A DNA stretch of 64,000 bases from Novibacillus thermophilus. Lineage in GTDB: Bacteria > Bacillota > Bacilli > Thermoactinomycetales > Novibacillaceae. The first letter of the stretch is position 1. Each line of letters opens with the position of its first letter. The stretch spans positions 1,674,001 through 1,738,000 of the forward strand of contig NZ_CP019699.1 of assembly GCF_002005165.1 (NCBI RefSeq), read 5' to 3'. This document shows positions 1 through 64,000 of this stretch, piece by piece. Made by a program: the position numbers and the translations under genes. Under the pieces are notes generated by a model. The model was not told the DNA's origin and searched no databases. It saw only the letters and a program-made list of their open reading frames with translations.

Positions 1-4
1 CTGG

Positions 5-38
5 CCACAGTCCCGTCCTGGCCCGGATGGGACTGTGG
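5..38. terminator. Perfect 10-bp inverted repeat at window edge
   Basis: CCACAGTCCC (5-14) pairs perfectly with GGGACTGTGG (29-38) around a 14-base loop. It lies just past the stop of the minus-strand sulfotransferase gene, so it is probably its terminator. No T-run is visible in that direction inside the window. Confidence 0.45.
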
Positions 39-47
39 CGAGATCCG

Positions 48-779
48 TCAGCGGGACTGTTTTTGTTTAAACACGGCTAACTGGCGCTGCTCTTGAGGAG
101 GTAGGTTTTGGATCTGATGGCGTAGCCGCTCTTTGGCAAAGGCGTACAATTCATAGTCCAGCTGGTTATGTTCCCGTACAATTTGTTTCACCTTCGGCGG
201 GATCTCCGTCTTTTTTCTCCGCTTGCGGGTGACGTTGGCCTTTTTGTATGATCCGTCGTCCCACCCGAGGGTTGTTTGCATCAAGAACACCGATTCCGGG
301 TACATGTCCGTCACGCCGACGACGGCGAAGTCTTTTTTTATGTGGTCGATGGCTGTTTTTAAATCGGGCTGTCTCTTGCCGCAGATCATACGCGTTTGGT
401 GGTTGTGCAAGGGGGCTTGGATGCGCGGTTCAGTCGTCGTGACGAATTCCCTTAAACTCATCTGTTTCACGGTGTCGTGCATCTTATTTTGCGGACGGGA
501 GCGGATGTAGTAGAACATGGATAAGATCCGGTCCAGCGGGTCGCGCAAAAACGTAATGTACGTCGTCTTTTGGCGAACGTGCTGGTGCAGCCCGTAGCGG
601 CAATGTCCGTAAATACAGTGAATTCCGGCTTTGTGGAGTGCTTCTGTCGGTGTGTCCGGGGAAACGCGCAAGATGTGCGACTGACCGTACTCCCGGTCGA
701 GAACGCCGCGCATCGTCGATCCCCCGGTCTTCGGAATGTGCAAAAAAATGACCAATCGTTTTGGCGTGATGACGATCAC
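48..779 (-). CDS. Sulfotransferase family 2-like protein
   Basis: A 243-residue soluble protein. Near the N-terminus it has HIPKTGGST (residues 14-22), the PAPS 5'-phosphosulfate-binding loop typical of sulfotransferase family 2 and heparan-sulfate-type sulfotransferases. A second family-like stretch, FLRDPLDRILSMFYY, lies around residues 77-91 and corresponds to the 3'-phosphate-binding region (R-D-P). Such enzymes move sulfate from PAPS to a hydroxyl or amino group on a carbohydrate or small molecule; the acceptor cannot be told from sequence. The C-terminal third is rich in Lys and Arg. The start at 779 is GTG and the AAAGAGG in front of it is too close, so the true start may lie slightly downstream. 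It is transcribed away from mrfA and has no obvious partner in the window. Confidence 0.7.
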   Translation of the reverse strand: MIVITPKRLVIFLHIPKTGGSTMRGVLDREYGQSHILRVSPDTPTEALHKAGIHCIYGHCRYGLHQHVRQKTTYITFLRDPLDRILSMFYYIRSRPQNKMHDTVKQMSLREFVTTTEPRIQAPLHNHQTRMICGKRQPDLKTAIDHIKKDFAVVGVTDMYPESVFLMQTTLGWDDGSYKKANVTRKRRKKTEIPPKVKQIVREHNQLDYELYAFAKERLRHQIQNLPPQEQRQLAVFKQKQSR

Positions 780-891
780 CTCTTTCTGCGGGACACCGTC
801 TTCTATCAGTATATGGCTGTAAGATTTACGAGTGCTAGTTGATTGACCGTGATGAAAAAAGTGTGTGTCTCTCTATAGGTAAAGTGGACCG

Positions 892-920
892 TTTCTTTTC
901 GAACGTACATTCGCTACAAT
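892..920 (+). promoter_or_regulatory. mrfA promoter with candidate LexA box
   Basis: A -10 element TACAAT (915-920) stands 17 bases after a weak -35 TTTCTT (892-897). The spacer holds CGAACGTACATTCG (900-913), which differs from a perfect LexA/DinR palindrome (CGAAC-N4-GTTCG) at one base. A repressor bound there would block RNA polymerase. This fits a DNA-repair operon, but control by LexA is inferred. Confidence 0.5.
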
Positions 921-945
921 AGAGGCAGGACGAGAGGTGATGTGT

Positions 946-3243
946 GTGAGAATCCCGAAGGCGAAGGGGCTGGAAGAGTGGCTAGAAACATTAGCGAGAG
1001 ATGGGAGTTTGCGGCAACAGATTGTTCATTGGGAGACGATAGAGGCGAAAGAAGCGGCGACGGTCCCGTTTCCCGACTCCCTTCATCCGAAGCTCGTTGA
1101 GGCGTTGCAAAAGCGAGGCATTCACGAGCTTTACACCCATCAGGAAACAGCTTTTCAAACGGCGGTGAACGGGAAGAGCTTTGTGGCAGTGACGCCAACA
1201 GCGTCCGGCAAGACCCTCTGTTACAATCTGCCGGTGCTGCAGGCGATTATTCAAAATCCGGCGAGCCGGGCCCTCTACTTGTTCCCGACGAAAGCATTAG
1301 CCCAGGATCAAAAACACGACATCAACGCCCTCATTGAAAAAGCGGGAGTGGACGTCAAAAGTTACACGTACGACGGGGATACGCCATCCAACATCCGCCA
1401 GGTTATCCGCAAAGCGGGCAATGTAGTGATGACCAACCCGGACATGCTCCACGCCGCCATACTGCCCCACCATACGAAGTGGATCGCGCTGTTTGAAAAC
1501 CTCGACTACGTCGTCATTGACGAACTGCATACATACCGCGGCGTGTTCGGGAGCCACGTGGCCAACGTCCTTCGCCGGTTGAAGCGCATTTGCCGTTATT
1601 ACGGCAGCGATCCAGCGTTTATGTGCACGTCGGCAACCATAGCCAATCCGAAACAGCTGGCTGAAGCGTTAACCGGGGTGCCCATGGAACTGATCGATAA
1701 CAACGGGGCGCCTTCCGGAAAGAAGCACTTCATCTTTTACAATCCGCCCATTGTGAACAAACCGTTAAACATCCGCCGCAGCGCAACCTTGGAAGCGAGG
1801 AATCTCGCTGCTCAGCTGCTGAAAAACAACATACAGACGATCGTGTTCGCCAGAAGCCGCATGCGCGTGGAAATTTTACTCAAATACTTGCAGGAACTCG
1901 TAAAGAAAGAGCTCGGTCCCAAGTCGATCCAGGGTTACCGCGGCGGGTATTTGCCGCGGCAGCGGCGCGAAATCGAAAAAGGCCTGAAGAGCGGCGACAT
2001 TGTCGGTGTCGTGAGCACGAACGCTCTCGAACTGGGCGTCGACATTGGACAGCTGCAAGCGTGCGTGTTGACAGGTTATCCCGGTTCCGTAGCCAGCACG
2101 TGGCAACAAGCGGGGAGAGCGGGACGGCGCCAGCGTGAATCCGTCATCGTCATGGTCGCCAGTTCCTCTCCCCTCGACCAGTACATCATCCGGCACCCTG
2201 ATTACTTTTTTAGCCGCAGTCCAGAAGCGGCGAGAATACACGCCGACAACCTCGTCATTTTAGTCGATCACGTGAAGTGTGCCGCTTACGAACTCCCGTT
2301 TCAAGCGGGAGAGACGTTTGATGGGGTGGACGTGACAGACGTACTCGATTTTCTCACAGAAGAGCAAGTACTCCACCGTCAGGGGAACCGCTGGTACTGG
2401 ATGAACGATTCATACCCGGCGCACAACATCAGTTTGCGCTCTGCCTCTCAGGAAAATATCGTCATAATCGATCAGACTGATGCGGCGAACGTGAAAGTGA
2501 TCGGGGAGATGGACCGCTTCAGCGCGTTGACCATGTTGCACGACGAGGCGATCTACCTCCACCAAGGTATGCAGTACCAAGTGGAGAAACTGGACTACGA
2601 AGAAAAGAAGGCGTACGTGCGGGAAGTAGACGTCGATTACTACACTGACGCGAACCTTGCCGTATCGCTGAAAGTGCTGGAGGTCGACGAACGGACAGAC
2701 GAACCGGCCTGTGAAAGGGCGTTTGGAGACGTAATGGTGAACGCGATGGCCACCGTCTTTAAAAAAATCAAATTTGAAACCCATGAAAATATCGGCTCTG
2801 GACCGATCCACTTACCGGAAGAAGAGTTGCACACACAAGCCACCTGGATCAGCTTTAAACGAGACGCCCTGTCCGGTATAAACGAGCAGGCGCTGGAGTA
2901 CGGGTTGATGGGTGTGGCTCACGTCTTGCGGCACGTGACGCCGCTCTTCGTCATGTCTGACGTGAACGACTTGCACGTCGTTCCGCAGGTCAAAGCGGTA
3001 CATTCAGGCAAACCGACCATTTTCCTCTACGACCGGTACCCTGGCGGCATCGGGTTGAGTGAACAAGTGTACCGCCATTTCGGCGAAATTTTCAGCGAAG
3101 CGCTCCGGGCTGTCGAGAACTGTCCGTGTGTTGCTGGTTGTCCGTCATGCGTCGGCACGTTTGAAGCCGAAGGCAATCCGAAGCAGAATGCGATCGAATT
3201 GCTGCGGGTGCGGGAGGCGAGGCGCCATGTCTCTCAGTCGTAA
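946..3243 (+). CDS. mrfA: MrfA (YprA) DEAD/DEAH-box DNA-repair helicase
   Basis: Superfamily 2 helicase, about 765 residues, closely matching B. subtilis MrfA/YprA along its whole length. Visible motifs are TPTASGKT (motif I, Walker A), VIDELH (motif II, DEAH variant), TSAT (motif III) and QQAGRAGRR (motif VI). The C-terminal CPCVAGCPSC is the four-cysteine zinc site of the MrfA/DUF1998 region. In B. subtilis MrfA works with the nuclease MrfB in a repair route for mitomycin C damage independent of UvrABC. GTG 946 is preferred as the start because GAGAGGTGAT (932-941) sits at a good distance; GTG 937 and ATG 940 are too close to it. The stop overlaps the mrfB start, so the two are translationally coupled. 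Confidence 0.93.
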   Translation: MRIPKAKGLEEWLETLARDGSLRQQIVHWETIEAKEAATVPFPDSLHPKLVEALQKRGIHELYTHQETAFQTAVNGKSFVAVTPTASGKTLCYNLPVLQAIIQNPASRALYLFPTKALAQDQKHDINALIEKAGVDVKSYTYDGDTPSNIRQVIRKAGNVVMTNPDMLHAAILPHHTKWIALFENLDYVVIDELHTYRGVFGSHVANVLRRLKRICRYYGSDPAFMCTSATIANPKQLAEALTGVPMELIDNNGAPSGKKHFIFYNPPIVNKPLNIRRSATLEARNLAAQLLKNNIQTIVFARSRMRVEILLKYLQELVKKELGPKSIQGYRGGYLPRQRREIEKGLKSGDIVGVVSTNALELGVDIGQLQACVLTGYPGSVASTWQQAGRAGRRQRESVIVMVASSSPLDQYIIRHPDYFFSRSPEAARIHADNLVILVDHVKCAAYELPFQAGETFDGVDVTDVLDFLTEEQVLHRQGNRWYWMNDSYPAHNISLRSASQENIVIIDQTDAANVKVIGEMDRFSALTMLHDEAIYLHQGMQYQVEKLDYEEKKAYVREVDVDYYTDANLAVSLKVLEVDERTDEPACERAFGDVMVNAMATVFKKIKFETHENIGSGPIHLPEEELHTQATWISFKRDALSGINEQALEYGLMGVAHVLRHVTPLFVMSDVNDLHVVPQVKAVHSGKPTIFLYDRYPGGIGLSEQVYRHFGEIFSEALRAVENCPCVAGCPSCVGTFEAEGNPKQNAIELLRVREARRHVSQS

Positions 3244-4480
3244 GCTGAAACGGATGAAACGACATCTGGCAACCGAAGAACCCCGGACACACCTCTCCCC
3301 TGAACCTGCCCGGGAGCTCCCGTTTGACCGGGAGTGGGCCGCCTTCCGTACGAAGGTTTGTACGTTTGAAGACCAGTTTTGTCTCGTGCGGGAAGTGTCC
3401 TACCCATTAGGTGAGAGGTGGGGCCGTTACCGTTTTGGAGATGTACAGGCTGTCGTGGAGAAGTGGAACGGGTATCCCTACTCGCACCCCCTTTCGGCCA
3501 AAGGCCTTGACAGTGGAGAGTTCATTTTTTTTGACACGGAGACGACTGGTCTGGGCACAGGGGCGGGGAACACCATTTTTTTGCTCGGTGTAGGGCGTGT
3601 GCTGTCGGACAGTGTCGTCGTGAAACAGTATTTTTTGCCGCACCCGGGTTGCGAAGTGGCCCTTTACCACCACTTCTTATCCGATGTCCGGGAGATGCGA
3701 AACCTTGTGACGTACAACGGAAAATCGTTCGACTGGCCGCAGGTGAAAACGAGACACACGTTCGTTCGCGACCAGGTCCCTCGGCTGCCGGCGTTTGGCC
3801 ACTACGACTTGTTGCACGCCGCACGGCGCCTGTGGAAACAGGAACTGCCGTCGTTACGGCTGTCCGTTGTAGAACAACACATTCTCGGTATTTCCCGGGG
3901 AAACGACACCCCTGGTCAAATGGCGCCATTACTCTACTTTGACTACTTAAAAAGCCAGGATCCGAAGGACATTATGCCGGTGTTTTTCCACAACGAACGG
4001 GACCTGTTGTCGCTCATCAGTTTGTACATTCATCTGTCGAAAATGCTCCTCGGAGGGAACGAACAGCGTATGAATGCCGGGGAGCACTACGAAATTGGTC
4101 GGTGGTACGAGGCGGTGGGGGAGTACGAGCGGGCTCTCTCAAGTTACCGGCAGGCAGCCGCTGACACGTCCGCTGTCGGCTACAGTGCCAAAAAAGCTGC
4201 CGCCCGCCTTTACAAAAAGCAACGCCAGTGGGACAAGGCCGTTGCCTTGTGGAAGGCATGCTGCCAGGACGGGAAACGGATGGACCCCGAACCGTACATC
4301 GAACTGTCCAAAGTTTACGAACACCGGTACAAAGATGCCGACGAAGCACTGTACTACGCCCTAAAAGGGTATGAATGCTGGAAGCGGGCAAGACGGGTGT
4401 TGAGAGCAACGGATTCGCGTGAACACGAGCAATTTCAAAAACGCATTCACCGCCTGGAAATGCGGTGCAGTCAATGTTAG
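3227..4480 (+). CDS. mrfB: MrfB (YprB) exonuclease with TPR-like tail
   Basis: A 417-residue protein homologous to B. subtilis MrfB/YprB. The FFDTETTGLG stretch is the DEDD exonuclease I motif (Asp and Glu metal ligands), YNGKSFDWP is the motif II region, and HNERDLLSL gives the distal histidine/aspartate ligands. After about residue 285 the protein becomes helical with TPR-like spacing (W-Y-E-A, Y-E-R-A-L-S-S-Y-R-Q-A). The reading frame is open further upstream, but the ATG at 3227 has GGGAGGCGAGG in front and overlaps the mrfA stop by 17 bases, as expected for a coupled pair. It probably degrades a DNA strand exposed by MrfA. Confidence 0.9.
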   Translation: MSLSRKLKRMKRHLATEEPRTHLSPEPARELPFDREWAAFRTKVCTFEDQFCLVREVSYPLGERWGRYRFGDVQAVVEKWNGYPYSHPLSAKGLDSGEFIFFDTETTGLGTGAGNTIFLLGVGRVLSDSVVVKQYFLPHPGCEVALYHHFLSDVREMRNLVTYNGKSFDWPQVKTRHTFVRDQVPRLPAFGHYDLLHAARRLWKQELPSLRLSVVEQHILGISRGNDTPGQMAPLLYFDYLKSQDPKDIMPVFFHNERDLLSLISLYIHLSKMLLGGNEQRMNAGEHYEIGRWYEAVGEYERALSSYRQAAADTSAVGYSAKKAAARLYKKQRQWDKAVALWKACCQDGKRMDPEPYIELSKVYEHRYKDADEALYYALKGYECWKRARRVLRATDSREHEQFQKRIHRLEMRCSQC

Positions 4481-4488
4481 GTCTCTCC

Positions 4489-5445
4489 TTAACCTTCGCG
4501 TTTTTGCAAATAGTCGGCAATTCCCAGCGCACAGATGTGGAGGTCAAGTTTTAAAACCGTGTAGACGCGGTGATGATCGGGCACACCGCGTTCTGTTAAA
4601 TATCGACTGACGAGGGACGTCAACCTTGTGACGATCCCGTCTGTCCCTTCTCCGTTCTCCAACGCTTTCTCCCCTTCTTCTACAAAACGGGGAATCCAGT
4701 CACTGACCTGTTCGTACACTTTTTCGACACGGGACGTCATTCCGTAGTGTCCGAAATAAATGCGGTCCACGTGCTTGTCCTGAAACGTGCGGATCGAGGT
4801 CAGCATGGCCTCAGGGTCAAATTGGTTCGGCGACGTCGACGGGAGGTAAAATTCCAAACCGACATCGTTTGTTTGGTGATAGCGGATGCCAGCCGTGTCC
4901 CCGGTAAACACCCCGTTGGAAACGGGGTCGTAAATGCTGAAGTGATGGGCAGCGTGCCCAGGTGTGTGCCAAAACTGCAACGTGCGGCCGGGACCGATGG
5001 TCAACGTTTCCCCATCTTCTTTTACGATGAGGCGTTCTTCGGGAACTGGGACCACCGGATCGAACAGCGCGTCAAATTTGGAACCGTACACGGCACGGGC
5101 ACCGGCGATGAGTTTTGACGGATGAGCCAAGTGGCGAGCACCCCTTGGGTGTACGACGACTTTGGCCTGGGGGCAGTCTTTAAGCAGTAAGCCAACGCCT
5201 CCGGCGTGATCGAGATGGATGTGGGTGACGATGATAAACTGGACGTCAGCCGGGTCGTGCCCCAGTTGGCTTAAACCTTTTAGAACATGCGGGACCGACG
5301 GGCTTGGACCGGTTTCGACGAGTGTCAAGTTTTCCTCGTGTATGACGTATGTACCGGTTCGCCCTGGCATGCCCAGATCCAATCCGTCGATGAGGTGTAT
5401 CCGCTTCCCTAAATCTTTTAGACGGTCGGATTGCAATACCTTCAC
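4489..5445 (-). CDS. MBL-fold metallo-hydrolase
   Basis: A 318-residue metallo-beta-lactamase-fold protein. The zinc motif HIHLDH (residues 75-80, H-x-H-x-D-H) is intact. Downstream metal ligands are visible in the HTPGHAAHH segment and in FTGDT, with a later FGHYG histidine. The C-terminal 80 residues form a helical cap. The family covers glyoxalase II-like thioesterases, lactonases and many uncharacterised hydrolases; nothing here fixes the substrate. It converges on mrfB with only 8 bases between the two stops. Confidence 0.85.
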   Translation of the reverse strand: MKVLQSDRLKDLGKRIHLIDGLDLGMPGRTGTYVIHEENLTLVETGPSPSVPHVLKGLSQLGHDPADVQFIIVTHIHLDHAGGVGLLLKDCPQAKVVVHPRGARHLAHPSKLIAGARAVYGSKFDALFDPVVPVPEERLIVKEDGETLTIGPGRTLQFWHTPGHAAHHFSIYDPVSNGVFTGDTAGIRYHQTNDVGLEFYLPSTSPNQFDPEAMLTSIRTFQDKHVDRIYFGHYGMTSRVEKVYEQVSDWIPRFVEEGEKALENGEGTDGIVTRLTSLVSRYLTERGVPDHHRVYTVLKLDLHICALGIADYLQKREG

Positions 5446-5620
5446 CTCTCCATAAACATTTTAGTGAAGAAAGCCTGTCGGCTCACCGTGAGGATAGACC
5501 CATGCCTCTTTGCAAAAAGAAAGGGATGAAAATGTGTCACGTATCGGACAACACCACATTTCGATTGCTCCTTTAGGAGCAGAGCAAACGGGTTATCCTG
5601 TGAGTTGTTTTGAAGGGCTG

Positions 5621-5941
5621 TCAATTTGATTCTACAACGACCGCCGTACCGTAAGCAATAATTTCAGCGGCGCCACTCATGACAGAAGATGTCTGCAGCC
5701 GGACTCCAATCACCGCATTGGCCCCTTTGGCCCGGGCATCTTCAGCCATTCTGCCGATGGCCACCTGGCGGGCGTGAGTCATCATCTCTTCGTACTCTTT
5801 AATTTCGCCGCCGATGACATTTTTTAAAGCTGCTAAAATATCTTTGCCAAAATGCTTGGCCTGAATGGTGCTACCCTTCACAAACCCTTTTAGTTCTTTA
5901 ATTTCGTGATTAGGAACAAATTCAGTAGTGACGATCATCAT
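5621..5941 (-). CDS. YbjQ/UPF0145 family protein
   Basis: A 106-residue protein of the YbjQ (UPF0145) family. The pattern is typical: an N-terminal strand with VTTEF, the GxVxG-type segment around KGFVKGST, the helix with ARQVAIGRMAEDARAKGANAVIGVR, and a final strand ending in AYGTAVVVE. Family members form small pentameric beta-rich assemblies and have been called heavy-metal-binding, without firm functional proof. The reading frame overlaps the end of the small membrane gene upstream by 20 bases, so the two share an mRNA and probably the whole operon from 7668 down to 5621. Confidence 0.85.
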   Translation of the reverse strand: MMIVTTEFVPNHEIKELKGFVKGSTIQAKHFGKDILAALKNVIGGEIKEYEEMMTHARQVAIGRMAEDARAKGANAVIGVRLQTSSVMSGAAEIIAYGTAVVVESN

Positions 5942-6125
5942 GTTGGTTTTCCTCCTCTTTTTCTCTGCGGCGCTCTTTGATTAGTAATCCAAACAACATC
6001 GCGAGGGAGAGCGCGAATATCCCCAAAAAAGTAAATGTTACGCTGACGTTCACAAAGGCAAATATAATTGCGGCCAGTTGTGCCACGATGGTCAACACAA
6101 GGAAAATGTTTTTGAGCGTGTTCAT
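5922..6125 (-). CDS. Small membrane protein, two predicted TM helices
   Basis: A 67-residue protein starting MNTLKNIFLV. It has two hydrophobic stretches (about residues 5-23 and 27-46, the second ending LAMLFGLLI) followed by a strongly charged tail rich in Arg, Lys and Glu. The frame is open to 6158, but the ATG at 6125 lies 5 bases after the upstream hydrolase stop and is the likelier start. I do not recognise a family. It sits between an alpha/beta hydrolase and a YbjQ protein and is probably co-transcribed with both. Confidence 0.6.
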   Translation of the reverse strand: MNTLKNIFLVLTIVAQLAAIIFAFVNVSVTFTFLGIFALSLAMLFGLLIKERRREKEEENQHDDRHY

Positions 6126-6130
6126 TCCCG

Positions 6131-7096
6131 TCACCGACCAAAATGTTTTTGCAACCATTCACTCAGCGTATGCTGCAATTCAGGATGAAGGGGCTGGCCG
6201 CTTTGGCGTTTATATTCCTTGGTCAGTTGAAGCACGGATACGTCAGCCTCCTGCTTTCTCAAAATGTGATTCATGTTGTCGATAATGCGGTATTCTGCAC
6301 GGTCCCCGATGAGTTCGACGAACTTGGGCACACGGTCCGGGTTGGCTTGCGCGTCCTTTGAACCTGTTACGGCCAGGGTCGGACATTCGATTTTTTTCAA
6401 ATCCTCCAACACGTTATAAGCAAAATGTTCCCGATACCATTTGGCGTTGACAGTCTTCAGTTTGTATTTCAACGTGTCTGTATGGGAATGCATGATGTTT
6501 TGAATAAAGGCTTGGGCTTGCTTTTCAGCTCTCTCCGGTACCTTTAACAGACGAACGAGGACACCTTTCAACCCTTTGAGAGCGTTCAGTTCTTTGTAGA
6601 CTAGAGACCTTTGATACGCGAGGGCTTCCTCCAGTGTTTCCGCCGAACCGGCCAAGAGGACGAGTCCCTGTACGGCTCGTGCTTGACGGGCGCTTATGGC
6701 CGTAGCCAAAACACACCCTTCACTGTGTCCCAAGACAATGGTCTGCGTCGCATCTACCTGGGGATGGGACGTCAAAAATTGGAGGGCAGCCTCAGCGTCT
6801 TCCACTAAATCCCACATGCCTGCTCTCCAGAAGTCCCCGCCACTTGCTCCCGTGCCCCTCTTATCGTAGCGCAGGGTGGCAAAGCCCATTTTTGCGATCA
6901 TGTGGGATAAGTCTTTGTAGATATTTAGATTGAGGCGTTGTTTTTGAATGTTCCCATCGCGGTCTATCGGTCCGGACCCCGCCAAAATAAGGACAGCCGG
7001 CACTTGTTGTGTCACCTCAACGGGAAGAGTCACTGTCCCCTTCAGCCGAACCTTTCCTTGGATCGTCACATTCAATTCCTTAAACGGTCTCGTCAT
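6131..7096 (-). CDS. Alpha/beta-fold hydrolase
   Basis: A 321-residue cytoplasmic serine hydrolase. The nucleophile elbow is GHSEG (residues 123-127, Ser125). The HG-type oxyanion segment is LAGSGPIDRDGN (residues 38-49), and the late catalytic histidine lies in NMNHIL with an Asp in TGSKDAQ. The family (esterase/acyl-peptidase-like, as in B. subtilis YtaP or YqkD relatives) acts on esters or small acylated compounds. Its start overlaps the stop of the helix-turn-helix gene by 4 bases (ATGA), so it is translationally coupled to its probable regulator. GGGGAAG in front gives a good ribosome site. Confidence 0.85.
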   Translation of the reverse strand: MTRPFKELNVTIQGKVRLKGTVTLPVEVTQQVPAVLILAGSGPIDRDGNIQKQRLNLNIYKDLSHMIAKMGFATLRYDKRGTGASGGDFWRAGMWDLVEDAEAALQFLTSHPQVDATQTIVLGHSEGCVLATAISARQARAVQGLVLLAGSAETLEEALAYQRSLVYKELNALKGLKGVLVRLLKVPERAEKQAQAFIQNIMHSHTDTLKYKLKTVNAKWYREHFAYNVLEDLKKIECPTLAVTGSKDAQANPDRVPKFVELIGDRAEYRIIDNMNHILRKQEADVSVLQLTKEYKRQSGQPLHPELQHTLSEWLQKHFGR

Positions 7097-7668
7097 CGTT
7101 CTGCTTCCCCATCGTGCTTTATTTTGCTTTGCTCTTTCCGGGGTTCCGGAATAAAAATGGTCGCGATCGTTCTCCTCCTTCTGTGGGGGGCCGGTTCATT
7201 TTGTATCACATTCTGAACCGCCGTGCGGACGTTTTGTAAAAATGCCTCAAACTCTTCATCACTTAAATAGACGTTTGCCTGCCGGTATCCGAACCCATCG
7301 GCTGCCATGTTGTCGCTTTTGTGTTGCAGATAGTGATCCAGATCCCCTAAAAGGTTGGCCATAAAGGCCATGAAGTAGCGCAAGTGATCCTCTCGGCTGG
7401 CGTCTTTGAGATCGTCTGCGTTTAAATTTCCGCCTTGTTCCGCCAGTGCGTATATTTTTTCTTCCGTTCCCCGGACCTTATTTCGGCCGACAACGGTCAA
7501 AAGGTTTGCTTGGCGCAGTACATTGAAATGCCGGTACAGGGTGGCCTGCGGAATTTCCGGCAACATCTCGCCGATTTGTTGAACGGTGAGGTGACGCCCG
7601 CCGACGAAGGCTTGCACAATACGCATACGAACCGGGTGTAACAAAAGGTCTGCCTTGGTACGTTTCAT
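7093..7668 (-). CDS. Winged-helix (ArsR-like) transcriptional regulator
   Basis: A 191-residue regulator. Residues 5-75 form an ArsR-type winged helix: LLLHPVRMRIVQAF, then the recognition helix around PQATLYRHFNVLRQ, then a wing with NKVRGTEEKIYAL. The helical C-terminal half probably dimerises. The ATG at 7668 has GAGGGAT in front; the upstream ATG at 7683 has no ribosome site. It overlaps the alpha/beta hydrolase gene by 4 bases and probably controls the 7668-5621 operon, including itself. The inducer is unknown. Confidence 0.8.
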   Translation of the reverse strand: MKRTKADLLLHPVRMRIVQAFVGGRHLTVQQIGEMLPEIPQATLYRHFNVLRQANLLTVVGRNKVRGTEEKIYALAEQGGNLNADDLKDASREDHLRYFMAFMANLLGDLDHYLQHKSDNMAADGFGYRQANVYLSDEEFEAFLQNVRTAVQNVIQNEPAPHRRRRTIATIFIPEPRKEQSKIKHDGEAER

Positions 7669-7908
7669 CGACGAATCCCTCATTGTGCAACCATTATGAT
7701 CATTTTATAAAATGATAATAATGGATTTTCATACCAGAATCAAGATGATTCGAAAAAAAACGCGGGGAGTGGGATGTCTGGCGCGTGTATTTTCAAAACA
7801 GATGAAAGTGCTAATTGCGGAAAGATTTTTTGCGCACAGTCTAAAGCTGTTGACCCGGGAGGGGTGATGGCGGTAGCATGAATGATGGCACGAACGGAGG
7901 TTGAGTGA

Positions 7909-8631
7909 ATGTTGCGGTCGGTATTGTCCTGTATGTTGCTCATCATGTTGACAGCCTGTTCTCTGTTGACCCAGTCCCCAAATACGATCACAGCTGAAGT
8001 GACGAAAGTCGTGGACGGAGACACGATAAAAGTGAAGCTGGGAAATCGGGAAGAAACGGTGCGCCTGCTGCTCATCGACACGCCGGAGACGGTCCACCCC
8101 GATAAACCGGTACAACCGTTCGGTCCCGAAGCCAGCGCGTTTGTAGAAGAGATGCTGGAAGGAGAGACGGTTGAGTTGGAAAAGGATGTGTCGGAACGGG
8201 ACCGTTACGGACGCTTGCTCGCTTACGTGTACATTGACGGCGAATCGGTGCAAAAAATGCTGCTCGAACGGGGGTTGGCCCGCGTCGCATACGTCTACGA
8301 ACCGAATGTGAAGTACGTAGAGGAGTACCGCGCTGTGCAAGAACATGCTCAAAGAGAAGGAAAAGGTATTTGGTCCATCGAGGATTATGTACAAGAGGAC
8401 GGATTTAATGAAATGGAAGGCGGGGTAACAGAGGAGCAGGAGGAGGGGTGGGATGACGTCTCCGATAAGCGGTTTATCGCCAGCCGGAACAGCGACGTGT
8501 ACCACGAAATCGGTTGCCCCGGGGGTGCTAATCAAATAAAGGAAGAAAACGCCATTTACTTTGAGACAGAGGAGGAAGCCATCGACAGCGGGCGCCGGAT
8601 GTGCCATTCTAAGGAGTGTCCCTTAAACTAG
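7909..8631 (+). CDS. Thermonuclease-family lipoprotein with C-terminal metal-binding domain
   Basis: A 240-residue exported nuclease. The N-terminus is a lipoprotein signal with lipobox LTAC (lipidated Cys at residue 17). Residues 29-155 are a staphylococcal-nuclease domain: VVDGDTIKV, LLLIDTPET with the catalytic Arg just before it, and ERDRYGRLLAYVY. The tail from about residue 190 has YHEIGCPGG, then CHSKEC, the Ada-like zinc module often attached to Bacillus thermonucleases. It would degrade extracellular DNA or RNA at the cell surface. The GGAGG before 7909 supports the ATG start. Confidence 0.88.
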   Translation: MLRSVLSCMLLIMLTACSLLTQSPNTITAEVTKVVDGDTIKVKLGNREETVRLLLIDTPETVHPDKPVQPFGPEASAFVEEMLEGETVELEKDVSERDRYGRLLAYVYIDGESVQKMLLERGLARVAYVYEPNVKYVEEYRAVQEHAQREGKGIWSIEDYVQEDGFNEMEGGVTEEQEEGWDDVSDKRFIASRNSDVYHEIGCPGGANQIKEENAIYFETEEEAIDSGRRMCHSKECPLN

Positions 8632-8769
8632 ATAAAGTCAGCAAATGTTCACATTCATCAAAAACGAGTCCCTTCTGATTCACGTTATGGTATTATACAG
8701 TATCATTGGATGAATTAGTTGCGTCTTGGCAACTGTTTTTATTTTTACGGAGTAAGTGAGGTGCGGGAC

Positions 8770-9843
8770 ATGGCAGTAGACAAGTTAAAACAGGCGTATT
8801 TGCCTGAGATTGACATTTTAAAAGGTCTCTGCATCTTTTCTGTCATCGTGATTCACACCGTCCCGAGGGAACTGCTGTACGACACGCTGTATCCCTTCCA
8901 CCTGTGGCAGGCCGTGCCCATCTTCATCATCTTAATGGGGTTTAACGCGACGAGGTCGGCGGAGAAGCGGGGGTTAACTTCTCTTGCGGACTTTTACAAC
9001 AAAGCTTATATAGAGAGGCAATTTTCCCGCTTAGTTGTCCCGGTGCTCGTTATTTACGCCCTCAGTTTGCTGCTGTCCATCTGGTTTGAAAATGATCCGT
9101 ATTTTGGTTATCAGACGTTGTTGTTAAAATTTCCGATGACCGGTCCGGGTAATTACTACGTGAGCATCGTATTGCAATTCATTCTGCTTTTTCCACTGCT
9201 GTACGTTTTTTACAAAAGACATCCAGTGGCGATGATTGTTACGTGTTTCGCCGTAGACGTGGCGTTTCAGCTGATGAGCAATAACGACGTGATGATGGAT
9301 GAGCATTACTACATGTACACTGGGAACATTTTACGCTACTTGTCTGCACTCGCTCTCGGCATGTGGATCACGAAAAAACTGGACTTGTTCAGCAAGCGCA
9401 ACGCCTTTATCGTGATTGGGTTTGTCATGAGTTTAGTCTATATTTTACTCGAGGATTACACCAGTTGGCAGTTGGAGGCTTTTCCGTCACGTTGGCGGAG
9501 CCAAACGGTTTTGTCCTTCTTTTACCCGCTAGTGCTCGTCGTGTTGACGATTAAATATTACCCAAGTTTTTTAAAGGGTGCCGTCGCTAAGTTCGTCGCC
9601 CTGTTGGGAAAAGCGTCGTACCACATTTTTCTCGTGCAGATTCTGTACTTTGGCCTCGATGTCCCGTTTACAGACAAGTGGGAAGAAGTGTCGCTGGCGA
9701 TGTTTTTAGGACTTCTTGTGAACTTAATTGTCTGTTTCGGGCTCGGTCTGTTGTTTTACTTTGCCGACAAGAAGGTGCGTAAAGGGTGGACGGCGACGCG
9801 GGCGGGCAAAAGGTGGAAAGCTTTCCACCGCCCGTCCTATTGA
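8770..9843 (+). CDS. Membrane acyltransferase (acyltransferase 3 family)
   Basis: A 357-residue polytopic membrane protein with about ten hydrophobic helices. The first helix carries EIDILKGLCIFSVIVIHT, the acyltransferase-3/OafA signature with the essential His. Such enzymes O-acylate cell-wall polymers, exopolysaccharides or lipids on the outer face of the membrane. The open frame begins at 8719, but ATG 8770 has AAGTGAGGTG in front and starts right before the signature. It stands alone between the nuclease and a convergent small membrane gene, so the acceptor cannot be guessed. Confidence 0.82.
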   Translation: MAVDKLKQAYLPEIDILKGLCIFSVIVIHTVPRELLYDTLYPFHLWQAVPIFIILMGFNATRSAEKRGLTSLADFYNKAYIERQFSRLVVPVLVIYALSLLLSIWFENDPYFGYQTLLLKFPMTGPGNYYVSIVLQFILLFPLLYVFYKRHPVAMIVTCFAVDVAFQLMSNNDVMMDEHYYMYTGNILRYLSALALGMWITKKLDLFSKRNAFIVIGFVMSLVYILLEDYTSWQLEAFPSRWRSQTVLSFFYPLVLVVLTIKYYPSFLKGAVAKFVALLGKASYHIFLVQILYFGLDVPFTDKWEEVSLAMFLGLLVNLIVCFGLGLLFYFADKKVRKGWTATRAGKRWKAFHRPSY

Positions 9844-9862
9844 AGAGTACAGGCACGTTGGC

Positions 9863-10162
9863 CTAGATCGAAAAAACGGTCAACACCGTGATGAGATACA
9901 AGGCGATCCCGGTTCCAAAACCAGCAAACGACCAGGCGTAAATGCGGTTTGCTGGAAGAGCGGGATCGTCTTCCTTTAGCCATTTTATTCGCCGTTTGCT
10001 CACGACGACATCGAGGACCGGCAAAGCCGCGGCCATGACGAGCAACAGCGGGTTGGACGCTGCCAGGAGATAAGTTGCACCGAGGGAAAGTAACAGGGCG
10101 AACATCCATCCTGTCATGATGTGAATCGTGAAGTAACGCGCGCAAATGTGTGTCTGTTTCAT
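9863..10162 (-). CDS. Small membrane protein of unknown function
   Basis: A 99-residue protein with three hydrophobic stretches: about residues 12-30, 35-50 and 75-95. Between the second and third is a basic-acidic loop (VSKRRIKWLKEDDPALP). The ATG at 10162 has GGAGAGTGG just before it, whereas the longer frame to 10207 lacks a ribosome site. I recognise no family. It converges with the acyltransferase gene and lies opposite to ispH. Confidence 0.55.
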   Translation of the reverse strand: MKQTHICARYFTIHIMTGWMFALLLSLGATYLLAASNPLLLVMAAALPVLDVVVSKRRIKWLKEDDPALPANRIYAWSFAGFGTGIALYLITVLTVFSI

Positions 10163-10403
10163 GTCCACTCTCCGTTTCACACGCCATTCTGTCATGATTT
10201 GACGCATTGTCTCGAAAACCTCGGAGCGTTTTACGTGTGCTCACTTCGTTCGTCTTCGCCTTGTGCCTCGATTCCGGCGCCGACATGACGACATCGGCAA
10301 CACTCTTTTCTATATATCTTATGTCGGACTTAACGATTTGAAAATACATGCCAGAAACCATGAAGATTTCCACGTTGTCGTAGTCAGTCAATGACAAGTG
10401 CGC

Positions 10404-10409
10404 TATAAT
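10404..10409 (+). promoter_or_regulatory. Probable -10 element of ispH
   Basis: A perfect TATAAT lies 37 bases before the ispH start. No convincing -35 hexamer is seen at the usual spacing. Confidence 0.45.
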
Positions 10410-10445
10410 GGAGACAGTGATGACCTCGCGTTGGAGGGAATAACG

Positions 10446-11402
10446 ATGGAAGTGATCAAGATTACACCCCGCGGCTACTGCTACGGTGTGGTCGATGCCA
10501 TGGTGTTGGCGCAGCAGGCGGCCAAAAACCCACATTTGCCGCGGCCGATATACATTTTGGGGATGATTGTACACAACCGGCATGTGGTAGAGGCTTTTGA
10601 AGAAGAGGGCATCGTGACGCTGGACGGCGAAAACCGCCTGGAACTTCTCGAACAAATTGACAAAGGGACGGTTATTTTTACGGCTCACGGTGTTTCGCCG
10701 GAAGTGCGCAAGAGGGCGAAGGAAAAAGGATTGACGACCATCGACGCCACGTGTCCGGACGTCACGCGGACACATGACCTGATCAAGGAGAAAGTGAGCG
10801 AAGGATATGATGTCGTCTACATCGGGAAGAAAGGCCATCCTGAACCGGAGGGAGCCGCAGGAGTGGCCCCTGATCACGTTTTTCTCGTCGAAAATGAAGA
10901 CGACATTGAAAAACTGGAGTTGGACAACGAGCGCATTCTCGTGACGAACCAAACGACGATGAGTCAGTGGGATACGCGTCATTTAATGAATCGCATTCGG
11001 GAGAAATACCCGCAGGCAGAAGTGCACAACGAAATCTGTATGGCTACGCAAATGCGCCAGCAAGGCGTGGCGCAACAGGCAAGAGGAGCCGACTTGACAC
11101 TGGTCGTCGGTGATCCGCGCAGCAACAACTCTAACCGGCTAGCCCAAGTGTCGGAAGAAATTGCCGGAGTGAAGGCGTACCGCATCAGCAATGTGACGGA
11201 AATCGATCCTGAGTGGCTGAAGGGCAAGCAGAAGGTCGCCGTTACAGCAGGAGCGTCCACTCCGACACCGCTCACGAAAGAAGTCATCAAGTACGTCGAG
11301 CAGTTCGACGAAGACGATCCGTCGACGTGGGAAATTAAGCGGACAGTCGATCCGAAAAAAATTTTACCCCGCATTCACACGAAGCGGACGAAAGCTGAGT
11401 AA
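10446..11402 (+). CDS. ispH: 4-hydroxy-3-methylbut-2-enyl diphosphate reductase (IspH/LytB)
   Basis: A 318-residue iron-sulfur enzyme of the last step of the MEP isoprenoid route, reducing HMBPP to IPP and DMAPP. The three conserved cluster cysteines are present in RGYCYGV (Cys12), DATCPDV and NEICMAT. Substrate-binding motifs GHPEPEG and ASTPTPL are intact, and so is the TNQTTMS stretch. The frame is open from 10398, but ATG 10446 with TTGGAGGG in front matches the normal N-terminus. It forms a single-gene unit ended by the hairpin at 11509. Confidence 0.95.
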
Positions 11403-11508
11403 TGCGAAAAAGGAGCCTGGGTTAGGGCGGGGACGCTGTCGGCTAGATGCGTGAAGCCTGTCGTTGATAGAGATGTGGTTGGATGAAGGCGATATCATTA
11501 AACAACAG

Positions 11509-11540
11509 AGAGGCTGGGACACTTTCCCGGCCTCTTTAGT
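11509..11540. terminator. Bidirectional terminator between ispH and the FlhA-like gene
   Basis: An 11-bp stem (11509-11519 with 11525-11535, one G-U pair) around a 5-base loop, followed by TTTAG. It lies between two convergent genes and can serve both. Confidence 0.7.
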
Positions 11541-12281
11541 GTTTGAGATGATGAATGGCAGCGGTTGTGCGGCCCGGTCGTGGCAAGCGTTTCTTTTTAT
11601 GTGCCGCGATGTATTTGACGATGTCGTCCGGGTGGGCTTGAGTCCACTCTGGCGGAGCGTATCCTCCGGCAGGGTGAACGATATAGTACTCCAGTACGGT
11701 TTCCAGCAGGTCTTCGAACGGGTGCAGCGGAATGCGCTTCGCGAGCAGTTTGCGCATCACTTGCCAGATTAAACCGGCCGTTACTCCCCTCTTCTCCAAC
11801 TCTTTCACTAGTTCCGGTGCGTAAGATTTCGCCTGGTGCAGCCAACGAGCGGCGGTTTCGTACGTTAAGAGCTCTGGCGCCTTTTGCTCCATCACCGTTT
11901 TTAAATGATCCAGCAGCAGTGTGTATGCGGGATCTCCCTCGTGCTCCCCCAAAACCCTGGTTGCTGCGTCACAGGGTGATGACCCGGAATGCCGTCTGAA
12001 GCTTCTGTGGAAAACGTCAGCGGCGGATGTAATACAGCTCGCCCGACCCGTTGACCGCGGATGCGGATGACGTACTCACTCTCTTCGGTCGCCATCGTCC
12101 TAATGCGAATGGATGGGATGAACAACCCGTGTGAGTGCACCAATTGGCGCCGCTGTTCTTGTACTTTGCGGGCCAGCTGGGCTTCTGTGTTTAGCGCTTC
12201 GTACAGCTTCGTCTCCAGCTCTAACGACATGAGGTCGCTCTTTTGGGCGCTGTACGCGTCAGAGACCGTCCAGTCACTCAT
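11536..12281 (-). pseudogene. Orphan FlhA cytoplasmic-domain-like protein (FHIPEP family), frameshifted
   Basis: The two halves lie in different frames. The first (12281 to about 11950) has a helical lead, then QRRQLVHSHGLFIPSIRIR and a strand with YVIRIRGQRVGR, matching the start of the FlhA cytoplasmic domain. The second (about 11950-11536) has the AARWLHQAK, ELVKELEKRGV and WQVMRKLLAKRIPLHPFEDL segments, matching the FlhA region for export-chaperone binding. The frame changes in a run of five G at about 11946-11950, and one extra G would join them into about 248 residues. There is no membrane part and no flagellar gene nearby. GGGGGA before ATG 12281 and the 8-base overlap with yfhH suggest a coupled, expressed gene. 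Sequencing error or true decay cannot be separated here. Confidence 0.65.
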
Positions 12282-12606
12282 TGCAATCCCCCTTGTCAGA
12301 CCAGTCCGGCCGGTACAAACGGCCGATCGGAAAAGCGACTTCAGGGTGTTGGTTGTTCACGTAACCCCAAGCCATCACGCCCCTGACAAAGTTCACTTTA
12401 AAAATTCCGGCTTCACCGTGAACGTGGTAGACGGTTCCGGGTTCAATGTCTTCCGGGTTCATTAAATACGATTTGGCAAAGTAGTATTTTTGCTCCAGGA
12501 CGTTGACTTCGTGAAACTTCCCTTCGTTTACTTTGCGTTTAGCCTCACGACGCAGACGTTCCGTTTCTTTGACGAGTTCTATTTCGTTCATGTCACTGTA
12601 TCGCAT
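12274..12606 (-). CDS. yfhH: YfhH/DUF1811 family protein
   Basis: A 110-residue soluble protein matching the B. subtilis YfhH (DUF1811) pattern. It has a helical N-terminal hairpin (residues 5-50, rich in Glu, Lys and Arg), then a beta-rich half with NPEDIEPGTVYHV and FVRGVMAWGYVN. The function of the family is unknown. The ATG at 12606 has GGAGGAATC in front; the open frame upstream is antisense to another gene and should be ignored. The stop overlaps the FlhA-like gene by 8 bases. Confidence 0.8.
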   Translation of the reverse strand: MRYSDMNEIELVKETERLRREAKRKVNEGKFHEVNVLEQKYYFAKSYLMNPEDIEPGTVYHVHGEAGIFKVNFVRGVMAWGYVNNQHPEVAFPIGRLYRPDWSDKGDCNE

Positions 12607-12748
12607 CAAGGGTGATTCCTCCGAAGTGAAACATCTGTTTTTTTCATTATTATAACAAACCTTCACGTTTGTGCCCTTCCATTTTTGACAACAATTCGTG
12701 GTAAAATAAAAAGATAAGAGAGAGCGCGTGTCCGAAAGGGAGGGGCCC

Positions 12749-13678
12749 ATGTCAGTTTTGTTGCTGTTCATTGACGGCGTCGGATTAGGGGATGACGCGG
12801 CGTACAACCCGTGGGCTGCGTTGCCGACACCCTCACTCAACGACTTGTTGAGCGGCAAGTCTTTGACAAAAGCAGCCGTGGGACGGCACGGGGACGGCGT
12901 CCTATTGTTGGAGACGGACGCCCGCCTCGGTGTAGACGGGCTGCCGCAAAGTGCGACTGGACAAGCCACCATATTTACTGGACGCAATGCGCCGAAATTT
13001 TTAGAGAGGCATATGAGCGGGTTGCCGTTCAAGCGTCTACGGCAGTTTGTGCGCGAGGACAACCTGTATCTCCAGTTGGAAAGGGAGGGGTTTCGTCCTG
13101 CGTTTGCCAACAGCTACACAGAAGAGTATTTTCAACGAAAGGCCACGCGGCGCGGCTGGAAGTCTGTTAGCACGGTCGCGATCGAAAGTGCGACTGCCCC
13201 CGTTCGCATGACGAAGGAACTCTTGGAAGGAAAGGCGGTCTTTCACGACTTAACCCGCCGTCACCTACAGACGTTCAGACCAGACATACCGGAAATTACG
13301 CCGGAACAGGCGGCGCGGCACATCCTCCATTTGTTGGCGGAATACGATGTCGTCGTGCAGGAATTTTTCATGAGCGACGTCGCCGGACATAAACAGACGC
13401 CGGGGTTGATGGAGTGGGTGGTGGAGACGTACGACCGTTTTCTCGGATGTGTGGTGAAAGAGAAGCGGGCATCGGATACGGTCATTCTCGTCAGCGATCA
13501 CGGAAACAGTGAGGATATGCGCGTGAAAACCCACACGATGAATCCAGTTCCGACACTTGTCGTGGGCCCTGTGCCGCCTGTGAGTGAGGTAGACCTATCG
13601 GCATGGAATTTGACCGACATCGTGCCGTTCATCCACCGCATTTTACGTAATGGTACAAGTGGTGAAATTGACATTTAA
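12749..13678 (+). CDS. Alkaline-phosphatase/phosphomutase-fold metalloenzyme
   Basis: A 309-residue protein of the alkaline phosphatase/cofactor-independent phosphoglycerate mutase superfamily. LFIDGVGLGDD at the N-terminus gives the first metal Asp. SATGQATIFTG (about residues 72-82) holds the likely nucleophile region. The metal-binding Asp/His set continues with MSDVAGHKQ and VSDHGNSED near the C-terminus. It is shorter than phosphopentomutase or iPGM and lacks their cap signatures, so the substrate is open. ATG 12749 follows GGGAGGGG; the GTG at 12728 is less likely. Confidence 0.75.
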   Translation: MSVLLLFIDGVGLGDDAAYNPWAALPTPSLNDLLSGKSLTKAAVGRHGDGVLLLETDARLGVDGLPQSATGQATIFTGRNAPKFLERHMSGLPFKRLRQFVREDNLYLQLEREGFRPAFANSYTEEYFQRKATRRGWKSVSTVAIESATAPVRMTKELLEGKAVFHDLTRRHLQTFRPDIPEITPEQAARHILHLLAEYDVVVQEFFMSDVAGHKQTPGLMEWVVETYDRFLGCVVKEKRASDTVILVSDHGNSEDMRVKTHTMNPVPTLVVGPVPPVSEVDLSAWNLTDIVPFIHRILRNGTSGEIDI

Positions 13679-13707
13679 CAGGATGTTCGGTACTTTATAG
13701 TTAGATA

Positions 13708-13724
13708 CTATGATCAGGTACTAA
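13708..13724 (+). promoter_or_regulatory. Candidate FapR operator upstream of fabI
   Basis: The right half, CAGGTACTAA, fits the FapR consensus (TTAGTACCTGATACTAA) apart from the central base; the left half (CTATGAT) is poor. fabI is a known FapR target in B. subtilis, so the site is plausible. It lies 23 bases before the fabI start. Confidence 0.45.
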
Positions 13725-13746
13725 ACTCATGAAACGAGGGATCGGA

Positions 13747-14523
13747 ATGAATCAGATGCTGAGCGGAAAGCGCATGGTCGTCATGGGGGTGGCCAACCAT
13801 CGCAGTATTGCCTGGGCGATCGCCAAAGCGTTACATAAAGCGGGGGCGGACCTCGCGTTTACGTATTTAAGTGAGCGGGAAGAGAAAAAATTAAAAGAGC
13901 TGACGAAAGACGCGAACATCGACAACGCGCTCTACATTCCGTGTGATGTGACGAAGGACGACCAAGTAGAGGCAGCCTTTCGCAAAATTAAGGAGACGTG
14001 GGGGACGGTACACGGACTGGCTCACTGTATCGCACATGCGAAAACAGACGACTTAAAGGGCGATTACATCGATACATCTCGCGACGGTTACGCCCTGGCT
14101 CAAGACATCAGTTCCTATTCACTGGTCGCGGTCACCCGAGCCGTACGCCCGTTGATGACCGAAGGCGGGAGCGTCATCACGATGACGTACATGGGGGCAG
14201 AGCGGGTCATTCCGAATTACAACGTCATGGGAATCGCCAAATCGGCACTGGAGACGAGCGTGCGTTATTTGGCGTACGACGTCGGAGAGGAGAACATCCG
14301 CGTCAATGCTATTTCGGCGGGCCCTGTCCGCACGTTGGCGGCAAAGGGTGTGAAGGATTTCAACCAAATGACTCACATCGTGGCTGAAAGAGCGCCGCTC
14401 AAGCGGGCTGTAGATGTCGAGGAGATTGCCAACGCTGCCCTGTTTTTGCTCAGCGATCTTGCGACGGGGATCACGGGAGAAGTGTTGCACGTCGACGGTG
14501 GGTATAACATTATGGGAATGTGA
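13747..14523 (+). CDS. fabI: Enoyl-[acyl-carrier-protein] reductase FabI
   Basis: A 258-residue short-chain-dehydrogenase enzyme that reduces trans-2-enoyl-ACP with NAD(P)H in the last step of the fatty acid elongation cycle. The FabI pattern is clear: GVANHRSIAWAIAKAL for the atypical cofactor loop, LAHCIAHA, MTYMGAERV, the catalytic YNVMGIAK (Y-x6-K) and the NAISAGPVRTLAAKGV loop. The frame opens at 13729, but ATG 13747 with GAGGGATCGG in front gives the normal N-terminus. Confidence 0.95.
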   Translation: MNQMLSGKRMVVMGVANHRSIAWAIAKALHKAGADLAFTYLSEREEKKLKELTKDANIDNALYIPCDVTKDDQVEAAFRKIKETWGTVHGLAHCIAHAKTDDLKGDYIDTSRDGYALAQDISSYSLVAVTRAVRPLMTEGGSVITMTYMGAERVIPNYNVMGIAKSALETSVRYLAYDVGEENIRVNAISAGPVRTLAAKGVKDFNQMTHIVAERAPLKRAVDVEEIANAALFLLSDLATGITGEVLHVDGGYNIMGM

Positions 14524-14695
14524 TGGGAAAAAGACACAATTTTTTGTTTAGGTGAGGTAGGAAAATTCCGTTTTTCATAGTATTATATAATTAGCAACTA
14601 CCGGGGTCCTCGTTTATCGGATTCTGTGATAAGTTGTTAGTAGCGGAATCACAACATACTGATGAAACTGATCTGAAGAAAAGGAGGAAAAAGAT

Positions 14696-14929
14696 ATGCC
14701 CTACGTCATAACATCCGCTTGCAAAGACGAAATGGCGGCTGACTGCGTGGAAGAGTGCCCCGTCGACTGCATACACGAAGGTCCGGATCAGTACTACATC
14801 GATCCTGATACGTGTATCGACTGCGGTGCTTGTGAACCGGTTTGTCCGGTGGAAGCCATCTATCAAGACGAATTTGTACCTGAAGAAGAGCAAGAGTACA
14901 TTGAAAAGAACAGGGCATTTTTTGAGTAG
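14696..14929 (+). CDS. 7Fe ferredoxin ([3Fe-4S][4Fe-4S])
   Basis: A 77-residue acidic ferredoxin. Cysteines at 9, 17, 21, 25, 40, 43, 46 and 50 match the Azotobacter FdI-type spacing: C9, C17 and C50 for a 3Fe cluster, and C40, C43, C46 and C21 for a 4Fe cluster. C25 is the extra non-ligand cysteine. The residue equivalent to the fourth ligand of cluster I (about position 12) is Glu, which argues for 3Fe rather than 2x[4Fe-4S]. AAGGAGG lies 7-13 bases before the ATG. It is a single-gene unit and probably a general electron carrier. Confidence 0.9.
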   Translation: MPYVITSACKDEMAADCVEECPVDCIHEGPDQYYIDPDTCIDCGACEPVCPVEAIYQDEFVPEEEQEYIEKNRAFFE

Positions 14930-14938
14930 TTGGTCGGG

Positions 14939-14966
14939 GGGCGCGCCAAAAGCGTGCCCTTTCTTA
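14939..14966 (+). terminator. Ferredoxin gene terminator
   Basis: GGGCGCGC (14939-14946) pairs with GCGTGCCC (14952-14959), one G-U pair, 5-base loop, then TTTCTT. Confidence 0.75.
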
Positions 14967-15005
14967 TTGATAAACTGATAAAAACGAATTTCCGCTTTAA
15001 GGAAT

Positions 15006-15019
15006 TGGAAGCGCTTGCA
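15006..15019 (+). promoter_or_regulatory. Candidate cre site (CcpA) of the fad operon
   Basis: TGGAAGCGCTTGCA fits the CcpA catabolite-response consensus (TGNAANCGNWNNCW) at every fixed position. It lies 112 bases before fadN. Carbon catabolite repression of the FadR regulon is known in B. subtilis, so glucose repression of this operon is expected. Confidence 0.65.
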
Positions 15020-15079
15020 AAATCATAGAATACTAATGCGCTTTTTACTGAAAAGGATCAAGCTCGTCTGACTCTAAAA

Positions 15080-15097
15080 TGAATGAATGTTCATTCA
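15080..15097 (+). promoter_or_regulatory. FadR operator of the fad operon
   Basis: TGAATGAATGTTCATTCA has perfect 7-base inverted arms (TGAATGA/TCATTCA) and matches the B. subtilis FadR (YsiA) operator TGAATGAnTAnTCATTCA. It sits 20 bases before the fadN start, so a bound repressor would block transcription until long-chain acyl-CoA releases it. Confidence 0.85.
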
Positions 15098-15117
15098 ATA
15101 TTTGCGGGGGGAAACTT

Positions 15118-17517
15118 ATGCGACACATTCGCCAAGCGGCAGTGCTCGGTTCAGGTGTGATGGGGGCGGCGATTGCCGGTCATTTGGCCAATGTCGGCAT
15201 TCATTGTACGTTGTTGGACATGGTGCCGCCTGCGTTGACAGACGAAGAGGAAAAACGTGGAAAAACCTTGCAAGATCGCGACGTGCGCAACCGGTTGGCA
15301 CGCCTCGGCGTCGAACGGCTGTTGCGGGAGACCCCTTCTCCCCTCTACGTGAAACGGGCGGTAGACCGCATTACAGTCGGCAATTTGGAAGACGATTTGG
15401 AGCGGTTGTCAGAGGTCGACTGGATTGTCGAAGCGGTCGTAGAAAAGTTGAGTGTGAAACAGCAGTTGCTGGAAAAGGTCGAAGCAGTGTGGAGGCCAGG
15501 CACCATTGTCAGCTCGAACACGTCTGGCCTCTCCGTTCACGAGATGACGGCCGAACGCTCCCCTGAGTTTCGCCGCCATTTCATGGGCACCCACTTCTTT
15601 AATCCGCCCCGTTACATGAAATTGCTGGAAGTGATTCCGACAGAAGACACCGATCCCGAACTTGTGCGGAAAATGCGAGCGTTTGCCGAAAGGGTACTGG
15701 GGAAAGGCGTTGTCATCGCTAAGGACACCCCGAACTTTATCGCCAACCGGATCGGGGTGTACGGACTGCTCGTCTCCTTTCGCGAAATGGTGAGGCAGGA
15801 GATGTTTCCGGACGCAGTGGACGACATTACCGGACCGGCTATGGGCAGGCCGAAGAGCGCCACGTTTCGCACGTTAGACCTCGTCGGCCTGGATACGTTT
15901 GTTCACGTGGCAGACAACGTACGAGATCGCGTGTCCGATCCTTGGGAAAAAGACGCTTTCACGGTGCCGCCAGTTTTGCGGCGGATGGTGGACAGGGGAT
16001 GGCTCGGCGAAAAGAGCGGGCAAGGCTTTTACCGGAAGGTAAAAAACAAAAGCGGGAGCACCATTTTAAGGTTGAACTTGGACACGATGGACTATGAGCC
16101 GCGGAAGAAGGTGAAAGCAGCATCGTTAGAGGCGGCGAAACGGGCTAAGACGTTGCCTGATCAACTGAAGACCCTCTTGTTTGCCGAAGACGCGGCCGGG
16201 AGATTCGCTTGGAACGTGACGAAAAAAGTACTGTTGTACAGTGCGGCGAAAATCCCCGAAATTGCGGACAGAGTGCCCGATATCGACCGTGCCATGAAGT
16301 GGGGGTTTAACTGGAAATTGGGGCCGTTCGAGATGTGGGACGCGATGGGTGTCGCGCGCACGGTACAGCGCATGAAGGATGAAGGAGAAACGGTCCCCAA
16401 ATGGGTGGAGGAAATGCTCGACAGCGGCCGGGATACGTTCTACTCCCGCGTTGAGGAAGGCCCCACTGTTTTCACGCCGGCTGCCAAAGTGGAAAAAGTG
16501 GAAGAAGACCCACGGTCCATCTCGTTGGAACGACTAAAAGAAGAAGGGAAGTTCATGAAGGGAAACCGCGGTGCCAGCCTGATCGACCTCGGAGACGATG
16601 TCGTCTGCTTGGAGTTTCACTCGCCAAAAAATGCGATTGCCACGGACATTATCTCGATGATGCACACTGCTGTAAAAGAAGTGACGGATCACTACCGCGG
16701 CCTCGTCGTCGGCAATCAAGGCCGTGACTTCTGTGTCGGGGCCAACTTGATGATGATTTTAATGGAGGCGCAAGACGACAACTGGGCGGAGATCGAGTGG
16801 ATGATACGGCAATTCCAGGATGCAACGATGGCTCTAAAAAGGTGTCCCCGTCCCGTTGTAGCCGCTCCGTTTGGCTTTACCCTGGGCGGAGGTGCAGAAG
16901 TGTGCTTCCCTGCGGACCGCGTTCAAGCAGCGGCCGAGACGTACATGGGACTTGTCGAAACCGGTGTCGGTCTCATTCCAGGGGGAGGTGGAACGAAAGA
17001 AATGCTCGTCCGCCTGACAGACGGGTTGGATTTAAAGAACGCCATCGCCTTGCAAGGGGCAGCGGGTCAGGCGTTTGAACGGATCGCCATGGCCCGAGTG
17101 TCAACCAGTGCGGAAGACGCTCGGGAACTGGGCTATTTACGCCCGCAAGATCGGATCACGATGAACCGGGACCATGTGCTTTACGACGCCAAGCGGGTTG
17201 TCCTCGAACTGGATGAAGCCGGGTACCGCCCACCGCCGCCGCAGAAGATCCCGGTTACAGGCGAAACCGGGTACAACGTGTTGAAGTTCGGTGCGTATGA
17301 CCGGCTCAAATCGGGCCAGATCAGCGAGCACGACTTCAAAATCGCCGATAAATTGGCGTACGTGCTGGCAGGCGGTGCCGTTTCGGAAGGGACTCTTGTC
17401 ACAGAACAGTACTTGCTCGATTTGGAGCGGGAAGCTTTCCTCAGCTTGTGTGGCGAGCCGAAATCCCAGGCGCGGATGCAACACATGTTGACGAAAAACA
17501 AACCGTTACGTAACTGA
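15118..17517 (+). CDS. fadN: FadN, 3-hydroxyacyl-CoA dehydrogenase/enoyl-CoA hydratase
   Basis: A 799-residue bifunctional beta-oxidation enzyme. Residues 6-310 are the dehydrogenase part, with the NAD loop VLGSGVMGAAIAGHLA, SSNTSGL, and the catalytic HFFNPPRYM histidine. The segment around residues 370-460 repeats the C-terminal helical fold. From about residue 490 there is a crotonase domain with the oxyanion pieces FHSPKNAIATD and FGFTLGGGAEVCFPAD and the GLVETGVGLIPGGGG loop. The upstream in-frame ATG at 15079 lies in the operator, so ATG 15118 with GGGGGGAAA in front is the start. It is the first gene of the fadN-fadA-fadE operon. Confidence 0.95.
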   Translation: MRHIRQAAVLGSGVMGAAIAGHLANVGIHCTLLDMVPPALTDEEEKRGKTLQDRDVRNRLARLGVERLLRETPSPLYVKRAVDRITVGNLEDDLERLSEVDWIVEAVVEKLSVKQQLLEKVEAVWRPGTIVSSNTSGLSVHEMTAERSPEFRRHFMGTHFFNPPRYMKLLEVIPTEDTDPELVRKMRAFAERVLGKGVVIAKDTPNFIANRIGVYGLLVSFREMVRQEMFPDAVDDITGPAMGRPKSATFRTLDLVGLDTFVHVADNVRDRVSDPWEKDAFTVPPVLRRMVDRGWLGEKSGQGFYRKVKNKSGSTILRLNLDTMDYEPRKKVKAASLEAAKRAKTLPDQLKTLLFAEDAAGRFAWNVTKKVLLYSAAKIPEIADRVPDIDRAMKWGFNWKLGPFEMWDAMGVARTVQRMKDEGETVPKWVEEMLDSGRDTFYSRVEEGPTVFTPAAKVEKVEEDPRSISLERLKEEGKFMKGNRGASLIDLGDDVVCLEFHSPKNAIATDIISMMHTAVKEVTDHYRGLVVGNQGRDFCVGANLMMILMEAQDDNWAEIEWMIRQFQDATMALKRCPRPVVAAPFGFTLGGGAEVCFPADRVQAAAETYMGLVETGVGLIPGGGGTKEMLVRLTDGLDLKNAIALQGAAGQAFERIAMARVSTSAEDARELGYLRPQDRITMNRDHVLYDAKRVVLELDEAGYRPPPPQKIPVTGETGYNVLKFGAYDRLKSGQISEHDFKIADKLAYVLAGGAVSEGTLVTEQYLLDLEREAFLSLCGEPKSQARMQHMLTKNKPLRN

Positions 17518-17588
17518 GGAATGCTGGGACATACCGCAAAGGACGACCATTCTGATGTGAGGCACAAAAATTGAGGAGGAGAGAGACG

Positions 17589-18769
<1,181 letters not shown>

Positions 18770-18794
18770 TGGATCAAAGAAGGAGGAGAGGAGC

Positions 18795-20573
18795 ATGGAG
18801 ACAAAGGTTCACGCACTAAAAGGCGGGAGTTTTCTCGTTCAACGAGTTGATCCGGAAGCGGTGTTCACACCGGAAGAGTTGACAGATGAACACCTCATGA
18901 TCGCCAAGACGGCGGCAGAGTTTGTAGAGAAAGAAGTGAGGCCGTCAATGAAGGCAATCGAGGCACACGATTTTTCGCACAGTGTGAAGCTGCTGAAAAA
19001 AGCAGGTGAACTGGGCCTTTTAGGTGCAGATGTCGGGGAGGAATACGGCGGCCTCGGGTTGGACAAAATCAGTTCGACGATCATCACGGAGAATATGGCG
19101 GGGGGGCGCTCATTTGGTCTCACTCACGGCGCCCACGTCGGGATCGGAACACTTCCCATCGCCTACTTTGGAAATGAGGTACAGAAAAAAAAGTACCTGC
19201 CGAAACTGACCAGCGGCGAGTGGATTGCAGCTTATGCTCTGACTGAACCGGAATCTGGTTCCGACGCCCTCGGTGCCAAGACGACGGCCGTTTTGGACCG
19301 TGACGGCTCGCACTACGTGTTGAACGGCCAGAAGCAGTGGATCACAAACGCGGCCTTTGCCGACGTCTTCATTGTTTACGCAAAGGTCGACGGGGAAAAG
19401 TTTACCGCTTTTATCGTCGAACGCGCTTTTCCTGGGGTGTCCACTGGTCCAGAAGAGAAGAAAATGGGAATTCTGGGGTCGTCGACTCGCACGTTGCATT
19501 TAGAAAATGTCCCCGTGCCGGTGGAAAATGTGTTGGGAGAGGTCGGCAGAGGCCACGTCATCGCCTTTAACATTTTAAATGTCGGACGCTTTAAACTGGC
19601 GGCGGGAACCGTCGGCTCTTGCAAAAGAGTTTTGACTGAGTGCGTGAAGTACGCAAAGGAGCGCCGGCAGTTTCAGACACCGATTGCCCAGTTCCCCTTA
19701 ATCCAGCAAAAAATGGCCGACATGGCCATCAAGACGTACGCAACAGAGAGTATCGTCTACCGCACGGCCGGGCTGTTTGAACGGTCACTCCGTCAGGTGC
19801 ATGCAGAAGACGGGCAAACGATTGCCAACGCAATCGCCGACTACGCGGTCGAGTGCTCAATCAATAAGGTGTTCGGATCAGAAGCGCTCGACTTTGTCGT
19901 GGACGAAGGAGTCCAAATTCACGGCGGGTACGGTTACATGCGAGAGTACGAGGTGGAGAATGCGTACCGCGATTCGCGCATCAATCGCATTTTTGAAGGG
20001 ACGAACGAAATCAACCGCCTTTTAATTCCCGGGACGCTGATGCGCAAGACGAGGAAAGGGGAACTCCCTCTCTTGGAATCCTTCCAGTTGCTGCAAAGAG
20101 ACCTGTTGTCGTTTGTACCGCCTCTGTTCGACGACCCAGCGCCCCTGGAAGTGGAAGCCCATCTCCTCGACATGACACGGAATGTTTTCCTCATGACGGC
20201 CGGAATGACTGTGGAAAAGTGGGGAGAACGGTTAGAGCAGGAACAGGAAGTGGTATGTGGCCTCGCGGATCTCGTCATCGCGCTGTACGCGATGGAAAGT
20301 TGTCATTTGCGGGCGCACAAAGCGTTAAAATCACGCGGGAGAGACAAAGCGTCTTTACACCTCGACTACGCGCAAGCTTTCATCTACGATGCGTTTCAGG
20401 AGGTCGAACAAATCGGACGCCGTATTCTCGCCGCTTTGGAAGAAGGCGATGCGCTCAGAACTTCCCTTTCCGCGCTCAAAAAACTGACCCGTCACACCCC
20501 GGTTAACAGTGTAGCACTGAAGCGGCGCATTGCAGCCCGGATTATCGATAGAGGACAATACATCACAGCATAA
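18795..20573 (+). CDS. fadE: FadE acyl-CoA dehydrogenase
   Basis: A 592-residue flavoenzyme doing the first oxidation step of fatty-acyl-CoA breakdown. The usual dehydrogenase fold spans residues 30-410: YALTEPESGSDA and WITNAAFADVFIVYAKV for FAD and substrate binding, the RRQFQTPIAQFPLIQ helix, and IHGGYGYMREYEVENAYRDSRI. The tail of about 180 helical residues is typical of the FadE/VLCAD-like subclass. ATG 18795 follows AGGAGGAGAGG, 25 bases after fadA. Confidence 0.93.
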   Translation: METKVHALKGGSFLVQRVDPEAVFTPEELTDEHLMIAKTAAEFVEKEVRPSMKAIEAHDFSHSVKLLKKAGELGLLGADVGEEYGGLGLDKISSTIITENMAGGRSFGLTHGAHVGIGTLPIAYFGNEVQKKKYLPKLTSGEWIAAYALTEPESGSDALGAKTTAVLDRDGSHYVLNGQKQWITNAAFADVFIVYAKVDGEKFTAFIVERAFPGVSTGPEEKKMGILGSSTRTLHLENVPVPVENVLGEVGRGHVIAFNILNVGRFKLAAGTVGSCKRVLTECVKYAKERRQFQTPIAQFPLIQQKMADMAIKTYATESIVYRTAGLFERSLRQVHAEDGQTIANAIADYAVECSINKVFGSEALDFVVDEGVQIHGGYGYMREYEVENAYRDSRINRIFEGTNEINRLLIPGTLMRKTRKGELPLLESFQLLQRDLLSFVPPLFDDPAPLEVEAHLLDMTRNVFLMTAGMTVEKWGERLEQEQEVVCGLADLVIALYAMESCHLRAHKALKSRGRDKASLHLDYAQAFIYDAFQEVEQIGRRILAALEEGDALRTSLSALKKLTRHTPVNSVALKRRIAARIIDRGQYITA

Positions 20574-20591
20574 ACGAAAAGTTTCGATTGC

Positions 20592-20640
20592 AGGAAGGCC
20601 TGAAAAAGTTCCCAACTGTCACCATGGGAAGGGCCTTCCT
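20592..20640 (+). terminator. Hairpin after fadE
   Basis: AGGAAGGCC (20592-20600) pairs with GGCCTTCCT (20632-20640), and an inner TTCCC/GGGAA extends the stem. There is no T-run after it, so termination would be weak or factor-assisted. Confidence 0.45.
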
Positions 20641-20780
20641 TATGACCATTCCTAATGAGGAGTTTGACGTCAGCTTGAGGACCGACAGTTCCCGGGCCTC
20701 CGGCGGTGAAATGTGTAGAAGGTGATCGACGGGCTCTGTTTCGAATTGCCTGATATATCCAAAACTCCAAAGATTTAGTA

Positions 20781-20809
20781 TAGACATGGGGGTGTGACTC
20801 TCTTATAAT
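20781..20809 (+). promoter_or_regulatory. alsT promoter
   Basis: TAGACA (20781-20786), a 17-base spacer, then TATAAT (20804-20809), 33 bases before the gene start. Good sigma-A match. Confidence 0.7.
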
Positions 20810-20842
20810 GAAAACGACAATGAGAGTAGAAAGGAGCGTACC

Positions 20843-22221
20843 ATGGAAGCATTAGCCAATGTCGTGAAGGTTGTGAACGGATTCGTCTGGGGTCCAGTGT
20901 TGCTTATTTTGTTAGTCGGAACAGGCATTTACTTAACATTGCGCCTCGGCTTTATTCAAATTACTCAACTGCCCTACGCTTTAAAACTCTCTTTTTCACG
21001 ACAGCAGGACAAGTCTTCAGAAGGCGATGTGTCCCACTTTCAGGCCCTTATGACAGCGCTGTCAGCCACTGTCGGGACCGGTAATATCGCCGGCGTGGCG
21101 ACGGCAGTCGTTCTCGGGGGCCGGGAGCTCTCTTCTGGATGTGGTTTGCCGCACTGTTCGGAATGGCTACGAAATACGGCGAGGCGATCCTCGCGGTGAA
21201 ATACCGCATTACGAACGAGTTCGGGCAAAAATCGGGTGGCCCGATGTACTACATTGAGCGAGGCCTCGGATGGAAGTGGCTCGCCGTGTTGTTTGCCGTA
21301 TTCGGGACAGTTGCCGCTATTTTCGGTATTGGCAACATGGTCCAGTCCAATTCGGTAGCCGAAGCGCTGAACAAATCTCTCGGGATTAATCCGTGGCTGA
21401 CGGGATTTGTTCTCGCCGTCTTGACGGGTCTCGTCATCCTCGGCGGCATCAAGAGCATCGCCCGGGTGACCAGTGTACTCGTCCCCTTTATGACTGTGTT
21501 TTACATTCTCGGTGGCTTGATTATCGTCCTCATGAATATCTCACTCGTTCCTGAAGCGTTCTCCCTCATCTTTAGAGAGGCGTTTACGGCTGAATCGGTC
21601 GGTGGCGGCGTGCTCGGCACGGCGGTTCGCTTTGGTATCGCCCGGGGACTGTTCTCGAATGAATCGGGTCTCGGTTCAGCGCCAATTGCCGCGGCTGCAG
21701 CTAAAACAGACCATTCTGGCCGGCAGGCCCTCGTGTCGATGACGGGGACGTTCATCGACACGTTCGTCGTCTGTACGTTTACAGGCCTCGCCCTCGTCAT
21801 GAGCGGCATCTACATCGGGGCCGACCCGAACGCAGACAGTGCCTCCCTGACAGTGCAAGCATTTGACGGATTTCTCCCCGTGTTTGGCAACATTGTCGTC
21901 ACAGGCGGCCTCATCCTGTTTGCGTACTCCACCGTCCTCGGATGGTCGTACTACGGCGAAAAGTGTTTCACGTATTTGTTTTCAGACCGATCGCTTTACG
22001 TTTATCGCGCAATATTTGTCGTTTTCACCTTCATTGGCGCCGGTCTCAGTGTTGACCTCATTTGGGGCATTGCCGATATCTTCAACGGACTGATGGCGTT
22101 TCCCAACCTCATTGCCCTGCTGCTACTGTCCGGTGTCATTGTCGAAGAGACGAAAAAGTTTCAAGACATTAGGCGTCAGGAAGTGGCAAAACCTCTCTCC
22201 AGGGACGTGGGCAGTCAGTAA
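20843..22221 (+). pseudogene. AlsT-type alanine/glycine:sodium symporter, interrupted by a frameshift
   Basis: Amino acid carrier of the AGCS family (AlsT/YrbD-like), a sodium-coupled importer with about ten membrane helices. The first part (20843 to about 21121) holds the signature ALSATVGTGNIAGVATAVVLGG. The second (from about 21122, other frame) continues with FGMATKYGEAILAVKYR, GGPMYYIERGL and the GLFSNESGLGSAPIAAAAAKT loop. The break is in a run of five G at 21116-21120, where one more G would restore GG-P-GA and a protein of about 459 residues. No other damage is seen. It has its own promoter and AAAGGAG ribosome site. Confidence 0.82.
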
Positions 22222-22367
22222 AAAGGAAGAAGTGATGCCCCTTTTCCCGAGAAACTTCGGTCATCTGTTTCGACGGGCAAGTCGCTCGAACTGAAAAGTT
22301 CACAGTGAGACCGGTTGACATATGACAGAGATCATAATCGTGGTAAAATAATAAAAGCAGAATGACG

Positions 22368-22396
22368 CCCCCGATCTAGCGGGGGTATTTTATGTG
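22368..22396 (+). terminator. Hairpin with T-rich tail upstream of rluA
   Basis: CCCCCG (22368-22373) pairs with CGGGGG (22380-22385) around ATCTAG, followed by TATTTTAT. TGGTAAAAT (an extended -10-like element) lies about 30 bases earlier, so the hairpin may end the alsT transcript or act as a leader attenuator for the next gene. Confidence 0.6.
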
Positions 22397-22420
22397 CCAG
22401 CGTTGTACAGGGGTGATCAC

Positions 22421-23338
22421 ATGTCGTCAGACTTCACATTTACCGTAACAGCAGAAGAAGACGGGCGAATGTTGCAGCGCGTGCTCAAGGCTCGGTACGG
22501 AATGTCCCGCAGGTTGCTGCGCAAGCTGAAAGCAAACGCATGCGTGCGGGTAAACGGAGAAGCGGCTTACTTGACGTCGCGGGTGACAGCGGGAGATCGC
22601 GTTCGCGTCATCTTGCCTGAAGATCGAGAGACAGAAGTCGTGCCACAGGCCATGCCCCTTCACATCGTACACGAAGATGACGATCTCCTCGTGCTCGACA
22701 AACAGCCGGGTGTCGTCGTGCATCCGACGAAACATTACCCGGACGGCACAATTGCCAACGGCTTGGTGTACTACTGGAAAACAAAGGGAGAAAAGCGTTC
22801 CGTACGACCGGTCAACCGTCTGGACAAAGACACGTCCGGCGTCATGGTCTTTGCCAAACACGCGTACGCCCACGATTTTTTGGCAAAACAGCTGCAGACA
22901 GGAGAGAGCGTGCGTGAATACCGTGCGGTTGTACACGGAAAAGTGGAACGTGACAGCGGCACGATCAACATGCCGATCGCCCGGCATCCGGACCATGCGA
23001 GCCGCCGCATTGTCCATCCGCATGGTGCTCACGCTGTCACCCATTATAACGTACTGCAGCGGTTTCCCCGCGCGACGTACATCGCCTGCACGTTAGAAAC
23101 AGGCCGTACACACCAAATTCGCGTCCACATGGCTGCAATCGGACACCCGGTCATCGGGGATGCCGTTTACGGTGATTCCGTGAAGAACGGCGACTTTCCG
23201 ATCAGCCGTCAGGCGCTTCACGCGTATGCCATTCGCCTAGTCCATCCGCGAACCGGGAAAACCAAACATTTTCAGGCCGAATGGCCCCGTGATTTGGAAA
23301 TTCTCTTGGACGACTGTCGACACGTGTCCACTTCGTAG
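22421..23338 (+). CDS. RluA-family pseudouridine synthase
   Basis: A 305-residue RNA-modifying enzyme. Residues 5-70 form an S4-like RNA-binding domain (MLQRVLKARYGMSRRLLRKL). The catalytic domain has LLVLDKQPGVVVHP, then PVNRLDKDTSGVMVFAK, where the Asp of RLDKDTSG is the nucleophile. TLETGRTHQIRVHMAAIGHPVIGD is the RluA motif III. Targets in the family are 23S rRNA or tRNA uridines; the exact one is not known. ATG 22421 with AGGGGTGATC in front is preferred over the earlier in-frame start at 22394. Confidence 0.9.
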   Translation: MSSDFTFTVTAEEDGRMLQRVLKARYGMSRRLLRKLKANACVRVNGEAAYLTSRVTAGDRVRVILPEDRETEVVPQAMPLHIVHEDDDLLVLDKQPGVVVHPTKHYPDGTIANGLVYYWKTKGEKRSVRPVNRLDKDTSGVMVFAKHAYAHDFLAKQLQTGESVREYRAVVHGKVERDSGTINMPIARHPDHASRRIVHPHGAHAVTHYNVLQRFPRATYIACTLETGRTHQIRVHMAAIGHPVIGDAVYGDSVKNGDFPISRQALHAYAIRLVHPRTGKTKHFQAEWPRDLEILLDDCRHVSTS

Positions 23339-23341
23339 CGT

Positions 23342-24259
23342 TTATCCAGTGGCAGACGGCGCTTGCTCTCTGTTGACTAAGCGCAAAATCGTTTGCGTGA
23401 TCAACGGCACGTAGTCGGAGTTCCTCCATATGATTGAAATCGAACTGTGTAACGTCTGTTGTGTTAAATTGACGGCTGACACCTTGCTCGAATCGAGTAA
23501 GGTTGCCATATCTTGCGGTATTAACGTCACTCCCAAACCGTTGGCCACAAGACTGGCAATCGTCAAAATTTCCGGGCCGACACAAAATGTTTTTGGTCTA
23601 AACCCTGCAACCAAGCAGGCTTGTTCCAGAAGATCGTATAAAGCCGGAGATTGTTGTCGATCGTAATGAATGAACTTTTCGTGTTGCAATTCTTTTAAAT
23701 CGACTGTTTTTTGGTGCGCAGCCGGATGAGACTTAGCCACAATTAATTGGAGGGGGTACCGTTCGAGCTCGATAAAATTGAACCCCTGTCTTTTCAAAGT
23801 CGCTGTGTCTTTAGGTGTTCGAATGTACGCAATGTGGCTTTTTTGTCGGTTTATCAGTTCGATGGCCTGGGTGGAGGTGGTTTCCTGTAAATAAAATTCG
23901 ACGTCGGGGAATTCCTTGTGCAGCATCGTGAGCATTTGCGGAAGGTAAAGACTGGCAGCAGAAGGAACTGCTGCGATTTTGACGGTTGTTTGCGGGACTA
24001 CTTTCTTTTCTGTCAATTCATTGACGGTTCTCTCTATGTTCTCAAATAGAGGAGACAGTTTTTTGTACAAATACTCTCCTTCCTCTGTTAAGGTGACCTT
24101 TCGCGTCGTCCGATTTAATAACTTGACCCCTAGTTCGTTTTCCAAAGCGGTAATTTGCTGGCTCAATCCAGGTTGCGAAATACGCAGTTTTTCGGAGGCT
24201 TTACTGAAATTGAGATGTCGGGAAACTTCCAAAAAGTAACGGAAGGACAAAAGGTTCAT
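23342..24259 (-). CDS. LysR-family transcriptional regulator
   Basis: A 305-residue LysR-type regulator. The N-terminal winged helix is complete (FRYFLEVSRHLNFSKASEKL, SQPGLSQQITALENELGVKLLNR). Residues 90-295 form the two-lobed effector domain. It ends 3 bases from the convergent rluA gene and is divergent from ggt1 across a 360-base AT-rich region, the usual LysR arrangement for controlling the neighbouring operon. I infer that it regulates the secreted-enzyme genes from 24620 onward. The effector is unknown; a peptide-derived amino acid would fit the neighbours. ATG 24259 with AGGAAGAGC is the start. Confidence 0.9.
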   Translation of the reverse strand: MNLLSFRYFLEVSRHLNFSKASEKLRISQPGLSQQITALENELGVKLLNRTTRKVTLTEEGEYLYKKLSPLFENIERTVNELTEKKVVPQTTVKIAAVPSAASLYLPQMLTMLHKEFPDVEFYLQETTSTQAIELINRQKSHIAYIRTPKDTATLKRQGFNFIELERYPLQLIVAKSHPAAHQKTVDLKELQHEKFIHYDRQQSPALYDLLEQACLVAGFRPKTFCVGPEILTIASLVANGLGVTLIPQDMATLLDSSKVSAVNLTQQTLHSSISIIWRNSDYVPLITQTILRLVNREQAPSATG

Positions 24260-24619
24260 CGATAGCTCTTCCTTTCTCAGATGTCTACCATGAGGCAAAA
24301 ACTCTACAATTCGACACAAGGGACGTGCAAAGCAGGAAAAGCGATTGACAGTTGAGACGAAATTCCCAGACTTCCATGTAAAACCAACCTTTATTTAGTT
24401 TTATTCCAATTTTACCTAGTATTTTCTTTTTTTTTCAATAAGCCGAAACATCTATTTTAAGCTGGAATTGGTCCGTTGCGCCTAATTCCTTCTATGACTA
24501 TTCTCCTTCAAAATTCATAAGCAGACGTTATAGCGTTATAAGAAATGGGTATTTTTAAATGATTCAGTAAAATGATAGCATTTAGTTAGTGCACTAATTT
24601 TTACAAAGGAGGGGTTGAG
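24260..24619. promoter_or_regulatory. Divergent regulatory region, LysR gene/ggt1
   Basis: 360 bases without a gene, AT-rich, with T-runs around 24421-24436. It holds CGTTATAGCGTTATAAG (24526-24542), where TTATAAG (24536-24542) is a heptamer repeated in front of several genes of this cluster. TTAGTTAGTGCACTAA (24582-24597) is a partly palindromic element (TTAGTGCACTAA) just before the ggt1 ribosome site AAAGGAGGGG and could be an operator. Confidence 0.5.
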
Positions 24620-27301
24620 GTGAAGGGGCGCAAAGTTCAATGGCTGTCCATCGTGTTTTCGCTGTTGCTCGTGTTGAGCATAGGTGTGCCTTTGGGACAA
24701 GCTCAGAACGCGGACCCCGGTGATAACACGGGGTACGAACCTGAAAATCCGGGTGTGCGAGCTGAACAGACAGCAGAAGGCGACCTTGGCATGGTTGTGA
24801 CAGCACATCCACTCGCTTCAAAAGTGGGAGCAGAGGTGCTGGAGAGAGGTGGGAATGCCGTTGATGCCGCTGTCGCCGTTCAGCTGGCTTTAAATGTCGT
24901 GGAGCCAATGATGTCAGGGATCGGCGGTGGCGGATTCATGATGTTCTACGACGCCGAGAATGAAAAGGTTTCCATCGTGAACAGCAGAGAGCGAGCTCCT
25001 GCCGGCGCGACTCCCGATATGTTTATCGACAAAAGCAATGCCGTTACAGGAGCAGGCAAATTTTTGCTGGGAGCCAACGAATTGAACAATGAAGGAGGAG
25101 GAGAGTTCCATATCGGGGAAGTAGCTGTCTACGATCTGGATCGACCGTCCTCCGACGGCCCCGTTTTTAGCTACGACTTTGAAGGAGAGGAAGGCGCTTC
25201 TTGGGATCTGGAGAAGTTTTCTCTGTTTGAGCGGGGCACGACGTTTACGTTGGATCAAGACGGAGGGAAAATTACGTTCGGGCCTCCCGTCGGCAACAAC
25301 AGCACCTCGTATGGCCAGACGACGGCGGTGATGGATGAGGTTGAAAACAGTGAACTGCTCATGCGTTTCCGCACGGATGATCCCGGTGACGACCGACGCA
25401 TTCGGTTGTGGCTGCGCGCTGACGATTACAGGTCCCAGGGCACGACATTTGCGAAAAACGGTTACGGTGTTGAAATTGAAACGAAGTCGAAGACCGTCAA
25501 GCTAATTCAGTCTAAAGACTCCAGCAGTTCAACGCTAAGCACTTTCCACTACGACACCACGTCTGACTGGCAGTGGATACGATTCCGCGTAGACGGGAGC
25601 GAACTGAAGGTACGTTTGTGGACAGACGGTAGCGAAGAGCCGGACACCTGGGATGTGGAAACGGTAGCCGGCAGTGTGATCCCCTTTCAAGAACGTGTCC
25701 GAAGCGGCCGTTCTGTCGGAGTTCCGGGAACTTTGAAAGGGTTAGAGGCGGCCCTTGAGAAGTGGGGAACGATGCCGCTGGAAGAACTGATCGAGCCTGC
25801 GATAGAACTGGCCGAGGATGGTGTCGAGGTCAACTGGGTGCTGGCTGACGCGATTGCCAGCAATGCGGACAAGCTGTCCCGCACAGCGGCGAAAGATGTC
25901 TTCTTGCCAAATGGAGAACCGTTGGAAGAAGGGGATCTGCTCGTCCAAAAAGATCTTGCTAAAACATTTAAACTCATTCGCGATCACGGCACTGACGTGT
26001 TTTACAGCGGTGAAATAGGGGCTGCACTGGCCGACGTCGTACAGCAATTTGACGGCAGCATGACGTTGGACGACCTCAAGAGGTACGATGTGACCTACGA
26101 TACGCCAGTGTGGGGCGAATACCTCGGCTACGATATTGCGTCTATGCCGCCGCCGAGCTCAGGCGGACTGACGATGCTGCAACTGCTGAAGATGTTTGAG
26201 GAATTGGATTTGACGCAGTACGACGTGCGGTCTCCAGAGAAATACCACTACATGACAGAAGCGATGCACCTGGCGTATGCAGATCGCGGGGCGTATATGG
26301 GAGATCCGGAGTACGTTGAGGTGCCGAAAGAAGGGTTACTGCACCCCGACTACGTTCGTGAACGTGTTGCGACGATAGACCCCGACAGGGCCAATCCCGA
26401 TGTCCGACCGGGGAATCCTTGGGAGTATCAAGACGGTGAACCGACACAGGCGGTCGAGCAAGTAGACGATAAAGTGGAAGGGCAGACGACACACTTCACG
26501 GTCGCAGACCGTTGGGGGAACCTCGTCTCTTATACGACGACAATTGAACAGGTGTTCGGATCTGGGATCATGGTACCGGGTTACGGCATTATGCTCAACA
26601 ACGAGCTGACGGACTTTGACGCTGTCCCGGGCGGGGCGAACGAAGTTCAACCGAATAAACGGCCCTTGAGCAGCATGACACCCACGATTGTCTTAAAGGA
26701 CGACAAGCCCTACATGACCGTGGGCTCTCCGGGAGGAACGACGATTATCACCTCTGTCATGCAAACGATTTTGAATGTCATCGGCTACGGGATGGAGCTG
26801 AAGGACGCGATTGAGGAACCTCGCATCTACAGCAATCAGTATCCGAACATCCGTTGGGAGTACGGTGTTCCGGATCTCGTGCGCCAGCAACTGGAAAGCA
26901 TGGGTCACGCGTGGGAGTCGAGTCCGAGAGAAATTGGGAACGTGAATAGCCTGATGCTTGACGAAGATTCAGGACTCTACTACGGAGCGGCAGACTCGAC
27001 AAGAGAAGGAACAGCCATCGGTCTGTCATCGGAAGATTTGACAGTTGAACGAATGATAGAACGCGTTGAGCAATTTGAACGTGACGGCGAGATGGCGAAC
27101 AGCGATGTGGCCCGGCTGTTACGAAACCATTTGACTGCTGTCGGTCATTACGAAGGCCAGGGGTCAGTAGAGAAGGCTGTGAAACATATGCACAGTTTCC
27201 AACAGCTGCTGGATTATCAGAAAGAGCATGAACAGATGTCCGAAAGGGCGTACAACACGCTGTACGCCGATACAGAGGTGTTGTTGGAGAAGTGGAAGTA
27301 A
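24620..27301 (+). CDS. ggt: Secreted gamma-glutamyltransferase with inserted beta-sandwich and FIMAH domain
   Basis: An 893-residue secreted enzyme. A signal peptide covers residues 1-29. The N-terminal nucleophile hydrolase fold is very close to Bacillus Ggt: GGNAVDAAVAVQLALNVVEP, SGIGGGGFMM, NSRERAPAGATPDMF. The chain is then interrupted by about 210 foreign residues (141-350) and resumes with IPFQERVRSGRSVGVPGTLKG. The autoprocessing Thr is Thr623 in GQTTHFTVADRWGN, and LSSMTPTI and TVGSPGG are intact, so it should be active. The insert is a concanavalin/LamG-like beta-sandwich (YDFEG, LMRFRTDD, LWLRADDY, SDWQWIRFRV, VRLW). Residues 812-893 are a FIMAH-type helical domain. GGT hydrolyses or transfers gamma-glutamyl groups and can trim poly-gamma-glutamate. 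GTG 24620 follows AAAGGAGGGG. Confidence 0.92.
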   Translation: MKGRKVQWLSIVFSLLLVLSIGVPLGQAQNADPGDNTGYEPENPGVRAEQTAEGDLGMVVTAHPLASKVGAEVLERGGNAVDAAVAVQLALNVVEPMMSGIGGGGFMMFYDAENEKVSIVNSRERAPAGATPDMFIDKSNAVTGAGKFLLGANELNNEGGGEFHIGEVAVYDLDRPSSDGPVFSYDFEGEEGASWDLEKFSLFERGTTFTLDQDGGKITFGPPVGNNSTSYGQTTAVMDEVENSELLMRFRTDDPGDDRRIRLWLRADDYRSQGTTFAKNGYGVEIETKSKTVKLIQSKDSSSSTLSTFHYDTTSDWQWIRFRVDGSELKVRLWTDGSEEPDTWDVETVAGSVIPFQERVRSGRSVGVPGTLKGLEAALEKWGTMPLEELIEPAIELAEDGVEVNWVLADAIASNADKLSRTAAKDVFLPNGEPLEEGDLLVQKDLAKTFKLIRDHGTDVFYSGEIGAALADVVQQFDGSMTLDDLKRYDVTYDTPVWGEYLGYDIASMPPPSSGGLTMLQLLKMFEELDLTQYDVRSPEKYHYMTEAMHLAYADRGAYMGDPEYVEVPKEGLLHPDYVRERVATIDPDRANPDVRPGNPWEYQDGEPTQAVEQVDDKVEGQTTHFTVADRWGNLVSYTTTIEQVFGSGIMVPGYGIMLNNELTDFDAVPGGANEVQPNKRPLSSMTPTIVLKDDKPYMTVGSPGGTTIITSVMQTILNVIGYGMELKDAIEEPRIYSNQYPNIRWEYGVPDLVRQQLESMGHAWESSPREIGNVNSLMLDEDSGLYYGAADSTREGTAIGLSSEDLTVERMIERVEQFERDGEMANSDVARLLRNHLTAVGHYEGQGSVEKAVKHMHSFQQLLDYQKEHEQMSERAYNTLYADTEVLLEKWK

Positions 27302-27328
27302 ACTGACACCGGGGCATAGTTCATCCGT

Positions 27329-27385
27329 CCTCCCTGTGCCACTGTTTGGGGTGTCACAGGGAGGGGCCCTTCCATTCATTTTACT
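27329..27385 (+). terminator. ggt1 terminator
   Basis: CCTCCCTGTG (27329-27338) pairs perfectly with CACAGGGAGG (27355-27364), followed by a pyrimidine-rich tail (CCCTTCCATTCATTTTAC). Confidence 0.7.
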
Positions 27386-27580
27386 TTCGGAAAGGAGGGG
27401 TGGCTTGTCGGTAACGGTAAAGCGTAAATAAGTGGAAAGCTCACGACTGGATGAATGCTACACGAAAGGTGAAGCGCTAGTGGCAGCAAGCCTTCTAAAT
27501 CGAACATGTTTGTAGGAGGGGACCTCTGCCACAAGGGCGTGACTAAAAAAGAATTACTAGTAAAACGAGGAGGAGTTAAG

Positions 27581-28168
27581 ATGAGTGTTAAAAAGCGACT
27601 GGGCATGGGGATGATGTCCGCTGTCGTCGGTTTAGGGTTAATCGGAGGAGGGACGTTCGCCTACTTCAGTGACAGCGAGCAGACGAACAACACGTTCGCA
27701 GCTGGCACACTGGATTTGTCGGTCGAACCGACGGAAATCATCGCCATCGACAATATGAAGCCGGGAGACTCGATCATTCGCGACTTTGAACTGCAAAACA
27801 ACGGCTCCCTCGACATTGACAAGGTGTATTTAGAGACAGACTACACCGTTGAAGATGCCGAAGGCGACAACACGGAAGACTTCGGCGAACACATCCAAGT
27901 CGAATTCTTGTACAACGCCGACAAACTCGATGAAGTCGTATATGAGACGACATTGGCTGAACTGAAGGACATGACGCCGGAAGCCGTCAATCAGCACATA
28001 TTTGATCCGATTCTCGAAGAACAAGGGCTGCCGGCAGGCACACGTGACGACCTCGTCGTCAAGTTTAACTTCCTCGACAATGGCGAAGACCAAAACCAGT
28101 TTCAGGGAGACTCCTTAAATCTGACGTGGACGTTTACCGCTACCCAAACGGCTGGTGAAGCGAAGTAA
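27581..28168 (+). CDS. TasA/CalY (camelysin-like) matrix protein
   Basis: A 195-residue exported protein of the TasA/CalY (M73 camelysin) family. The N-terminus KKRLGMGMMSAVVGLGLIGGGTFAYFSDS is the family signal, cleaved in relatives by the dedicated peptidase SipW just before the FSD region. NTFAAGTLDLSVEP and NMKPGDSIIRDFELQNNGSLDIDKVYL are hallmark segments of the beta-sandwich core. In B. subtilis TasA forms extracellular matrix fibres; CalY-type proteins were also described as surface proteases, a point still argued. No sipW gene is in the window. It lies inside the secreted-enzyme cluster with its own AGGAGGAG ribosome site and terminator, so it may supply a matrix for the neighbouring enzymes. 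Confidence 0.85.
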   Translation: MSVKKRLGMGMMSAVVGLGLIGGGTFAYFSDSEQTNNTFAAGTLDLSVEPTEIIAIDNMKPGDSIIRDFELQNNGSLDIDKVYLETDYTVEDAEGDNTEDFGEHIQVEFLYNADKLDEVVYETTLAELKDMTPEAVNQHIFDPILEEQGLPAGTRDDLVVKFNFLDNGEDQNQFQGDSLNLTWTFTATQTAGEAK

Positions 28169-28247
28169 CGGTAAGCTGCAAAGAAGGGGCTCTCCAAAAC
28201 AAAAAAATCATAACCATGGGATATCAACGTTCCTAAAACGTGAAAAG

Positions 28248-28296
28248 GGCGTCTGTAATCCGAAAATTCGGCTTATCAGACAGCCTCTGTTTTTAA
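28248..28296 (+). terminator. Terminator after the TasA-like gene
   Basis: A long imperfect hairpin (GTCTG at 28251-28255 with CAGAC at 28277-28281, inner CCGAA/TTCGG, outer GGC/GCC) followed by TCTGTTTTT. Confidence 0.7.
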
Positions 28297-28349
28297 CGGT
28301 CGAATGAAAGTGGATCTAATTTCAGAGAAAGGATCGGGAGGAGGACGCT

Positions 28350-31247
28350 ATGTCCAGGCTCAAGCGGCGAAGTTTCATTGCGGCCCTCGTTTTTGCCTTG
28401 TTGTGTGGAACGATCTTGCAAGTGCCGAATGGACAGGTCCGGGCCGAGGAAGTGAGCTTCGACACAATTATTCGCAACGGAACGATTCTCGACGGATCCG
28501 GACTTCCGCGATACGAGGCGGATATCGGGATACGGAACGGCACCATTGCGCGCATCGGCGACTTGGATGACGATACGGCAGGAACAGAGATAGATGCTGA
28601 AGGGCTCTTCGTGACACCGGGGTTTATTGACCTTCACAGCCATGCATCGACGTCAGCCTTGCAGGAAGCCAAAAGTTCCCTTACGCAGGGCGTGACGACA
28701 GAATTGTTGAATGTCGACGGAGGCGGGCCGACAGATCTTAACGAACGCTATGCTCTAGAAGAAGAAGGTCTCGGGATCAACATCGGGGCGTACATCGGGT
28801 TCAACTCTGTCTGGGAGGAAGTCGTCGGCCATGAAGACCGCCGGGCGACACAGGAAGAGATTCGCGAGATGCAGTCCCTCATCAGCCAAGCGATGGAGGA
28901 CGGCGCCTTTGGCGTGTCTGCGGGGCTGTTTTACCGGCCAGCCTACTACGCGGACACGGATGAGGTGATTGAGGTCGTAAGTGCCGCGAGGGAGTGGCGG
29001 ACGAACTTCCCGCACCACATTCGCAACGAGAACAACGAAGTGGTGGAAGCGACAGCTGAAACGATAGACATCGGGGAAAAAGCTGGACTTCATCCTCACA
29101 TTACCCACATGAAGGTGATGGGCCCAGACAACTGGGGAAAATCAGTGGAAACGATTGGACTGCTCGAAGAGGCAAATGCCCGGGGGACTTACGCGACAGC
29201 AGACGTGTATCCCTATTTGCGCAGTCAAACGGGGTTGACGGCCATCGTGCCTCCTTGGGTTGAGGAAGGCGGATGGGAGGCGATGTTAGAACGCTTCGCC
29301 GATCCGGAACTTAGGCCCCAGATCGCACAAGAAATTGAACAAATTATGCACAGCCGTGTCCAAAGCGCAGCCGATGTGTATTTTCCGACCAAAAGAAGAA
29401 CCCTTGCCGATTACGTGGAAAAGGGCTTCGGCTACGATGGAACGGGGAAGCTGCTTTTAGGATTTCTCAACTTTGATTACGACAACGGCGCAACGTTCTA
29501 TATAGACGAGATTGCAGTCACGAATGCAGAAGGAGAGACGGCCTTCGCGTACGACTTTAGCGGCAACGACGGAGACGCCTGGGATCCGGAAGCGTTCGGC
29601 GACGAACTGTTCTCCTACCCGTCGAATGCCGTCAACTACAGGATTGAACAAAATGCCGGGCGAGTCGAGATCGCTGAAAGGCAGCAAGGGAATGCCAGTG
29701 CTTACGGCAAGGTCGAGGCCAACATGGAAAGTTTGGAAAACAGTGAGGCCTTGATGCGTTTTCGCGTTGAGGAGGTAGGGAATAATCAGCGTCTCCGGTT
29801 CTGGTTGCAGGCGGATGAATTTAGTTCGGGAAGTTCTTTTCCCGTAAATGGGTACGGTGTTGAGCTGCACCTTGGAACTGACCAATTCATTTTGTACGGA
29901 AGAGAGGATGGCCGCTCCACCCATTTCGGAAGCGTTGACGCCAACATGACGACGGACTGGCATTGGTTGAGAGTCCGTGTGCAAGACGGTGAGCTCGCCG
30001 TTCGCCTCTGGAAGGACGGTGTAGATGAACCTGCAGAGTGGGACATGGTACAAGACATTCCGGTTCCAGGAGATGACGAAGGGGAGGAAGAACTGACTCC
30101 TGGAGAAGCGACGATGCGCCTGTTGGAGACTGAAGGCAATCTGAGAACGATCTATAATTTCGGTCACGAAGACGACCTTAAACGCATTATGCAATTCCCG
30201 ATGACGGCCATCGCGTCAGACGGCGGTGCTACCACATCAGATAGTGTCCACCCGAGAAGGTACGGAACACAACCGCGTGCGCTCGGTTTGTACGTCAGGG
30301 ATAAAGGGTATTTGGAATGGGAAGACGCCATTCGAAAAATGACAGGGTTACCTGCTACGATCATCGGCATGACGGACCGCGGATTTATTGCGGAAGGTAT
30401 GGCCGCGGACATCACGGTATTTGACCCCGAAACAGTGGTGGACAGAGCGACATTCGACGATCCCAAACAGTACGCTGAAGGCATTGAGTATGTGTTCGTC
30501 AATGGAGAATTAGCTCTGTCTGAAGGAGAATTAACCGGAATACAAGCCGGTCAAGCATTAAAGCGGGCTCCTAACATGCCGAGTCGCCCGATGAATCCGT
30601 CAGAACCGATTCACGTCGAAGGGACGGGGGACTTGCTGCCGATGGATGCGACCGGGACTGAATCAGCCTTGCAAGTGGACTATTCTGTCGGCCAGGATCC
30701 AGACGCTCGGAAGGCAGAAGGACATTTCCGCATCCGTGATGAAAAGTATGAACTGAATTTTGAAGCAGAAAGTTTTGGAAAAATGCAAGTGGCCGACGGA
30801 TGGGTCAGCTTTACCGGTCGGGGGACGTTGAACGGGAACGAAGAGCGGACGTTTTTAGTGATTATCGACGAACACGAGCCTTTAGTCGATGACGAACGGC
30901 CAACGGTGACGGTTCAAATCGAAGGAATGGACGACATACGGGGATTTTTAGGCCAGGCAGATGAAGAACCTTCAAGCGTTGAGCTCATGAGGAAACTGAT
31001 TGGGGACTTTGCCGATGAAGGAGAAATTGCAGACGACACGACCGTGCGCCAGTTGCACACGCACTTGGCCGCTGTAGAGCGGTACGAAAAGACCGAAAAA
31101 ACGGACAAAGCAGTCAAACACATGGAGGGCTTTAAACAATTGCTCTCTTATCTGGAAGAACGTGAGATGATTTCAGGTAATGCCGCAACGATACTCTCGC
31201 ACCACGCCGATCAATTGATTGCCAAGTGGCGTCAGGCGATCGATTGA
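28350..31247 (+). CDS. Secreted D-aminoacylase-type amidohydrolase with internal beta-sandwich and FIMAH domain
   Basis: A 965-residue secreted enzyme. Signal peptide 1-32. Residues 36-360 and about 582-730 together form an N-acyl-D-amino-acid deacylase barrel: PGFIDLHSHAS (His96, His98), HPHITHMK (His250, His253), and late catalytic Asp624 in IASDGG, closing with FIAEGMAADITVFDPE. The usual cysteine ligand of D-aminoacylases (GNCG) aligns with Asp123 in NVDGG. Between residues 361 and 580 a beta-sandwich like that of ggt1 interrupts the barrel. A further beta-rich domain spans about 760-870, and residues 878-965 are a FIMAH-type domain. Family enzymes remove acyl groups from D-amino acids or split D-containing dipeptides. 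ATG 28350 follows GGGAGGAGG. Confidence 0.85.
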   Translation: MSRLKRRSFIAALVFALLCGTILQVPNGQVRAEEVSFDTIIRNGTILDGSGLPRYEADIGIRNGTIARIGDLDDDTAGTEIDAEGLFVTPGFIDLHSHASTSALQEAKSSLTQGVTTELLNVDGGGPTDLNERYALEEEGLGINIGAYIGFNSVWEEVVGHEDRRATQEEIREMQSLISQAMEDGAFGVSAGLFYRPAYYADTDEVIEVVSAAREWRTNFPHHIRNENNEVVEATAETIDIGEKAGLHPHITHMKVMGPDNWGKSVETIGLLEEANARGTYATADVYPYLRSQTGLTAIVPPWVEEGGWEAMLERFADPELRPQIAQEIEQIMHSRVQSAADVYFPTKRRTLADYVEKGFGYDGTGKLLLGFLNFDYDNGATFYIDEIAVTNAEGETAFAYDFSGNDGDAWDPEAFGDELFSYPSNAVNYRIEQNAGRVEIAERQQGNASAYGKVEANMESLENSEALMRFRVEEVGNNQRLRFWLQADEFSSGSSFPVNGYGVELHLGTDQFILYGREDGRSTHFGSVDANMTTDWHWLRVRVQDGELAVRLWKDGVDEPAEWDMVQDIPVPGDDEGEEELTPGEATMRLLETEGNLRTIYNFGHEDDLKRIMQFPMTAIASDGGATTSDSVHPRRYGTQPRALGLYVRDKGYLEWEDAIRKMTGLPATIIGMTDRGFIAEGMAADITVFDPETVVDRATFDDPKQYAEGIEYVFVNGELALSEGELTGIQAGQALKRAPNMPSRPMNPSEPIHVEGTGDLLPMDATGTESALQVDYSVGQDPDARKAEGHFRIRDEKYELNFEAESFGKMQVADGWVSFTGRGTLNGNEERTFLVIIDEHEPLVDDERPTVTVQIEGMDDIRGFLGQADEEPSSVELMRKLIGDFADEGEIADDTTVRQLHTHLAAVERYEKTEKTDKAVKHMEGFKQLLSYLEEREMISGNAATILSHHADQLIAKWRQAID

Positions 31248-31252
31248 GGCAA

Positions 31253-31303
31253 AAACACCCCCCTCAGACAGCGAGAAAGCCTGTCATGAGGGGGATTTTT
31301 TTA
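31253..31303. terminator. Strong bidirectional terminator
   Basis: CCCCCTCA-GACAG (31259-31271) pairs with CTGTC-A-TGAGGGGG (31281-31294) with one bulged A, followed by ATTTTTTT on the plus strand and TGTTTTTG on the minus strand. It separates two convergent genes. Confidence 0.88.
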
Positions 31304-31313
31304 CCTTCTGCGA

Positions 31314-32330
31314 TTAGTTCTCGCCGTGATAGGGCTCTTTCACCAGCTGTACGTTCCGCGGCAAGCCGATGTCGGCCATTGTTTTCAATCCTCTGACCGG
31401 TGTAGCGTGTAACAGCTTGCTGCAGTTGATGGCGATGGCAGCGGTAGCGGTATCCCCGTATATCCCTCCGGGGACGACCAGTTTTCGAGTTTCGTCGCCG
31501 TGTATCACTATTTCGTCCACTTGGTCTATCCCCGTCGCCATCACTAAGTCTAAAGCGATCGTTATACCTTCTGCCGTTTGACCCGTAGATGTTTGGTGCA
31601 GTCCAGCCACTTTATGGTCGTCTTGCTCAGACAGGGTCGGCTCAAGGCTGTTTTTAACGTTGCGGAGCTGTAGGTTTAATCCGTACGCAATGAGGCGAAC
31701 GGACTCTTCTAAACCGACATGGCCTATCTTCTGTTCTGCAGCTAACTGGTTAAAGGTGTCGATTTCCAACCCGACCCCCACCTTTTTTTGCAGGGGAAGA
31801 CGCCGTTTGGAGACGTCGACCCGCCTGGAGATTTGAATCGCCGTGATGTCACCGATCACCGCAGACAGGCAAAGTGCCAGCGTGTCCATGACAAATCCCG
31901 GATTTACTCCGGTCCCGAGGACCGTCAAGTGTTTGTCTTTGGCATACGTGTGGATTTCTTTTGCGAGAGAAGGGTATCGATCCCAAGGGTAAGAAAGTTC
32001 TTCGCACGTCGACACGACCGAAAAGCCGCAATCCAGCAACCCTTTTATTTGTGGCCAGACGCGTTTCAGATCAGATCCTGTGGCATGAATGGCAATGCCG
32101 CCTGTGGGCCCATCCTGTTTTTTTACGAATTCCTCCAGGGAGGAAACGACGGAGATCCCCGTTTTTTCCGTACTGGTCAGAAGTCCAAGATCTCTGCCAG
32201 CCTTTTGGGGGTCGATGTCGACAGCGCCGATGACGTTCACGTCAGGAGATTGAAGACACTTCTTCGCAATTTCTAAACCGATCGGCCCCAGGCCGTAGGA
32301 CAGTACATTCACAGGCTGAGGTTCGTGCAT
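31314..32330 (-). CDS. NAD(P)-dependent amine dehydrogenase-like protein (DapB-fold, diaminopentanoate dehydrogenase type)
   Basis: A 338-residue cytoplasmic oxidoreductase. The N-terminal Rossmann fold (VLSYGLGPIGLEIAKK, then GAVDIDPQKAGRDLG) belongs to the dihydrodipicolinate-reductase N-domain superfamily, and the overall pattern (CEELSYPW, GTGVNPGFVMDTL, GLHQTSTG) resembles 2,4-diaminopentanoate dehydrogenase-type enzymes of ornithine breakdown. The exact substrate is uncertain; an amino acid or diamine released by the neighbouring secreted hydrolases is possible. It is the only minus-strand gene inside the cluster. ATG 32330 is preferred over the longer frame because AAGGTGG lies before it. 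It shares a 327-base divergent region with ggt2. Confidence 0.75.
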   Translation of the reverse strand: MHEPQPVNVLSYGLGPIGLEIAKKCLQSPDVNVIGAVDIDPQKAGRDLGLLTSTEKTGISVVSSLEEFVKKQDGPTGGIAIHATGSDLKRVWPQIKGLLDCGFSVVSTCEELSYPWDRYPSLAKEIHTYAKDKHLTVLGTGVNPGFVMDTLALCLSAVIGDITAIQISRRVDVSKRRLPLQKKVGVGLEIDTFNQLAAEQKIGHVGLEESVRLIAYGLNLQLRNVKNSLEPTLSEQDDHKVAGLHQTSTGQTAEGITIALDLVMATGIDQVDEIVIHGDETRKLVVPGGIYGDTATAAIAINCSKLLHATPVRGLKTMADIGLPRNVQLVKEPYHGEN

Positions 32331-32657
32331 CGCGTTGATCCACCTTCCAGTAGAAGTTAATAGAGTACTTATTAAAACTACCATTTAGGCGCCATAAACA
32401 GAAATATAAGTTTTTTATATCCTTATAAGTAATCTCTATAAATCTGACGGTTTTATCGGAGCAATTAATAAGTAAATGTTATAAGGATATAATAAATATG
32501 TAATTTTAAAACATTCAATCAAATGGTAGGCTTTAATTAAAGTGTTCTACTCATTTCGTAGAGGAGGGATTACAAGCTTACACACGTTTTTGAAAATATA
32601 CGGGCTTTGAAATTATAAGGGAGAATTTTAAAGTTATACAGAGGGAGGAGAATGTGG
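32331..32657. promoter_or_regulatory. Divergent AT-rich regulatory region before ggt2
   Basis: 327 bases without a gene. TTATAAG occurs at 32423-32429 (inside the palindrome CTTATAAG, 32422-32429), 32479-32485 and 32613-32619. The same heptamer recurs in other promoter regions of the cluster. GGATATAATAAATATG (32485-32500) contains a TATAAT-type -10. The ggt2 ribosome site GGGAGGAG is at 32643-32650. Confidence 0.5.
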
Positions 32658-35465
32658 ATGCCACCGAAACACTTAAAACGCATCATCTGCACGTTTCTTG
32701 TCACGGTGTTGCTGCTGGCAACTCCTTTCACTGCATTTGCCGGGGACCCGGGAGATCCCCGCCAGGAGCCGGCAGCAGTCGGTAACGGGGGAGCCGTTGC
32801 GACGGAGCACGTAGAAGCGTCTCAGGCAGCAATTTCCATTTTAAAAAAGGGCGGTAATGCTGTCGATGCTGCTGTGGCTGCGGCAGCAGCACAAGGGGTG
32901 ACGCGTCCCTACTCCGGCGGGATTGGCGGAGGCGGGTTTATGCACATTTATTTAGCAGATGAGGATCGTTCCGTCATTCTGGACCACGTGACCGAGACGT
33001 CGGAAAACTTCGGTCCCGAGTCGTATATCAACCCGGAAACGGGAACGCTGTATCCCAGTAATATCCGAAGTTCCAGTGGCATGGCAACGGGTATTCCCGG
33101 GGCGGTCAAGGCGTGGGAACAAGCTTTAGAAGAGCATGGCACGATGTCGTTAAAGGAAGTGTTACAGCCGGCTATCGAGATCGCGGAAAAAGGGTTTCCC
33201 GCTGATCCCAACTTCATCCGCGAAACGGCTGAAAATGCCGACCGGTTCAGGTTGTTTGAAAGCACAAAAGAGCTCTACCTCGACGAAAATGGCGACGTAC
33301 CGGAACCGGGCACGATCATGAAAAACCCGGACCTGGCACAAACGTACCGGTTAATTGCGGAACACGGTAGCGACATTTTCTACGAAGGGGAGATTGCGGA
33401 AGCGATCATCGACACGATCCACAATCCACCTGTGGTTGAGAATCCGGAGCACGAAGTTTTGGCGGGGAACATGACGATGGACGACTTGCGCAACTACGAA
33501 GTCATACGCCGCGATCCGACACACATCCGTTATCGGGGGTACGACGTTTACAGTGTTCCTCCGTCATCGAGCGGAGTGACGGTGAGCCAAATATTGAATA
33601 TTTTAGAGGCGTACGACCTTGCCGATATGCCCAAAACGAAAGCGCTCCACTACTTCCTTGAGGCGTCGAGGTACGCTTTTGCTGATAGGAGTGCGTACTT
33701 GGGGGATCCTGCCCATACGTTAGTCCCGGTAACCGGATTGCTTTCCAAAGGGTATGCAGCAGAGCGCCGACAGAAAATCAGGGATGATTACGCTTCAATT
33801 GGACAAGTCGCACCGGGTAATCCGTGGCCCTATGAAGAAGATCCTGACAGACAACCGGACCCGCCTCCGGAGGATAGCGTGGCGTTTCACTATGACTTTA
33901 GCGGCAACGACGGCGATCCGTGGGATAAAACAGTGTTTGCCAATCTTCATTCTTGGCCGAGTACCCCGGCTGGCGCCACATTCCGTATCCAGCAAAATAC
34001 GGGTCAAGTCGTACTCGACAACAGGCAACAGGGGAACGGCAGCGCTTACGGACGTGCAACACCGGACATGCGCCCGTTGCAAGAGAGCGAGCTGCTGGTG
34101 CGCTTTCGATTCGATGAGTTGGGGAATGACCAGCGGTTGAGGTTGTGGATTCAGGCAGATGCCTTTAGTTCCGGCAGTTCGATGGCGGAAAACGGTTACG
34201 GCGTCGAATTGAACGCAGAGACGAAGAGATTAATCTTGCGCGGCAGGGAAAACGGCAGTTCGACCACGTACGGCAGCATCGACACTGATTTGACGACTGA
34301 CTGGCACTGGTTGCGGTTGCGGGCACAAGGTGATCAGCTGTCCGTACGACTTTGGCATGGCGAAGAAAATGAGCCCGATGACTGGGACATCGTGCATCAG
34401 CTTTCAGAGGAAGAACAGGCCCATCACGCATGGGGGAAGGTGTTGTTAAGCTTTATTAACTTTGACTACGACAGTGGCAACACGATCTACCTCGACGAAG
34501 TAACCGTCAACGATTTGAGCAGTGGGGCGCAACATGAGAAGGAGCTTGAAGGAGCAGGTGCTTCTGAAGGGGAGGACAGTGAAGAGCCGACCGAAACCAT
34601 CCACCTGTCCGTGAGTGACCGTGACGGCAATATCGTCAGTTATACGAGTACGATCAACAGCATAGGCGGAAACGGGATGGTCGTTCCCGGTTACGGTTTT
34701 CTGTTAAACAACGGCTTTTCCGGACGCATCCCTTCCCAAGATCCGGATCATCCAAACTATCCTAGACCGGGGCTGCGGATGTTGAGCGCCATGTCACCAA
34801 CCATCGTGACGAAAGACGGCGACCCTGTCATGACGGTCGGGGCTCCTTCGAGTAACCGGATCATTACGACGATTGTCCAAATTATCATGAACAAGCTGGA
34901 TCTCGGCATGACGCTGCCGGAAGCGATTGCTGAACCGCGTCTGTCACAGCGAAACTTAAGTGACGCAAAAGCAGAGTATGAAGAAATTTTCTTGGATGAA
35001 TACGGGACGTTGCTAGACGAACTGGAAGCAATGGGACATACATTTAAACCGGATACCGCTGTTCAAGGCATTAGTGCGGCCACCGGTTTGGAATTTTTGT
35101 CGGACGGGAGCGTGCGGGCTGCGGCAGAGCCGACAAGGAGAGGCGGAGGCAGTGCGATGGCCATCGACATGGAGGACATAGAAGAGCCCCCTTCTGAAGA
35201 GACGAGTGTGGCGCACATGAAGGCACTTGTCGAGCGCTTCGTAGATGAGGGCGAAATCAAGCGCTCCGAAACGGCTCGGCTGCTACAGACGCATTTGACG
35301 GCCGTAGGTCATTACGAAGACACGGGAGCGTTGGATAAAGCAGTTCAGCATATGACGAGTTTTAAACGGCTCCTTGATCACCAGCTCGGAAAAGAAGAGA
35401 TCTCGGAGTATGCTGCGGACACACTTAAGAGCCACGCAGATCAGTTAATCGAGAAGTGGCAGTAA
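32658..35465 (+). CDS. ggt: Second secreted gamma-glutamyltransferase, beta-sandwich inserted before the catalytic Thr, FIMAH domain
   Basis: A 935-residue secreted protein. A signal peptide ends near residue 27. The GGT large-subunit core is present (GGNAVDAAVAAAAAQGV, YSGGIGGGGFM, PPSSSGVTVSQIL), more diverged than ggt1. About residues 405-622 are a beta-sandwich of the cluster type (HYDFSGNDGDPWD, LLVRFRFDELG, LWIQADAF, TTDWHWLRLR, then LSFINFDYD and YLDEVTVNDL). It ends about 25 residues before Thr647 in TIHLSVSDRDGN, which aligns with the autoprocessing nucleophile of GGTs. LSAMSPTI and TVGAPSS follow. The last 80 residues are a FIMAH-type domain. So in this paralogue the insert sits at the future C-terminus of the large subunit. 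ATG 32658 gives better spacing from GGGAGGAG than ATG 32652. Confidence 0.88.
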   Translation: MPPKHLKRIICTFLVTVLLLATPFTAFAGDPGDPRQEPAAVGNGGAVATEHVEASQAAISILKKGGNAVDAAVAAAAAQGVTRPYSGGIGGGGFMHIYLADEDRSVILDHVTETSENFGPESYINPETGTLYPSNIRSSSGMATGIPGAVKAWEQALEEHGTMSLKEVLQPAIEIAEKGFPADPNFIRETAENADRFRLFESTKELYLDENGDVPEPGTIMKNPDLAQTYRLIAEHGSDIFYEGEIAEAIIDTIHNPPVVENPEHEVLAGNMTMDDLRNYEVIRRDPTHIRYRGYDVYSVPPSSSGVTVSQILNILEAYDLADMPKTKALHYFLEASRYAFADRSAYLGDPAHTLVPVTGLLSKGYAAERRQKIRDDYASIGQVAPGNPWPYEEDPDRQPDPPPEDSVAFHYDFSGNDGDPWDKTVFANLHSWPSTPAGATFRIQQNTGQVVLDNRQQGNGSAYGRATPDMRPLQESELLVRFRFDELGNDQRLRLWIQADAFSSGSSMAENGYGVELNAETKRLILRGRENGSSTTYGSIDTDLTTDWHWLRLRAQGDQLSVRLWHGEENEPDDWDIVHQLSEEEQAHHAWGKVLLSFINFDYDSGNTIYLDEVTVNDLSSGAQHEKELEGAGASEGEDSEEPTETIHLSVSDRDGNIVSYTSTINSIGGNGMVVPGYGFLLNNGFSGRIPSQDPDHPNYPRPGLRMLSAMSPTIVTKDGDPVMTVGAPSSNRIITTIVQIIMNKLDLGMTLPEAIAEPRLSQRNLSDAKAEYEEIFLDEYGTLLDELEAMGHTFKPDTAVQGISAATGLEFLSDGSVRAAAEPTRRGGGSAMAIDMEDIEEPPSEETSVAHMKALVERFVDEGEIKRSETARLLQTHLTAVGHYEDTGALDKAVQHMTSFKRLLDHQLGKEEISEYAADTLKSHADQLIEKWQ

Positions 35466-35486
35466 ATTCATTGCGCATAAACGGAA

Positions 35487-35520
35487 CCCTGTGGCAAGGA
35501 ACACTTGCCACAGGGCGATT
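35487..35520 (+). terminator. ggt2 terminator
   Basis: CCCTGTGGCAAG (35487-35498) pairs perfectly with CTTGCCACAGGG (35504-35515) around GAACA, followed by CGATTTAT. Confidence 0.8.
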
Positions 35521-35572
35521 TATCTAGGGGATGGAAATACGAGAGAGTTGTTTCTCTCAAAGGTCGGAGGTG

Positions 35573-35604
35573 AAATGGGGCGGGAGAACACCGTCCCATT
35601 TTTG
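35573..35604 (+). terminator. Second hairpin with T-run after ggt2
   Basis: AAATGGGGCGG (35573-35583) pairs with CCGTCCCATTT (35591-35601, one G-U) around a 7-base loop and runs into TTTTTG. Two terminators in a row isolate ggt2 from the next gene. The remaining bases to 35786 are AT-rich, with TTATAAG at 35647-35653 and TATATTTATAAAAATATAATATT (in pieces, 35661-35684) as probable promoter. Confidence 0.65.
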
Positions 35605-35786
35605 TCGAGGAATGTTTACCGGCTCGACGTGTTGATCAGCTGGGGATTATAAGCTGCGGTTATATATTTATAAAAATATAATATTTCAAAAGATTATAGT
35701 TAAAACGTAAGATGGAGGTAGACAATAGATGGAGGCGAGTTTGTCTCCTTTGTTTTGGTGACTAAGTTTAAAAAAGGAGGCTCTGT

Positions 35787-36686
35787 ATGCGTAAACCGAT
35801 TAAACGATACGGCTGGCTCATTTTTGTCTGTTTGATGGTGTTAGGCCTGTGCGTGCCTATGGCAAGTGGACAATCGGACCATTTTGCGGCACTAAAGGAA
35901 AATGTCGAACAGATTGCGAATTCCCTCGATACTGGGGAAATCGCGGTTTTCATCGAGACAAGTGAAGGAACAATTGCCATGAATGAAACAGACGTGATGT
36001 CTGCCGCTAGCACGATCAAAGTTCCCATTCTAGTTGAAGCCATCAAGCAAGCGGAGCAAGGGGATCTGTTTTGGGATGATGAAGTGGTCGTAGAGGAGTC
36101 GGACGCCGTCGGTGGAAGCGGTGTCATCAAAGATATGGAACTGCCCCAGACCTTTACCGTCCGTGAATTGGCGGAGCTGATGATCACAGTCTCGGACAAT
36201 ACAGCTACGAATATGATCATGGAACGGGTGGGGTTTGATGAAGTCAACTGGGCCTGTATTGAAATGGGATGTGTCGACACAGTGTTGCAAACGTCAATCT
36301 ACACCTCCATGCCGCAAGACCGCGGTCCGCACAATTATTCAAACGTGAAAGACATGGTGACCATCTTGAAAGGGGCGAATGAAGGAGGCTTTCTTTCCCC
36401 GGAGGGAAGAGAGGAATTTTTAAGCATTATGCGGGATGCCAATCAAGCCAGGTTGTCCGAGTATCAAGATCCGGAGCGCCATAAAGACATTCTCGTCGGC
36501 CGTAAAGGAGGTTCTACAGCCAGCCCGAGAGTGCTGCACGATGTCGGCATTTTTACGCTGGGGGATGAACATGTCTACGCTGCCGTCTTTACAAAGGACG
36601 TACAACCTAGTATCGCGACCCCCACTATAGGTGAGATCGGCAGAAGTATCATGGATTACATGGTTGAGTTCGATTCAACGGAGTAG
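35787..36686 (+). CDS. Secreted class A beta-lactamase-like serine hydrolase
   Basis: A 299-residue exported protein (signal peptide about 1-29). It has the three motifs of penicillin-recognising serine enzymes: S-x-x-K at Ser75-Lys78 (STIK), SDN at 136-138, and K-G-G at 240-242 in place of the usual K-T/S-G. No clear glutamate of an omega loop (E166-type) is visible, so strong beta-lactamase action is doubtful. DD-peptidase, D-stereospecific peptidase or amidase activity is equally possible. Unlike its neighbours it has no FIMAH or beta-sandwich domain. ATG 35787 follows AAAGGAGG. Its place among enzymes for D- and gamma-linked residues favours a peptidase role; that is inference. Confidence 0.82.
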   Translation: MRKPIKRYGWLIFVCLMVLGLCVPMASGQSDHFAALKENVEQIANSLDTGEIAVFIETSEGTIAMNETDVMSAASTIKVPILVEAIKQAEQGDLFWDDEVVVEESDAVGGSGVIKDMELPQTFTVRELAELMITVSDNTATNMIMERVGFDEVNWACIEMGCVDTVLQTSIYTSMPQDRGPHNYSNVKDMVTILKGANEGGFLSPEGREEFLSIMRDANQARLSEYQDPERHKDILVGRKGGSTASPRVLHDVGIFTLGDEHVYAAVFTKDVQPSIATPTIGEIGRSIMDYMVEFDSTE

Positions 36687-36750
36687 ATGGGGTCGCATCC
36701 AGCAGAATGGACCAAAGCTATTTTGAGCGAAATTTTTTGGGGGAGTCCAT

Positions 36751-38721
36751 ATGTCTAAAGGGTTGAAAAGAATCGTGATCGTGGCAATTGCTTTCTTGCT
36801 GTTGCCGGGGACAGTTTTACACATGCCTGCCGGACAAGCTCAAGGAGAAGATGTTGAAACCGATTTGGTCGATTTTGTACCTGCTTGGGTCAAGGAAGGC
36901 GGGAGATCCGAAATGTTGAAGCGGATGGTCGATCCTGAACTGCGGGTGTCAATCGAGGCAGAAATTAATGAAATCGTCCAGGAGCGGGTAGAAAGTGTTT
37001 CCGATATCCGTTTTCCGGAACTGGGGGATACGCTTGAGGATTGGATGAAAGACTTCGACCGGGAGACAAACTTCGACTACGAAATTGAGCCGGGACAAGC
37101 ACTTTTCAGCTTCGTCAACTTGGACTACAACAAGGGGAATGCGCTCTACGTTGACGAGTTCACGGTTCATGACCTGGATAAAGGAACAACGGCTTTCCAC
37201 TATGACTTTACAGGTGACGACGGTGACACGTGGGACCCTGCCGCGTTCGGCGATGACCTTTTTGTATACCCGAGGAATCCGGATGCCGTGAGGTACAGTA
37301 TCGAAAACAATACCGGGAAAATGGAGGTCGATGCACGGAGGCAGGGAACAGCCAGCTCCTATGGGAAACTGACGCCTATCATGGACGATCTAGACAACAG
37401 TGAAGTGCTCATGCGCTTTCGAGTGGATGCATTAGGAAGTACGCAGTGGTTGAGAGTGTGGATTCAATCCGATCAGTTCGGCTCTGGTAGTTCGTTTGCT
37501 CAGAACGGTTACGGAATTGCGCTGCATCTCGGGACAGACGAGTTAGCCTTGCAAAGAAGGGAAGACGGTTCTACAACCAAACTGGACGGCGTGTCGGCCA
37601 ATATGACGACGGATTGGCATTGGTTGAAACTACGGGCCGCCGACGGCAAGGTTTCTGTCAGACTGTGGAACGAAAACGAAGGGGAACCTGAGGATTGGGA
37701 CATAGAATACGATATTCCGGAAGTGAAGAAAAAGGCCATGTTCAGTTTTGCGAACCTTGACCGAGATGACGAAAGCACATTTTATATCGACGATCTCGCG
37801 GTGGAAACACCATCTGAAAACGATCCTGTCTTCAAATATGACTTTAGTGGCGAAGACGGTGCTGAATGGGACGCGGAGGCTTTTGATCAACTTGACGCCT
37901 ATCCGGACTCGGACGATCCCAATGGCGTCACATACAGCATTGAACGAAATACCGGTAAGATTGAACTCGGAAAACAGCGCGACGCTCTAAACGCCTCTTA
38001 CGGAAAAGTCGTACCCAATATGGGGAACCCGATGGACAGCGATTTATTGGTGCGCTTTCGCACCGAAGAGGTGGGGCATGACCAGTGGATGAGGGCGTTT
38101 GTTCGGGCAGATGAATTTTTCGACGGCAATTCTTCGCCCCGAAACGGTTACGGCATTGAATTAAACCTGAAAACAGACCAGTTGACGATGTTCAAAATGG
38201 AAAACAAAAATACGTACCGTTTAGGTCGGATTGACGTCGATATGACGACCGACTGGCATTGGTTGAGATTGCGCGTTCAAGGTGACGAACTCGCTGTCCG
38301 CCTCTGGAGAGACGGTGAAGAGGAACCTGCTGATTGGGACCTCATGCATGAAGTGAGTGACAGCGTGTCTCCCGGTGAGGCGATGATGCGTTTGCTGATG
38401 TTAAGGGGGAATGTGACAACTATCTACACCCCGATGGAATCCGAGGAACCCGTTGAGCCCTCTATCGAGCAGATGATACAGCAGGTTGAGGAGTTTTGGG
38501 ATCAGGGAGCTATTGCACGTGATGAAACGGCCAAGCATTTGAAGACTCACTTGTCGTCGGTGGGGCACTATGAAGGAATCGGGTCTACAGAGAAGGCAGT
38601 CAAACATATGGAGAGCTTGATAAACTTGTTGGAATATCAGAAAGAAGAGGATTTAATCTCGAACGAAGCGTATGAAACCCTTAAAGATGGCGCTGAAACG
38701 TTGATTGCGGCGTGGCAGTAG
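36751..38721 (+). CDS. Secreted non-catalytic double beta-sandwich/FIMAH protein, apparent amidohydrolase derivative
   Basis: A 656-residue exported protein (signal peptide 1-30). Residues 41-98 (VPAWVKEGGRSEMLKRM, VQERVESVSDIRFPE) match residues 299-355 of the neighbouring D-aminoacylase-type protein, the last helices before its insert. Then come two beta-sandwich units in tandem (about 115-320 and 328-535), each a LSF/FSF-N-D...Y-D-E strand pair followed by YDF-G-DG, LMRFR/LVRFR, WIQSD/VRADE, TTDWHWL and VRLW. Residues 540-560 (SPGEAMMRLL, NVTTIYT) again match the amidohydrolase just after its insert. The metal-binding barrel halves are missing. Residues 570-656 are FIMAH. It looks like an amidohydrolase gene that lost its catalytic parts and doubled the binding module. 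ATG 36751 follows GGGGGAG. Confidence 0.8.
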   Translation: MSKGLKRIVIVAIAFLLLPGTVLHMPAGQAQGEDVETDLVDFVPAWVKEGGRSEMLKRMVDPELRVSIEAEINEIVQERVESVSDIRFPELGDTLEDWMKDFDRETNFDYEIEPGQALFSFVNLDYNKGNALYVDEFTVHDLDKGTTAFHYDFTGDDGDTWDPAAFGDDLFVYPRNPDAVRYSIENNTGKMEVDARRQGTASSYGKLTPIMDDLDNSEVLMRFRVDALGSTQWLRVWIQSDQFGSGSSFAQNGYGIALHLGTDELALQRREDGSTTKLDGVSANMTTDWHWLKLRAADGKVSVRLWNENEGEPEDWDIEYDIPEVKKKAMFSFANLDRDDESTFYIDDLAVETPSENDPVFKYDFSGEDGAEWDAEAFDQLDAYPDSDDPNGVTYSIERNTGKIELGKQRDALNASYGKVVPNMGNPMDSDLLVRFRTEEVGHDQWMRAFVRADEFFDGNSSPRNGYGIELNLKTDQLTMFKMENKNTYRLGRIDVDMTTDWHWLRLRVQGDELAVRLWRDGEEEPADWDLMHEVSDSVSPGEAMMRLLMLRGNVTTIYTPMESEEPVEPSIEQMIQQVEEFWDQGAIARDETAKHLKTHLSSVGHYEGIGSTEKAVKHMESLINLLEYQKEEDLISNEAYETLKDGAETLIAAWQ

Positions 38722-38739
38722 AAGAGAGTGAGACGTAAA

Positions 38740-38780
38740 CGAACCCCTTGCGGCAGGCGTGTCCTGTCACGAGGGGTTCG
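38740..38780 (+). terminator. Long hairpin after the double beta-sandwich gene
   Basis: CGAACCCCT (38740-38748) pairs with AGGGGTTCG (38772-38780), with inner CAGG/CCTG pairing. No immediate T-run. Bases 38781-39024 hold only AT-rich sequence (TTATATTTTATATATTAACTG region, 38800-38870) and the ribosome site of the next gene. Confidence 0.6.
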
Positions 38781-39024
38781 TAATCGGCTTGATGATCCCT
38801 TTATATTTTATATATTAACTGAAATTATATCAATATAATTTTAAATTATTAGTTATTTAGAAAACCTTTTGCTAGAATAATATACGAGTGGAAGAACAAA
38901 TTTGTGAGAAACGGGAGGTGACAGAGGAAAGGGTTGATACAGTCCCAACCTTTTAGCTGATTATTTGTGACAGTTTTTTAGACAGCGGTTTCATACTTTG
39001 AGAGAAAGAGAATCGAGGAGGGTC

Positions 39025-41349
39025 ATGATGCATAAGAAGCGTGTTTGGAAACGGACAGTCCCTTTACTTGTGGTGTTGTCGTTGTTGCTGACGTTGAGTC
39101 CGCTGACTGGACTGGCGGCGCAGACCACTCCTGAGGAGCCGCCGACGACTGGGTTTGAGGACCGCAATGGCGAGAGTCCGACGACGCATGAAGAGGAGTT
39201 AGCATTTCTAGAAGAATTGGCGACAAAGTCAGAGCGGGTCACGTACTCCCAGATCGGGAGTTCTGTTGAAGGTCGGCCCATTCATTTGGTTCGAGTAGGT
39301 TATCCGGAACCGCCGTCGGATGAAGAGATTGCCGCTGGAAGGAATATCTTGATTATGGGTACACCGCACGGCAATGAACCGGCTGGGCGGGAGATGACGT
39401 TGAAACTGATGCGGGATTTGGCCTTCACCGAGGAACCGGAGTTGCTGGACTTTTTGAATGAAGCGACGGTTCTGTTCGTACCGACGCCGAACCCGGATGG
39501 CCGGGAAGCGAATACACGCGGAAATGCGTGGGGCGTTGACAATAACCGTGACCACCTTAATTTGGAAACACCTGAAATGCAGGCAATCGCGGGAGTGCTG
39601 AATCAGTTCCACCCGGACATCACGGTAGATGCCCATGAACGTCCCAGAGCTACTGGAAATCCGGACATCGAAGTGTTGTGGCCGCGGAACTTGAACGTGG
39701 ACGAAGAGTTGCGTGCGTTAAATATTGAACTGGTACAGGATTACATGCGTCCGGACATTGAAGCAGCCGGCTTTTCGACTGGTTTGTACGGCACCCCCGG
39801 TGGAGCCGGCGGCGGCGATGAGCGGATTTTGCGCAATATGGCCGGTCTTCGGCACGGGTTAGGCATTTTGACCGAGACGGCGGGTCAACAAGCTCTGACG
39901 GACCGAGTTGACGCGCAAATGGAAGCGGCCCAATCAATTTTACGCTTTTACGTGGAGCGGTTTGACGACGTGGGGGAAGTGGTGACAGAATCCCCTCAGC
40001 GTAAGGCCGCGGAAGGCGCAGATCCGTCAGTGCCCTTCTACTTAGATGGTGCAGACAACTGGGAGCCGACAAACGTGCTGGCCCCAAAACCGTGTGGGTA
40101 TCTCCTCACCTCGTCCCAAGCCGAAGCGATCAGTCGGCATATGGAATTATTCTCGATAGAGACTGAGAGAATAGGCGAGGATGTTATATCCGTCGGCATG
40201 AACCAGCCGATGATGACCGTCGTGCCCTTTTTGGTGGACGAACGGGCCGCATACAACGAAGTCGAGGGCTTGCCGCTGTCTGACTGTTCACGTACAGCTG
40301 AGAGTATGAAAGCACTCGTCGAGTATTTCGAAGATGAGGGCGAAATCTCGAGTCCCGAAGCCGCTCGCCTGTTAAAGACGCATTTGACCGCTGTCAGCGT
40401 TTATGAAGGTAAAGAGCAAGCGGAAAAAGTCGTCAAGCATCTGGAGAGCTTGAAACAGCTGCTCAGCCATCAGGAGGAAATTGGACACCTTTCCGACAGG
40501 GCATCTCACATCCTCGTGAATTATGCTGATCACTTGCTTGAAGAGTGGGCCGTCGATTTTGACGCCCAACGGGCAGTGGATCACATTCGTCATTTAAGTG
40601 TAGAAATAGGGCCGCGAGTAGCTGGGACTGATGAAGAAAAACAGGCTGCCGAGTATATAAAAAATGAGTTTGAACGTCACGGATATGAAGTGTCTACCCA
40701 GGAGTTCGAGATTCGTGACGACCAAACCTCCCAAAACGTCATTGCCGTCAAAAAGCCCGAGAACATTGAAAACCCAGAAATTGTGTATGTCACTGCCCAC
40801 TATGACAGCGTTCCGGACTCTCCTGGAGCAAACGACAACGGGTCGGGAACTGCTACTCTCCTCGAGTTAGCGAAAATTATGAAACACCTTCCTGTCAATA
40901 AAGAAGTGAGATTTGTTGCTTTTGGCGCAGAAGAGATCGGGTTGGTCGGTTCGAGATACTATGTCAGTCAACTGTCTCAAGAAGAAATGGATAGAAGCGT
41001 CGGCAACTTTAACATGGATATGGTTGGAACGAATTGGGAGCCGGCGACTCAACTCTACGTCAATGTCGTTGACGGAGAACCGAACCTCGTGTGGCAATCC
41101 GCACGAGCAGCCGCCGATAGACTCGGCAACGACACCCTTTTCCTCTACCAGAGGGGGGCTTCCGATCACGTGGCGTTTCACGAAGTGGGCATAGACGCGG
41201 CGAACTTTATCTGGAGAGAACCTGGAACGGCCAGCTTAGAACCGTGGTACCATACAGCTCAAGACACGATAGACCGAATTAGTCCTGAGAAAATTCAGAT
41301 GGTTGGAGAGCTGATCAACTCCGCGGTATCTGACCTCATCCGTGAGTAA
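39025..41349 (+). CDS. Secreted fusion: M14 carboxypeptidase - FIMAH - M28 aminopeptidase
   Basis: A 774-residue exported protein (signal peptide about 1-32). Residues 52-320 are an M14 zinc carboxypeptidase: H-G-N-E (His115, Glu118), the NPDGREANTRGN substrate loop, VDAHE (His204) and the catalytic Glu284 in LTETAG. Residues about 425-508 are a FIMAH-type domain (LLKTHLTAVSVYEG, VVKHLESLKQLL, LLEEW). From about 512 follows an M28 aminopeptidase: TAHYDSVPDSPGANDNGSG (metal His and Asp), FGAEEIGLVGS, NMDMVG and the last zinc His in WYHTAQD. Both active sites look complete, so one polypeptide could trim peptides from both ends. ATG 39025 follows CGAGGAGGG; the frame from 38998 is unlikely. Confidence 0.88.
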   Translation: MMHKKRVWKRTVPLLVVLSLLLTLSPLTGLAAQTTPEEPPTTGFEDRNGESPTTHEEELAFLEELATKSERVTYSQIGSSVEGRPIHLVRVGYPEPPSDEEIAAGRNILIMGTPHGNEPAGREMTLKLMRDLAFTEEPELLDFLNEATVLFVPTPNPDGREANTRGNAWGVDNNRDHLNLETPEMQAIAGVLNQFHPDITVDAHERPRATGNPDIEVLWPRNLNVDEELRALNIELVQDYMRPDIEAAGFSTGLYGTPGGAGGGDERILRNMAGLRHGLGILTETAGQQALTDRVDAQMEAAQSILRFYVERFDDVGEVVTESPQRKAAEGADPSVPFYLDGADNWEPTNVLAPKPCGYLLTSSQAEAISRHMELFSIETERIGEDVISVGMNQPMMTVVPFLVDERAAYNEVEGLPLSDCSRTAESMKALVEYFEDEGEISSPEAARLLKTHLTAVSVYEGKEQAEKVVKHLESLKQLLSHQEEIGHLSDRASHILVNYADHLLEEWAVDFDAQRAVDHIRHLSVEIGPRVAGTDEEKQAAEYIKNEFERHGYEVSTQEFEIRDDQTSQNVIAVKKPENIENPEIVYVTAHYDSVPDSPGANDNGSGTATLLELAKIMKHLPVNKEVRFVAFGAEEIGLVGSRYYVSQLSQEEMDRSVGNFNMDMVGTNWEPATQLYVNVVDGEPNLVWQSARAAADRLGNDTLFLYQRGASDHVAFHEVGIDAANFIWREPGTASLEPWYHTAQDTIDRISPEKIQMVGELINSAVSDLIRE

Positions 41350-41431
41350 GCTGCTGAAAAACAGTCGGTACTGCGTTTTACGGACCTGTTGTTCAAACGA
41401 CAAAGAATGAGAATGGCGTTGAGTTCCACAT

Positions 41432-41453
41432 GGGGGCAGGCGATCCTGCCCCC
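41432..41453 (+). terminator. GC-rich hairpin after the peptidase fusion
   Basis: GGGGGCAGG (41432-41440) pairs perfectly with CCTGCCCCC (41445-41453) around CGAT. No T-run. The rest of the gap to 41715 is AT-rich and holds TTATAAG at 41483-41489 and 41616-41622 and TTATAATTATATAACAAT (41496-41513), a likely promoter/operator area for the transporter. Confidence 0.55.
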
Positions 41454-41715
41454 TGCGCGCGTAAATGGAAAAGTTGCGAGATTTATAAGGTGAAGTTATA
41501 ATTATATAACAATTATATATTTATTTACATAAGAGTTAAGTGTTATACTTTAATCGATATTGTACTAAAAATGATAGTGGAAAGAAGTGTGCGGGAGGGG
41601 GATTATACAAGCATGTTATAAGGGGTCAAGAACAAAGAGGGGTCACACACGACGATGCGAAACTGGAAAAAGAGTACGGCATTAAACAGATATGGAGAAA
41701 AAGGGGGAGTTTTAT

Positions 41716-42735
41716 TTGAAGTATGTAAAAATTACCGGACTTCTGTTTATCATTTTCGCTTTGGCTCTCGTTGGTTGTGGAAGTTCCCAAGATGACAGTG
41801 GTGCTGACAGCAATGAAGGGGCAGAAGAGACGGACGCGGGTAGTGAAGACGTCGTAGAAGGGGATACGCCGGACTTTTTAAGCATGTTGACGGGTGGAAC
41901 GAGTGGCACGTATTATCCGCTCGGCGGTGAAATGGCTTCCATTATCACGCAAGAAACTGGGATTCAGACAGATGCCGTGTCTTCCAACGCATCAGCGGAT
42001 AACATAATGGCTGTGCACAACGGTGAAGCGGAGCTGGCCTTTACACAAACAGATGTAATGGCCAATGCCGCAGAAGGAGTCAACGCATTTGACGAACCGA
42101 TTGAAGATGTTTTGGCCATCGGGTCACTTTACCCGGAAACGATTCAGATTGTCACGACTGCCGATTCAGGTATTAACAGTGTGGAAGATTTGGCGGGAAA
42201 AACGGTATCTGTCGGAGCCCCCGGTTCGGGAACGTATATCAATGCGGAACAGATTTTGGAAGTTCACGGGATGACGATGGACGACATTGACGCTCAAAAC
42301 CTTGACTTTGGTGAATCGACCGGCGGAATTCAGGATGGAAACATTGACGCTGCCTTTATTACGGCCGGTACGCCTACAGGTGCAGTAGAAGGTCTAACGG
42401 CGACGACGGACATTTCAATCGTTCCTGTTGCGGCTGATAAGGCAGAAGCATTGATCGAAAAGTATCCGTACTACGCAACCGATGTCGTGTCTGCTGGAAC
42501 ATACGGTCTGGAAGAAGACGTGGAAACTGTTGCCGTTTTAGCGATGTTAGCTGTAACGGACAGCTTGTCTGAGGATCTCGTGTACGACATAACGAAAGCC
42601 ATTTACGAAAATACAGAGAACATGTCGCATGCCAAAGCGGAATTCATTCAGGTAGAAACGGCCTTAGACGGGATCGGTATTGACCTGCATCCCGGAGCAG
42701 AAAAGTATTTCACTGAAGCGGGAGTGCTCGAGTAA
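41716..42735 (+). CDS. TAXI-family TRAP transporter solute-binding lipoprotein
   Basis: A 339-residue lipoprotein with signal and lipobox LVGC, then an acidic Asp/Glu/Ser-rich linker of about 40 residues. The mature part is a TAXI binding protein: LTGGTSGTYYPLGG at the start, then VSVGAPGSGTYINAEQIL and AAFITAGTPTGAV. TAXI proteins feed fused TRAP permeases and are known for glutamate/glutamine and other small organic anions. TTG 41716 with AGGGGGAG at the right distance is preferred over ATG 41692. It begins a three-gene transporter unit and directly follows the secreted peptidases. Confidence 0.9.
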   Translation: MKYVKITGLLFIIFALALVGCGSSQDDSGADSNEGAEETDAGSEDVVEGDTPDFLSMLTGGTSGTYYPLGGEMASIITQETGIQTDAVSSNASADNIMAVHNGEAELAFTQTDVMANAAEGVNAFDEPIEDVLAIGSLYPETIQIVTTADSGINSVEDLAGKTVSVGAPGSGTYINAEQILEVHGMTMDDIDAQNLDFGESTGGIQDGNIDAAFITAGTPTGAVEGLTATTDISIVPVAADKAEALIEKYPYYATDVVSAGTYGLEEDVETVAVLAMLAVTDSLSEDLVYDITKAIYENTENMSHAKAEFIQVETALDGIGIDLHPGAEKYFTEAGVLE

Positions 42736-42760
42736 TAGCGGATGAATCTAGTAAATAAGA

Positions 42761-42816
42761 GACCGGCTGTCAATCCTAAGTGTAGGCACTTGCGGTCGGT
42801 CGTTTCTATTTTTTTA
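42761..42816 (+). terminator. Attenuating hairpin between binding protein and permease genes
   Basis: GACCG (42761-42765) can pair with CGGTC (42797-42801), with a possible inner GTG/CAC pairing, followed by GTTTCTATTTTTTTATG. Partial termination here would give more binding protein than permease. Confidence 0.5.
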
Positions 42817-42858
42817 TGTTGACTGGGACGTAAATTGTCCGTTTCGGAGTCTCATTAG

Positions 42859-43404
42859 GTGATCCCTTTGCGTGTATTTTCTCGAAAACTGTTACGGCTC
42901 GCTGTCCCCATTATGTTGGTTGCGCTATGTGGTATTGTATGGTTTCTCCCTTTGCGCACCGCACTGGTGTTTTATAAAGAGAACACGAATCGTATCCAGG
43001 CCTTTCTGCCTGTTGAGCCTGGGGAGACCTTCCAGATTGTGTTCAAACACTCTATCCATTTAACCGATGTCATCGAAAAGTACCGGGTGACGGAGGATCT
43101 CAAGATTGAACAGTACGAATTCGTGTTTGAAGAATTTGGTATTGGCATGCCTTCTAACGCTGGAGAAGGCGAGGAGTTTGTCTACGATGACGGAAAATAC
43201 CACATTCAAAATATGTCAAACGTATTCCCTTCGTTAAATATTCGGAACGGAAAAACTGTTTCCGAACACCGCCTCATATGGGGTGATCAAGGGGATAAGA
43301 TGGTCTGGTTTAATGAATACTTTGATTCTGGAGCTTGGTTTACTGTCAAGGTGGAAAGGCTGACAGCATGGGAATGTGTGAAAGGGGTGGAAATACGTGA
43401 GTGA
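42859..43404 (+). CDS. DUF1850 protein of TAXI-TRAP systems
   Basis: A 181-residue protein with one N-terminal membrane helix (about residues 12-30) and an extracytoplasmic domain of the DUF1850 family. The typical IVFKHSIHLTDVIEKY element is visible, where related proteins have H-S-x-H/T-x-T-x-V. DUF1850 genes often lie between the TAXI binding protein and the fused permease; their role is unknown. GTG 42859 is the start. The stop overlaps the permease start by 8 bases. Confidence 0.8.
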   Translation: MIPLRVFSRKLLRLAVPIMLVALCGIVWFLPLRTALVFYKENTNRIQAFLPVEPGETFQIVFKHSIHLTDVIEKYRVTEDLKIEQYEFVFEEFGIGMPSNAGEGEEFVYDDGKYHIQNMSNVFPSLNIRNGKTVSEHRLIWGDQGDKMVWFNEYFDSGAWFTVKVERLTAWECVKGVEIRE

Positions 43405-45400
43405 AACACCAGATCGAGTTCAATTGTCTGAAAAGGAACAGGAAGAACTGCTTAAAAAGTACGATGCCGAAGCGAGAACTCGCCAGTTAACAGGAATTGC
43501 AGCAGGGGTCGTCTTCGTAACTCTCATCGCCTTTTCCCTGTTTCAAATATACACGGGAGCATTTGGTCAATTTACGGCGTACATTCAACGAACCGTTCAC
43601 TTAGGATTTGCGTTGTCGCTCATTTTCTTTTTGTTTCCTGCCCGGCGCAAAACGAAGAAGGAAAGTGTACCGTGGTATGACTACATATTGATTTTATTGT
43701 CTATCGTGGTTTGTGGCTACTGGCCGGTCTTTTATGAGAGCCTCGTTCAACAAGTCGGCGGTGTCAGCCAGACGCAGATGATCATCGGGTTATTGGCCGT
43801 CTTACTGGTGTTAGAGGCGGCGCGGCGGGCTGTCGGGCTCCCGATCGTCGTCATTGCGAGTCTGTTTGGCATCTACGCCCTTTTTGGTCCGAACATGCCG
43901 GGCATGTTGGCCCACCGGGGCTTAAGTTTAGAGCAATTTGTTCACGCCATGTTCTTTACGACAGAAGGCATCCTCGGCACGCCATTACAGGTTTCTTCGA
44001 CGTATATTTTCTTGTTTTTGCTGTTCGGCGCCTTTTTGGTCCAAACGGGTGTTGGAAATTATTTCAACGATTTAGCGGTATCCCTTGCCGGACGACGTAT
44101 TGGCGGCCCGGCGAAGGTGGCCATTTTTTCCAGTGCTCTGAACGGAACAATTTCCGGAAGTTCCGTTGCCAATACGGTCACAACCGGATCTTACACGATC
44201 CCAATGATGAAGAAATTAGGATACCGGCCGAACTTTGCCGGTGCTGTAGAAGCGGCATCTTCTACAGGTGGTCAAATTATGCCGCCGATCATGGGAGCTG
44301 CCGCGTTTCTCATGATTGAATTCGCCGGTGTCGGATATTGGGAAATTGCGAAAGCGGCCACCATTCCCGCTATTTTGTATTTCTCCGGCATCTGGATTAT
44401 GACCCATTTTGAGGCGAAGCGTTTAGGATTACTTGGGCTGTCAAAAGACCAGATTCCGGACAAAGCCGTCGTTCTTAAAAAAATACACCTTCTGTTGCCA
44501 ATTGTGGCCATCGTCTTCTTCTTGTTCCAAGGTTTCAGTATTGAAAGGACAGCATTGTACGGCATCGCCATCACGATTGTCGTAAGTGTGTTCAGGAAAG
44601 ATACGAGGATAACGCCCAAAAAATTCATTCAAGCTTTAACAAGCGGTGCCCGTACCGCGTTAGGTGTAGCCGCAGCTACCGCATGTGCCGGCATCATCGT
44701 CGGTGTTGTTACCAAAACAGGCCTGGGGTTAAAATTGGGCAATAGTCTCGTAAGCTTGGCAGGAGCCATTGCTTCCTCGGCAGATGTGCAATTGATGTTG
44801 ACACTTGTCTTTACGATGATCACATCCATTATATTAGGAATGGGATCGCCCACAACCGCAAACTACATCATTACGTCAACGATCGCCTTACCCGCCATTG
44901 TCGCGTTAAATACAGAACTGGAAGTGGCGATTCCAATCCTGGCGGCCCACATGTTTGTGTTCTACTTTGGAATTGTGGCCGACATCACTCCGCCAGTTGC
45001 ACTGGCTGCCTTTGCAGCGACGGGAATCTCTGGCGGCGAACCGATCCGTACCGGTGTCAATGCCTCCAAACTGGCCATTGCCGCCTTTATCATTCCATAC
45101 ATGTTCGTCTTACATCCCCAGCTGTTGATGATTGATACAACTCCTTTAGAAATCGGTAGGGCTTTGTTGACGGCCATGTTAGGGATGATCGCCATCGGAG
45201 CGGCTATGATCGGTTACTGGTATCGGGAGCTGAATTGGCCTTTTCGGACGATTGCGGTCGTAACCGGATTGTTGTTAATTTATCCGGAAGGTTATACTGA
45301 CTTGATTGGCTTAGGAATTTTTGTCCTGTTCGTTGCGTATCAGATCACATTGAATCGCCGCGCACCTGCTCAGAAGGGTCAACAGCAGGCAGGAGCATAA
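43397..45400 (+). CDS. TRAP transporter fused permease (DctQ-DctM)
   Basis: A 667-residue polytopic membrane protein. The N-terminal part (residues 35-150) has four helices in DctQ-like arrangement. The remainder is the large DctM part with conserved loops SGSSVANTVTTGSYTIPMMKK, ASSTGGQIMPPIMGAAAF and GMGSPTTANYII. It works with the TAXI binding protein as a secondary uptake system driven by sodium or protons. GTG 43397 overlaps the DUF1850 gene by 8 bases. It ends the operon at the terminator at 45415. Confidence 0.93.
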   Translation: MSETPDRVQLSEKEQEELLKKYDAEARTRQLTGIAAGVVFVTLIAFSLFQIYTGAFGQFTAYIQRTVHLGFALSLIFFLFPARRKTKKESVPWYDYILILLSIVVCGYWPVFYESLVQQVGGVSQTQMIIGLLAVLLVLEAARRAVGLPIVVIASLFGIYALFGPNMPGMLAHRGLSLEQFVHAMFFTTEGILGTPLQVSSTYIFLFLLFGAFLVQTGVGNYFNDLAVSLAGRRIGGPAKVAIFSSALNGTISGSSVANTVTTGSYTIPMMKKLGYRPNFAGAVEAASSTGGQIMPPIMGAAAFLMIEFAGVGYWEIAKAATIPAILYFSGIWIMTHFEAKRLGLLGLSKDQIPDKAVVLKKIHLLLPIVAIVFFLFQGFSIERTALYGIAITIVVSVFRKDTRITPKKFIQALTSGARTALGVAAATACAGIIVGVVTKTGLGLKLGNSLVSLAGAIASSADVQLMLTLVFTMITSIILGMGSPTTANYIITSTIALPAIVALNTELEVAIPILAAHMFVFYFGIVADITPPVALAAFAATGISGGEPIRTGVNASKLAIAAFIIPYMFVLHPQLLMIDTTPLEIGRALLTAMLGMIAIGAAMIGYWYRELNWPFRTIAVVTGLLLIYPEGYTDLIGLGIFVLFVAYQITLNRRAPAQKGQQQAGA

Positions 45401-45414
45401 ATGTGTCGATCGTG

Positions 45415-45446
45415 ACACCCCGCTGGCCATGGTCGGCGGGGTGTTT
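45415..45446 (+). terminator. TRAP operon terminator
   Basis: ACACCCCGC (45415-45423) pairs perfectly with GCGGGGTGT (45436-45444), followed by a short TT. Confidence 0.6.
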
Positions 45447-45531
45447 GACACGTTTAAAAACGTATATCCAACGAATGAAAATTAAGATATACTAGTAGAG
45501 AAATTGTAAGCGAAAGGTGATAAGGTCGTCC

Positions 45532-46596
45532 ATGACGTTGCTTCCGATCTCCGGGAAAAAGATCGTTTTGTTATTGCTTGCTGTCGCGGCTTGCATCGTT
45601 TTGTACATTTACTTTCCTATGTTCGTGCCCTTTATTCTGGCTTATCTCACGGCGTTGTTGCTGGAACCCCTCGTCAAAGCGGCGCAAAAATACTTGAAAC
45701 TGCCGAAACGGTTACCGGCCGTCACGATCGTGTTTACGCTGTTTCTGGCATTTACCGCCCTCGTGCTTTACTTTGCTGTCACCAAACTCGTCCGAGAGAC
45801 GGTGAACTTTGTCAACCAGCTCCCGTTTTACATTACAGAGATTCGCCTGTTGATGGACCGAGTGATTCTCGATTTTTACGACCGGATCTCAGACATCCCC
45901 GAGAGTGACTTACTGGTCGCCGAGCTGGAAAGGCAGAGCCAGATCCTCGTGGACAAAGCTCAATCTCTCATCGAACAAATTTTGCCAACTGTGACGTCTT
46001 TTGTTCAGGACGTATCGAACTTTGTCGTCGTGGCGTTAATCTACCTCATTGCCCTTTTTCTGGTCAGTTTGGATCTGCCGAACATCAAGTCAAAATTTTA
46101 TCACGTGTTCAAAGAAGAGACGGGACAAAAAATCCGCTACGTCTTCAGTCAAATTGGCAGAGTGTTTACCGGTTTTTTTAAAGCTCAGTTTTTGTTGAGT
46201 TTGGTCGTCTTCGCCCTTTCTTACATATGGTTGAAGTTAGCAGGATCGCCGCACGCGCTCATTATGTCAGTGTTGATTTGGCTCATTGACCTCATTCCGG
46301 TTATTGGCTCGATTGTCGTGTTGGCGCCGTGGGCCCTGTACACATTCATCGTCGGGGACACGGCTTTTGGCATCCAGCTGTTGTTGCTTACCGCCACAAT
46401 TATTGTGTTCCGACGGGTGTCGGAGCCTAAAGTGATGGGGCACCACATCGGACTGTCCCCGTTGGCGACATTGATGTCGCTCTACTTCGGCTTGTACGTG
46501 TTTGGGGTCGTCGGCTTAATTGTCGGGCCGCTCATTGCCATTGCCATCCGGGCCGCCGTGGAAGCCGAAATCATCAAACTGAATGTCAAACTGTAA
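45532..46596 (+). CDS. ytvI: YtvI-type AI-2E family membrane protein
   Basis: A 354-residue membrane protein of the AI-2E/UPF0118 exporter family, closest in pattern to the sporulation integral membrane protein YtvI. It has about eight helices, with the paired N-terminal helices (LYIYFPMFVPFILAYLTALLLEPLV), a long amphipathic extracytoplasmic segment (residues 85-160), and the C-terminal LIDLIPVIGSIVVLAPWALY and EPKVMGHHIGLSPLATLMSLYFG hallmarks. The transported substrate is unknown. ATG 45532 with AAGG before it is chosen; a GTG at 45517 is the alternative. Confidence 0.8.
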   Translation: MTLLPISGKKIVLLLLAVAACIVLYIYFPMFVPFILAYLTALLLEPLVKAAQKYLKLPKRLPAVTIVFTLFLAFTALVLYFAVTKLVRETVNFVNQLPFYITEIRLLMDRVILDFYDRISDIPESDLLVAELERQSQILVDKAQSLIEQILPTVTSFVQDVSNFVVVALIYLIALFLVSLDLPNIKSKFYHVFKEETGQKIRYVFSQIGRVFTGFFKAQFLLSLVVFALSYIWLKLAGSPHALIMSVLIWLIDLIPVIGSIVVLAPWALYTFIVGDTAFGIQLLLLTATIIVFRRVSEPKVMGHHIGLSPLATLMSLYFGLYVFGVVGLIVGPLIAIAIRAAVEAEIIKLNVKL

Positions 46597-46703
46597 CATC
46601 GTGCAAGGAGGATTCTGTTTGAAACCCCGTTTTCGATTCCCTATAATGAGTGTGAGCACTCAGTTGGTATGTTCAGAGGCGAAGCATTTAAAGGAGTGAA
46701 TGT

Positions 46704-47204
46704 TTGTTGGACATAAGGGAAAGCGACCTTCCAGGCATTGGACGAAAATTTGAGATATTGACCCACAACGAGGACAAAGTGGTCATTGTCGTTCACGACG
46801 ACGGGAGAAGGGAAATTTACCATTTTGATGAAGATGATCCTGACGAAAGTATTTCGAGTGTCACGTTCAACGATTCCGAATCACGGCAAGTGGCGGCTAT
46901 CCTTGGAGGTATGATTTACAAGCCAAAAGCTCTTGAATCCGTTGAGTTTGCTTTTGACGATTTAGTGTTCGAATGGTTTAAAGTGGAGAAATATGCACCG
47001 GCAGTCAATAAAACGATTGGTGAAATAGATTTTCGAAATCAATACGGGGTGACGGTAATTGCCATTGTCAAAAAGAACCTCAAAAAGTTGCTCAACCCAG
47101 GTACAGAAGCCGTCATCGAAGCTGGGGATACGGTTGTCATATGCGGTGAGAGAAGAGAATTAAAAGCCGTCATCAAGCAGTTGTTATCCAATAAAGAGGA
47201 TTGA
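46704..47204 (+). CDS. khtT: KhtT-type regulatory subunit of K+/H+ antiporter
   Basis: A 166-residue cytoplasmic protein matching KhtT (YhaT). The N-terminal domain (DLPGIGRKFEI, VVIVVHDDGRREIYHF) is the family-specific part. Residues 75-160 form an RCK-C/TrkA-C domain (YGVTVIAIVKK, PGTEAVIEAGDTVVICG). KhtT binds c-di-AMP and opens or closes the KhtU antiporter in B. subtilis. The start is TTG at 46704 (a second TTG follows at once); AAAGGAG lies before it. It is 7 bases from khtU. Confidence 0.9.
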   Translation: MLDIRESDLPGIGRKFEILTHNEDKVVIVVHDDGRREIYHFDEDDPDESISSVTFNDSESRQVAAILGGMIYKPKALESVEFAFDDLVFEWFKVEKYAPAVNKTIGEIDFRNQYGVTVIAIVKKNLKKLLNPGTEAVIEAGDTVVICGERRELKAVIKQLLSNKED

Positions 47205-47211
47205 TTGTTGG

Positions 47212-48432
47212 ATGGAGCAAATGGTTTTTGAGGTCGGAGTCGCGCTCGTTTTAGTGGCGATTGCATCTGTCATCGCCGGGAAATTGAAATTCTCGATCAT
47301 TCCCTTTCTCATTTTAGTCGGCATGTTGGTTGGCCCGCATGCCCCAACCATTGGGATCATTGACTTGACATTTGTAGAGAGTGCTGAGATTATTAGTTTT
47401 CTCGGGCAAATCGGGGTTCTGTTCTTGCTGTTCTACCTTGGGCTGGAATTTTCAGTAAACAAACTGGTTCAATCGGGTCCCTCCATTATTTTTGGCGGGA
47501 CTGTTTACGTCGTACTGAATTTTGTGTTTGGTTTAGCATACGGGTTTGTGATGGGCCTTCCGTTATATGAAACGCTGATCATTGCCGGAATGTTGTCTGT
47601 ATCCTCTACGGCCATCGTAGCGAAAGTACTAGTCGATCTTAGGCGTACCGGTAATCCGGAAACAGAATTAATCTTGGGCATGATCTTGTTTGACGATATA
47701 TTCCTGGCTGTCTTCCTGTCCGTCATGTCTGGATTGCTTCTCGGCGGGGCGACTTCGGCGGGAGGAACCGTCCTTTCCGTCCTCATGTCTATCGGATACA
47801 TGTTGGTGTTTTTCGTCATCGCGCGAAAAGGGACCCCTGTTTTGAACAAGCTCCTCAATATAACGTCCGATGAAATATTTATAATTGTAGTGTTTGCCGC
47901 CTTGTTTTTCGTCGCGGGTTTTTCAGAGACGCTGTATGTGGCGCAGGCGATTGGCGCGTTGCTGTTCGGGCTCGCTTTGTCTGAGACAGAACAGAGTAAG
48001 CGGATAGAAAGACTAGTCACACCGTTCCGGGACTTTTTCGGAGCGCTGTTCTTCTTTAGTTTTGGATTGACGATTGACCCTCTATCGCTCGGTGGAGCCG
48101 TCTGGATGGCGTTGGGAGCAGTCGCATTGACGATTTTAGCCAATGTCGTGGCGGGTATGATTGCCGGGAGAAAAGCAGGGTACTCACATAAAGCGTCGTC
48201 CAATATCGGCTTGACGATTATGGCTCGCGGGGAATTCACCATTATTGTGGCGAACTTGGGCATATCGGCTGGCCTGGCATCAATCATAAAGCCGTTTTCT
48301 GCCCTTTACGTCCTCATCTTAGCGATTTTAGGGCCGTTGTGTGCTAAAGAATCGAAGCGGATTTACCGTGTGTTGAACAAGGTCTTTAAGTGGAGCGAGA
48401 AGCAGGAGAAGGGGAAACGGACCGAACAGTAA
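47212..48432 (+). CDS. khtU: KhtU-type K+(or other cation)/H+ antiporter
   Basis: A 406-residue CPA2-family antiporter with about 12-13 helices. Typical segments are GMLVGPHAPTIGII, FLLFYLGLEFSVNKL, the SVSSTAIVAKVL crossover region and the GEFTIIVANLG helix. It exports potassium for protons under control of KhtT. There is no C-terminal Rossmann (TrkA-N) domain, as expected for the KhtTU type in which gating comes from the separate subunit. ATG 47212 lies 7 bases after khtT, so the pair is one operon ending at 48474. Confidence 0.9.
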   Translation: MEQMVFEVGVALVLVAIASVIAGKLKFSIIPFLILVGMLVGPHAPTIGIIDLTFVESAEIISFLGQIGVLFLLFYLGLEFSVNKLVQSGPSIIFGGTVYVVLNFVFGLAYGFVMGLPLYETLIIAGMLSVSSTAIVAKVLVDLRRTGNPETELILGMILFDDIFLAVFLSVMSGLLLGGATSAGGTVLSVLMSIGYMLVFFVIARKGTPVLNKLLNITSDEIFIIVVFAALFFVAGFSETLYVAQAIGALLFGLALSETEQSKRIERLVTPFRDFFGALFFFSFGLTIDPLSLGGAVWMALGAVALTILANVVAGMIAGRKAGYSHKASSNIGLTIMARGEFTIIVANLGISAGLASIIKPFSALYVLILAILGPLCAKESKRIYRVLNKVFKWSEKQEKGKRTEQ

Positions 48433-48446
48433 TTGCAGTGAGACAT

Positions 48447-48474
48447 CCGGTTCTTCGCGGAATCGGTTTTTTTT
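48447..48474 (+). terminator. khtTU terminator
   Basis: CCGGTTC (48447-48453) pairs with GAATCGG (48460-48466, one G-U), followed by eight T. The remaining 250 bases to 48727 hold no gene that I can support. Confidence 0.85.
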
Positions 48475-48727
48475 GATCACAATGCGCCAGGATAAACGAT
48501 CAGGAAATCGTACTGAAACCGTTTGAGGCGACATACGTCTTACATAAAAACGTACAAAATTGCCGCATGGTACCGAAAAACGGCGATGATCGGTAGTGTT
48601 GAACGGTTTGAGCGAACTTATCCTGACAGAATACCGTTTTTCATTGGTAGATTGGGTTTCTAATGTCAAAATGGTTGTCGCCATTCCCGCCGTGTTGGGG
48701 TAGAATGCACTGCAGGAGGTATGCCCC

Positions 48728-51334
48728 GTGAACGACTCAACACGTTCTTACGCCAATCGCAAGGCGTTAAAAGGGCGCAGTAGAAAGGAACGTTTCAACA
48801 AAAAGGACAAGGCCAAAAAACGACGTCTCTTCAATATAAAGTGGATTTTGCTCGTCATCGTCGCCACAGTTTTCCTCGTGATGGGAGGATGTTCCGCCGT
48901 CATTTTGGCGGGAAATTACGTAATAGACGAGGACAAGTTGACGATGCCCCAGACGTCTGTCTTTCTCGACGACGAAGGGAACCAGTTCGGGCAATTGGCT
49001 GAAGAGGACCGTGAATACGTCGAGTTAGACGAAATGCCGGAGTATTTGGGGCAAGCGTTTATCGCAGTTGAAGACCGGCGTTTTTACGACCACTACGGCG
49101 TGGATCCCCGCGCCATTCTCCGCGCCATCTGGGTCGACTTAAAGACGTGGAGCTTGAAAGAGGGAAGCAGCACGATCACGATGCAGTTGGCGCGCAATGT
49201 CTTTTTGACAAATGAAAAGGCGTTTAGCCGCAAAGTAAAAGAAGCGATGATTGCCATTAATTTGGAATTGAACTATTCGAAAGACCAAATACTGGAAATG
49301 TACTTAAACCAAATTTTGTTTGGTCACGGTAAATACGGTGTGGAGACGGCAGCCGATTGGTATTTCGGAAAGACAGTGCGGACCAACGGTGAGAAAGAAA
49401 CGATTAGCCTCAGTGAAGCGGCGATGTTGGCAGCCATCCCGAAAGCGCCGAGCACGTATTCTCCTAAATCGAACATGGACAAAGCCATTGAGAGGCGCAA
49501 CCTCGTTTTGGAACTGATGGAACAAGAAGGATTTATCACGGCTAAAGAAAAAGAAGAAGCGATGGCAGAAGAAATCGAAGTGGTGGAGCACGAAGGGGGC
49601 AACAAGTACGACGCCTATCTGGACCTTGTCCGCCAAGAGGCGGCGGAACGGTACGGACTGAGTGAAGATGAATTAAACCGCGGCGGGTTTAAAATTTACA
49701 CGAACTTGAACCGCCAAGCGCAAGAAGCGGTGGAAAAAGCGTACAGTGACGATGACTTGTTTCCGCCCGACGGCGAGTACGGGAAGGTTGAGAGCGGGTT
49801 GACGATGCTGGATCCAGAGACGGGCGAAATCGTGGCTGTAGCAGGCGGCCGAGATTACGAGGGCCAAAATTTTAATCGCTCATATGACGCGCGCGTGCAG
49901 CCGGGATCGGCGATGAAGCCCCTTGTCACGTACGCGCCGGCCATCGAGTTCAAAGGGATGAAACCGTACGACACTGTGGAAGACCGACCGATCGAGGGGA
50001 ACGACGGCCAGCCGTGGCCGAAAAACGCCGGCGGCACGTATCACGGGACGACGTACATGATCGATGCGCTGAAGCATTCGTACAATGCAGCGGCGGTGCG
50101 CACACTGCGTGATGTTGTCGGCGTGAAAACCGGATACGACTTTGCCACGAGTCTCGGGATGAACATCGAAGAAGAGCTCAGCGCTGACGATGCTTACAGT
50201 TTGACCCTTGGAGCGAATACGGCGACGACGGTGGAGATGGCTCAGGCGTACAGCGCCTTTGCCAACCAGGGAGTGTTAGTGGAAGCCCACGCGATTAACA
50301 AGATTGAAGGACCGGACGGTGCCGAGGTCCGGGTGGACGATCCGGAAGTGAAAGAGGTGATGAGTGCCCAAACGGCGTACTACATGACGGAGATGCTGAA
50401 AGCAGTCGTCAATGAAGGGACGGGGACTCGGGCGCGCATCCCCGGCAGGGAAGTGGCTGGAAAAACGGGGACGACAAACGACAGTACGCGCATCTGGTTT
50501 GTCGGCTACACGCCGCAATACGTGACGGCGATATACATGGGAAGAGACGAAGACCAGGAACACGAGGTCGGGGAGAGCAGCGGTGGCCCGCGGGGACCTG
50601 CGGCGCTGTTCGCCCGCGTGATGGCGGAAGCACTGGAAGGCATGCCGGCCGAGAGCTTTGCCAAACCTGAAGGCGTAGAGAAAGTGCGCGAACCGATACA
50701 GTTAACGAAAATTACCGACCTCAGGGCGAGCTATGACGCAGAGGCGCAAGCGGTCACTCTCGGATGGACGGCTGAGGACGACCGGGTGCGATACAACGTA
50801 TACCGCATAAAAGGAGAATCGACAGAAGCCGAATTGATCGGGGAGGCGGACGGTGGCCGCTTTACCGACAGCAAGATAGAAGTTCCTGAAAAAGACGGTG
50901 GTCTCTCCGAACTCTTCGGACAGTTGGCAGGAGGAATCACGTACCACTACTACGTCGTCCCCGTTAATCCGGAAACGGGGGAAACAGGGGAAGAATCGAA
51001 CACAGCGACGGTTGTCATCACGCCTCCGGAAGGGAGCGAACCGCCTGAAGAGGATCAAGAAGAAGAGGACGTCGATGAGGAACAGCCTTCTGAACAGGAA
51101 GGACCACCTGATGAAGGTGAAGGCAATGGAAGAGGAAACGGCAATGAAAGGGGGCCTGATCATCCAGGTGACGGAGATGGTTCAGACGACGGGTCTCCGG
51201 AAGACGAAGACACCCCTGATGAAGGAGACGGAAACGAAGGGAGGGACGCCAATCCTGGAGACAATCCAACAGGCCGAGGGGGAAACGGAACAAACCGCAT
51301 CCCCGGAACCCTTTCGGAGGGCAAAGACAGGTGA
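48728..51334 (+). CDS. Class A penicillin-binding protein (PBP1A type) with FN3-like and low-complexity tail
   Basis: An 868-residue bifunctional peptidoglycan synthase. A basic cytoplasmic N-terminus (1-37) is followed by one membrane anchor (about 38-62). Residues 85-270 are the GT51 transglycosylase with catalytic Glu115 (VEDRRFYDH). The transpeptidase domain has Ser394-x-x-Lys397 (SAMK), the SYN motif in LKHSYNAA, and KTG at 579-581. Residues 655-765 are an FN3-like module (ITDLRASYDAEAQAVTLGW). The last 90 residues are low-complexity, rich in Glu, Asp, Gly and Asn, probably wall-spanning. GTG 48728 follows GCAGGAGG. It is a single-gene unit. Confidence 0.93.
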   Translation: MNDSTRSYANRKALKGRSRKERFNKKDKAKKRRLFNIKWILLVIVATVFLVMGGCSAVILAGNYVIDEDKLTMPQTSVFLDDEGNQFGQLAEEDREYVELDEMPEYLGQAFIAVEDRRFYDHYGVDPRAILRAIWVDLKTWSLKEGSSTITMQLARNVFLTNEKAFSRKVKEAMIAINLELNYSKDQILEMYLNQILFGHGKYGVETAADWYFGKTVRTNGEKETISLSEAAMLAAIPKAPSTYSPKSNMDKAIERRNLVLELMEQEGFITAKEKEEAMAEEIEVVEHEGGNKYDAYLDLVRQEAAERYGLSEDELNRGGFKIYTNLNRQAQEAVEKAYSDDDLFPPDGEYGKVESGLTMLDPETGEIVAVAGGRDYEGQNFNRSYDARVQPGSAMKPLVTYAPAIEFKGMKPYDTVEDRPIEGNDGQPWPKNAGGTYHGTTYMIDALKHSYNAAAVRTLRDVVGVKTGYDFATSLGMNIEEELSADDAYSLTLGANTATTVEMAQAYSAFANQGVLVEAHAINKIEGPDGAEVRVDDPEVKEVMSAQTAYYMTEMLKAVVNEGTGTRARIPGREVAGKTGTTNDSTRIWFVGYTPQYVTAIYMGRDEDQEHEVGESSGGPRGPAALFARVMAEALEGMPAESFAKPEGVEKVREPIQLTKITDLRASYDAEAQAVTLGWTAEDDRVRYNVYRIKGESTEAELIGEADGGRFTDSKIEVPEKDGGLSELFGQLAGGITYHYYVVPVNPETGETGEESNTATVVITPPEGSEPPEEDQEEEDVDEEQPSEQEGPPDEGEGNGRGNGNERGPDHPGDGDGSDDGSPEDEDTPDEGDGNEGRDANPGDNPTGRGGNGTNRIPGTLSEGKDR

Positions 51335-51401
51335 CGTCTCTTCCGGTTGATTCCTTGACCCCTCCAATCCGGGGCGTGTCGCAATACGAGGTGAGGTAAA
51401 T

Positions 51402-51428
51402 CCCGGAATCTTCTGATTCCGGGTTTCT
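51402..51428 (+). terminator. PBP gene terminator
   Basis: CCCGGAATC (51402-51410) pairs perfectly with GATTCCGGG (51415-51423) around TTCT, then TTTCTGT. Confidence 0.8.
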
Positions 51429-51454
51429 GTCTGCAAAAGGGAAGGAAGATAACT

Positions 51455-52471
51455 GTGAACGCCTATAAGCTTGTGTCGACCGTTGTACTCGTACTCACTT
51501 TAATCAGCTGTTCAGCTGAGCCCAATGAACCGCAAACATTGCCGGAGGCCGAACGGGGAGGCAGCGGACATCTACGGGTGTGGATCGCAAGTGACCACCG
51601 CGTGCCGGATATTTTTGACAATTTTACGTCGTCTACCGGCATTTCAGTTCAAACGGAGTTCGGCACTCAGGAGGAGCTGAAACGCCGTGTACAGGAAAGT
51701 AACGGGAACCCGAGTGCAGATTTATTTTGGAGCGACAATGCCCTCGATCTCGCTTTATTAGCAGCACAGGGGGTTTTTGAGCCGTACGTGTCTCCTTTTT
51801 CTGAGACCCTTCCTGACGACGCCCGGGACCGTGACGGGTTGTGGCACGGTGTCACCGTTCGACGGTTGGCGCTGGTCTACAATGCGGCATCTTTTCCAGA
51901 TGGCGTACCGGCAAAGGTCGAAGAATTGATCCACTGGCAAGAGGATTTGACGGTTCCTGCTGTTTCTTCACCATTGTGGTACCGATTGCTCGTGGATGTG
52001 GCGGCGCTGGAAGGAGAAACGGAACTCCGGCAATGGGTTGAAAGGGTAAGGGAAATGTCTTTAACGTTTTCAGAAGACTTACAGCCAGGTGTAAACGGAG
52101 TGCTCGACGGGACGGTTTCGCTGCTTTTCACAACGGCTGACGCCGCTCTTCAGGAAGTGAACAGGCGGGAGCAGCAAAAGAATGTCGACATCCGCATCCA
52201 ACCGCTCGGTTCCAGCCATGCGGATTCCATTGACATCGTGACCGGAGTCGGCATTTTACGCGGGACCGATAAAAAAGAAGCTGCGCAGCAATTGGTGGAT
52301 TTCATGCTTCAACAGCACAACCGTCAAAATCTGGCGCTTAAGTTTTCACACGATGACCTCCTTGATCCGGATTCCAGTGATGCTGTTTGGCGACTCCACC
52401 CGAACGAAATGGCGCATCTCATGCCGCTCGTCGAACGTTACTGGCTGACGAACGTCGACGAATCATCATGA
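51455..52471 (+). CDS. Orphan ABC-type solute-binding lipoprotein (iron/FbpA-like)
   Basis: A 338-residue lipoprotein with lipobox LISC. The fold pattern is that of extracellular solute-binding protein family 1, Fe(III)/FbpA-like (LRVWIASDHRVPDIFDNFTSSTGI, then SADLFWSDNALDLALLAAQG, then a late DFMLQ). The tyrosine pair that FbpA uses for iron is not clear, so the ligand is uncertain. No permease or ATPase gene for it is nearby, so it either serves a distant transporter or acts as a sensor-type binding protein. GTG 51455 follows GGAAGGAAG. Confidence 0.78.
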   Translation: MNAYKLVSTVVLVLTLISCSAEPNEPQTLPEAERGGSGHLRVWIASDHRVPDIFDNFTSSTGISVQTEFGTQEELKRRVQESNGNPSADLFWSDNALDLALLAAQGVFEPYVSPFSETLPDDARDRDGLWHGVTVRRLALVYNAASFPDGVPAKVEELIHWQEDLTVPAVSSPLWYRLLVDVAALEGETELRQWVERVREMSLTFSEDLQPGVNGVLDGTVSLLFTTADAALQEVNRREQQKNVDIRIQPLGSSHADSIDIVTGVGILRGTDKKEAAQQLVDFMLQQHNRQNLALKFSHDDLLDPDSSDAVWRLHPNEMAHLMPLVERYWLTNVDESS

Positions 52472-52543
52472 AGGCGGGACAGCTCTCATATGATGGAGTA
52501 GTAGTGGAAAGAGTAGTCGGTCGAGGTCGCGGGTTGGAGGTGG

Positions 52544-53134
52544 ATGGCCGGGATGAAGTTCATCTTTTTGGTTCTGTTTTCTTACCTGCTGGGGTCAGTT
52601 CCTGCTTTCTGGTTGACAGGCGGCCGGGGGCGACAACTTTTTTCCAGGCGTATGCCCCTTTATTACACCGTCGGGATAAAGCGCAGTTTGGCGATGACAG
52701 GCGTAGACTTTTGCAAAGGGTTTTTGGCTTGCCTCATCGGTCTAATTGTAGCCGGATGGGGCGGCGCCTGCCTTGCCGCCATCGCTGTCAATGTCGGGGC
52801 TGTATTTCCGTTGTTTAACGGTTTTCAACAGACAGGAAGTACCGTAAGAACTGCCACCGCCGCCGGGGCACTGCTCGTCTTAAGTCCGTGGTTGCTGTTG
52901 GCGGGACTTTTCACATTCGTTTTCGCTCTGTTTGTGACCCAGTACTTGTCGCTTTCGGTCGTCCTCAGTACCTTGACCGTGCTGATCCTCGTCATCGTGT
53001 TTCCACCGGTTTGGTTTGTGTTTCTGGCCATTGTATTGCTAGGGATCGGAGTCTTGTATCTGTCTTGGGAGAGTGTGTTGCGTTTTGTCAAGGGGCGGGA
53101 ACCCGTGTTTCCGATTCGCCGCTGGATTCGATAG
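52544..53134 (+). CDS. Divergent PlsY-like (glycerol-3-phosphate acyltransferase family) membrane protein
   Basis: A 196-residue protein with about five membrane helices. The start LFSYLLGSVPAFWL, the MTGVDFCKGFLACLIG segment and the QQTGSTVRTATAAGALL stretch align with PlsY. However, the first catalytic motif of PlsY (GSGNIGATN) is not recognisable; RMPLYYTVGI stands in its place. The GGKGVAT motif is also altered. It may be a non-acyltransferase paralogue or act on another acyl acceptor. Starts at 52544 (GGAGG very close) or 52553 are both possible. Confidence 0.6.
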   Translation: MAGMKFIFLVLFSYLLGSVPAFWLTGGRGRQLFSRRMPLYYTVGIKRSLAMTGVDFCKGFLACLIGLIVAGWGGACLAAIAVNVGAVFPLFNGFQQTGSTVRTATAAGALLVLSPWLLLAGLFTFVFALFVTQYLSLSVVLSTLTVLILVIVFPPVWFVFLAIVLLGIGVLYLSWESVLRFVKGREPVFPIRRWIR

Positions 53135-53145
53135 GAAACATTTGT

Positions 53146-53174
53146 TTGATCTGTTGCCCCATATCGTTTATAAT
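53146..53174 (+). promoter_or_regulatory. Promoter of the cobalamin operon
   Basis: TTGATC (53146-53151), a 17-base spacer, then perfect TATAAT (53169-53174), about 20 bases before the riboswitch. Confidence 0.8.
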
Positions 53175-53194
53175 AATTTCGACAACTTAAAAGA

Positions 53195-53400
53195 ACGTCA
53201 GGTCTTTCGCATGTCGAAAGTGAAGAGGGAAGTCCGGTGCAAATCCGGCGCGGTCCCGCCACTGTAAGTGGGGAGTGACGCTGTCAAGACCACTGTTCGC
53301 ACTTCGTCAAACGGCTAACAGCTTAACGACGGCAAGTGAACGGGAAGGGACGGTCGAACGATGATCCACAAGCCAGGAGACCTGCCTGTCGTTCGTGACG
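53195..53400 (+). ncRNA. Cobalamin riboswitch
   Basis: A complete B12-sensing leader. The conserved core GGGAAGTCCGGTGCAAATCC lies at 53227-53246, followed by CGGTCCCGCCACTGTAAGT. The B12 box, AGCCAGGAGACCTGCC, is at 53371-53386. It precedes btuF and a downstream terminator, so high cobalamin should switch off the btuFCD-cobO operon. Confidence 0.95.
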
Positions 53401-53448
53401 GCTATTTCCTTCGCGGAGAGGAGCATAGCATCGGGACGGGATTCGTGA

Positions 53449-53484
53449 ACCCTTCTATGCTTATGAGGCGTAGGAGGGTTTTCT
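53449..53484 (+). terminator. Expression-platform terminator of the cobalamin riboswitch
   Basis: ACCCTTCTATGC (53449-53460) pairs with GCGTAGGAGGGT (53468-53479, two G-U pairs) around a 7-base loop, then TTTCT. The upstream AGCATAG (53422-53428) can pair with CTATGCT (53455-53461) inside the terminator's left arm and would act as antiterminator. Confidence 0.8.
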
Positions 53485-53537
53485 AATCTGCGTGGAAGTA
53501 GCCCCTATCTCAAATGAATGTAGGGGAGCGAAAAGAG

Positions 53538-54490
53538 ATGATCAAACGGTTTCTGCTCGTGTTGGTGACATGTCTTGTCCTCGGCGCGTGCGGCGCACAG
53601 AGTGTGGAGACGACAGACAGTCAAACGGCAGACAGTGAAACGACTGAACGTTCCAACGACAGTGTGGCGACTCAGTACCCGCTCACTGTGACGGATGACA
53701 GCGGAGTAGACGTCACGATTGAGAAAGAGCCTGAGCGAATCGTGAGCATTTTGCCCAGCGTGACGGAAATCGCCTTCGCCTTAGGGCTGGATGATGAAAT
53801 CATCGCCGTCACCGATAACGACGACTATCCGGAGCAAGTGCACGAAAAAGAAAAAGTGGGCGGGATGGAACTGAACGTAGAAAAAATTGTGGCCCTTGAA
53901 CCTGATTTAGTGCTCGCCGGATTGCTTAACGGTGAAGTGGTAGGAAAATTGCGGGATCTAGGGCTGACGGTCCTCGTTTCGGAAGGGGAAAGTCTTGAAG
54001 ACACGTACGCTTCCATTGAATTGATCGGCAATGTGACGAACAGGGTGGCCGAAGCGGAAGAAATGGTGAGCAAGATGCAGGAAGACGTCCGTCAAGTGGA
54101 GGAATGGGTGAGCGGCATACCAGATGAGGAGCGCGTCAACGTCTGGTTGGAAGTTTCCCCGGAGCTGTACACGGCCGGAGCGGGAACGTCGATCGATGAA
54201 TTAATTTCCATCGCCGGGGGAAAAATGTCGCCGCTGAACAATTGGAAGGGTGGGGGCAGCTCTCTGAAGAAAACGTCGTCGCGTTAAATCCAGACGTCAT
54301 TGTCGGAACGTATGCAGAAGCAGACGTTCGACAGGCGGTAGCGGACCGATCCGCGTGGTCGAACATCACGGCTGTCAAGGAAAATCGGGTGTACGGCATC
54401 GAGGAAAGTTTGTTGAGCCGGCCGGGACCGCGGTTAACGGAGGGGTTGCGCCGACTGGCCGAACTGTTCTACCCCGACGAAGTGAATTGA
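53538..54490 (+). pseudogene. btuF: BtuF-type cobalamin-binding lipoprotein, interrupted by a frameshift
   Basis: A periplasmic-binding-fold lipoprotein (lipobox LGAC) of the BtuF/FecB type. It has ERIVSILPSVTEIAFALGLDDEI at the start of the domain, ALEPDLVLAG in the first lobe and EAEEMVSKM in the linking helix. The first frame ends after GGKMSPLNN. The second frame (from about 54242) continues with EGWGQLSEENVVALNPDVIVG through to FYPDEVN. One base seems to be missing around 54239-54243 (AACAATTGGAAG), where relatives have N-x-x-G-W. Restored, the protein has about 317 residues. ATG 53538 with GGGGAG in front is the start. It is the first gene after the cobalamin riboswitch. Confidence 0.82.
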
Positions 54491-54503
54491 CAGGTGTGAC
54501 ACC

Positions 54504-55538
54504 GTGGGACGGAATCGATACATAGGGTGGAGCGCGAGTCTACTGATTGTCCTTTTGGTCACGATTGGCCTATCGGTTTCGTGGGGAAGTGCAGGCGTGT
54601 CCCTCGTTTCGGTGTGGAAAATTTTGTTTGACCGCATTCCGTGGGTGACGAATTGGATACAAGCCGATTGGCCCGCGACCGCCGAGACGATTGTGTGGCA
54701 GATTCGCCTGCCGCGCATTGTGCTGGCCGCATTGGTCGGCAGCGCGTTGGCGGTAGCCGGTGTCATCTTTCAGGGGGTGTTACACAATCCACTGGCCGAT
54801 CCGTACATTTTGGGGATCTCCTCGGGAGCAGCCCTCGGAGCAGCCCTCGTCTTTTTCTTCGGGATCGAATACGCCTTGGTCGGGCGCTGGACGTTGCCCC
54901 TGGTCGCTTTCGTGGGCGGAAGTTTGTCGTTGGCGCTCGTATTCGCCATTGCCAAGGGAAGTGCCCAACGGCCTTTAGAGACGCTTATTTTGTCGGGTGT
55001 GATCGTCCAAGCTTTTTTAGGGGCGATCCTCTCCCTCGTCATCGCCCTCTCCCACGACCAACTGCAGCAAATTGTTTACTGGATGATGGGGAGTGTGGCC
55101 TTGTTGGACTGGCGTGAAGCGATGGTGATGGTTCCTTATTTAATCGTCGGTCTGGGGGTGGCGCTGTTTTACAGCCGGGAGCTCAACATCATGGTCCTCG
55201 GTGACAGTGTGGCGCACCATACGGGTGTCGCAGTGAGGCGAACGCGTACGACTCTTTTAATCGTGGCTTCTCTGTTGACGGGCGCAGCCGTCTCCATTGC
55301 CGGGATGATCGGATTTGTCGGATTGGTCGTACCGCACATGTTGCGCCTCGTCGTCGGATCAGATCACCGCGTGCTTGTGCCGTCGTCCGTGTTAGCCGGT
55401 GCGATCTTCATGATCTGGGCCGATACTTTTGCCCGCATGTTGCTCGCGCCGCGGGAACTTCCGGTAGGTGTTTTGACTGCGTGTATCGGCGCACCGCTGT
55501 TCGCCTATTTGTTGCGGCGGCACGTTCGCCGGAATTGA
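54504..55538 (+). CDS. btuC: Cobalamin ABC transporter permease (BtuC/FecCD family)
   Basis: A 344-residue permease with about ten helices of the FecCD/BtuC family. Visible family segments are RLPRIVLAALVGSALAVAGVIFQG, NPLADPYILGISSGAALGAAL and GMIGFVGLVVPHMLRLVVGSDHR near the coupling helix. It moves cobalamin delivered by the adjacent binding protein across the membrane. GTG 54504 follows AGGTGTGAC, 13 bases after btuF. It is assigned to cobalamin because of the riboswitch; by sequence alone a siderophore would also be possible. Confidence 0.9.
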   Translation: MGRNRYIGWSASLLIVLLVTIGLSVSWGSAGVSLVSVWKILFDRIPWVTNWIQADWPATAETIVWQIRLPRIVLAALVGSALAVAGVIFQGVLHNPLADPYILGISSGAALGAALVFFFGIEYALVGRWTLPLVAFVGGSLSLALVFAIAKGSAQRPLETLILSGVIVQAFLGAILSLVIALSHDQLQQIVYWMMGSVALLDWREAMVMVPYLIVGLGVALFYSRELNIMVLGDSVAHHTGVAVRRTRTTLLIVASLLTGAAVSIAGMIGFVGLVVPHMLRLVVGSDHRVLVPSSVLAGAIFMIWADTFARMLLAPRELPVGVLTACIGAPLFAYLLRRHVRRN

Positions 55539-55577
55539 GACGTGACAACTGGCTTTACATAGGCGGGAGGGATTGGC

Positions 55578-56348
55578 GTGATTCGCGTGGAACACGTTAG
55601 TAAAGCGTTTCATGGAAAAACGGTCCTGCACGATGTGAACCTGTACGTAACGGACGGTGAGTTTCTCGGGATTATCGGATCAAACGGGAGTGGGAAAACG
55701 ACGCTGCTCCGCATCATGAGCGGTGAAGAACGCCCTGACGAAGGAAACGTCTCGCTGCGGGGACGGCTGTTGGAACGGTGGAAAGTCCGGGAGCGGGCCC
55801 AGCAGTTAACCGTCGTGTCACAGGAGGGATTGACCCCAGTTCCATTTTCTGTATACGATGTGGTCATGATGGGAAGACATGTGTACCAAGGACGTTTTCA
55901 ACCTCCTTCGGCGCGTGACCGGGAGGTCGTCGAACACGTTCTGGCGGTTACAGGCCTCGAAGGGATGTCCCCGCAGTCAGTCGCCCAGTTGAGCGGGGGT
56001 GAGCGGCAGCGGGTCGCCATCGCCCGGGCTTTAGCCCAGGAACCTCGGGTGTTGTTGCTCGATGAACCGACGACCTACCTGGATATCGGCTACCAGTTGT
56101 CTGTCCTCGAATACGTGAAAAAGTGGCAGGTGGCACACGGTGCCGCGGTCGTGGCTGTGTTACACGATCTCAATTTGGCGGCGCAGTTTTGTGAGCGCAT
56201 CGTGTTGATGGAAGGGGGACATATCGCGGCCGAAGGTGCTCCGTCTGATGTGTTACAAGCTGACATTTTGCAAAGAGTTTACCGCACCCGTCCGACGATC
56301 GTTCGCCATCCGCTGTCAGGGGTTCCGCAAGTGCTGCTCGGATCGTAA
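55578..56348 (+). CDS. btuD: Cobalamin ABC transporter ATP-binding protein
   Basis: A 256-residue ATPase. Walker A GSNGSGKTT (about residues 35-43), Q-loop VVSQEG, signature LSGGERQRVAIARAL, Walker B VLLLDEPTTYLD and the switch His in VLHDLNLAAQF are all intact. It powers the BtuC permease. GTG 55578 follows GGCGGGAGGG, 39 bases after btuC. Confidence 0.9.
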   Translation: MIRVEHVSKAFHGKTVLHDVNLYVTDGEFLGIIGSNGSGKTTLLRIMSGEERPDEGNVSLRGRLLERWKVRERAQQLTVVSQEGLTPVPFSVYDVVMMGRHVYQGRFQPPSARDREVVEHVLAVTGLEGMSPQSVAQLSGGERQRVAIARALAQEPRVLLLDEPTTYLDIGYQLSVLEYVKKWQVAHGAAVVAVLHDLNLAAQFCERIVLMEGGHIAAEGAPSDVLQADILQRVYRTRPTIVRHPLSGVPQVLLGS

Positions 56349-56387
56349 CACCGACCTGATGACGTTTAAACAAAGGAGCGATAAAGA

Positions 56388-56936
56388 GTGCGCATTTACA
56401 CGCGTAAAGGAGACGAAGGGCGTACCCATGTCATCGGGGGGCGGGTCGACAAGGACGACAGCCGCGTGGAAGCTTACGGTACCATCGACGAGTGCAACGC
56501 GTGCATCGGCCGAGTCGTAGCGTCTCTCGATCCGGAGCGGGACAAAGATTTCATCACGGATCTCACCTTGATACAACACGAACTGTTTGACGCAGGGGCA
56601 GACTTAGCGCAAGAGAGGCGTGTGCATCCTTATAGAGTCGATGCGGATATGGTGTCGCGGTTGGAAGGGCGAATTGACCACTACAGTGCACAGATCCCGC
56701 CGATTCGGCAGTTCATTCTCCCGGGGGGGTGCGAACCGTCGTCCTTACTGCACTTAAGCCGTGCCGTCGCACGCCGGGCGGAGCGGCGCGTCGTGACCTT
56801 GGGAAAAAGAGGCCAGATCAACGATGACGTGCGGCGGTATTTAAACCGGCTGTCCGATTTACTGTTTGTCATGGCCAGAGTGGCCAACGCACGTGCCGGC
56901 GTGGCGGATGTGGAATACCGTTCTGATCGGACGTAA
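56388..56936 (+). CDS. cobO: Cob(I)yrinic acid a,c-diamide adenosyltransferase (PduO type)
   Basis: A 182-residue PduO-type ATP:cob(I)alamin adenosyltransferase. RIYTRKGDEGRTHVIGG is the ATP-binding N-terminus, EAYGTIDECNACIG follows, and FILPGGCEPSSLLHLSRAVARRAER carries the conserved Arg/Glu helix. The last helix contains NRLSDLLFVMAR. It converts imported cobalamin to coenzyme B12. This fits both the riboswitch operon and the B12-dependent mutase gene at 60027. It is often named pduO; I use cobO for function. GTG 56388 follows AAAGGAGCG. Confidence 0.9.
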   Translation: MRIYTRKGDEGRTHVIGGRVDKDDSRVEAYGTIDECNACIGRVVASLDPERDKDFITDLTLIQHELFDAGADLAQERRVHPYRVDADMVSRLEGRIDHYSAQIPPIRQFILPGGCEPSSLLHLSRAVARRAERRVVTLGKRGQINDDVRRYLNRLSDLLFVMARVANARAGVADVEYRSDRT

Positions 56937-57023
56937 TCACTGGTAAGGTGAGAAAAGTCGCAGCAAGCAAATGCTGGAGCTATGTTCTGATGGAACGTAG
57001 TCACTGAAAGGGAGCGATGTGAA

Positions 57024-57383
57024 GTGGCGAAGTTGCTAGTGTACGAGTATCCCCAATGCGGGACATGCCGCAAGGCGAAACGGTTTCTCGACGAACGGGG
57101 GATCGACTACGAGACGCGGCACATTGTGAACGATCCTCCGTCGAAGGAGGAATTAAAAGAGTTAGTTCAAAAGAGCGGACTAGAGATAAAAAAGTTTTTC
57201 AATACGTCGGGGAAAGTGTACCGTGAACAGCGCCTTAAAGACAAAATCCCGACGCTTAGCGAAGACGAGCTGTTGGCGTTGCTCGCGTCTGAAGGAAAAC
57301 TGATCAAGCGGCCGATTGTGACGGACGGAACGAGGGTGACCGTCGGGTTTAAACCGAAAGAATTTGAACATTTTTGGACATAA
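57024..57383 (+). CDS. ArsC/Spx-family reductase-like protein (YusI type)
   Basis: A 119-residue thioredoxin-fold protein of the ArsC/Spx/MgsR group. C-G-T-C near the N-terminus (YPQCGTCRKA) is the redox site. FFNTSGKVYREQRLKD and LIKRPIVTDG are family motifs, the latter holding the Arg-Pro turn. The pattern is that of B. subtilis YusI, which also lies near gcvH, rather than of Spx itself. A true arsenate reductase role is unproven. GTG 57024 follows AGGGAGCG. Confidence 0.82.
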   Translation: MAKLLVYEYPQCGTCRKAKRFLDERGIDYETRHIVNDPPSKEELKELVQKSGLEIKKFFNTSGKVYREQRLKDKIPTLSEDELLALLASEGKLIKRPIVTDGTRVTVGFKPKEFEHFWT

Positions 57384-57405
57384 TGGTAGGGAGCGCGAGA
57401 TTGTA

Positions 57406-57434
57406 TTGACTTATAGTAGGGAAGTTGTTACCTT
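57406..57434 (+). promoter_or_regulatory. Probable peroxiredoxin gene promoter
   Basis: TTGACT (57406-57411), a 17-base spacer, then TACCTT (57429-57434). The -35 is good and the -10 weak. Confidence 0.45.
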
Positions 57435-57487
57435 AAGCTTGTCTGGCTAAAACACAGTAGGAACAACAACATAATGGAGGGAACTTC

Positions 57488-58036
57488 ATGGCAGAACGAC
57501 TCGTTGGACTCCCGGCTCCCGACTTTGAAATGGAGAGCACGAAAGATTTGGATAATTTGGACGAGCCGGTCCGCCTCTCTGACTACAGAGGGAAGTGGCT
57601 CGTGCTGTTTTTCTATCCCCGTGACTTTACGTTTGTCTGTCCGACGGAGATCACCGCTTTGAGTGACCGGTACGATGAGTTCGCCGAACTGGATGCTGAC
57701 ATCCTCGGCGTGAGCACGGACAGCAAGTACTCACACCGGGCGTGGATGAACATTTCAAGAGACAACAACGGTATCGGCGATATTCGCTACCCCCTTGCTG
57801 CTGATACCACACATAAAGTCAGCCGTGATTACGGTGTCCTCGAAGAAGAGACAGGGACAGCCCTGAGGGGGTTGTTCATTATCGATCCGGAAGGGATTGT
57901 GCGTTATCAAGTCGTGACGGACGAAAATATCGGTCGCAGTGTCGATGAAACGTTACGGGTGTTAAATGCTTTACAGACCGGCGGTTTATGTCCGTCCGAC
58001 TGGAAACCTGGTCAAAAGACGCTTCAAGCGAATTAA
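57488..58036 (+). CDS. 2-Cys peroxiredoxin (AhpC/Tsa family)
   Basis: A 182-residue thiol peroxidase. The peroxidatic Cys is in FYPRDFTFVCPTE and the resolving Cys in GGLCPSDW near the C-terminus. The typical LRGLFIIDPEGIVRYQ segment is present. It reduces hydrogen peroxide and organic hydroperoxides with electrons from thioredoxin or AhpF. No ahpF is adjacent. ATG 57488 follows TGGAGGG. It has its own promoter, and the next thioredoxin-fold gene is probably co-transcribed. Confidence 0.92.
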   Translation: MAERLVGLPAPDFEMESTKDLDNLDEPVRLSDYRGKWLVLFFYPRDFTFVCPTEITALSDRYDEFAELDADILGVSTDSKYSHRAWMNISRDNNGIGDIRYPLAADTTHKVSRDYGVLEEETGTALRGLFIIDPEGIVRYQVVTDENIGRSVDETLRVLNALQTGGLCPSDWKPGQKTLQAN

Positions 58037-58114
58037 ACGACGTTGAGGGTCTAGCGCCGACGTGTGTTAGGCCCTCGGTTTCCATTCACGAAAAAATTGA
58101 GGAGGTCCAATTCG

Positions 58115-58567
58115 ATGCCGATGCGTTTGCGTTCAGAAATGCCGGAATTTCAAAATGTCACCGAGTGGGTAAACGGAGAAGTGTCGAAAGACGATTTGAA
58201 AGGGCATCCGGTCTTGGTACACTTCTGGTCCATCAGCTGCGGTATATGCAAAAAAACACTCCCGGATATCAATGAGTGGCGCGAAAAGTACAAAGATGCT
58301 AATCTTAAAGTAGTCGGTGTACATATGCCCCGCTCTGAAAAAGATACCGAAATCGAGCCTGTCAAAGAGACGATTGAAAAGTATGAACTGAAGCATCCGC
58401 AAATCATCGACAATCAACACGCGGTGGTCGACGCTTTTCAAAATGAGTACGTGCCGGCGTACTACCTGTTTGACGAGGAAGGAAAGTTACGCCATTTTCA
58501 AGCGGGGGAAAGAGGTTTGCAAATGGTCGAACAACGCTTGAAGCGCGTGTTGGACATACAAAATTGA
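58115..58567 (+). CDS. TlpA/ResA-like thioredoxin-fold protein, cytoplasmic
   Basis: A 150-residue redoxin-domain protein. [22 protein letters not shown] holds the active-site C-G-I-C. The cis-Pro equivalent is in [13 protein letters not shown]. It has no signal peptide, unlike most TlpA/ResA proteins, so it should work in the cytoplasm, possibly with the peroxiredoxin just upstream. The frame opens at 58064, but ATG 58115 with TGAGGAGG in front is the start. Confidence 0.82.
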
Positions 58568-58586
58568 AGTGGCAGGAGGGTTCACC

Positions 58587-58979
58587 GTGAATTTGCCGAA
58601 AGAACTCAAGTACAGTGAAGAACATGAGTGGGTAAAGGACGAAGGCGAAAAAAAGGTGCGGATCGGAATCACGGACTTTGCCCAATCCGAACTGGGCGAT
58701 ATTGTGTTTGTGGAGTTACCGGAAATTGGGGATACGCTTCAGGCGAATGAGCCGTTCGGCAGTGTGGAATCGGTCAAAACCGTTTCCGAACTGTACGCCC
58801 CCGTAAACGGCAAAGTGGTGGAAGTGAACGGCGAATTGGAAGATTCCCCGGAACTCGTCAACGAGTCCCCCTACGAAAAAGGGTGGATGATCGTCGTGGA
58901 AATGGAAGATCCTTCAGAGCTGGAAAACTTGCTTTCACCTGAAAAATACGCAGAGATGTACGGAGAAGACGGACAGTGA
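58587..58979 (+). CDS. gcvH: Glycine cleavage system H protein
   Basis: A 130-residue lipoyl carrier protein. The lipoylated lysine is in [13 protein letters not shown], and the family start [10 protein letters not shown] and the late [11 protein letters not shown] are intact. It shuttles the aminomethyl group between the P, T and L proteins; in Bacillales it also passes lipoyl groups to other enzymes. GTG 58587 follows GGCAGGAGGG, better than the upstream GTG at 58569. Confidence 0.95.
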
Positions 58980-58993
58980 CGGACGCGCAAACG

Positions 58994-59021
58994 GTGTGAT
59001 CAGCCGATCACACTTTTTTTG
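58994..59021 (+). terminator. gcvH terminator
   Basis: GTGTGATC (58994-59001) pairs perfectly with GATCACAC (59006-59013) around AGCC, followed by seven T. Confidence 0.92.
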
Positions 59022-59109
59022 TGCGCATTTTTCATGCTGCCGTTTTCACGTGAGTGTGGTACAATGAACGAAAGTTTGTACCGTCTACGACGAGGGAGGG
59101 GGCGGTTTG

Positions 59110-59526
59110 ATGAGTTTTTGTTGCGGGGCGAGTATGATTGGGACGATCGGCGCTATTCGCAGTGACAGAGTCGTGGTCCATCGCGTCCCAATCGTGTTTT
59201 GCCCGATTTGCCGCAGTGTGGAGATACATTACGCCGTGCGGGAGGAATTTGACTTATTAGTCGATTATGCCCAAGGAGACGGAGCCCACCACGTGAACTT
59301 TGACGACTTTGTCGACAGTGCTCACGTGGTCGAGATGATGGAGGACTGTGTCTCGGTAGAAGGAGATGACCCCGAGCAACTGTACCGAACCCAAATCGAC
59401 AACGCCCTCGATTTACTCGGGGTCGCCAAGCGACTCGGCGATGTGAGGTGGGAACATTCGTTAAAGAAACGGTTGAGCGTGTTGAGTAGACGGTTACAGC
59501 GCTACACCCAACGCGAGAAGACGTGA
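59110..59526 (+). CDS. Hypothetical zinc-ribbon-like protein
   Basis: A 138-residue protein I cannot assign to a named family. CCG near the N-terminus and CPIC (FCPICRSVEIH) about 28 residues later could make a zinc site, as in YgiT-like small zinc fingers. The C-terminal half is helical, with DNALDLLGVAKRLGDVRWEHSLKKRL, similar in style to short helical repeats seen in Bacillus accessory proteins. ATG 59110 has GAGGGAGGGGGCGG before it. TGGTACAAT upstream (59056-59064) resembles an extended -10. Confidence 0.6.
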   Translation: MSFCCGASMIGTIGAIRSDRVVVHRVPIVFCPICRSVEIHYAVREEFDLLVDYAQGDGAHHVNFDDFVDSAHVVEMMEDCVSVEGDDPEQLYRTQIDNALDLLGVAKRLGDVRWEHSLKKRLSVLSRRLQRYTQREKT

Positions 59527-60026
59527 CGTTGAGCGTTGTCGAGACAGGACAACCGTGAACCATCGCGATGGGACTCTTTAAATGTTTAAAAGGGTTTGCA
59601 ACGGGAAATAATAGGAGTGTTTGGATTTCTGCCAGCAGAAGTCCAGTCCCTTTTAACTCCTCCCCATCTTATTTTGACAGAAGGTGTTCTCTCGCAGACA
59701 TCTTCTTTTTTTTTGCCTTTGTGTGAATGGTCTCAGCGACGTTGAAGGATGCTATGAACAGACCGCATTTGCCGAAGATAGACTCGGCGGTACGGCAGAC
59801 ACGTGTCTTCTTCTTGGACACCCAAGCTGTTGGCCATCGTGAGAGAGTGGGAGAGAAGGACCGTTTGAGGCGCTGCCATTGAAATGAGTGCATCTTCCCT
59901 TTTGACATTCCACTCTGCTGCACGCATGACGCTGCGTGTGCTGATGTCGTCCGTGATTTAAGCGGAATGGAAGCGAAAGGTATCACGAGTACAACTGGGT
60001 CATGGGAAGAACGGAGTGTAAACGAC
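59527..60026. other. 500-base region without a recognisable gene
   Basis: Open frames here (for example 59733-59927 on the minus strand) resemble nothing I know and lack ribosome sites. A long T-run (59706-59716) and repeated small stop-rich stretches suggest decayed DNA. Bases 59967-60026 are an open extension of the mutase frame but probably leader. Confidence 0.4.
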
Positions 60027-61628
60027 ATGTTGGATAAGCACCGGTCAATCCACACGTCAAAAACGTGTGTCACCTCCTCAGGCATTGAAGTGGAACGTTG
60101 CTACACCCCAGATGAATGCGATACGCGCTACAAGGAAAAACTCGGGTTTCCCGGCGAGTTCCCGTACACCCGGGGGATCCACCGGACGATGTACCGCGGG
60201 CGGTTGTGGACGATGCGGCAGTATGCCGGGTTCGGAACGGCGCGGGAGACGAACAGGCGGTTTAAATTTTTATTGCGTGAAGGGCAGCACGGTCTCAGTT
60301 GCGCGTTTGACTTGCCGACGCAGATTGGCATTGATTCCGATGCTCCGGAAGCGGCGGGAGAAGTCGGCAGGGTCGGTGTTGCCATAGATTCCTTGCGGGA
60401 CATGGAGCTGCTGTTTCAAGACATTCCCCTCGACCGCGTCAGCACGTCGATGACGATCAACGCTCCGGCCCCCGTCCTGTTGGCGATGTACATCGCCGTC
60501 GCGGAAAAACAGGGGGTTCCCCTCGACAAGTTGTCCGGCACAGTGCAAAACGACATCTTAAAAGAGTACGCCGCCCGGGGCACGTATATTTATCCACCGC
60601 AAGAGTCCATGCGACTGGTGACGGATGTCGTGGAATTTTGCACGAACTGGATGCCCCGTTTCAAACCGATCAGTGTCAGCGGGTACCACATGCGGGAGGC
60701 AGGTGCGTCAGCTTCCCAAGAATTAGCCTTTACACTGGCAAACGGTATCGCCTACATCGAGTATGCTCTGGCAAGAGGGCTGAAGATCGATCAAGTGGCA
60801 CCTCAGTTTTCATTTTTCTTAAGTGTACACAATCACTTTTTCGAGGAAGTGGCCAAATTCCGTGCCGCCCGCCGCTTGTGGTCCCGCTTGATGCGCGAGC
60901 GCTTCGGAGCGCGCCTTCCGCGGTCGCAACAGTTTCGGGTACACGCCCAAACCGGGGGTTCTACGTTGACTGCCGTCCAGCCCGATAACAACGTCGCGCG
61001 AGTCGCGCTCCAGTCCCTCGCTGCCGTACTCGGCGGCGTACAGAGTCTACACGCCAATGCGTCCGACGAGGCACTGGCTTTACCTACAGAGGCGTCAGTG
61101 CGGACAGCGCTGCGCACACAACAAATTATCGCCTATGAGAGCGGTGCCGCCGACACGGTGGACCCACTCGCCGGCTCGTATTTTGTTGAGGAATTGACGG
61201 ACCAGTTGGAACAGCGAGTCCAGGACTATTTGGACGAAATCGAGGGGCAGGGGGGAGCCGTTGCCGCCATTGAACGCGGGTATGTTCAACAGACAATTCA
61301 GGACGGCGCCTATCGCCATCAGCAAAAAGTGGAACGCGGTGAGGAAGTCGTCGTCGGTGTAAACCGGTTTGTCGGCGAAGAAAACGGGGAGATCTTTTTG
61401 CACCAATCGGATCCGAGGCTGGAACAGCGACAAAAGCGATTTCTACAACAACTGCGCCGATCCCGGGACAATGTGCGCCTACGGCACGTCCTCTCGCAGC
61501 TGCAGTTGGCAGCTTCAGGAAACGAGAATGTGATGCCTTTCATCATCGACGCCGTGAAAAGCGGGGCAACCGTCGGTGAAATATGCGACACGCTGCGAGA
61601 AACATACGGGGAATACGATTCGTCTTGA
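60027..61628 (+). CDS. Methylmalonyl-CoA mutase-family large subunit without B12-binding domain
   Basis: A 533-residue protein matching the catalytic barrel of coenzyme-B12-dependent acyl-CoA mutases (TRGIHRTMYRGRLWTMRQY, CAFDLPTQIGIDSD, SMTINAPAPVLLAMY, SGTVQNDILKEY, ISVSGYHMREAGAS, GGVQSLHANASDEALALPT). It ends at about the length of the separate large subunits of the isobutyryl-CoA/2-hydroxyisobutyryl-CoA mutase group; the D-x-H-x-x-G cobalamin domain is absent and no small-subunit gene is in the window. The residue after MRQ is Tyr, and KEYAARGTYIYPP keeps an Arg, both as in methylmalonyl-CoA mutase rather than its ICM/HCM relatives (alignment from memory). ATG 60027 follows ACGGAGTG; the frame opens earlier at 59967. 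Confidence 0.85.
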   Translation: MLDKHRSIHTSKTCVTSSGIEVERCYTPDECDTRYKEKLGFPGEFPYTRGIHRTMYRGRLWTMRQYAGFGTARETNRRFKFLLREGQHGLSCAFDLPTQIGIDSDAPEAAGEVGRVGVAIDSLRDMELLFQDIPLDRVSTSMTINAPAPVLLAMYIAVAEKQGVPLDKLSGTVQNDILKEYAARGTYIYPPQESMRLVTDVVEFCTNWMPRFKPISVSGYHMREAGASASQELAFTLANGIAYIEYALARGLKIDQVAPQFSFFLSVHNHFFEEVAKFRAARRLWSRLMRERFGARLPRSQQFRVHAQTGGSTLTAVQPDNNVARVALQSLAAVLGGVQSLHANASDEALALPTEASVRTALRTQQIIAYESGAADTVDPLAGSYFVEELTDQLEQRVQDYLDEIEGQGGAVAAIERGYVQQTIQDGAYRHQQKVERGEEVVVGVNRFVGEENGEIFLHQSDPRLEQRQKRFLQQLRRSRDNVRLRHVLSQLQLAASGNENVMPFIIDAVKSGATVGEICDTLRETYGEYDSS

Positions 61629-61874
61629 GACGTCAGCCCCCTTTTCGGCTCGCCGTACGGACTGGCTGCCGGGGTGTGGACCGAAAATGTGAAAAACGCT
61701 CACTACATCGCCAGTCGGCTAAAGGCCGGGACGGTGTGGGTCAATTGCTACAACGTAACCGATCCGGCCTCTCCTTTCGGCGGTTACAAACAGTCTGGCT
61801 TCGGCCGTGAAATGGGGTCGTACGCCCTTGAAAACTATACAGAAGTCAAAAGTGTCTGGATTCATTTGAAATAG
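61629..61874 (+). pseudogene. Aldehyde dehydrogenase C-terminal remnant
   Basis: About 80 codons encode the extreme C-terminus of an aldehyde dehydrogenase: [65 protein letters not shown]. Everything before (cofactor fold, catalytic Cys and Glu) is missing. It begins directly after the mutase stop codon and in the same reading frame, so a deletion or rearrangement joined the two. There is no start codon or ribosome site of its own. Confidence 0.82.
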
Positions 61875-62063
61875 GCTGTGATGAGGAAGGGGGCTCGAGG
61901 AGCCTCGCCCTTTGGCAGGGCGCTTCTGAAGATGAGAGAGGACGTTGTCGATTCTGTAAAAGGTTGGGAGGAGTAGAAACGGAAAACTTTTAAAAAAACC
62001 TGTTGTCCCTTCTCTCATATCGTGGTAAAATCTTTTCAGCTTAACTTAATACAAACTAGACAT

Positions 62064-62174
62064 CTCTTATCCAGAGAGGTGGAGGGACTGGCCCGATGAA
62101 ACCCGGCAACCATTTGCGCCCTCACGTGCAAAAAGGTGCTAATTCCTGCAGGTGTCGACCTGGCAGATGAGAGA
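62064..62174 (+). ncRNA. SAM-I (S-box) riboswitch
   Basis: A classical S-box: P1 arms CTCTTATC (62064-62071) and GATGAGAG (62167-62174), the core AGAGGTGGAGGGACTGGCCC (62074-62093), GATGAAACCCGGCAACC (62094-62110), and GGTGCTAATTCCTGCAG (62135-62151). TGGTAAAAT (62024-62032) upstream is a probable extended -10. It precedes metN. Confidence 0.96.
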
Positions 62175-62193
62175 GGACGTTTACCTTTGCTGT

Positions 62194-62226
62194 AAAACCC
62201 TTTTTCTCTGCGAAAAAGGGTTTTTT
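62194..62226 (+). terminator. S-box expression-platform terminator
   Basis: AAAACCCTTTTTC (62194-62206) pairs perfectly with GAAAAAGGGTTTT (62212-62224), ending in a run of six T. It would form when SAM is bound and stop metN transcription. Confidence 0.93.
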
Positions 62227-62249
62227 AGCTGTTAAAGGGAGGGAGACAC

Positions 62250-63290
62250 GTGATTCAGTTAAAGGGCATTCGTAAGCACTTTAAGACGGCTGCAGGGACA
62301 ATCCGAGCTGTAGATGACATAGATCTGACGGTCGAGCCCGGAGAAATCTTCGGGATTATCGGCTACAGCGGCGCGGGAAAGAGCACCTTGATCCGGACGA
62401 TCAACTTGCTGGAACCGCCGACCGCCGGAGAAGTGAGGGTGGGGGAGCGCGTTTTTACCCAGTTGTCCGGACGCGAACTGAGGGAAGCGCGGCGGGAAAT
62501 CGGCATGATTTTTCAGCAGTTCCATTTGCTGTGGTCCCGTACGGTCAAGGAGAACGTCCGCTTTCCGCTGGAAATCGCCGGCGTTGGGAAGGCCGAAGCC
62601 GATGAGAAAGTCAGGCACATGCTCGAGCTTGTCGGCCTGACGGACAAGGCGGACGCTTACCCGGCGCAACTGTCCGGCGGGCAGAAGCAGCGGGTCGGGA
62701 TTGCGAGGGCGCTGGCCAATGACCCGAAAGTGTTATTGTGCGACGAGGCGACGTCAGCCCTCGATCCGAAGACGACGGACGACATACTCCGTTTACTCCA
62801 AAAGATTAATCGCGAGTTGAATCTGACGATCGTCCTCATCACCCACGAAATGCACGTTATCCGCAAAATTTGCCATCGCGTGGCGGTCATGGAAAACGGG
62901 CGTTTCGTCGAAAGCGGACCGGTGTCCGACGTGTTCCGCCGGCCGAAAAAAGAAATCACGCGTCGGTTCGTGCGGGACGTGGCCGGGTTGGAGGAAGAAG
63001 CGAAAGAAGCCCTTGACCTTTCCTTTCGTGATATGTTTTCCGGACGGATCCTCAAGTGCACATTTTTCGGGACAGAGGCGAAACAACCGGTCATCAGTCG
63101 CTGTATCCGCGCCTGTGAGGTCGATCTCAGCATTTTGCAGGGACAAGTGCGTCAAGTCAACGACACGGCCTACGGCACGCTGTATGTACACGTTGACGGA
63201 TCTTCGGAGCAGGTGGCGCGAGTCGTGGACTTTTTGCGGGGGTCAGACGTCGAAGTGGAGGTGTTAGACAGTGGATTTCCTTCTGCCTAA
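62250..63290 (+). CDS. metN: Methionine ABC transporter ATP-binding protein MetN
   Basis: A 346-residue ATPase. Walker A GYSGAGKST, Q-loop FQQFHLL, signature LSGGQKQRVGIARAL, Walker B VLLCDEATSALD and switch ITHEMHVI are intact. From about residue 265 the NIL-type regulatory domain follows (LKCTFFGTEAKQPVIS, VDLSILQGQV, YGTLYVHVDG), which in MetN senses cytoplasmic methionine. GTG 62250 follows GGGAGGGAG. It overlaps metI by 20 bases. Confidence 0.95.
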   Translation: MIQLKGIRKHFKTAAGTIRAVDDIDLTVEPGEIFGIIGYSGAGKSTLIRTINLLEPPTAGEVRVGERVFTQLSGRELREARREIGMIFQQFHLLWSRTVKENVRFPLEIAGVGKAEADEKVRHMLELVGLTDKADAYPAQLSGGQKQRVGIARALANDPKVLLCDEATSALDPKTTDDILRLLQKINRELNLTIVLITHEMHVIRKICHRVAVMENGRFVESGPVSDVFRRPKKEITRRFVRDVAGLEEEAKEALDLSFRDMFSGRILKCTFFGTEAKQPVISRCIRACEVDLSILQGQVRQVNDTAYGTLYVHVDGSSEQVARVVDFLRGSDVEVEVLDSGFPSA

Positions 63291-63936
63291 CGTCCAATGG
63301 GATTTGCTGTTGGCTGCGACGTGGGAGACAGTGTACATGATGGTCATCTCCACTTTTTTCACCGCTTTGTTCGGACTCCCACTCGGGATTGCCCTCGTCG
63401 TGATGGAAGAGAAAGGCCTGTGGCCACTGCCGTGGTTGCAGCGCCTCGTTGGCTTCGGCGTCAACCTGTTTCGCTCCATTCCGTTCATCGTGTTGGTCGT
63501 GTGGATGATACCCGTCGCCCGAATGTTGGTCGGCACGTCCCTCGGTCCGACGGCGGCGTGCGTGTCGTTAGTCGTTGGTGCCGCACCGTTTTACGCACGG
63601 CTGGTAGAGACGTCGCTCAGGGAAGTGGACAAGGGCGTCATCGAAGCGGCAAGGGCCATGGGGGCGACCCGCTGGCAGATCATTCGCAAGGTGTATATAC
63701 CCGAAGCGTTGCCGGGATTAGTTGCCGGGATTACGGTCACGTGTATCACGCTCGTCAGTTATTCGGCCATCACCGGAATACTCGGCGGGGGAGGCCTCGG
63801 CGATCTCGCCTACCGCTTTGGCTTTCAGTCGTTCCAGACCGACGTCATGGTGCTGGCGACGGCGGTTCTCGTCCTCATGGTGCAAATCATACAGAGTGTC
63901 GGGGACCGGGTGGTGCAAGCCATTGATAAAAGGTAG
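63271..63936 (+). CDS. metI: Methionine ABC transporter permease MetI
   Basis: A 221-residue permease with five to six helices. The N-terminal ATWETVYMMVISTFFTALFGLPLGI and the EAA loop EAARAMGATRWQIIRKVYIPEALPGL are typical of MetI, as is the SYSAITGILGGGGLGDLAYRFG segment. GTG 63271 lies inside the metN end. The binding lipoprotein MetQ is expected next but falls outside the window; bases 63937-64000 show no gene. Confidence 0.95.
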   Translation: MDFLLPNVQWDLLLAATWETVYMMVISTFFTALFGLPLGIALVVMEEKGLWPLPWLQRLVGFGVNLFRSIPFIVLVVWMIPVARMLVGTSLGPTAACVSLVVGAAPFYARLVETSLREVDKGVIEAARAMGATRWQIIRKVYIPEALPGLVAGITVTCITLVSYSAITGILGGGGLGDLAYRFGFQSFQTDVMVLATAVLVLMVQIIQSVGDRVVQAIDKR

Positions 63937-64000
63937 TCCCTCGGGATCTGTCAAGCGGGCCTTTTTCCGGACACATGTTGCCACTGGCACGTGTCATCAA

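Follow-up and report, generated by a model that had tools for sequence, protein, structure and literature searches.

A concanavalin-A-like module inserted in enzymes of Novibacillus thermophilus and its predicted circular permutation in the in-domain copies

A single family of modules of about 200 residues interrupts three enzymes, ggt1, ami and ggt2, encoded in the Novibacillus thermophilus window (the whole stretch of 64,000 nucleotides that was analysed). The module has two pieces, a long one (A) and a terminal hairpin (B), and according to two confident structural models it is a concanavalin-A-like sandwich whose copies inside the catalytic domains (order B-A) are circular permutants of the copy in the ggt2 linker (order A-B). 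This circular permutation is a new finding. It goes beyond an earlier sequence-only reading of positions 24620-35465, as do a fourth gene, mod, lying outside these positions, the assignment of the ggt2 insert to a linker and the FIMAH domain shared by the proteins. Domain insertion and circular permutation are commonly handled as separate phenomena, and a 2026 survey asks for the two to be kept apart (PMC13114784); here they coincide, apparently twice, in one module family. The canonical, tandem, permuted, doubled and enzyme-less states of the module all persist in living relatives, and two questions are therefore testable in single enzymes: must a domain be permuted for acceptance within another fold, and are tandem arrays the source of permuted domains? 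The family is a natural test of protein tolerance for inserted domains.

Inserts and hosts in the locus

Pfam matches split each of the hosts ggt1, ami and ggt2 into two stretches (Table 1), and the intervening inserts are related far above chance (BLAST E of 1e-58 for ami/ggt2, 5e-37 for ggt1/ggt2 and 2e-42 for ggt1/ami). The sequence-only reading, which had described one module inside three enzymes at three places, is thus borne out by Pfam and BLAST at nearly the same positions, and the inserts, whose structural unrelatedness would have counted against it, are related in sequence and in fold. For ggt1, an interruption after about residue 140 had been proposed. In the alignment with the solved Bacillus GGT 4y23, residues 47-140 correspond to chain residues 33-126 and residues 351-803 to chain residues 126-579, so that residues 141-350 are an insertion and the host residues are all kept. 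The host is a member of the GGT family (PF01019, E 1e-168), its catalytic Thr, residue 623, aligning with the first residue of the small chain, and the site is empty (module-free) in L035, L094, L142, L143, L154 and L179. The ami insert was recovered at residues 361-580, as had been proposed, between the flanks TLADYVEKGF and LTPGEATMRLL. Its site is a short loop in 6/6 module-free homologues inspected (about 34-37% identity), namely four from 4 of the 8 other matched genomes and two paralogues of N. thermophilus, one of which (L061) aligns poorly near the site. In both ggt1 and ami, the two host halves align to uninterrupted relatives with no loss. Since module-free orthologues or homologues exist, sequence comparison indicates that these two inserts are derived states, in agreement with the proposed in-chain insertion of one module family into unrelated folds.

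The ggt2 insert was expected at residues 405-622, before the nucleophile. This position stands, with the end moved to residue 626, but the insert is not within the catalytic fold: it sits in the variable pre-nucleophile linker, with GNPWPY on one side and Thr649 on the other. Compared with 4y23, ggt2 has HVT for SRE, SGR for TDF and LSAM for LSSM, and hence does not keep the conserved glutamate-binding motifs of GGT.

Five module copies were found in the N. thermophilus genome, all within this one locus, with mutual identities of about 32-58%. An intact double-module relative of mod is present at L114 (5858-9403), and the pair formed by the beta-lactamase-type protein and mod recurs in L034. 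A C-terminal FIMAH domain is common to ggt1, ami, ggt2 and mod (Pfam); the term 'FIMAH domain' was absent from the literature searched. The M14 carboxypeptidase of the window is module-free, and its relatives in other genomes carry an A-B module at the C-terminus. In Virgibacillus L114, a similar camelysin-family gene, as judged by eye from its translation, also lies between ggt1 and ami.

Table 1. Features of the N. thermophilus locus (positions in the window).
Feature	Positions	Strand	Basis
ggt1, gamma-glutamyltransferase, 893 aa	24620..27301	+	PF01019 in two stretches and PF22888; PDB 4y23 alignment
ggt1 insert, residues 141-350, B-A	25040..25669	+	DxxG hairpin before VIPF
B piece, ggt1 module	25055..25147	+	B model trained on A-B rows alone: upstream of A, iE 1e-6
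A piece, ggt1 module	25163..25663	+	profile match
FIMAH domain, ggt1	27047..27289	+	PF22888, 7e-23
Camelysin-family (Peptidase_M73) gene, between ggt1 and ami	27506..28168	+	PF12389, 7e-92
ami, D-aminoacylase-like amidohydrolase, 965 aa, in-barrel module and FIMAH	28350..31247	+	Pfam
ami insert, residues 361-580, B-A	29430..30089	+	short host-domain loop
B piece, ami module	29445..29537	+	BLAST to ggt2 595-621, 59% identity, 4e-7; cross-trained B model iE 1e-12
A piece, ami module	29541..30059	+	BLAST to ggt2 411-584, 55% identity, 1e-58
FIMAH domain, ami	30981..31223	+	PF22888, 4e-22
ggt2, divergent GGT, 937 aa, linker module and C-terminal FIMAH	32652..35465	+	Pfam
ggt2 insert, residues 405-626, canonical A-B	33864..34529	+	linker preceding catalytic Thr
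A piece, ggt2 module	33882..34403	+	BLAST, profile
B piece, ggt2 module, after A	34434..34526	+	cross-trained B model iE 7e-15
Thr649 of ggt2, predicted first residue of small subunit	34596..34598	+	aligns to residue 1 of 2v36_B and 3a75_B
FIMAH domain, ggt2	35211..35453	+	PF22888, 3e-24
Beta-lactamase-type protein, upstream of mod	35787..36686	+	PF13354
mod, barrel-less amidohydrolase derivative, 656 aa, B-A-B-A and FIMAH	36751..38721	+	alignment to ami flanks
mod, first B-A unit	37093..37716 (B 37093-37185, A 37192-37716)	+	BLAST, profile
mod, second B-A unit	37729..38355 (B 37729-37821, A 37828-38355)	+	BLAST, profile
FIMAH domain, mod	38464..38709	+	PF22888, 3e-21
M14 carboxypeptidase, FIMAH and M28 peptidase, module-free	38998..41349	+	Pfam

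Fold of the module and order of its pieces

No Pfam family at E<=1 covered the module in ggt1, ami or ggt2, and no Pfam or NCBIfam family above cut-off was detected across it. In mod, the sole Pfam match over the module was DUF7277 on the final part of the second A piece (E 0.009, 17.1 bits for a cut-off of 27), and the NCBIfam match was choice_anch_R (E 0.024, below cut-off). Searching PDB sequences with the A profile yielded no convincing match (best E 0.63). The module has further hosts (M14, mod), and the two usual domain libraries miss it. The structure prediction that the sequence-only reading had proposed, run on the modules, gave confident concanavalin-A-like sandwiches for those of both ggt2 (model mef4d723276db, pLDDT 92.9, pTM 0.90) and ami (model m09db1d45d6da, pLDDT 91.8, pTM 0.88). 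The A-B model aligned over residues 1-221 to ERGIC-53, lectins and others of the concanavalin A-like lectin/glucanase fold, and Foldseek returned 722 PDB matches at E<=0.001, with lectins aligned end to end. At the same threshold, the B-A model gave 2 PDB matches, both of them chains of the engineered circular permutant 1ajo; an order-dependent fold search is much weaker for the permuted form.

BLAST and profile matches place the pieces in the order A-B in ggt2, as in lectins, and B-A in ggt1, ami and mod. Each of the 15 strands in one model has its counterpart in the other, cyclically displaced by about 33 residues: the final two strands of the A-B model open the B-A model. Cross-trained B models, each built solely from the opposite order class, detected B solely before A in ggt1 and ami, with no leftover copy. 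They placed B upstream of A in 20/20 B-A proteins and downstream of A in 20 of the 21 A-B proteins, L175 being missed; the B pieces were weak for L175 (E 1) and for the second copy in L147 (E 2), and in L145 the inner ones were assigned by visual inspection. As modelled, the B-A module is a circular permutant of the A-B module.

Distribution, arrival and number of permutations

The comparison set comprised 41 proteins with 49 modules from 24 genomes, after exclusion of A matches with E >1e-20 (L115 repeat proteins, L041-L043 and the beta-lactamase-type protein of L144). The order was A-B in all GGT2 linkers (15/15) and M14 tails (6/6), in total 21/21, and B-A in GGT1 (10/10), AMI (6/6), AMI2 (2/2) and MOD (2/2), in total 20/20. 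The order tracks the place, linkers and tails having A-B and copies inside catalytic domains and barrel-less derivatives having B-A, with permutation and in-domain insertion coinciding in two independent events only. By eye, two genomes of the phylum draw contain a distant A-B domain in phage-structural-like proteins. An exact-pattern contig search (2 loci) was rejected as a measure of rarity; it missed a second Virgibacillus locus that was found by profile search.

The module was present in one of the 42 genomes of the N. thermophilus order, N. thermophilus itself, and in 15 of the 159 genomes of the family of the Virgibacillus genome, and these counts led to rejection of the view that related genomes generally carry the inserts. 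That they are vertically inherited parts of every enzyme family (in all Bacillales, as the sequence-only reading had put it against itself) would fit the constant place of each insert across the genomes having it, but is hardly credible in view of the single module-bearing genome in the order and of orthologues that lack the module, in the same-family genome G001 and elsewhere. Ordinary inheritance is refuted for GGT1 and AMI; in GGT2, the insert in the linker dates far back and is in part vertically inherited. Virgibacillus and further genomes have these inserts at identical sites, and the N. thermophilus host genes are nearer to Virgibacillus than to G001 (82% against 68% identity for the ggt1 host). 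Because inserts and sites are shared with Virgibacillus, the copies are only about one third to somewhat over one half identical and the hosts are closer to Virgibacillus, the spread of the module is an old one in which other Bacillota share, and the insert-bearing genes probably reached N. thermophilus together; the active spreading within the locus proposed earlier is not sustained. We infer that this gene set arrived horizontally. Any such transfer would be old or from another source, because the GC content of ggt1, ami, ggt2 and mod (50-54%) is near the window average (52%; 42.6% in the Virgibacillus locus) and the LysR gene (60% v 58%) gives no clear transfer signal. A phage or plasmid origin is not supported: the viral contigs and phage records searched gave no match, and the sole match in the plasmid/phage searches was to two records of one Haloarcula plasmid (23%).

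Module trees have their root in the GGT2 linkers, and piece order needs 2 changes on the tree with 49 rows. A single B-A clade was rejected in all five sets tested after the addition of seven canonical GGT2 proteins: with 49 rows (AU p 0.00076), with a canonical outgroup (p 0.0004; three L115 domains matching the pattern were used, more being visible in L115), without tandem-type rows (p 0.024), for the A piece alone (p 0.0006) and in one further set (p 0.002). The GGT1 modules group with the GGT2 tandem arrays L145, L178 and L179 (support 100/98). Their B pieces score a mean BLOSUM62 of 1.56-2.11 per column against all 7 array copies versus 0.83-1.55 against the 18 other A-B copies, and by eye the left edge of the GGT1 insert (VTDP-GKF) matches the sequence VTDP-GRL that links A and B in array L145. 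For the AMI A pieces, identity is 47-54% with the GGT2 and M14 copies of the window type and 31-42% with the other A-B copies. Identity points to no single donor of the GGT1 A piece (30-43% to all A-B copies), and the prediction from an array donor, B like B1 and A like A2, came true for B alone. Two independent permutations are apparently favoured by these sequence comparisons. The choice of canonical rows affects the two-origin result: a set of 36 rows (A piece only) that lacked L145 and L035 and predated L173-L179 did not require two, its 24 B-A rows lying on one branch side (97/94). A-only trees with 40 and 49 rows need 3 order changes, and the GGT1 host tree leaves gain versus loss of the insert unsettled. 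The 36-row set would suit a single origin of the B-A module followed by copying between GGT1 and AMI, the second origin being a long-branch artefact, as would the facts that several rows are long and two have an odd composition. We consider a single permutation unlikely, given the rejection in all five sets and the different affinities of the AMI A pieces (window-type GGT2 and M14) and the GGT1 B pieces (tandem arrays).

Proposed origin, function and known systems

The account that we favour, with a probability of about 0.7, combines an A-B source in the GGT2 linker, copies on M14 tails, two permuted insertions via tandem copies and a polymer-holding role. The concanavalin-A-like (lectin/CBM66-like) module would originally have been A-B, in the GGT2 linker ahead of the catalytic threonine, and would have been copied from this pool, in the same order, onto M14 carboxypeptidase tails. 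A permuted B-A copy would have entered the GGT1 hairpin and, in a separate event, another the loop of the D-aminoacylase-like amidohydrolase, which would subsequently have gained a second unit and, in one lineage, lost its barrel to give mod. An A-B-A-B array would hold a complete B-A unit, and a one-period copy starting in the A-B linker would yield a permuted module suited to loop insertion because both its ends fall in that linker. We infer this tandem-copy mechanism; none of the GGT1 and AMI proteins examined has an intermediate A-B-A-B arrangement. A target-site duplication at the ggt1 insert edges was also considered, and the similar ends are better read, at the protein level, as linker ends.

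Insertion within a fold may select for or require permutation, twice at the same linker, which would re-aim the putative binding face; this is possible, although we lean against it. That permutation is a neutral by-product, with breakpoints favouring the longer A-B linker (about 8-15 residues) over the short B-A turn (0-4 residues beyond the cut pieces) and function indifferent, has close to even odds: both ends of the GGT1 insert are linker-like by eye, but the M14 tails received a normal A-B unit, so that copies in the other register also occur, and the in-domain copies are all B-A, though from two events. An exchange of B between molecules or neighbouring modules, in which AMI2 and mod may nest A1-B2 inside B1-A2, would agree with the likeness by eye of the AMI2 A1-B2 linker (DVSKEEVVED) to a canonical GGT2 linker (LSKEEKANNAL). 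It is improbable, since the lone B-A unit was modelled with high confidence as a closed monomer and ggt1 and ami have one unit each.

As to function, the module most likely binds an extracellular-matrix or wall polymer and holds gamma-glutamyl/D-amino-acyl hydrolases there; in GGT1 and AMI, where two connections tie it to the host, it would be held rigidly beside the active site. It might instead serve salt stability, active-site shielding or control of GGT maturation. The ggt2 module adjoins the processing site in the linker, where extra sequence matters for maturation in Bacillus GGT according to one report (PMC8062742), and ggt2 of the same-family genome has at this place a filler of about 120 residues without module match. 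Such a spacer or regulator is nevertheless rather unlikely, the closest folds being sugar-binding modules, the M14 tails carrying the module where there is no maturation site, and the enzyme-less mod keeping it at 71%. Release of the module as a GGT2 large-subunit tail is uncertain, because the presumed cleavage site is TIH instead of TTH and the second Thr is important for processing in E. coli GGT (PMC8062742).

Among known systems, Bacillus GGT (4y23, 2v36, 3a75) provides the fold shared by the ggt1 and ggt2 hosts; 4y23 lacks an inserted module, and its chain ends at the start of the ggt1 FIMAH. Literature searched for GGT with inserted domains gave nothing pertinent. The closest solved relatives of ami, D-aminoacylase 1rjp and N-acyl-D-glutamate deacylase 3gip, have chains of 480-496 residues, too short for host plus module, the insert-site loop being outside the alignment shown. 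CBM66 of B. subtilis (4azz) is the top Foldseek match of the A-B model (E 1.9e-8, TM 0.58/0.75) at 16% identity; it is an appended module whose ligand is levan/fructan ends. The highest structural Z was obtained with the L-type lectins ERGIC-53 and VIP36 (3wht, Z 19.0, 194 residues aligned, rmsd 2.9), at 13% identity. The plant-specific insert, or swaposin, sits within the aspartic protease chain, and has an all-alpha saposin fold in one host family, whereas the present module is a beta-sandwich in two unrelated host folds, was apparently permuted twice and has canonical copies in nearby genes. Swaposin is likewise a permuted domain in an enzyme, explained via tandem copies (PMC3320104). Concanavalin A/favin and the beta-glucanase permutant 1ajo share with the module both fold class and circular permutation; but 1ajo is engineered and the permutation of concanavalin A occurs after translation (PMC3320104), whereas the module described here is permuted in the gene itself and inserted in-chain.

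Module anatomy and insertion sites

The source genome is a single contig of 3.63 Mb. In the gamma-glutamyltransferases ggt1 and ggt2 and in ami, a D-aminoacylase-like amidohydrolase, no Pfam family fills the long gap between the two host stretches. BLAST among the proteins linked the three gaps strongly to one another, which upholds the claim of the sequence-only reading that one module is present in all three enzymes. The remnants in mod, a barrel-less amidohydrolase derivative, are the leader, about 75 residues preceding the insert and a short segment downstream; matches to DUF7277 (E 0.009) and choice_anch_R (E 0.024) over this gene lie below the cut-off. Genome-wide, the module was confined to this locus (five A pieces and two B pieces, matched separately), and a profile search again gave five A pieces.

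Module-bearing genes and FIMAH domains in the window
Feature	Position	Content
ggt1	24620-27301	host family split in two stretches (Pfam); terminal FIMAH
ami (amidohydrolase)	28350-31247	host family split in two stretches (Pfam); terminal FIMAH
ggt2	32652-35465	host family split in two stretches (Pfam); terminal FIMAH
mod (fourth gene)	36751-38721	two more module copies, amidohydrolase remnants on both sides
FIMAH	27047-27289, 30981-31223, 35211-35453, 38464-38709, 40300-40542	PF22888

Piece A of the module spans about 170 residues (YDFSG ... DWDIV) and piece B is a hairpin of about 30 residues (GKVLLSFINFDYDSGNTIYLDEVTVND). The order is A-B in ggt2; in ami, ggt1 and mod, B precedes A and no B was found after the last A. 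To exclude circularity, B models trained on A-B rows alone or on B-A rows alone were searched in the opposite class. B was detected upstream of A in 20/20 B-A proteins, with a weak additional match within A in L034 and the second B of L147 missed, and downstream of A in 20 of the 21 A-B proteins, the exception (L175) having a B-like stretch by eye.

The solved Bacillus GGT 4y23 aligns on both sides of the ggt1 insert with a break at the single residue 126; thus no host sequence was lost, and for ggt1 the host does resume where it stopped, as had been proposed. The site is empty in six GGT1 orthologues or homologues (L035, L094, L142, L143, L154 and L179), for example DMFLD..DGNVIPF versus DMFIDKSNAVTG...AGSVIPF, and in AMI homologues the position of the ami module is taken by a short loop, DISQELG-KDPCDTALDLL. 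The ggt2 insert was correctly placed just before the nucleophile: it is bounded by GNPWPY and Thr649, which aligns to position 1 of the mature small chain. Whether the module becomes a large-subunit tail, as it would if ggt2 matures like other GGTs, is uncertain because TIH replaces TTH (role of TTH: PMC8062742). In GGT2 the linker is apparently a hotspot for acquiring extra sequence. The ggt2 of a same-family genome (L094 4445-6733) carries, exactly there, a filler of about 120 residues giving no module match. Window ggt2 also has HVT, SGR and LSAM in place of the GGT motifs SRE, TDF and LSSM; the same changes are seen by eye in Virgibacillus ggt2 (L114 2909-5749), and some other GGT2 proteins retain an Arg at that motif position. 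Judged from these motifs, an altered specificity of ggt2 is possible.

Predicted folds of the two orders

The ggt2 (A-B) and ami (B-A) modules were predicted, each from an 8-row alignment, with mean pLDDT of 92.9 and 91.8 and pTM of 0.90 and 0.88, respectively. Each model has 15 strands, which map one to one once the last two of A-B (190-198, 205-216) are moved frontmost (6-15, 22-33), the remaining strands being offset by about 33 residues. A four-residue turn connects the old ends in the B-A model, and each model has one short helix without counterpart in the other. The A-B model matched concanavalin-A-like proteins along its entire length (Foldseek, 722 hits at E<=0.001; top hit CBM66, E 1.9e-8; ERGIC-53, VIA Z 19.0, 194 aligned, rmsd 2.9). 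The B-A model gave two Foldseek hits at E<=0.001, both chains of 1ajo, a beta-glucanase circularly permuted by engineering. Its best unpermuted matches (phage fibre, CBM66, glucanase) aligned only from residue 22-37 on, leaving all or most of B unaligned; its top VIA row had Z 12.0, 169 aligned, rmsd 4.0.

Distribution and descent of the module

A single-sequence search found the module in 1/101 genomes, the window's own. Profile searches detected it in 1/42 genomes of the order, in 3/398 of a phylum draw (two with distant, normal-order domains in proteins phage-like by eye), in Virgibacillus sp. YIM 98842 and Geomicrobium halophilum, in 15/159 of the Virgibacillus genome's family, and in 6/299 and 4/397 of two wider draws that overlap with each other and with earlier hits. 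At A E<1e-20, 24 genomes hold 41 proteins and 49 modules. In this sample, which was found by searching with the module and in which the GGT2, AMI and M14 proteins counted are those bearing it, order follows host: A-B in GGT2 (15/15) and M14 tails (6/6), B-A in GGT1 (10/10), AMI (6/6), AMI2, with one barrel and two units (2/2), and MOD (2/2). Tandem GGT2 copies occur in L145 (three; inner B by eye), L178 and L179 (two each). By eye, the GGT2 termini of L178 (2443-6570), L179 (3047-6793) and L175-L177 carry dockerin-like or S-layer-like repeats instead of FIMAH.

In the Virgibacillus locus L114, which comprises ggt2, a B-A-B-A amidohydrolase, a gene of beta-lactamase type, ami, a gene of camelysin type (by eye) and ggt1, the inserts occupy the host sites used in the window. 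Its double-insert amidohydrolase is intact and explains mod, which is the same arrangement minus the barrel; mod is 71% identical between the two genomes. In this enzyme (5858-9403) and that of L147 (6923-10489), B-A-B-A occupies one loop and the inner A1-B2 linker looks canonical, therefore a nested arrangement is possible. A related neighbourhood in the same-family genome G001 has ggt1 and ggt2 without module or FIMAH. Window host sequences are closer to Virgibacillus (ggt1 82%, ggt2 80%) than to G001 (68% and 59%), identities which suggest horizontal movement of the inserted set; GC gave no sign of recent transfer.

Three domains of canonical order (judged by eye), excised by pattern from M14-cluster proteins of Virgibacillus, served as the root of the module tree. 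GGT2 A-B rows were basal, GGT1 B-A rows grouped with tandem GGT2 arrays (100/98), and AMI, AMI2 and MOD rows with window-type GGT2 and M14 rows (99/98). Two order changes were required, and a single B-A clade was rejected (p 0.0004; other row sets, 0.00076, 0.0006, 0.002 and 0.024; earlier 40-row sets, 0.020 and 0.003). In an A-only set of 36 rows lacking L145 and L035, a single branch (97/94) separated every B-A row from the rest, and three changes were required in A-only trees of 40 and 49 rows; because of these disagreements, two independent origins of B-A order are likely, not proven. GGT1 B pieces scored higher against the seven array copies than against the 18 other A-B copies, and GGT1 A pieces pointed to no particular donor. 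A sharper donor test, in which B should resemble B1 and A should resemble A2, agreed for B only. The GGT1 insert would be one array period copied from a start within the A-B linker; its left edge, VTDP-GKF, which by eye matches the A-B linker of an L145 array (VTDP-GRL), fits. In Virgibacillus L115 (704-15955), M14 and other FIMAH proteins carry tandem sandwich-like domains, canonical in order by eye (KVWPYGEEEP...GKVGVGHVTSG). Such domains are a possible source family of the module.

The rule linking order to place may reflect selection for a re-aimed module, or may be merely where array breakpoints fall; with two independent events only, the two are inseparable.

Proposed role and known parallels

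The anatomy, order and fold of the module are computed results. Since its nearest folds are sugar binders, Bacillus GGTs break down poly-gamma-glutamate (PMC8062742) and the locus includes a camelysin-family gene, its likeliest role would be to keep the hosts, GGTs and D-amino-acyl hydrolases whose leaders are of secretion type by eye, attached to a polymer of the matrix or wall. The source genome has 33 matches to FIMAH (PF22888), against zero in 14 control genomes; our literature search found no paper on it. Geomicrobium ggt1 has FIMAH and no module, and the same-family ggt1 and ggt2 lack FIMAH, so the two additions are independent. One protein (38998-41349) fuses an M14 carboxypeptidase, a mid-chain FIMAH and an M28 aminopeptidase. 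The camelysin-family (TasA-like) gene adjoins ggt1 in all three genomes (27506-28168, by Pfam match; L114 13387-14317 and Geomicrobium L035 2281-2871, by eye), which hints at a biofilm matrix context. The Geomicrobium gene lies next to a signal-peptidase-like ORF (2947-3513, by eye).

Domain insertions occur in 20% of multidomain proteins according to the survey PMC13114784, which treats circular permutation as separate from domain insertion. The closest parallel is swaposin (PMC3320104). The underlying processes are already known; what is new is insertion and permutation combined, in two unrelated hosts, with the intermediates surviving.
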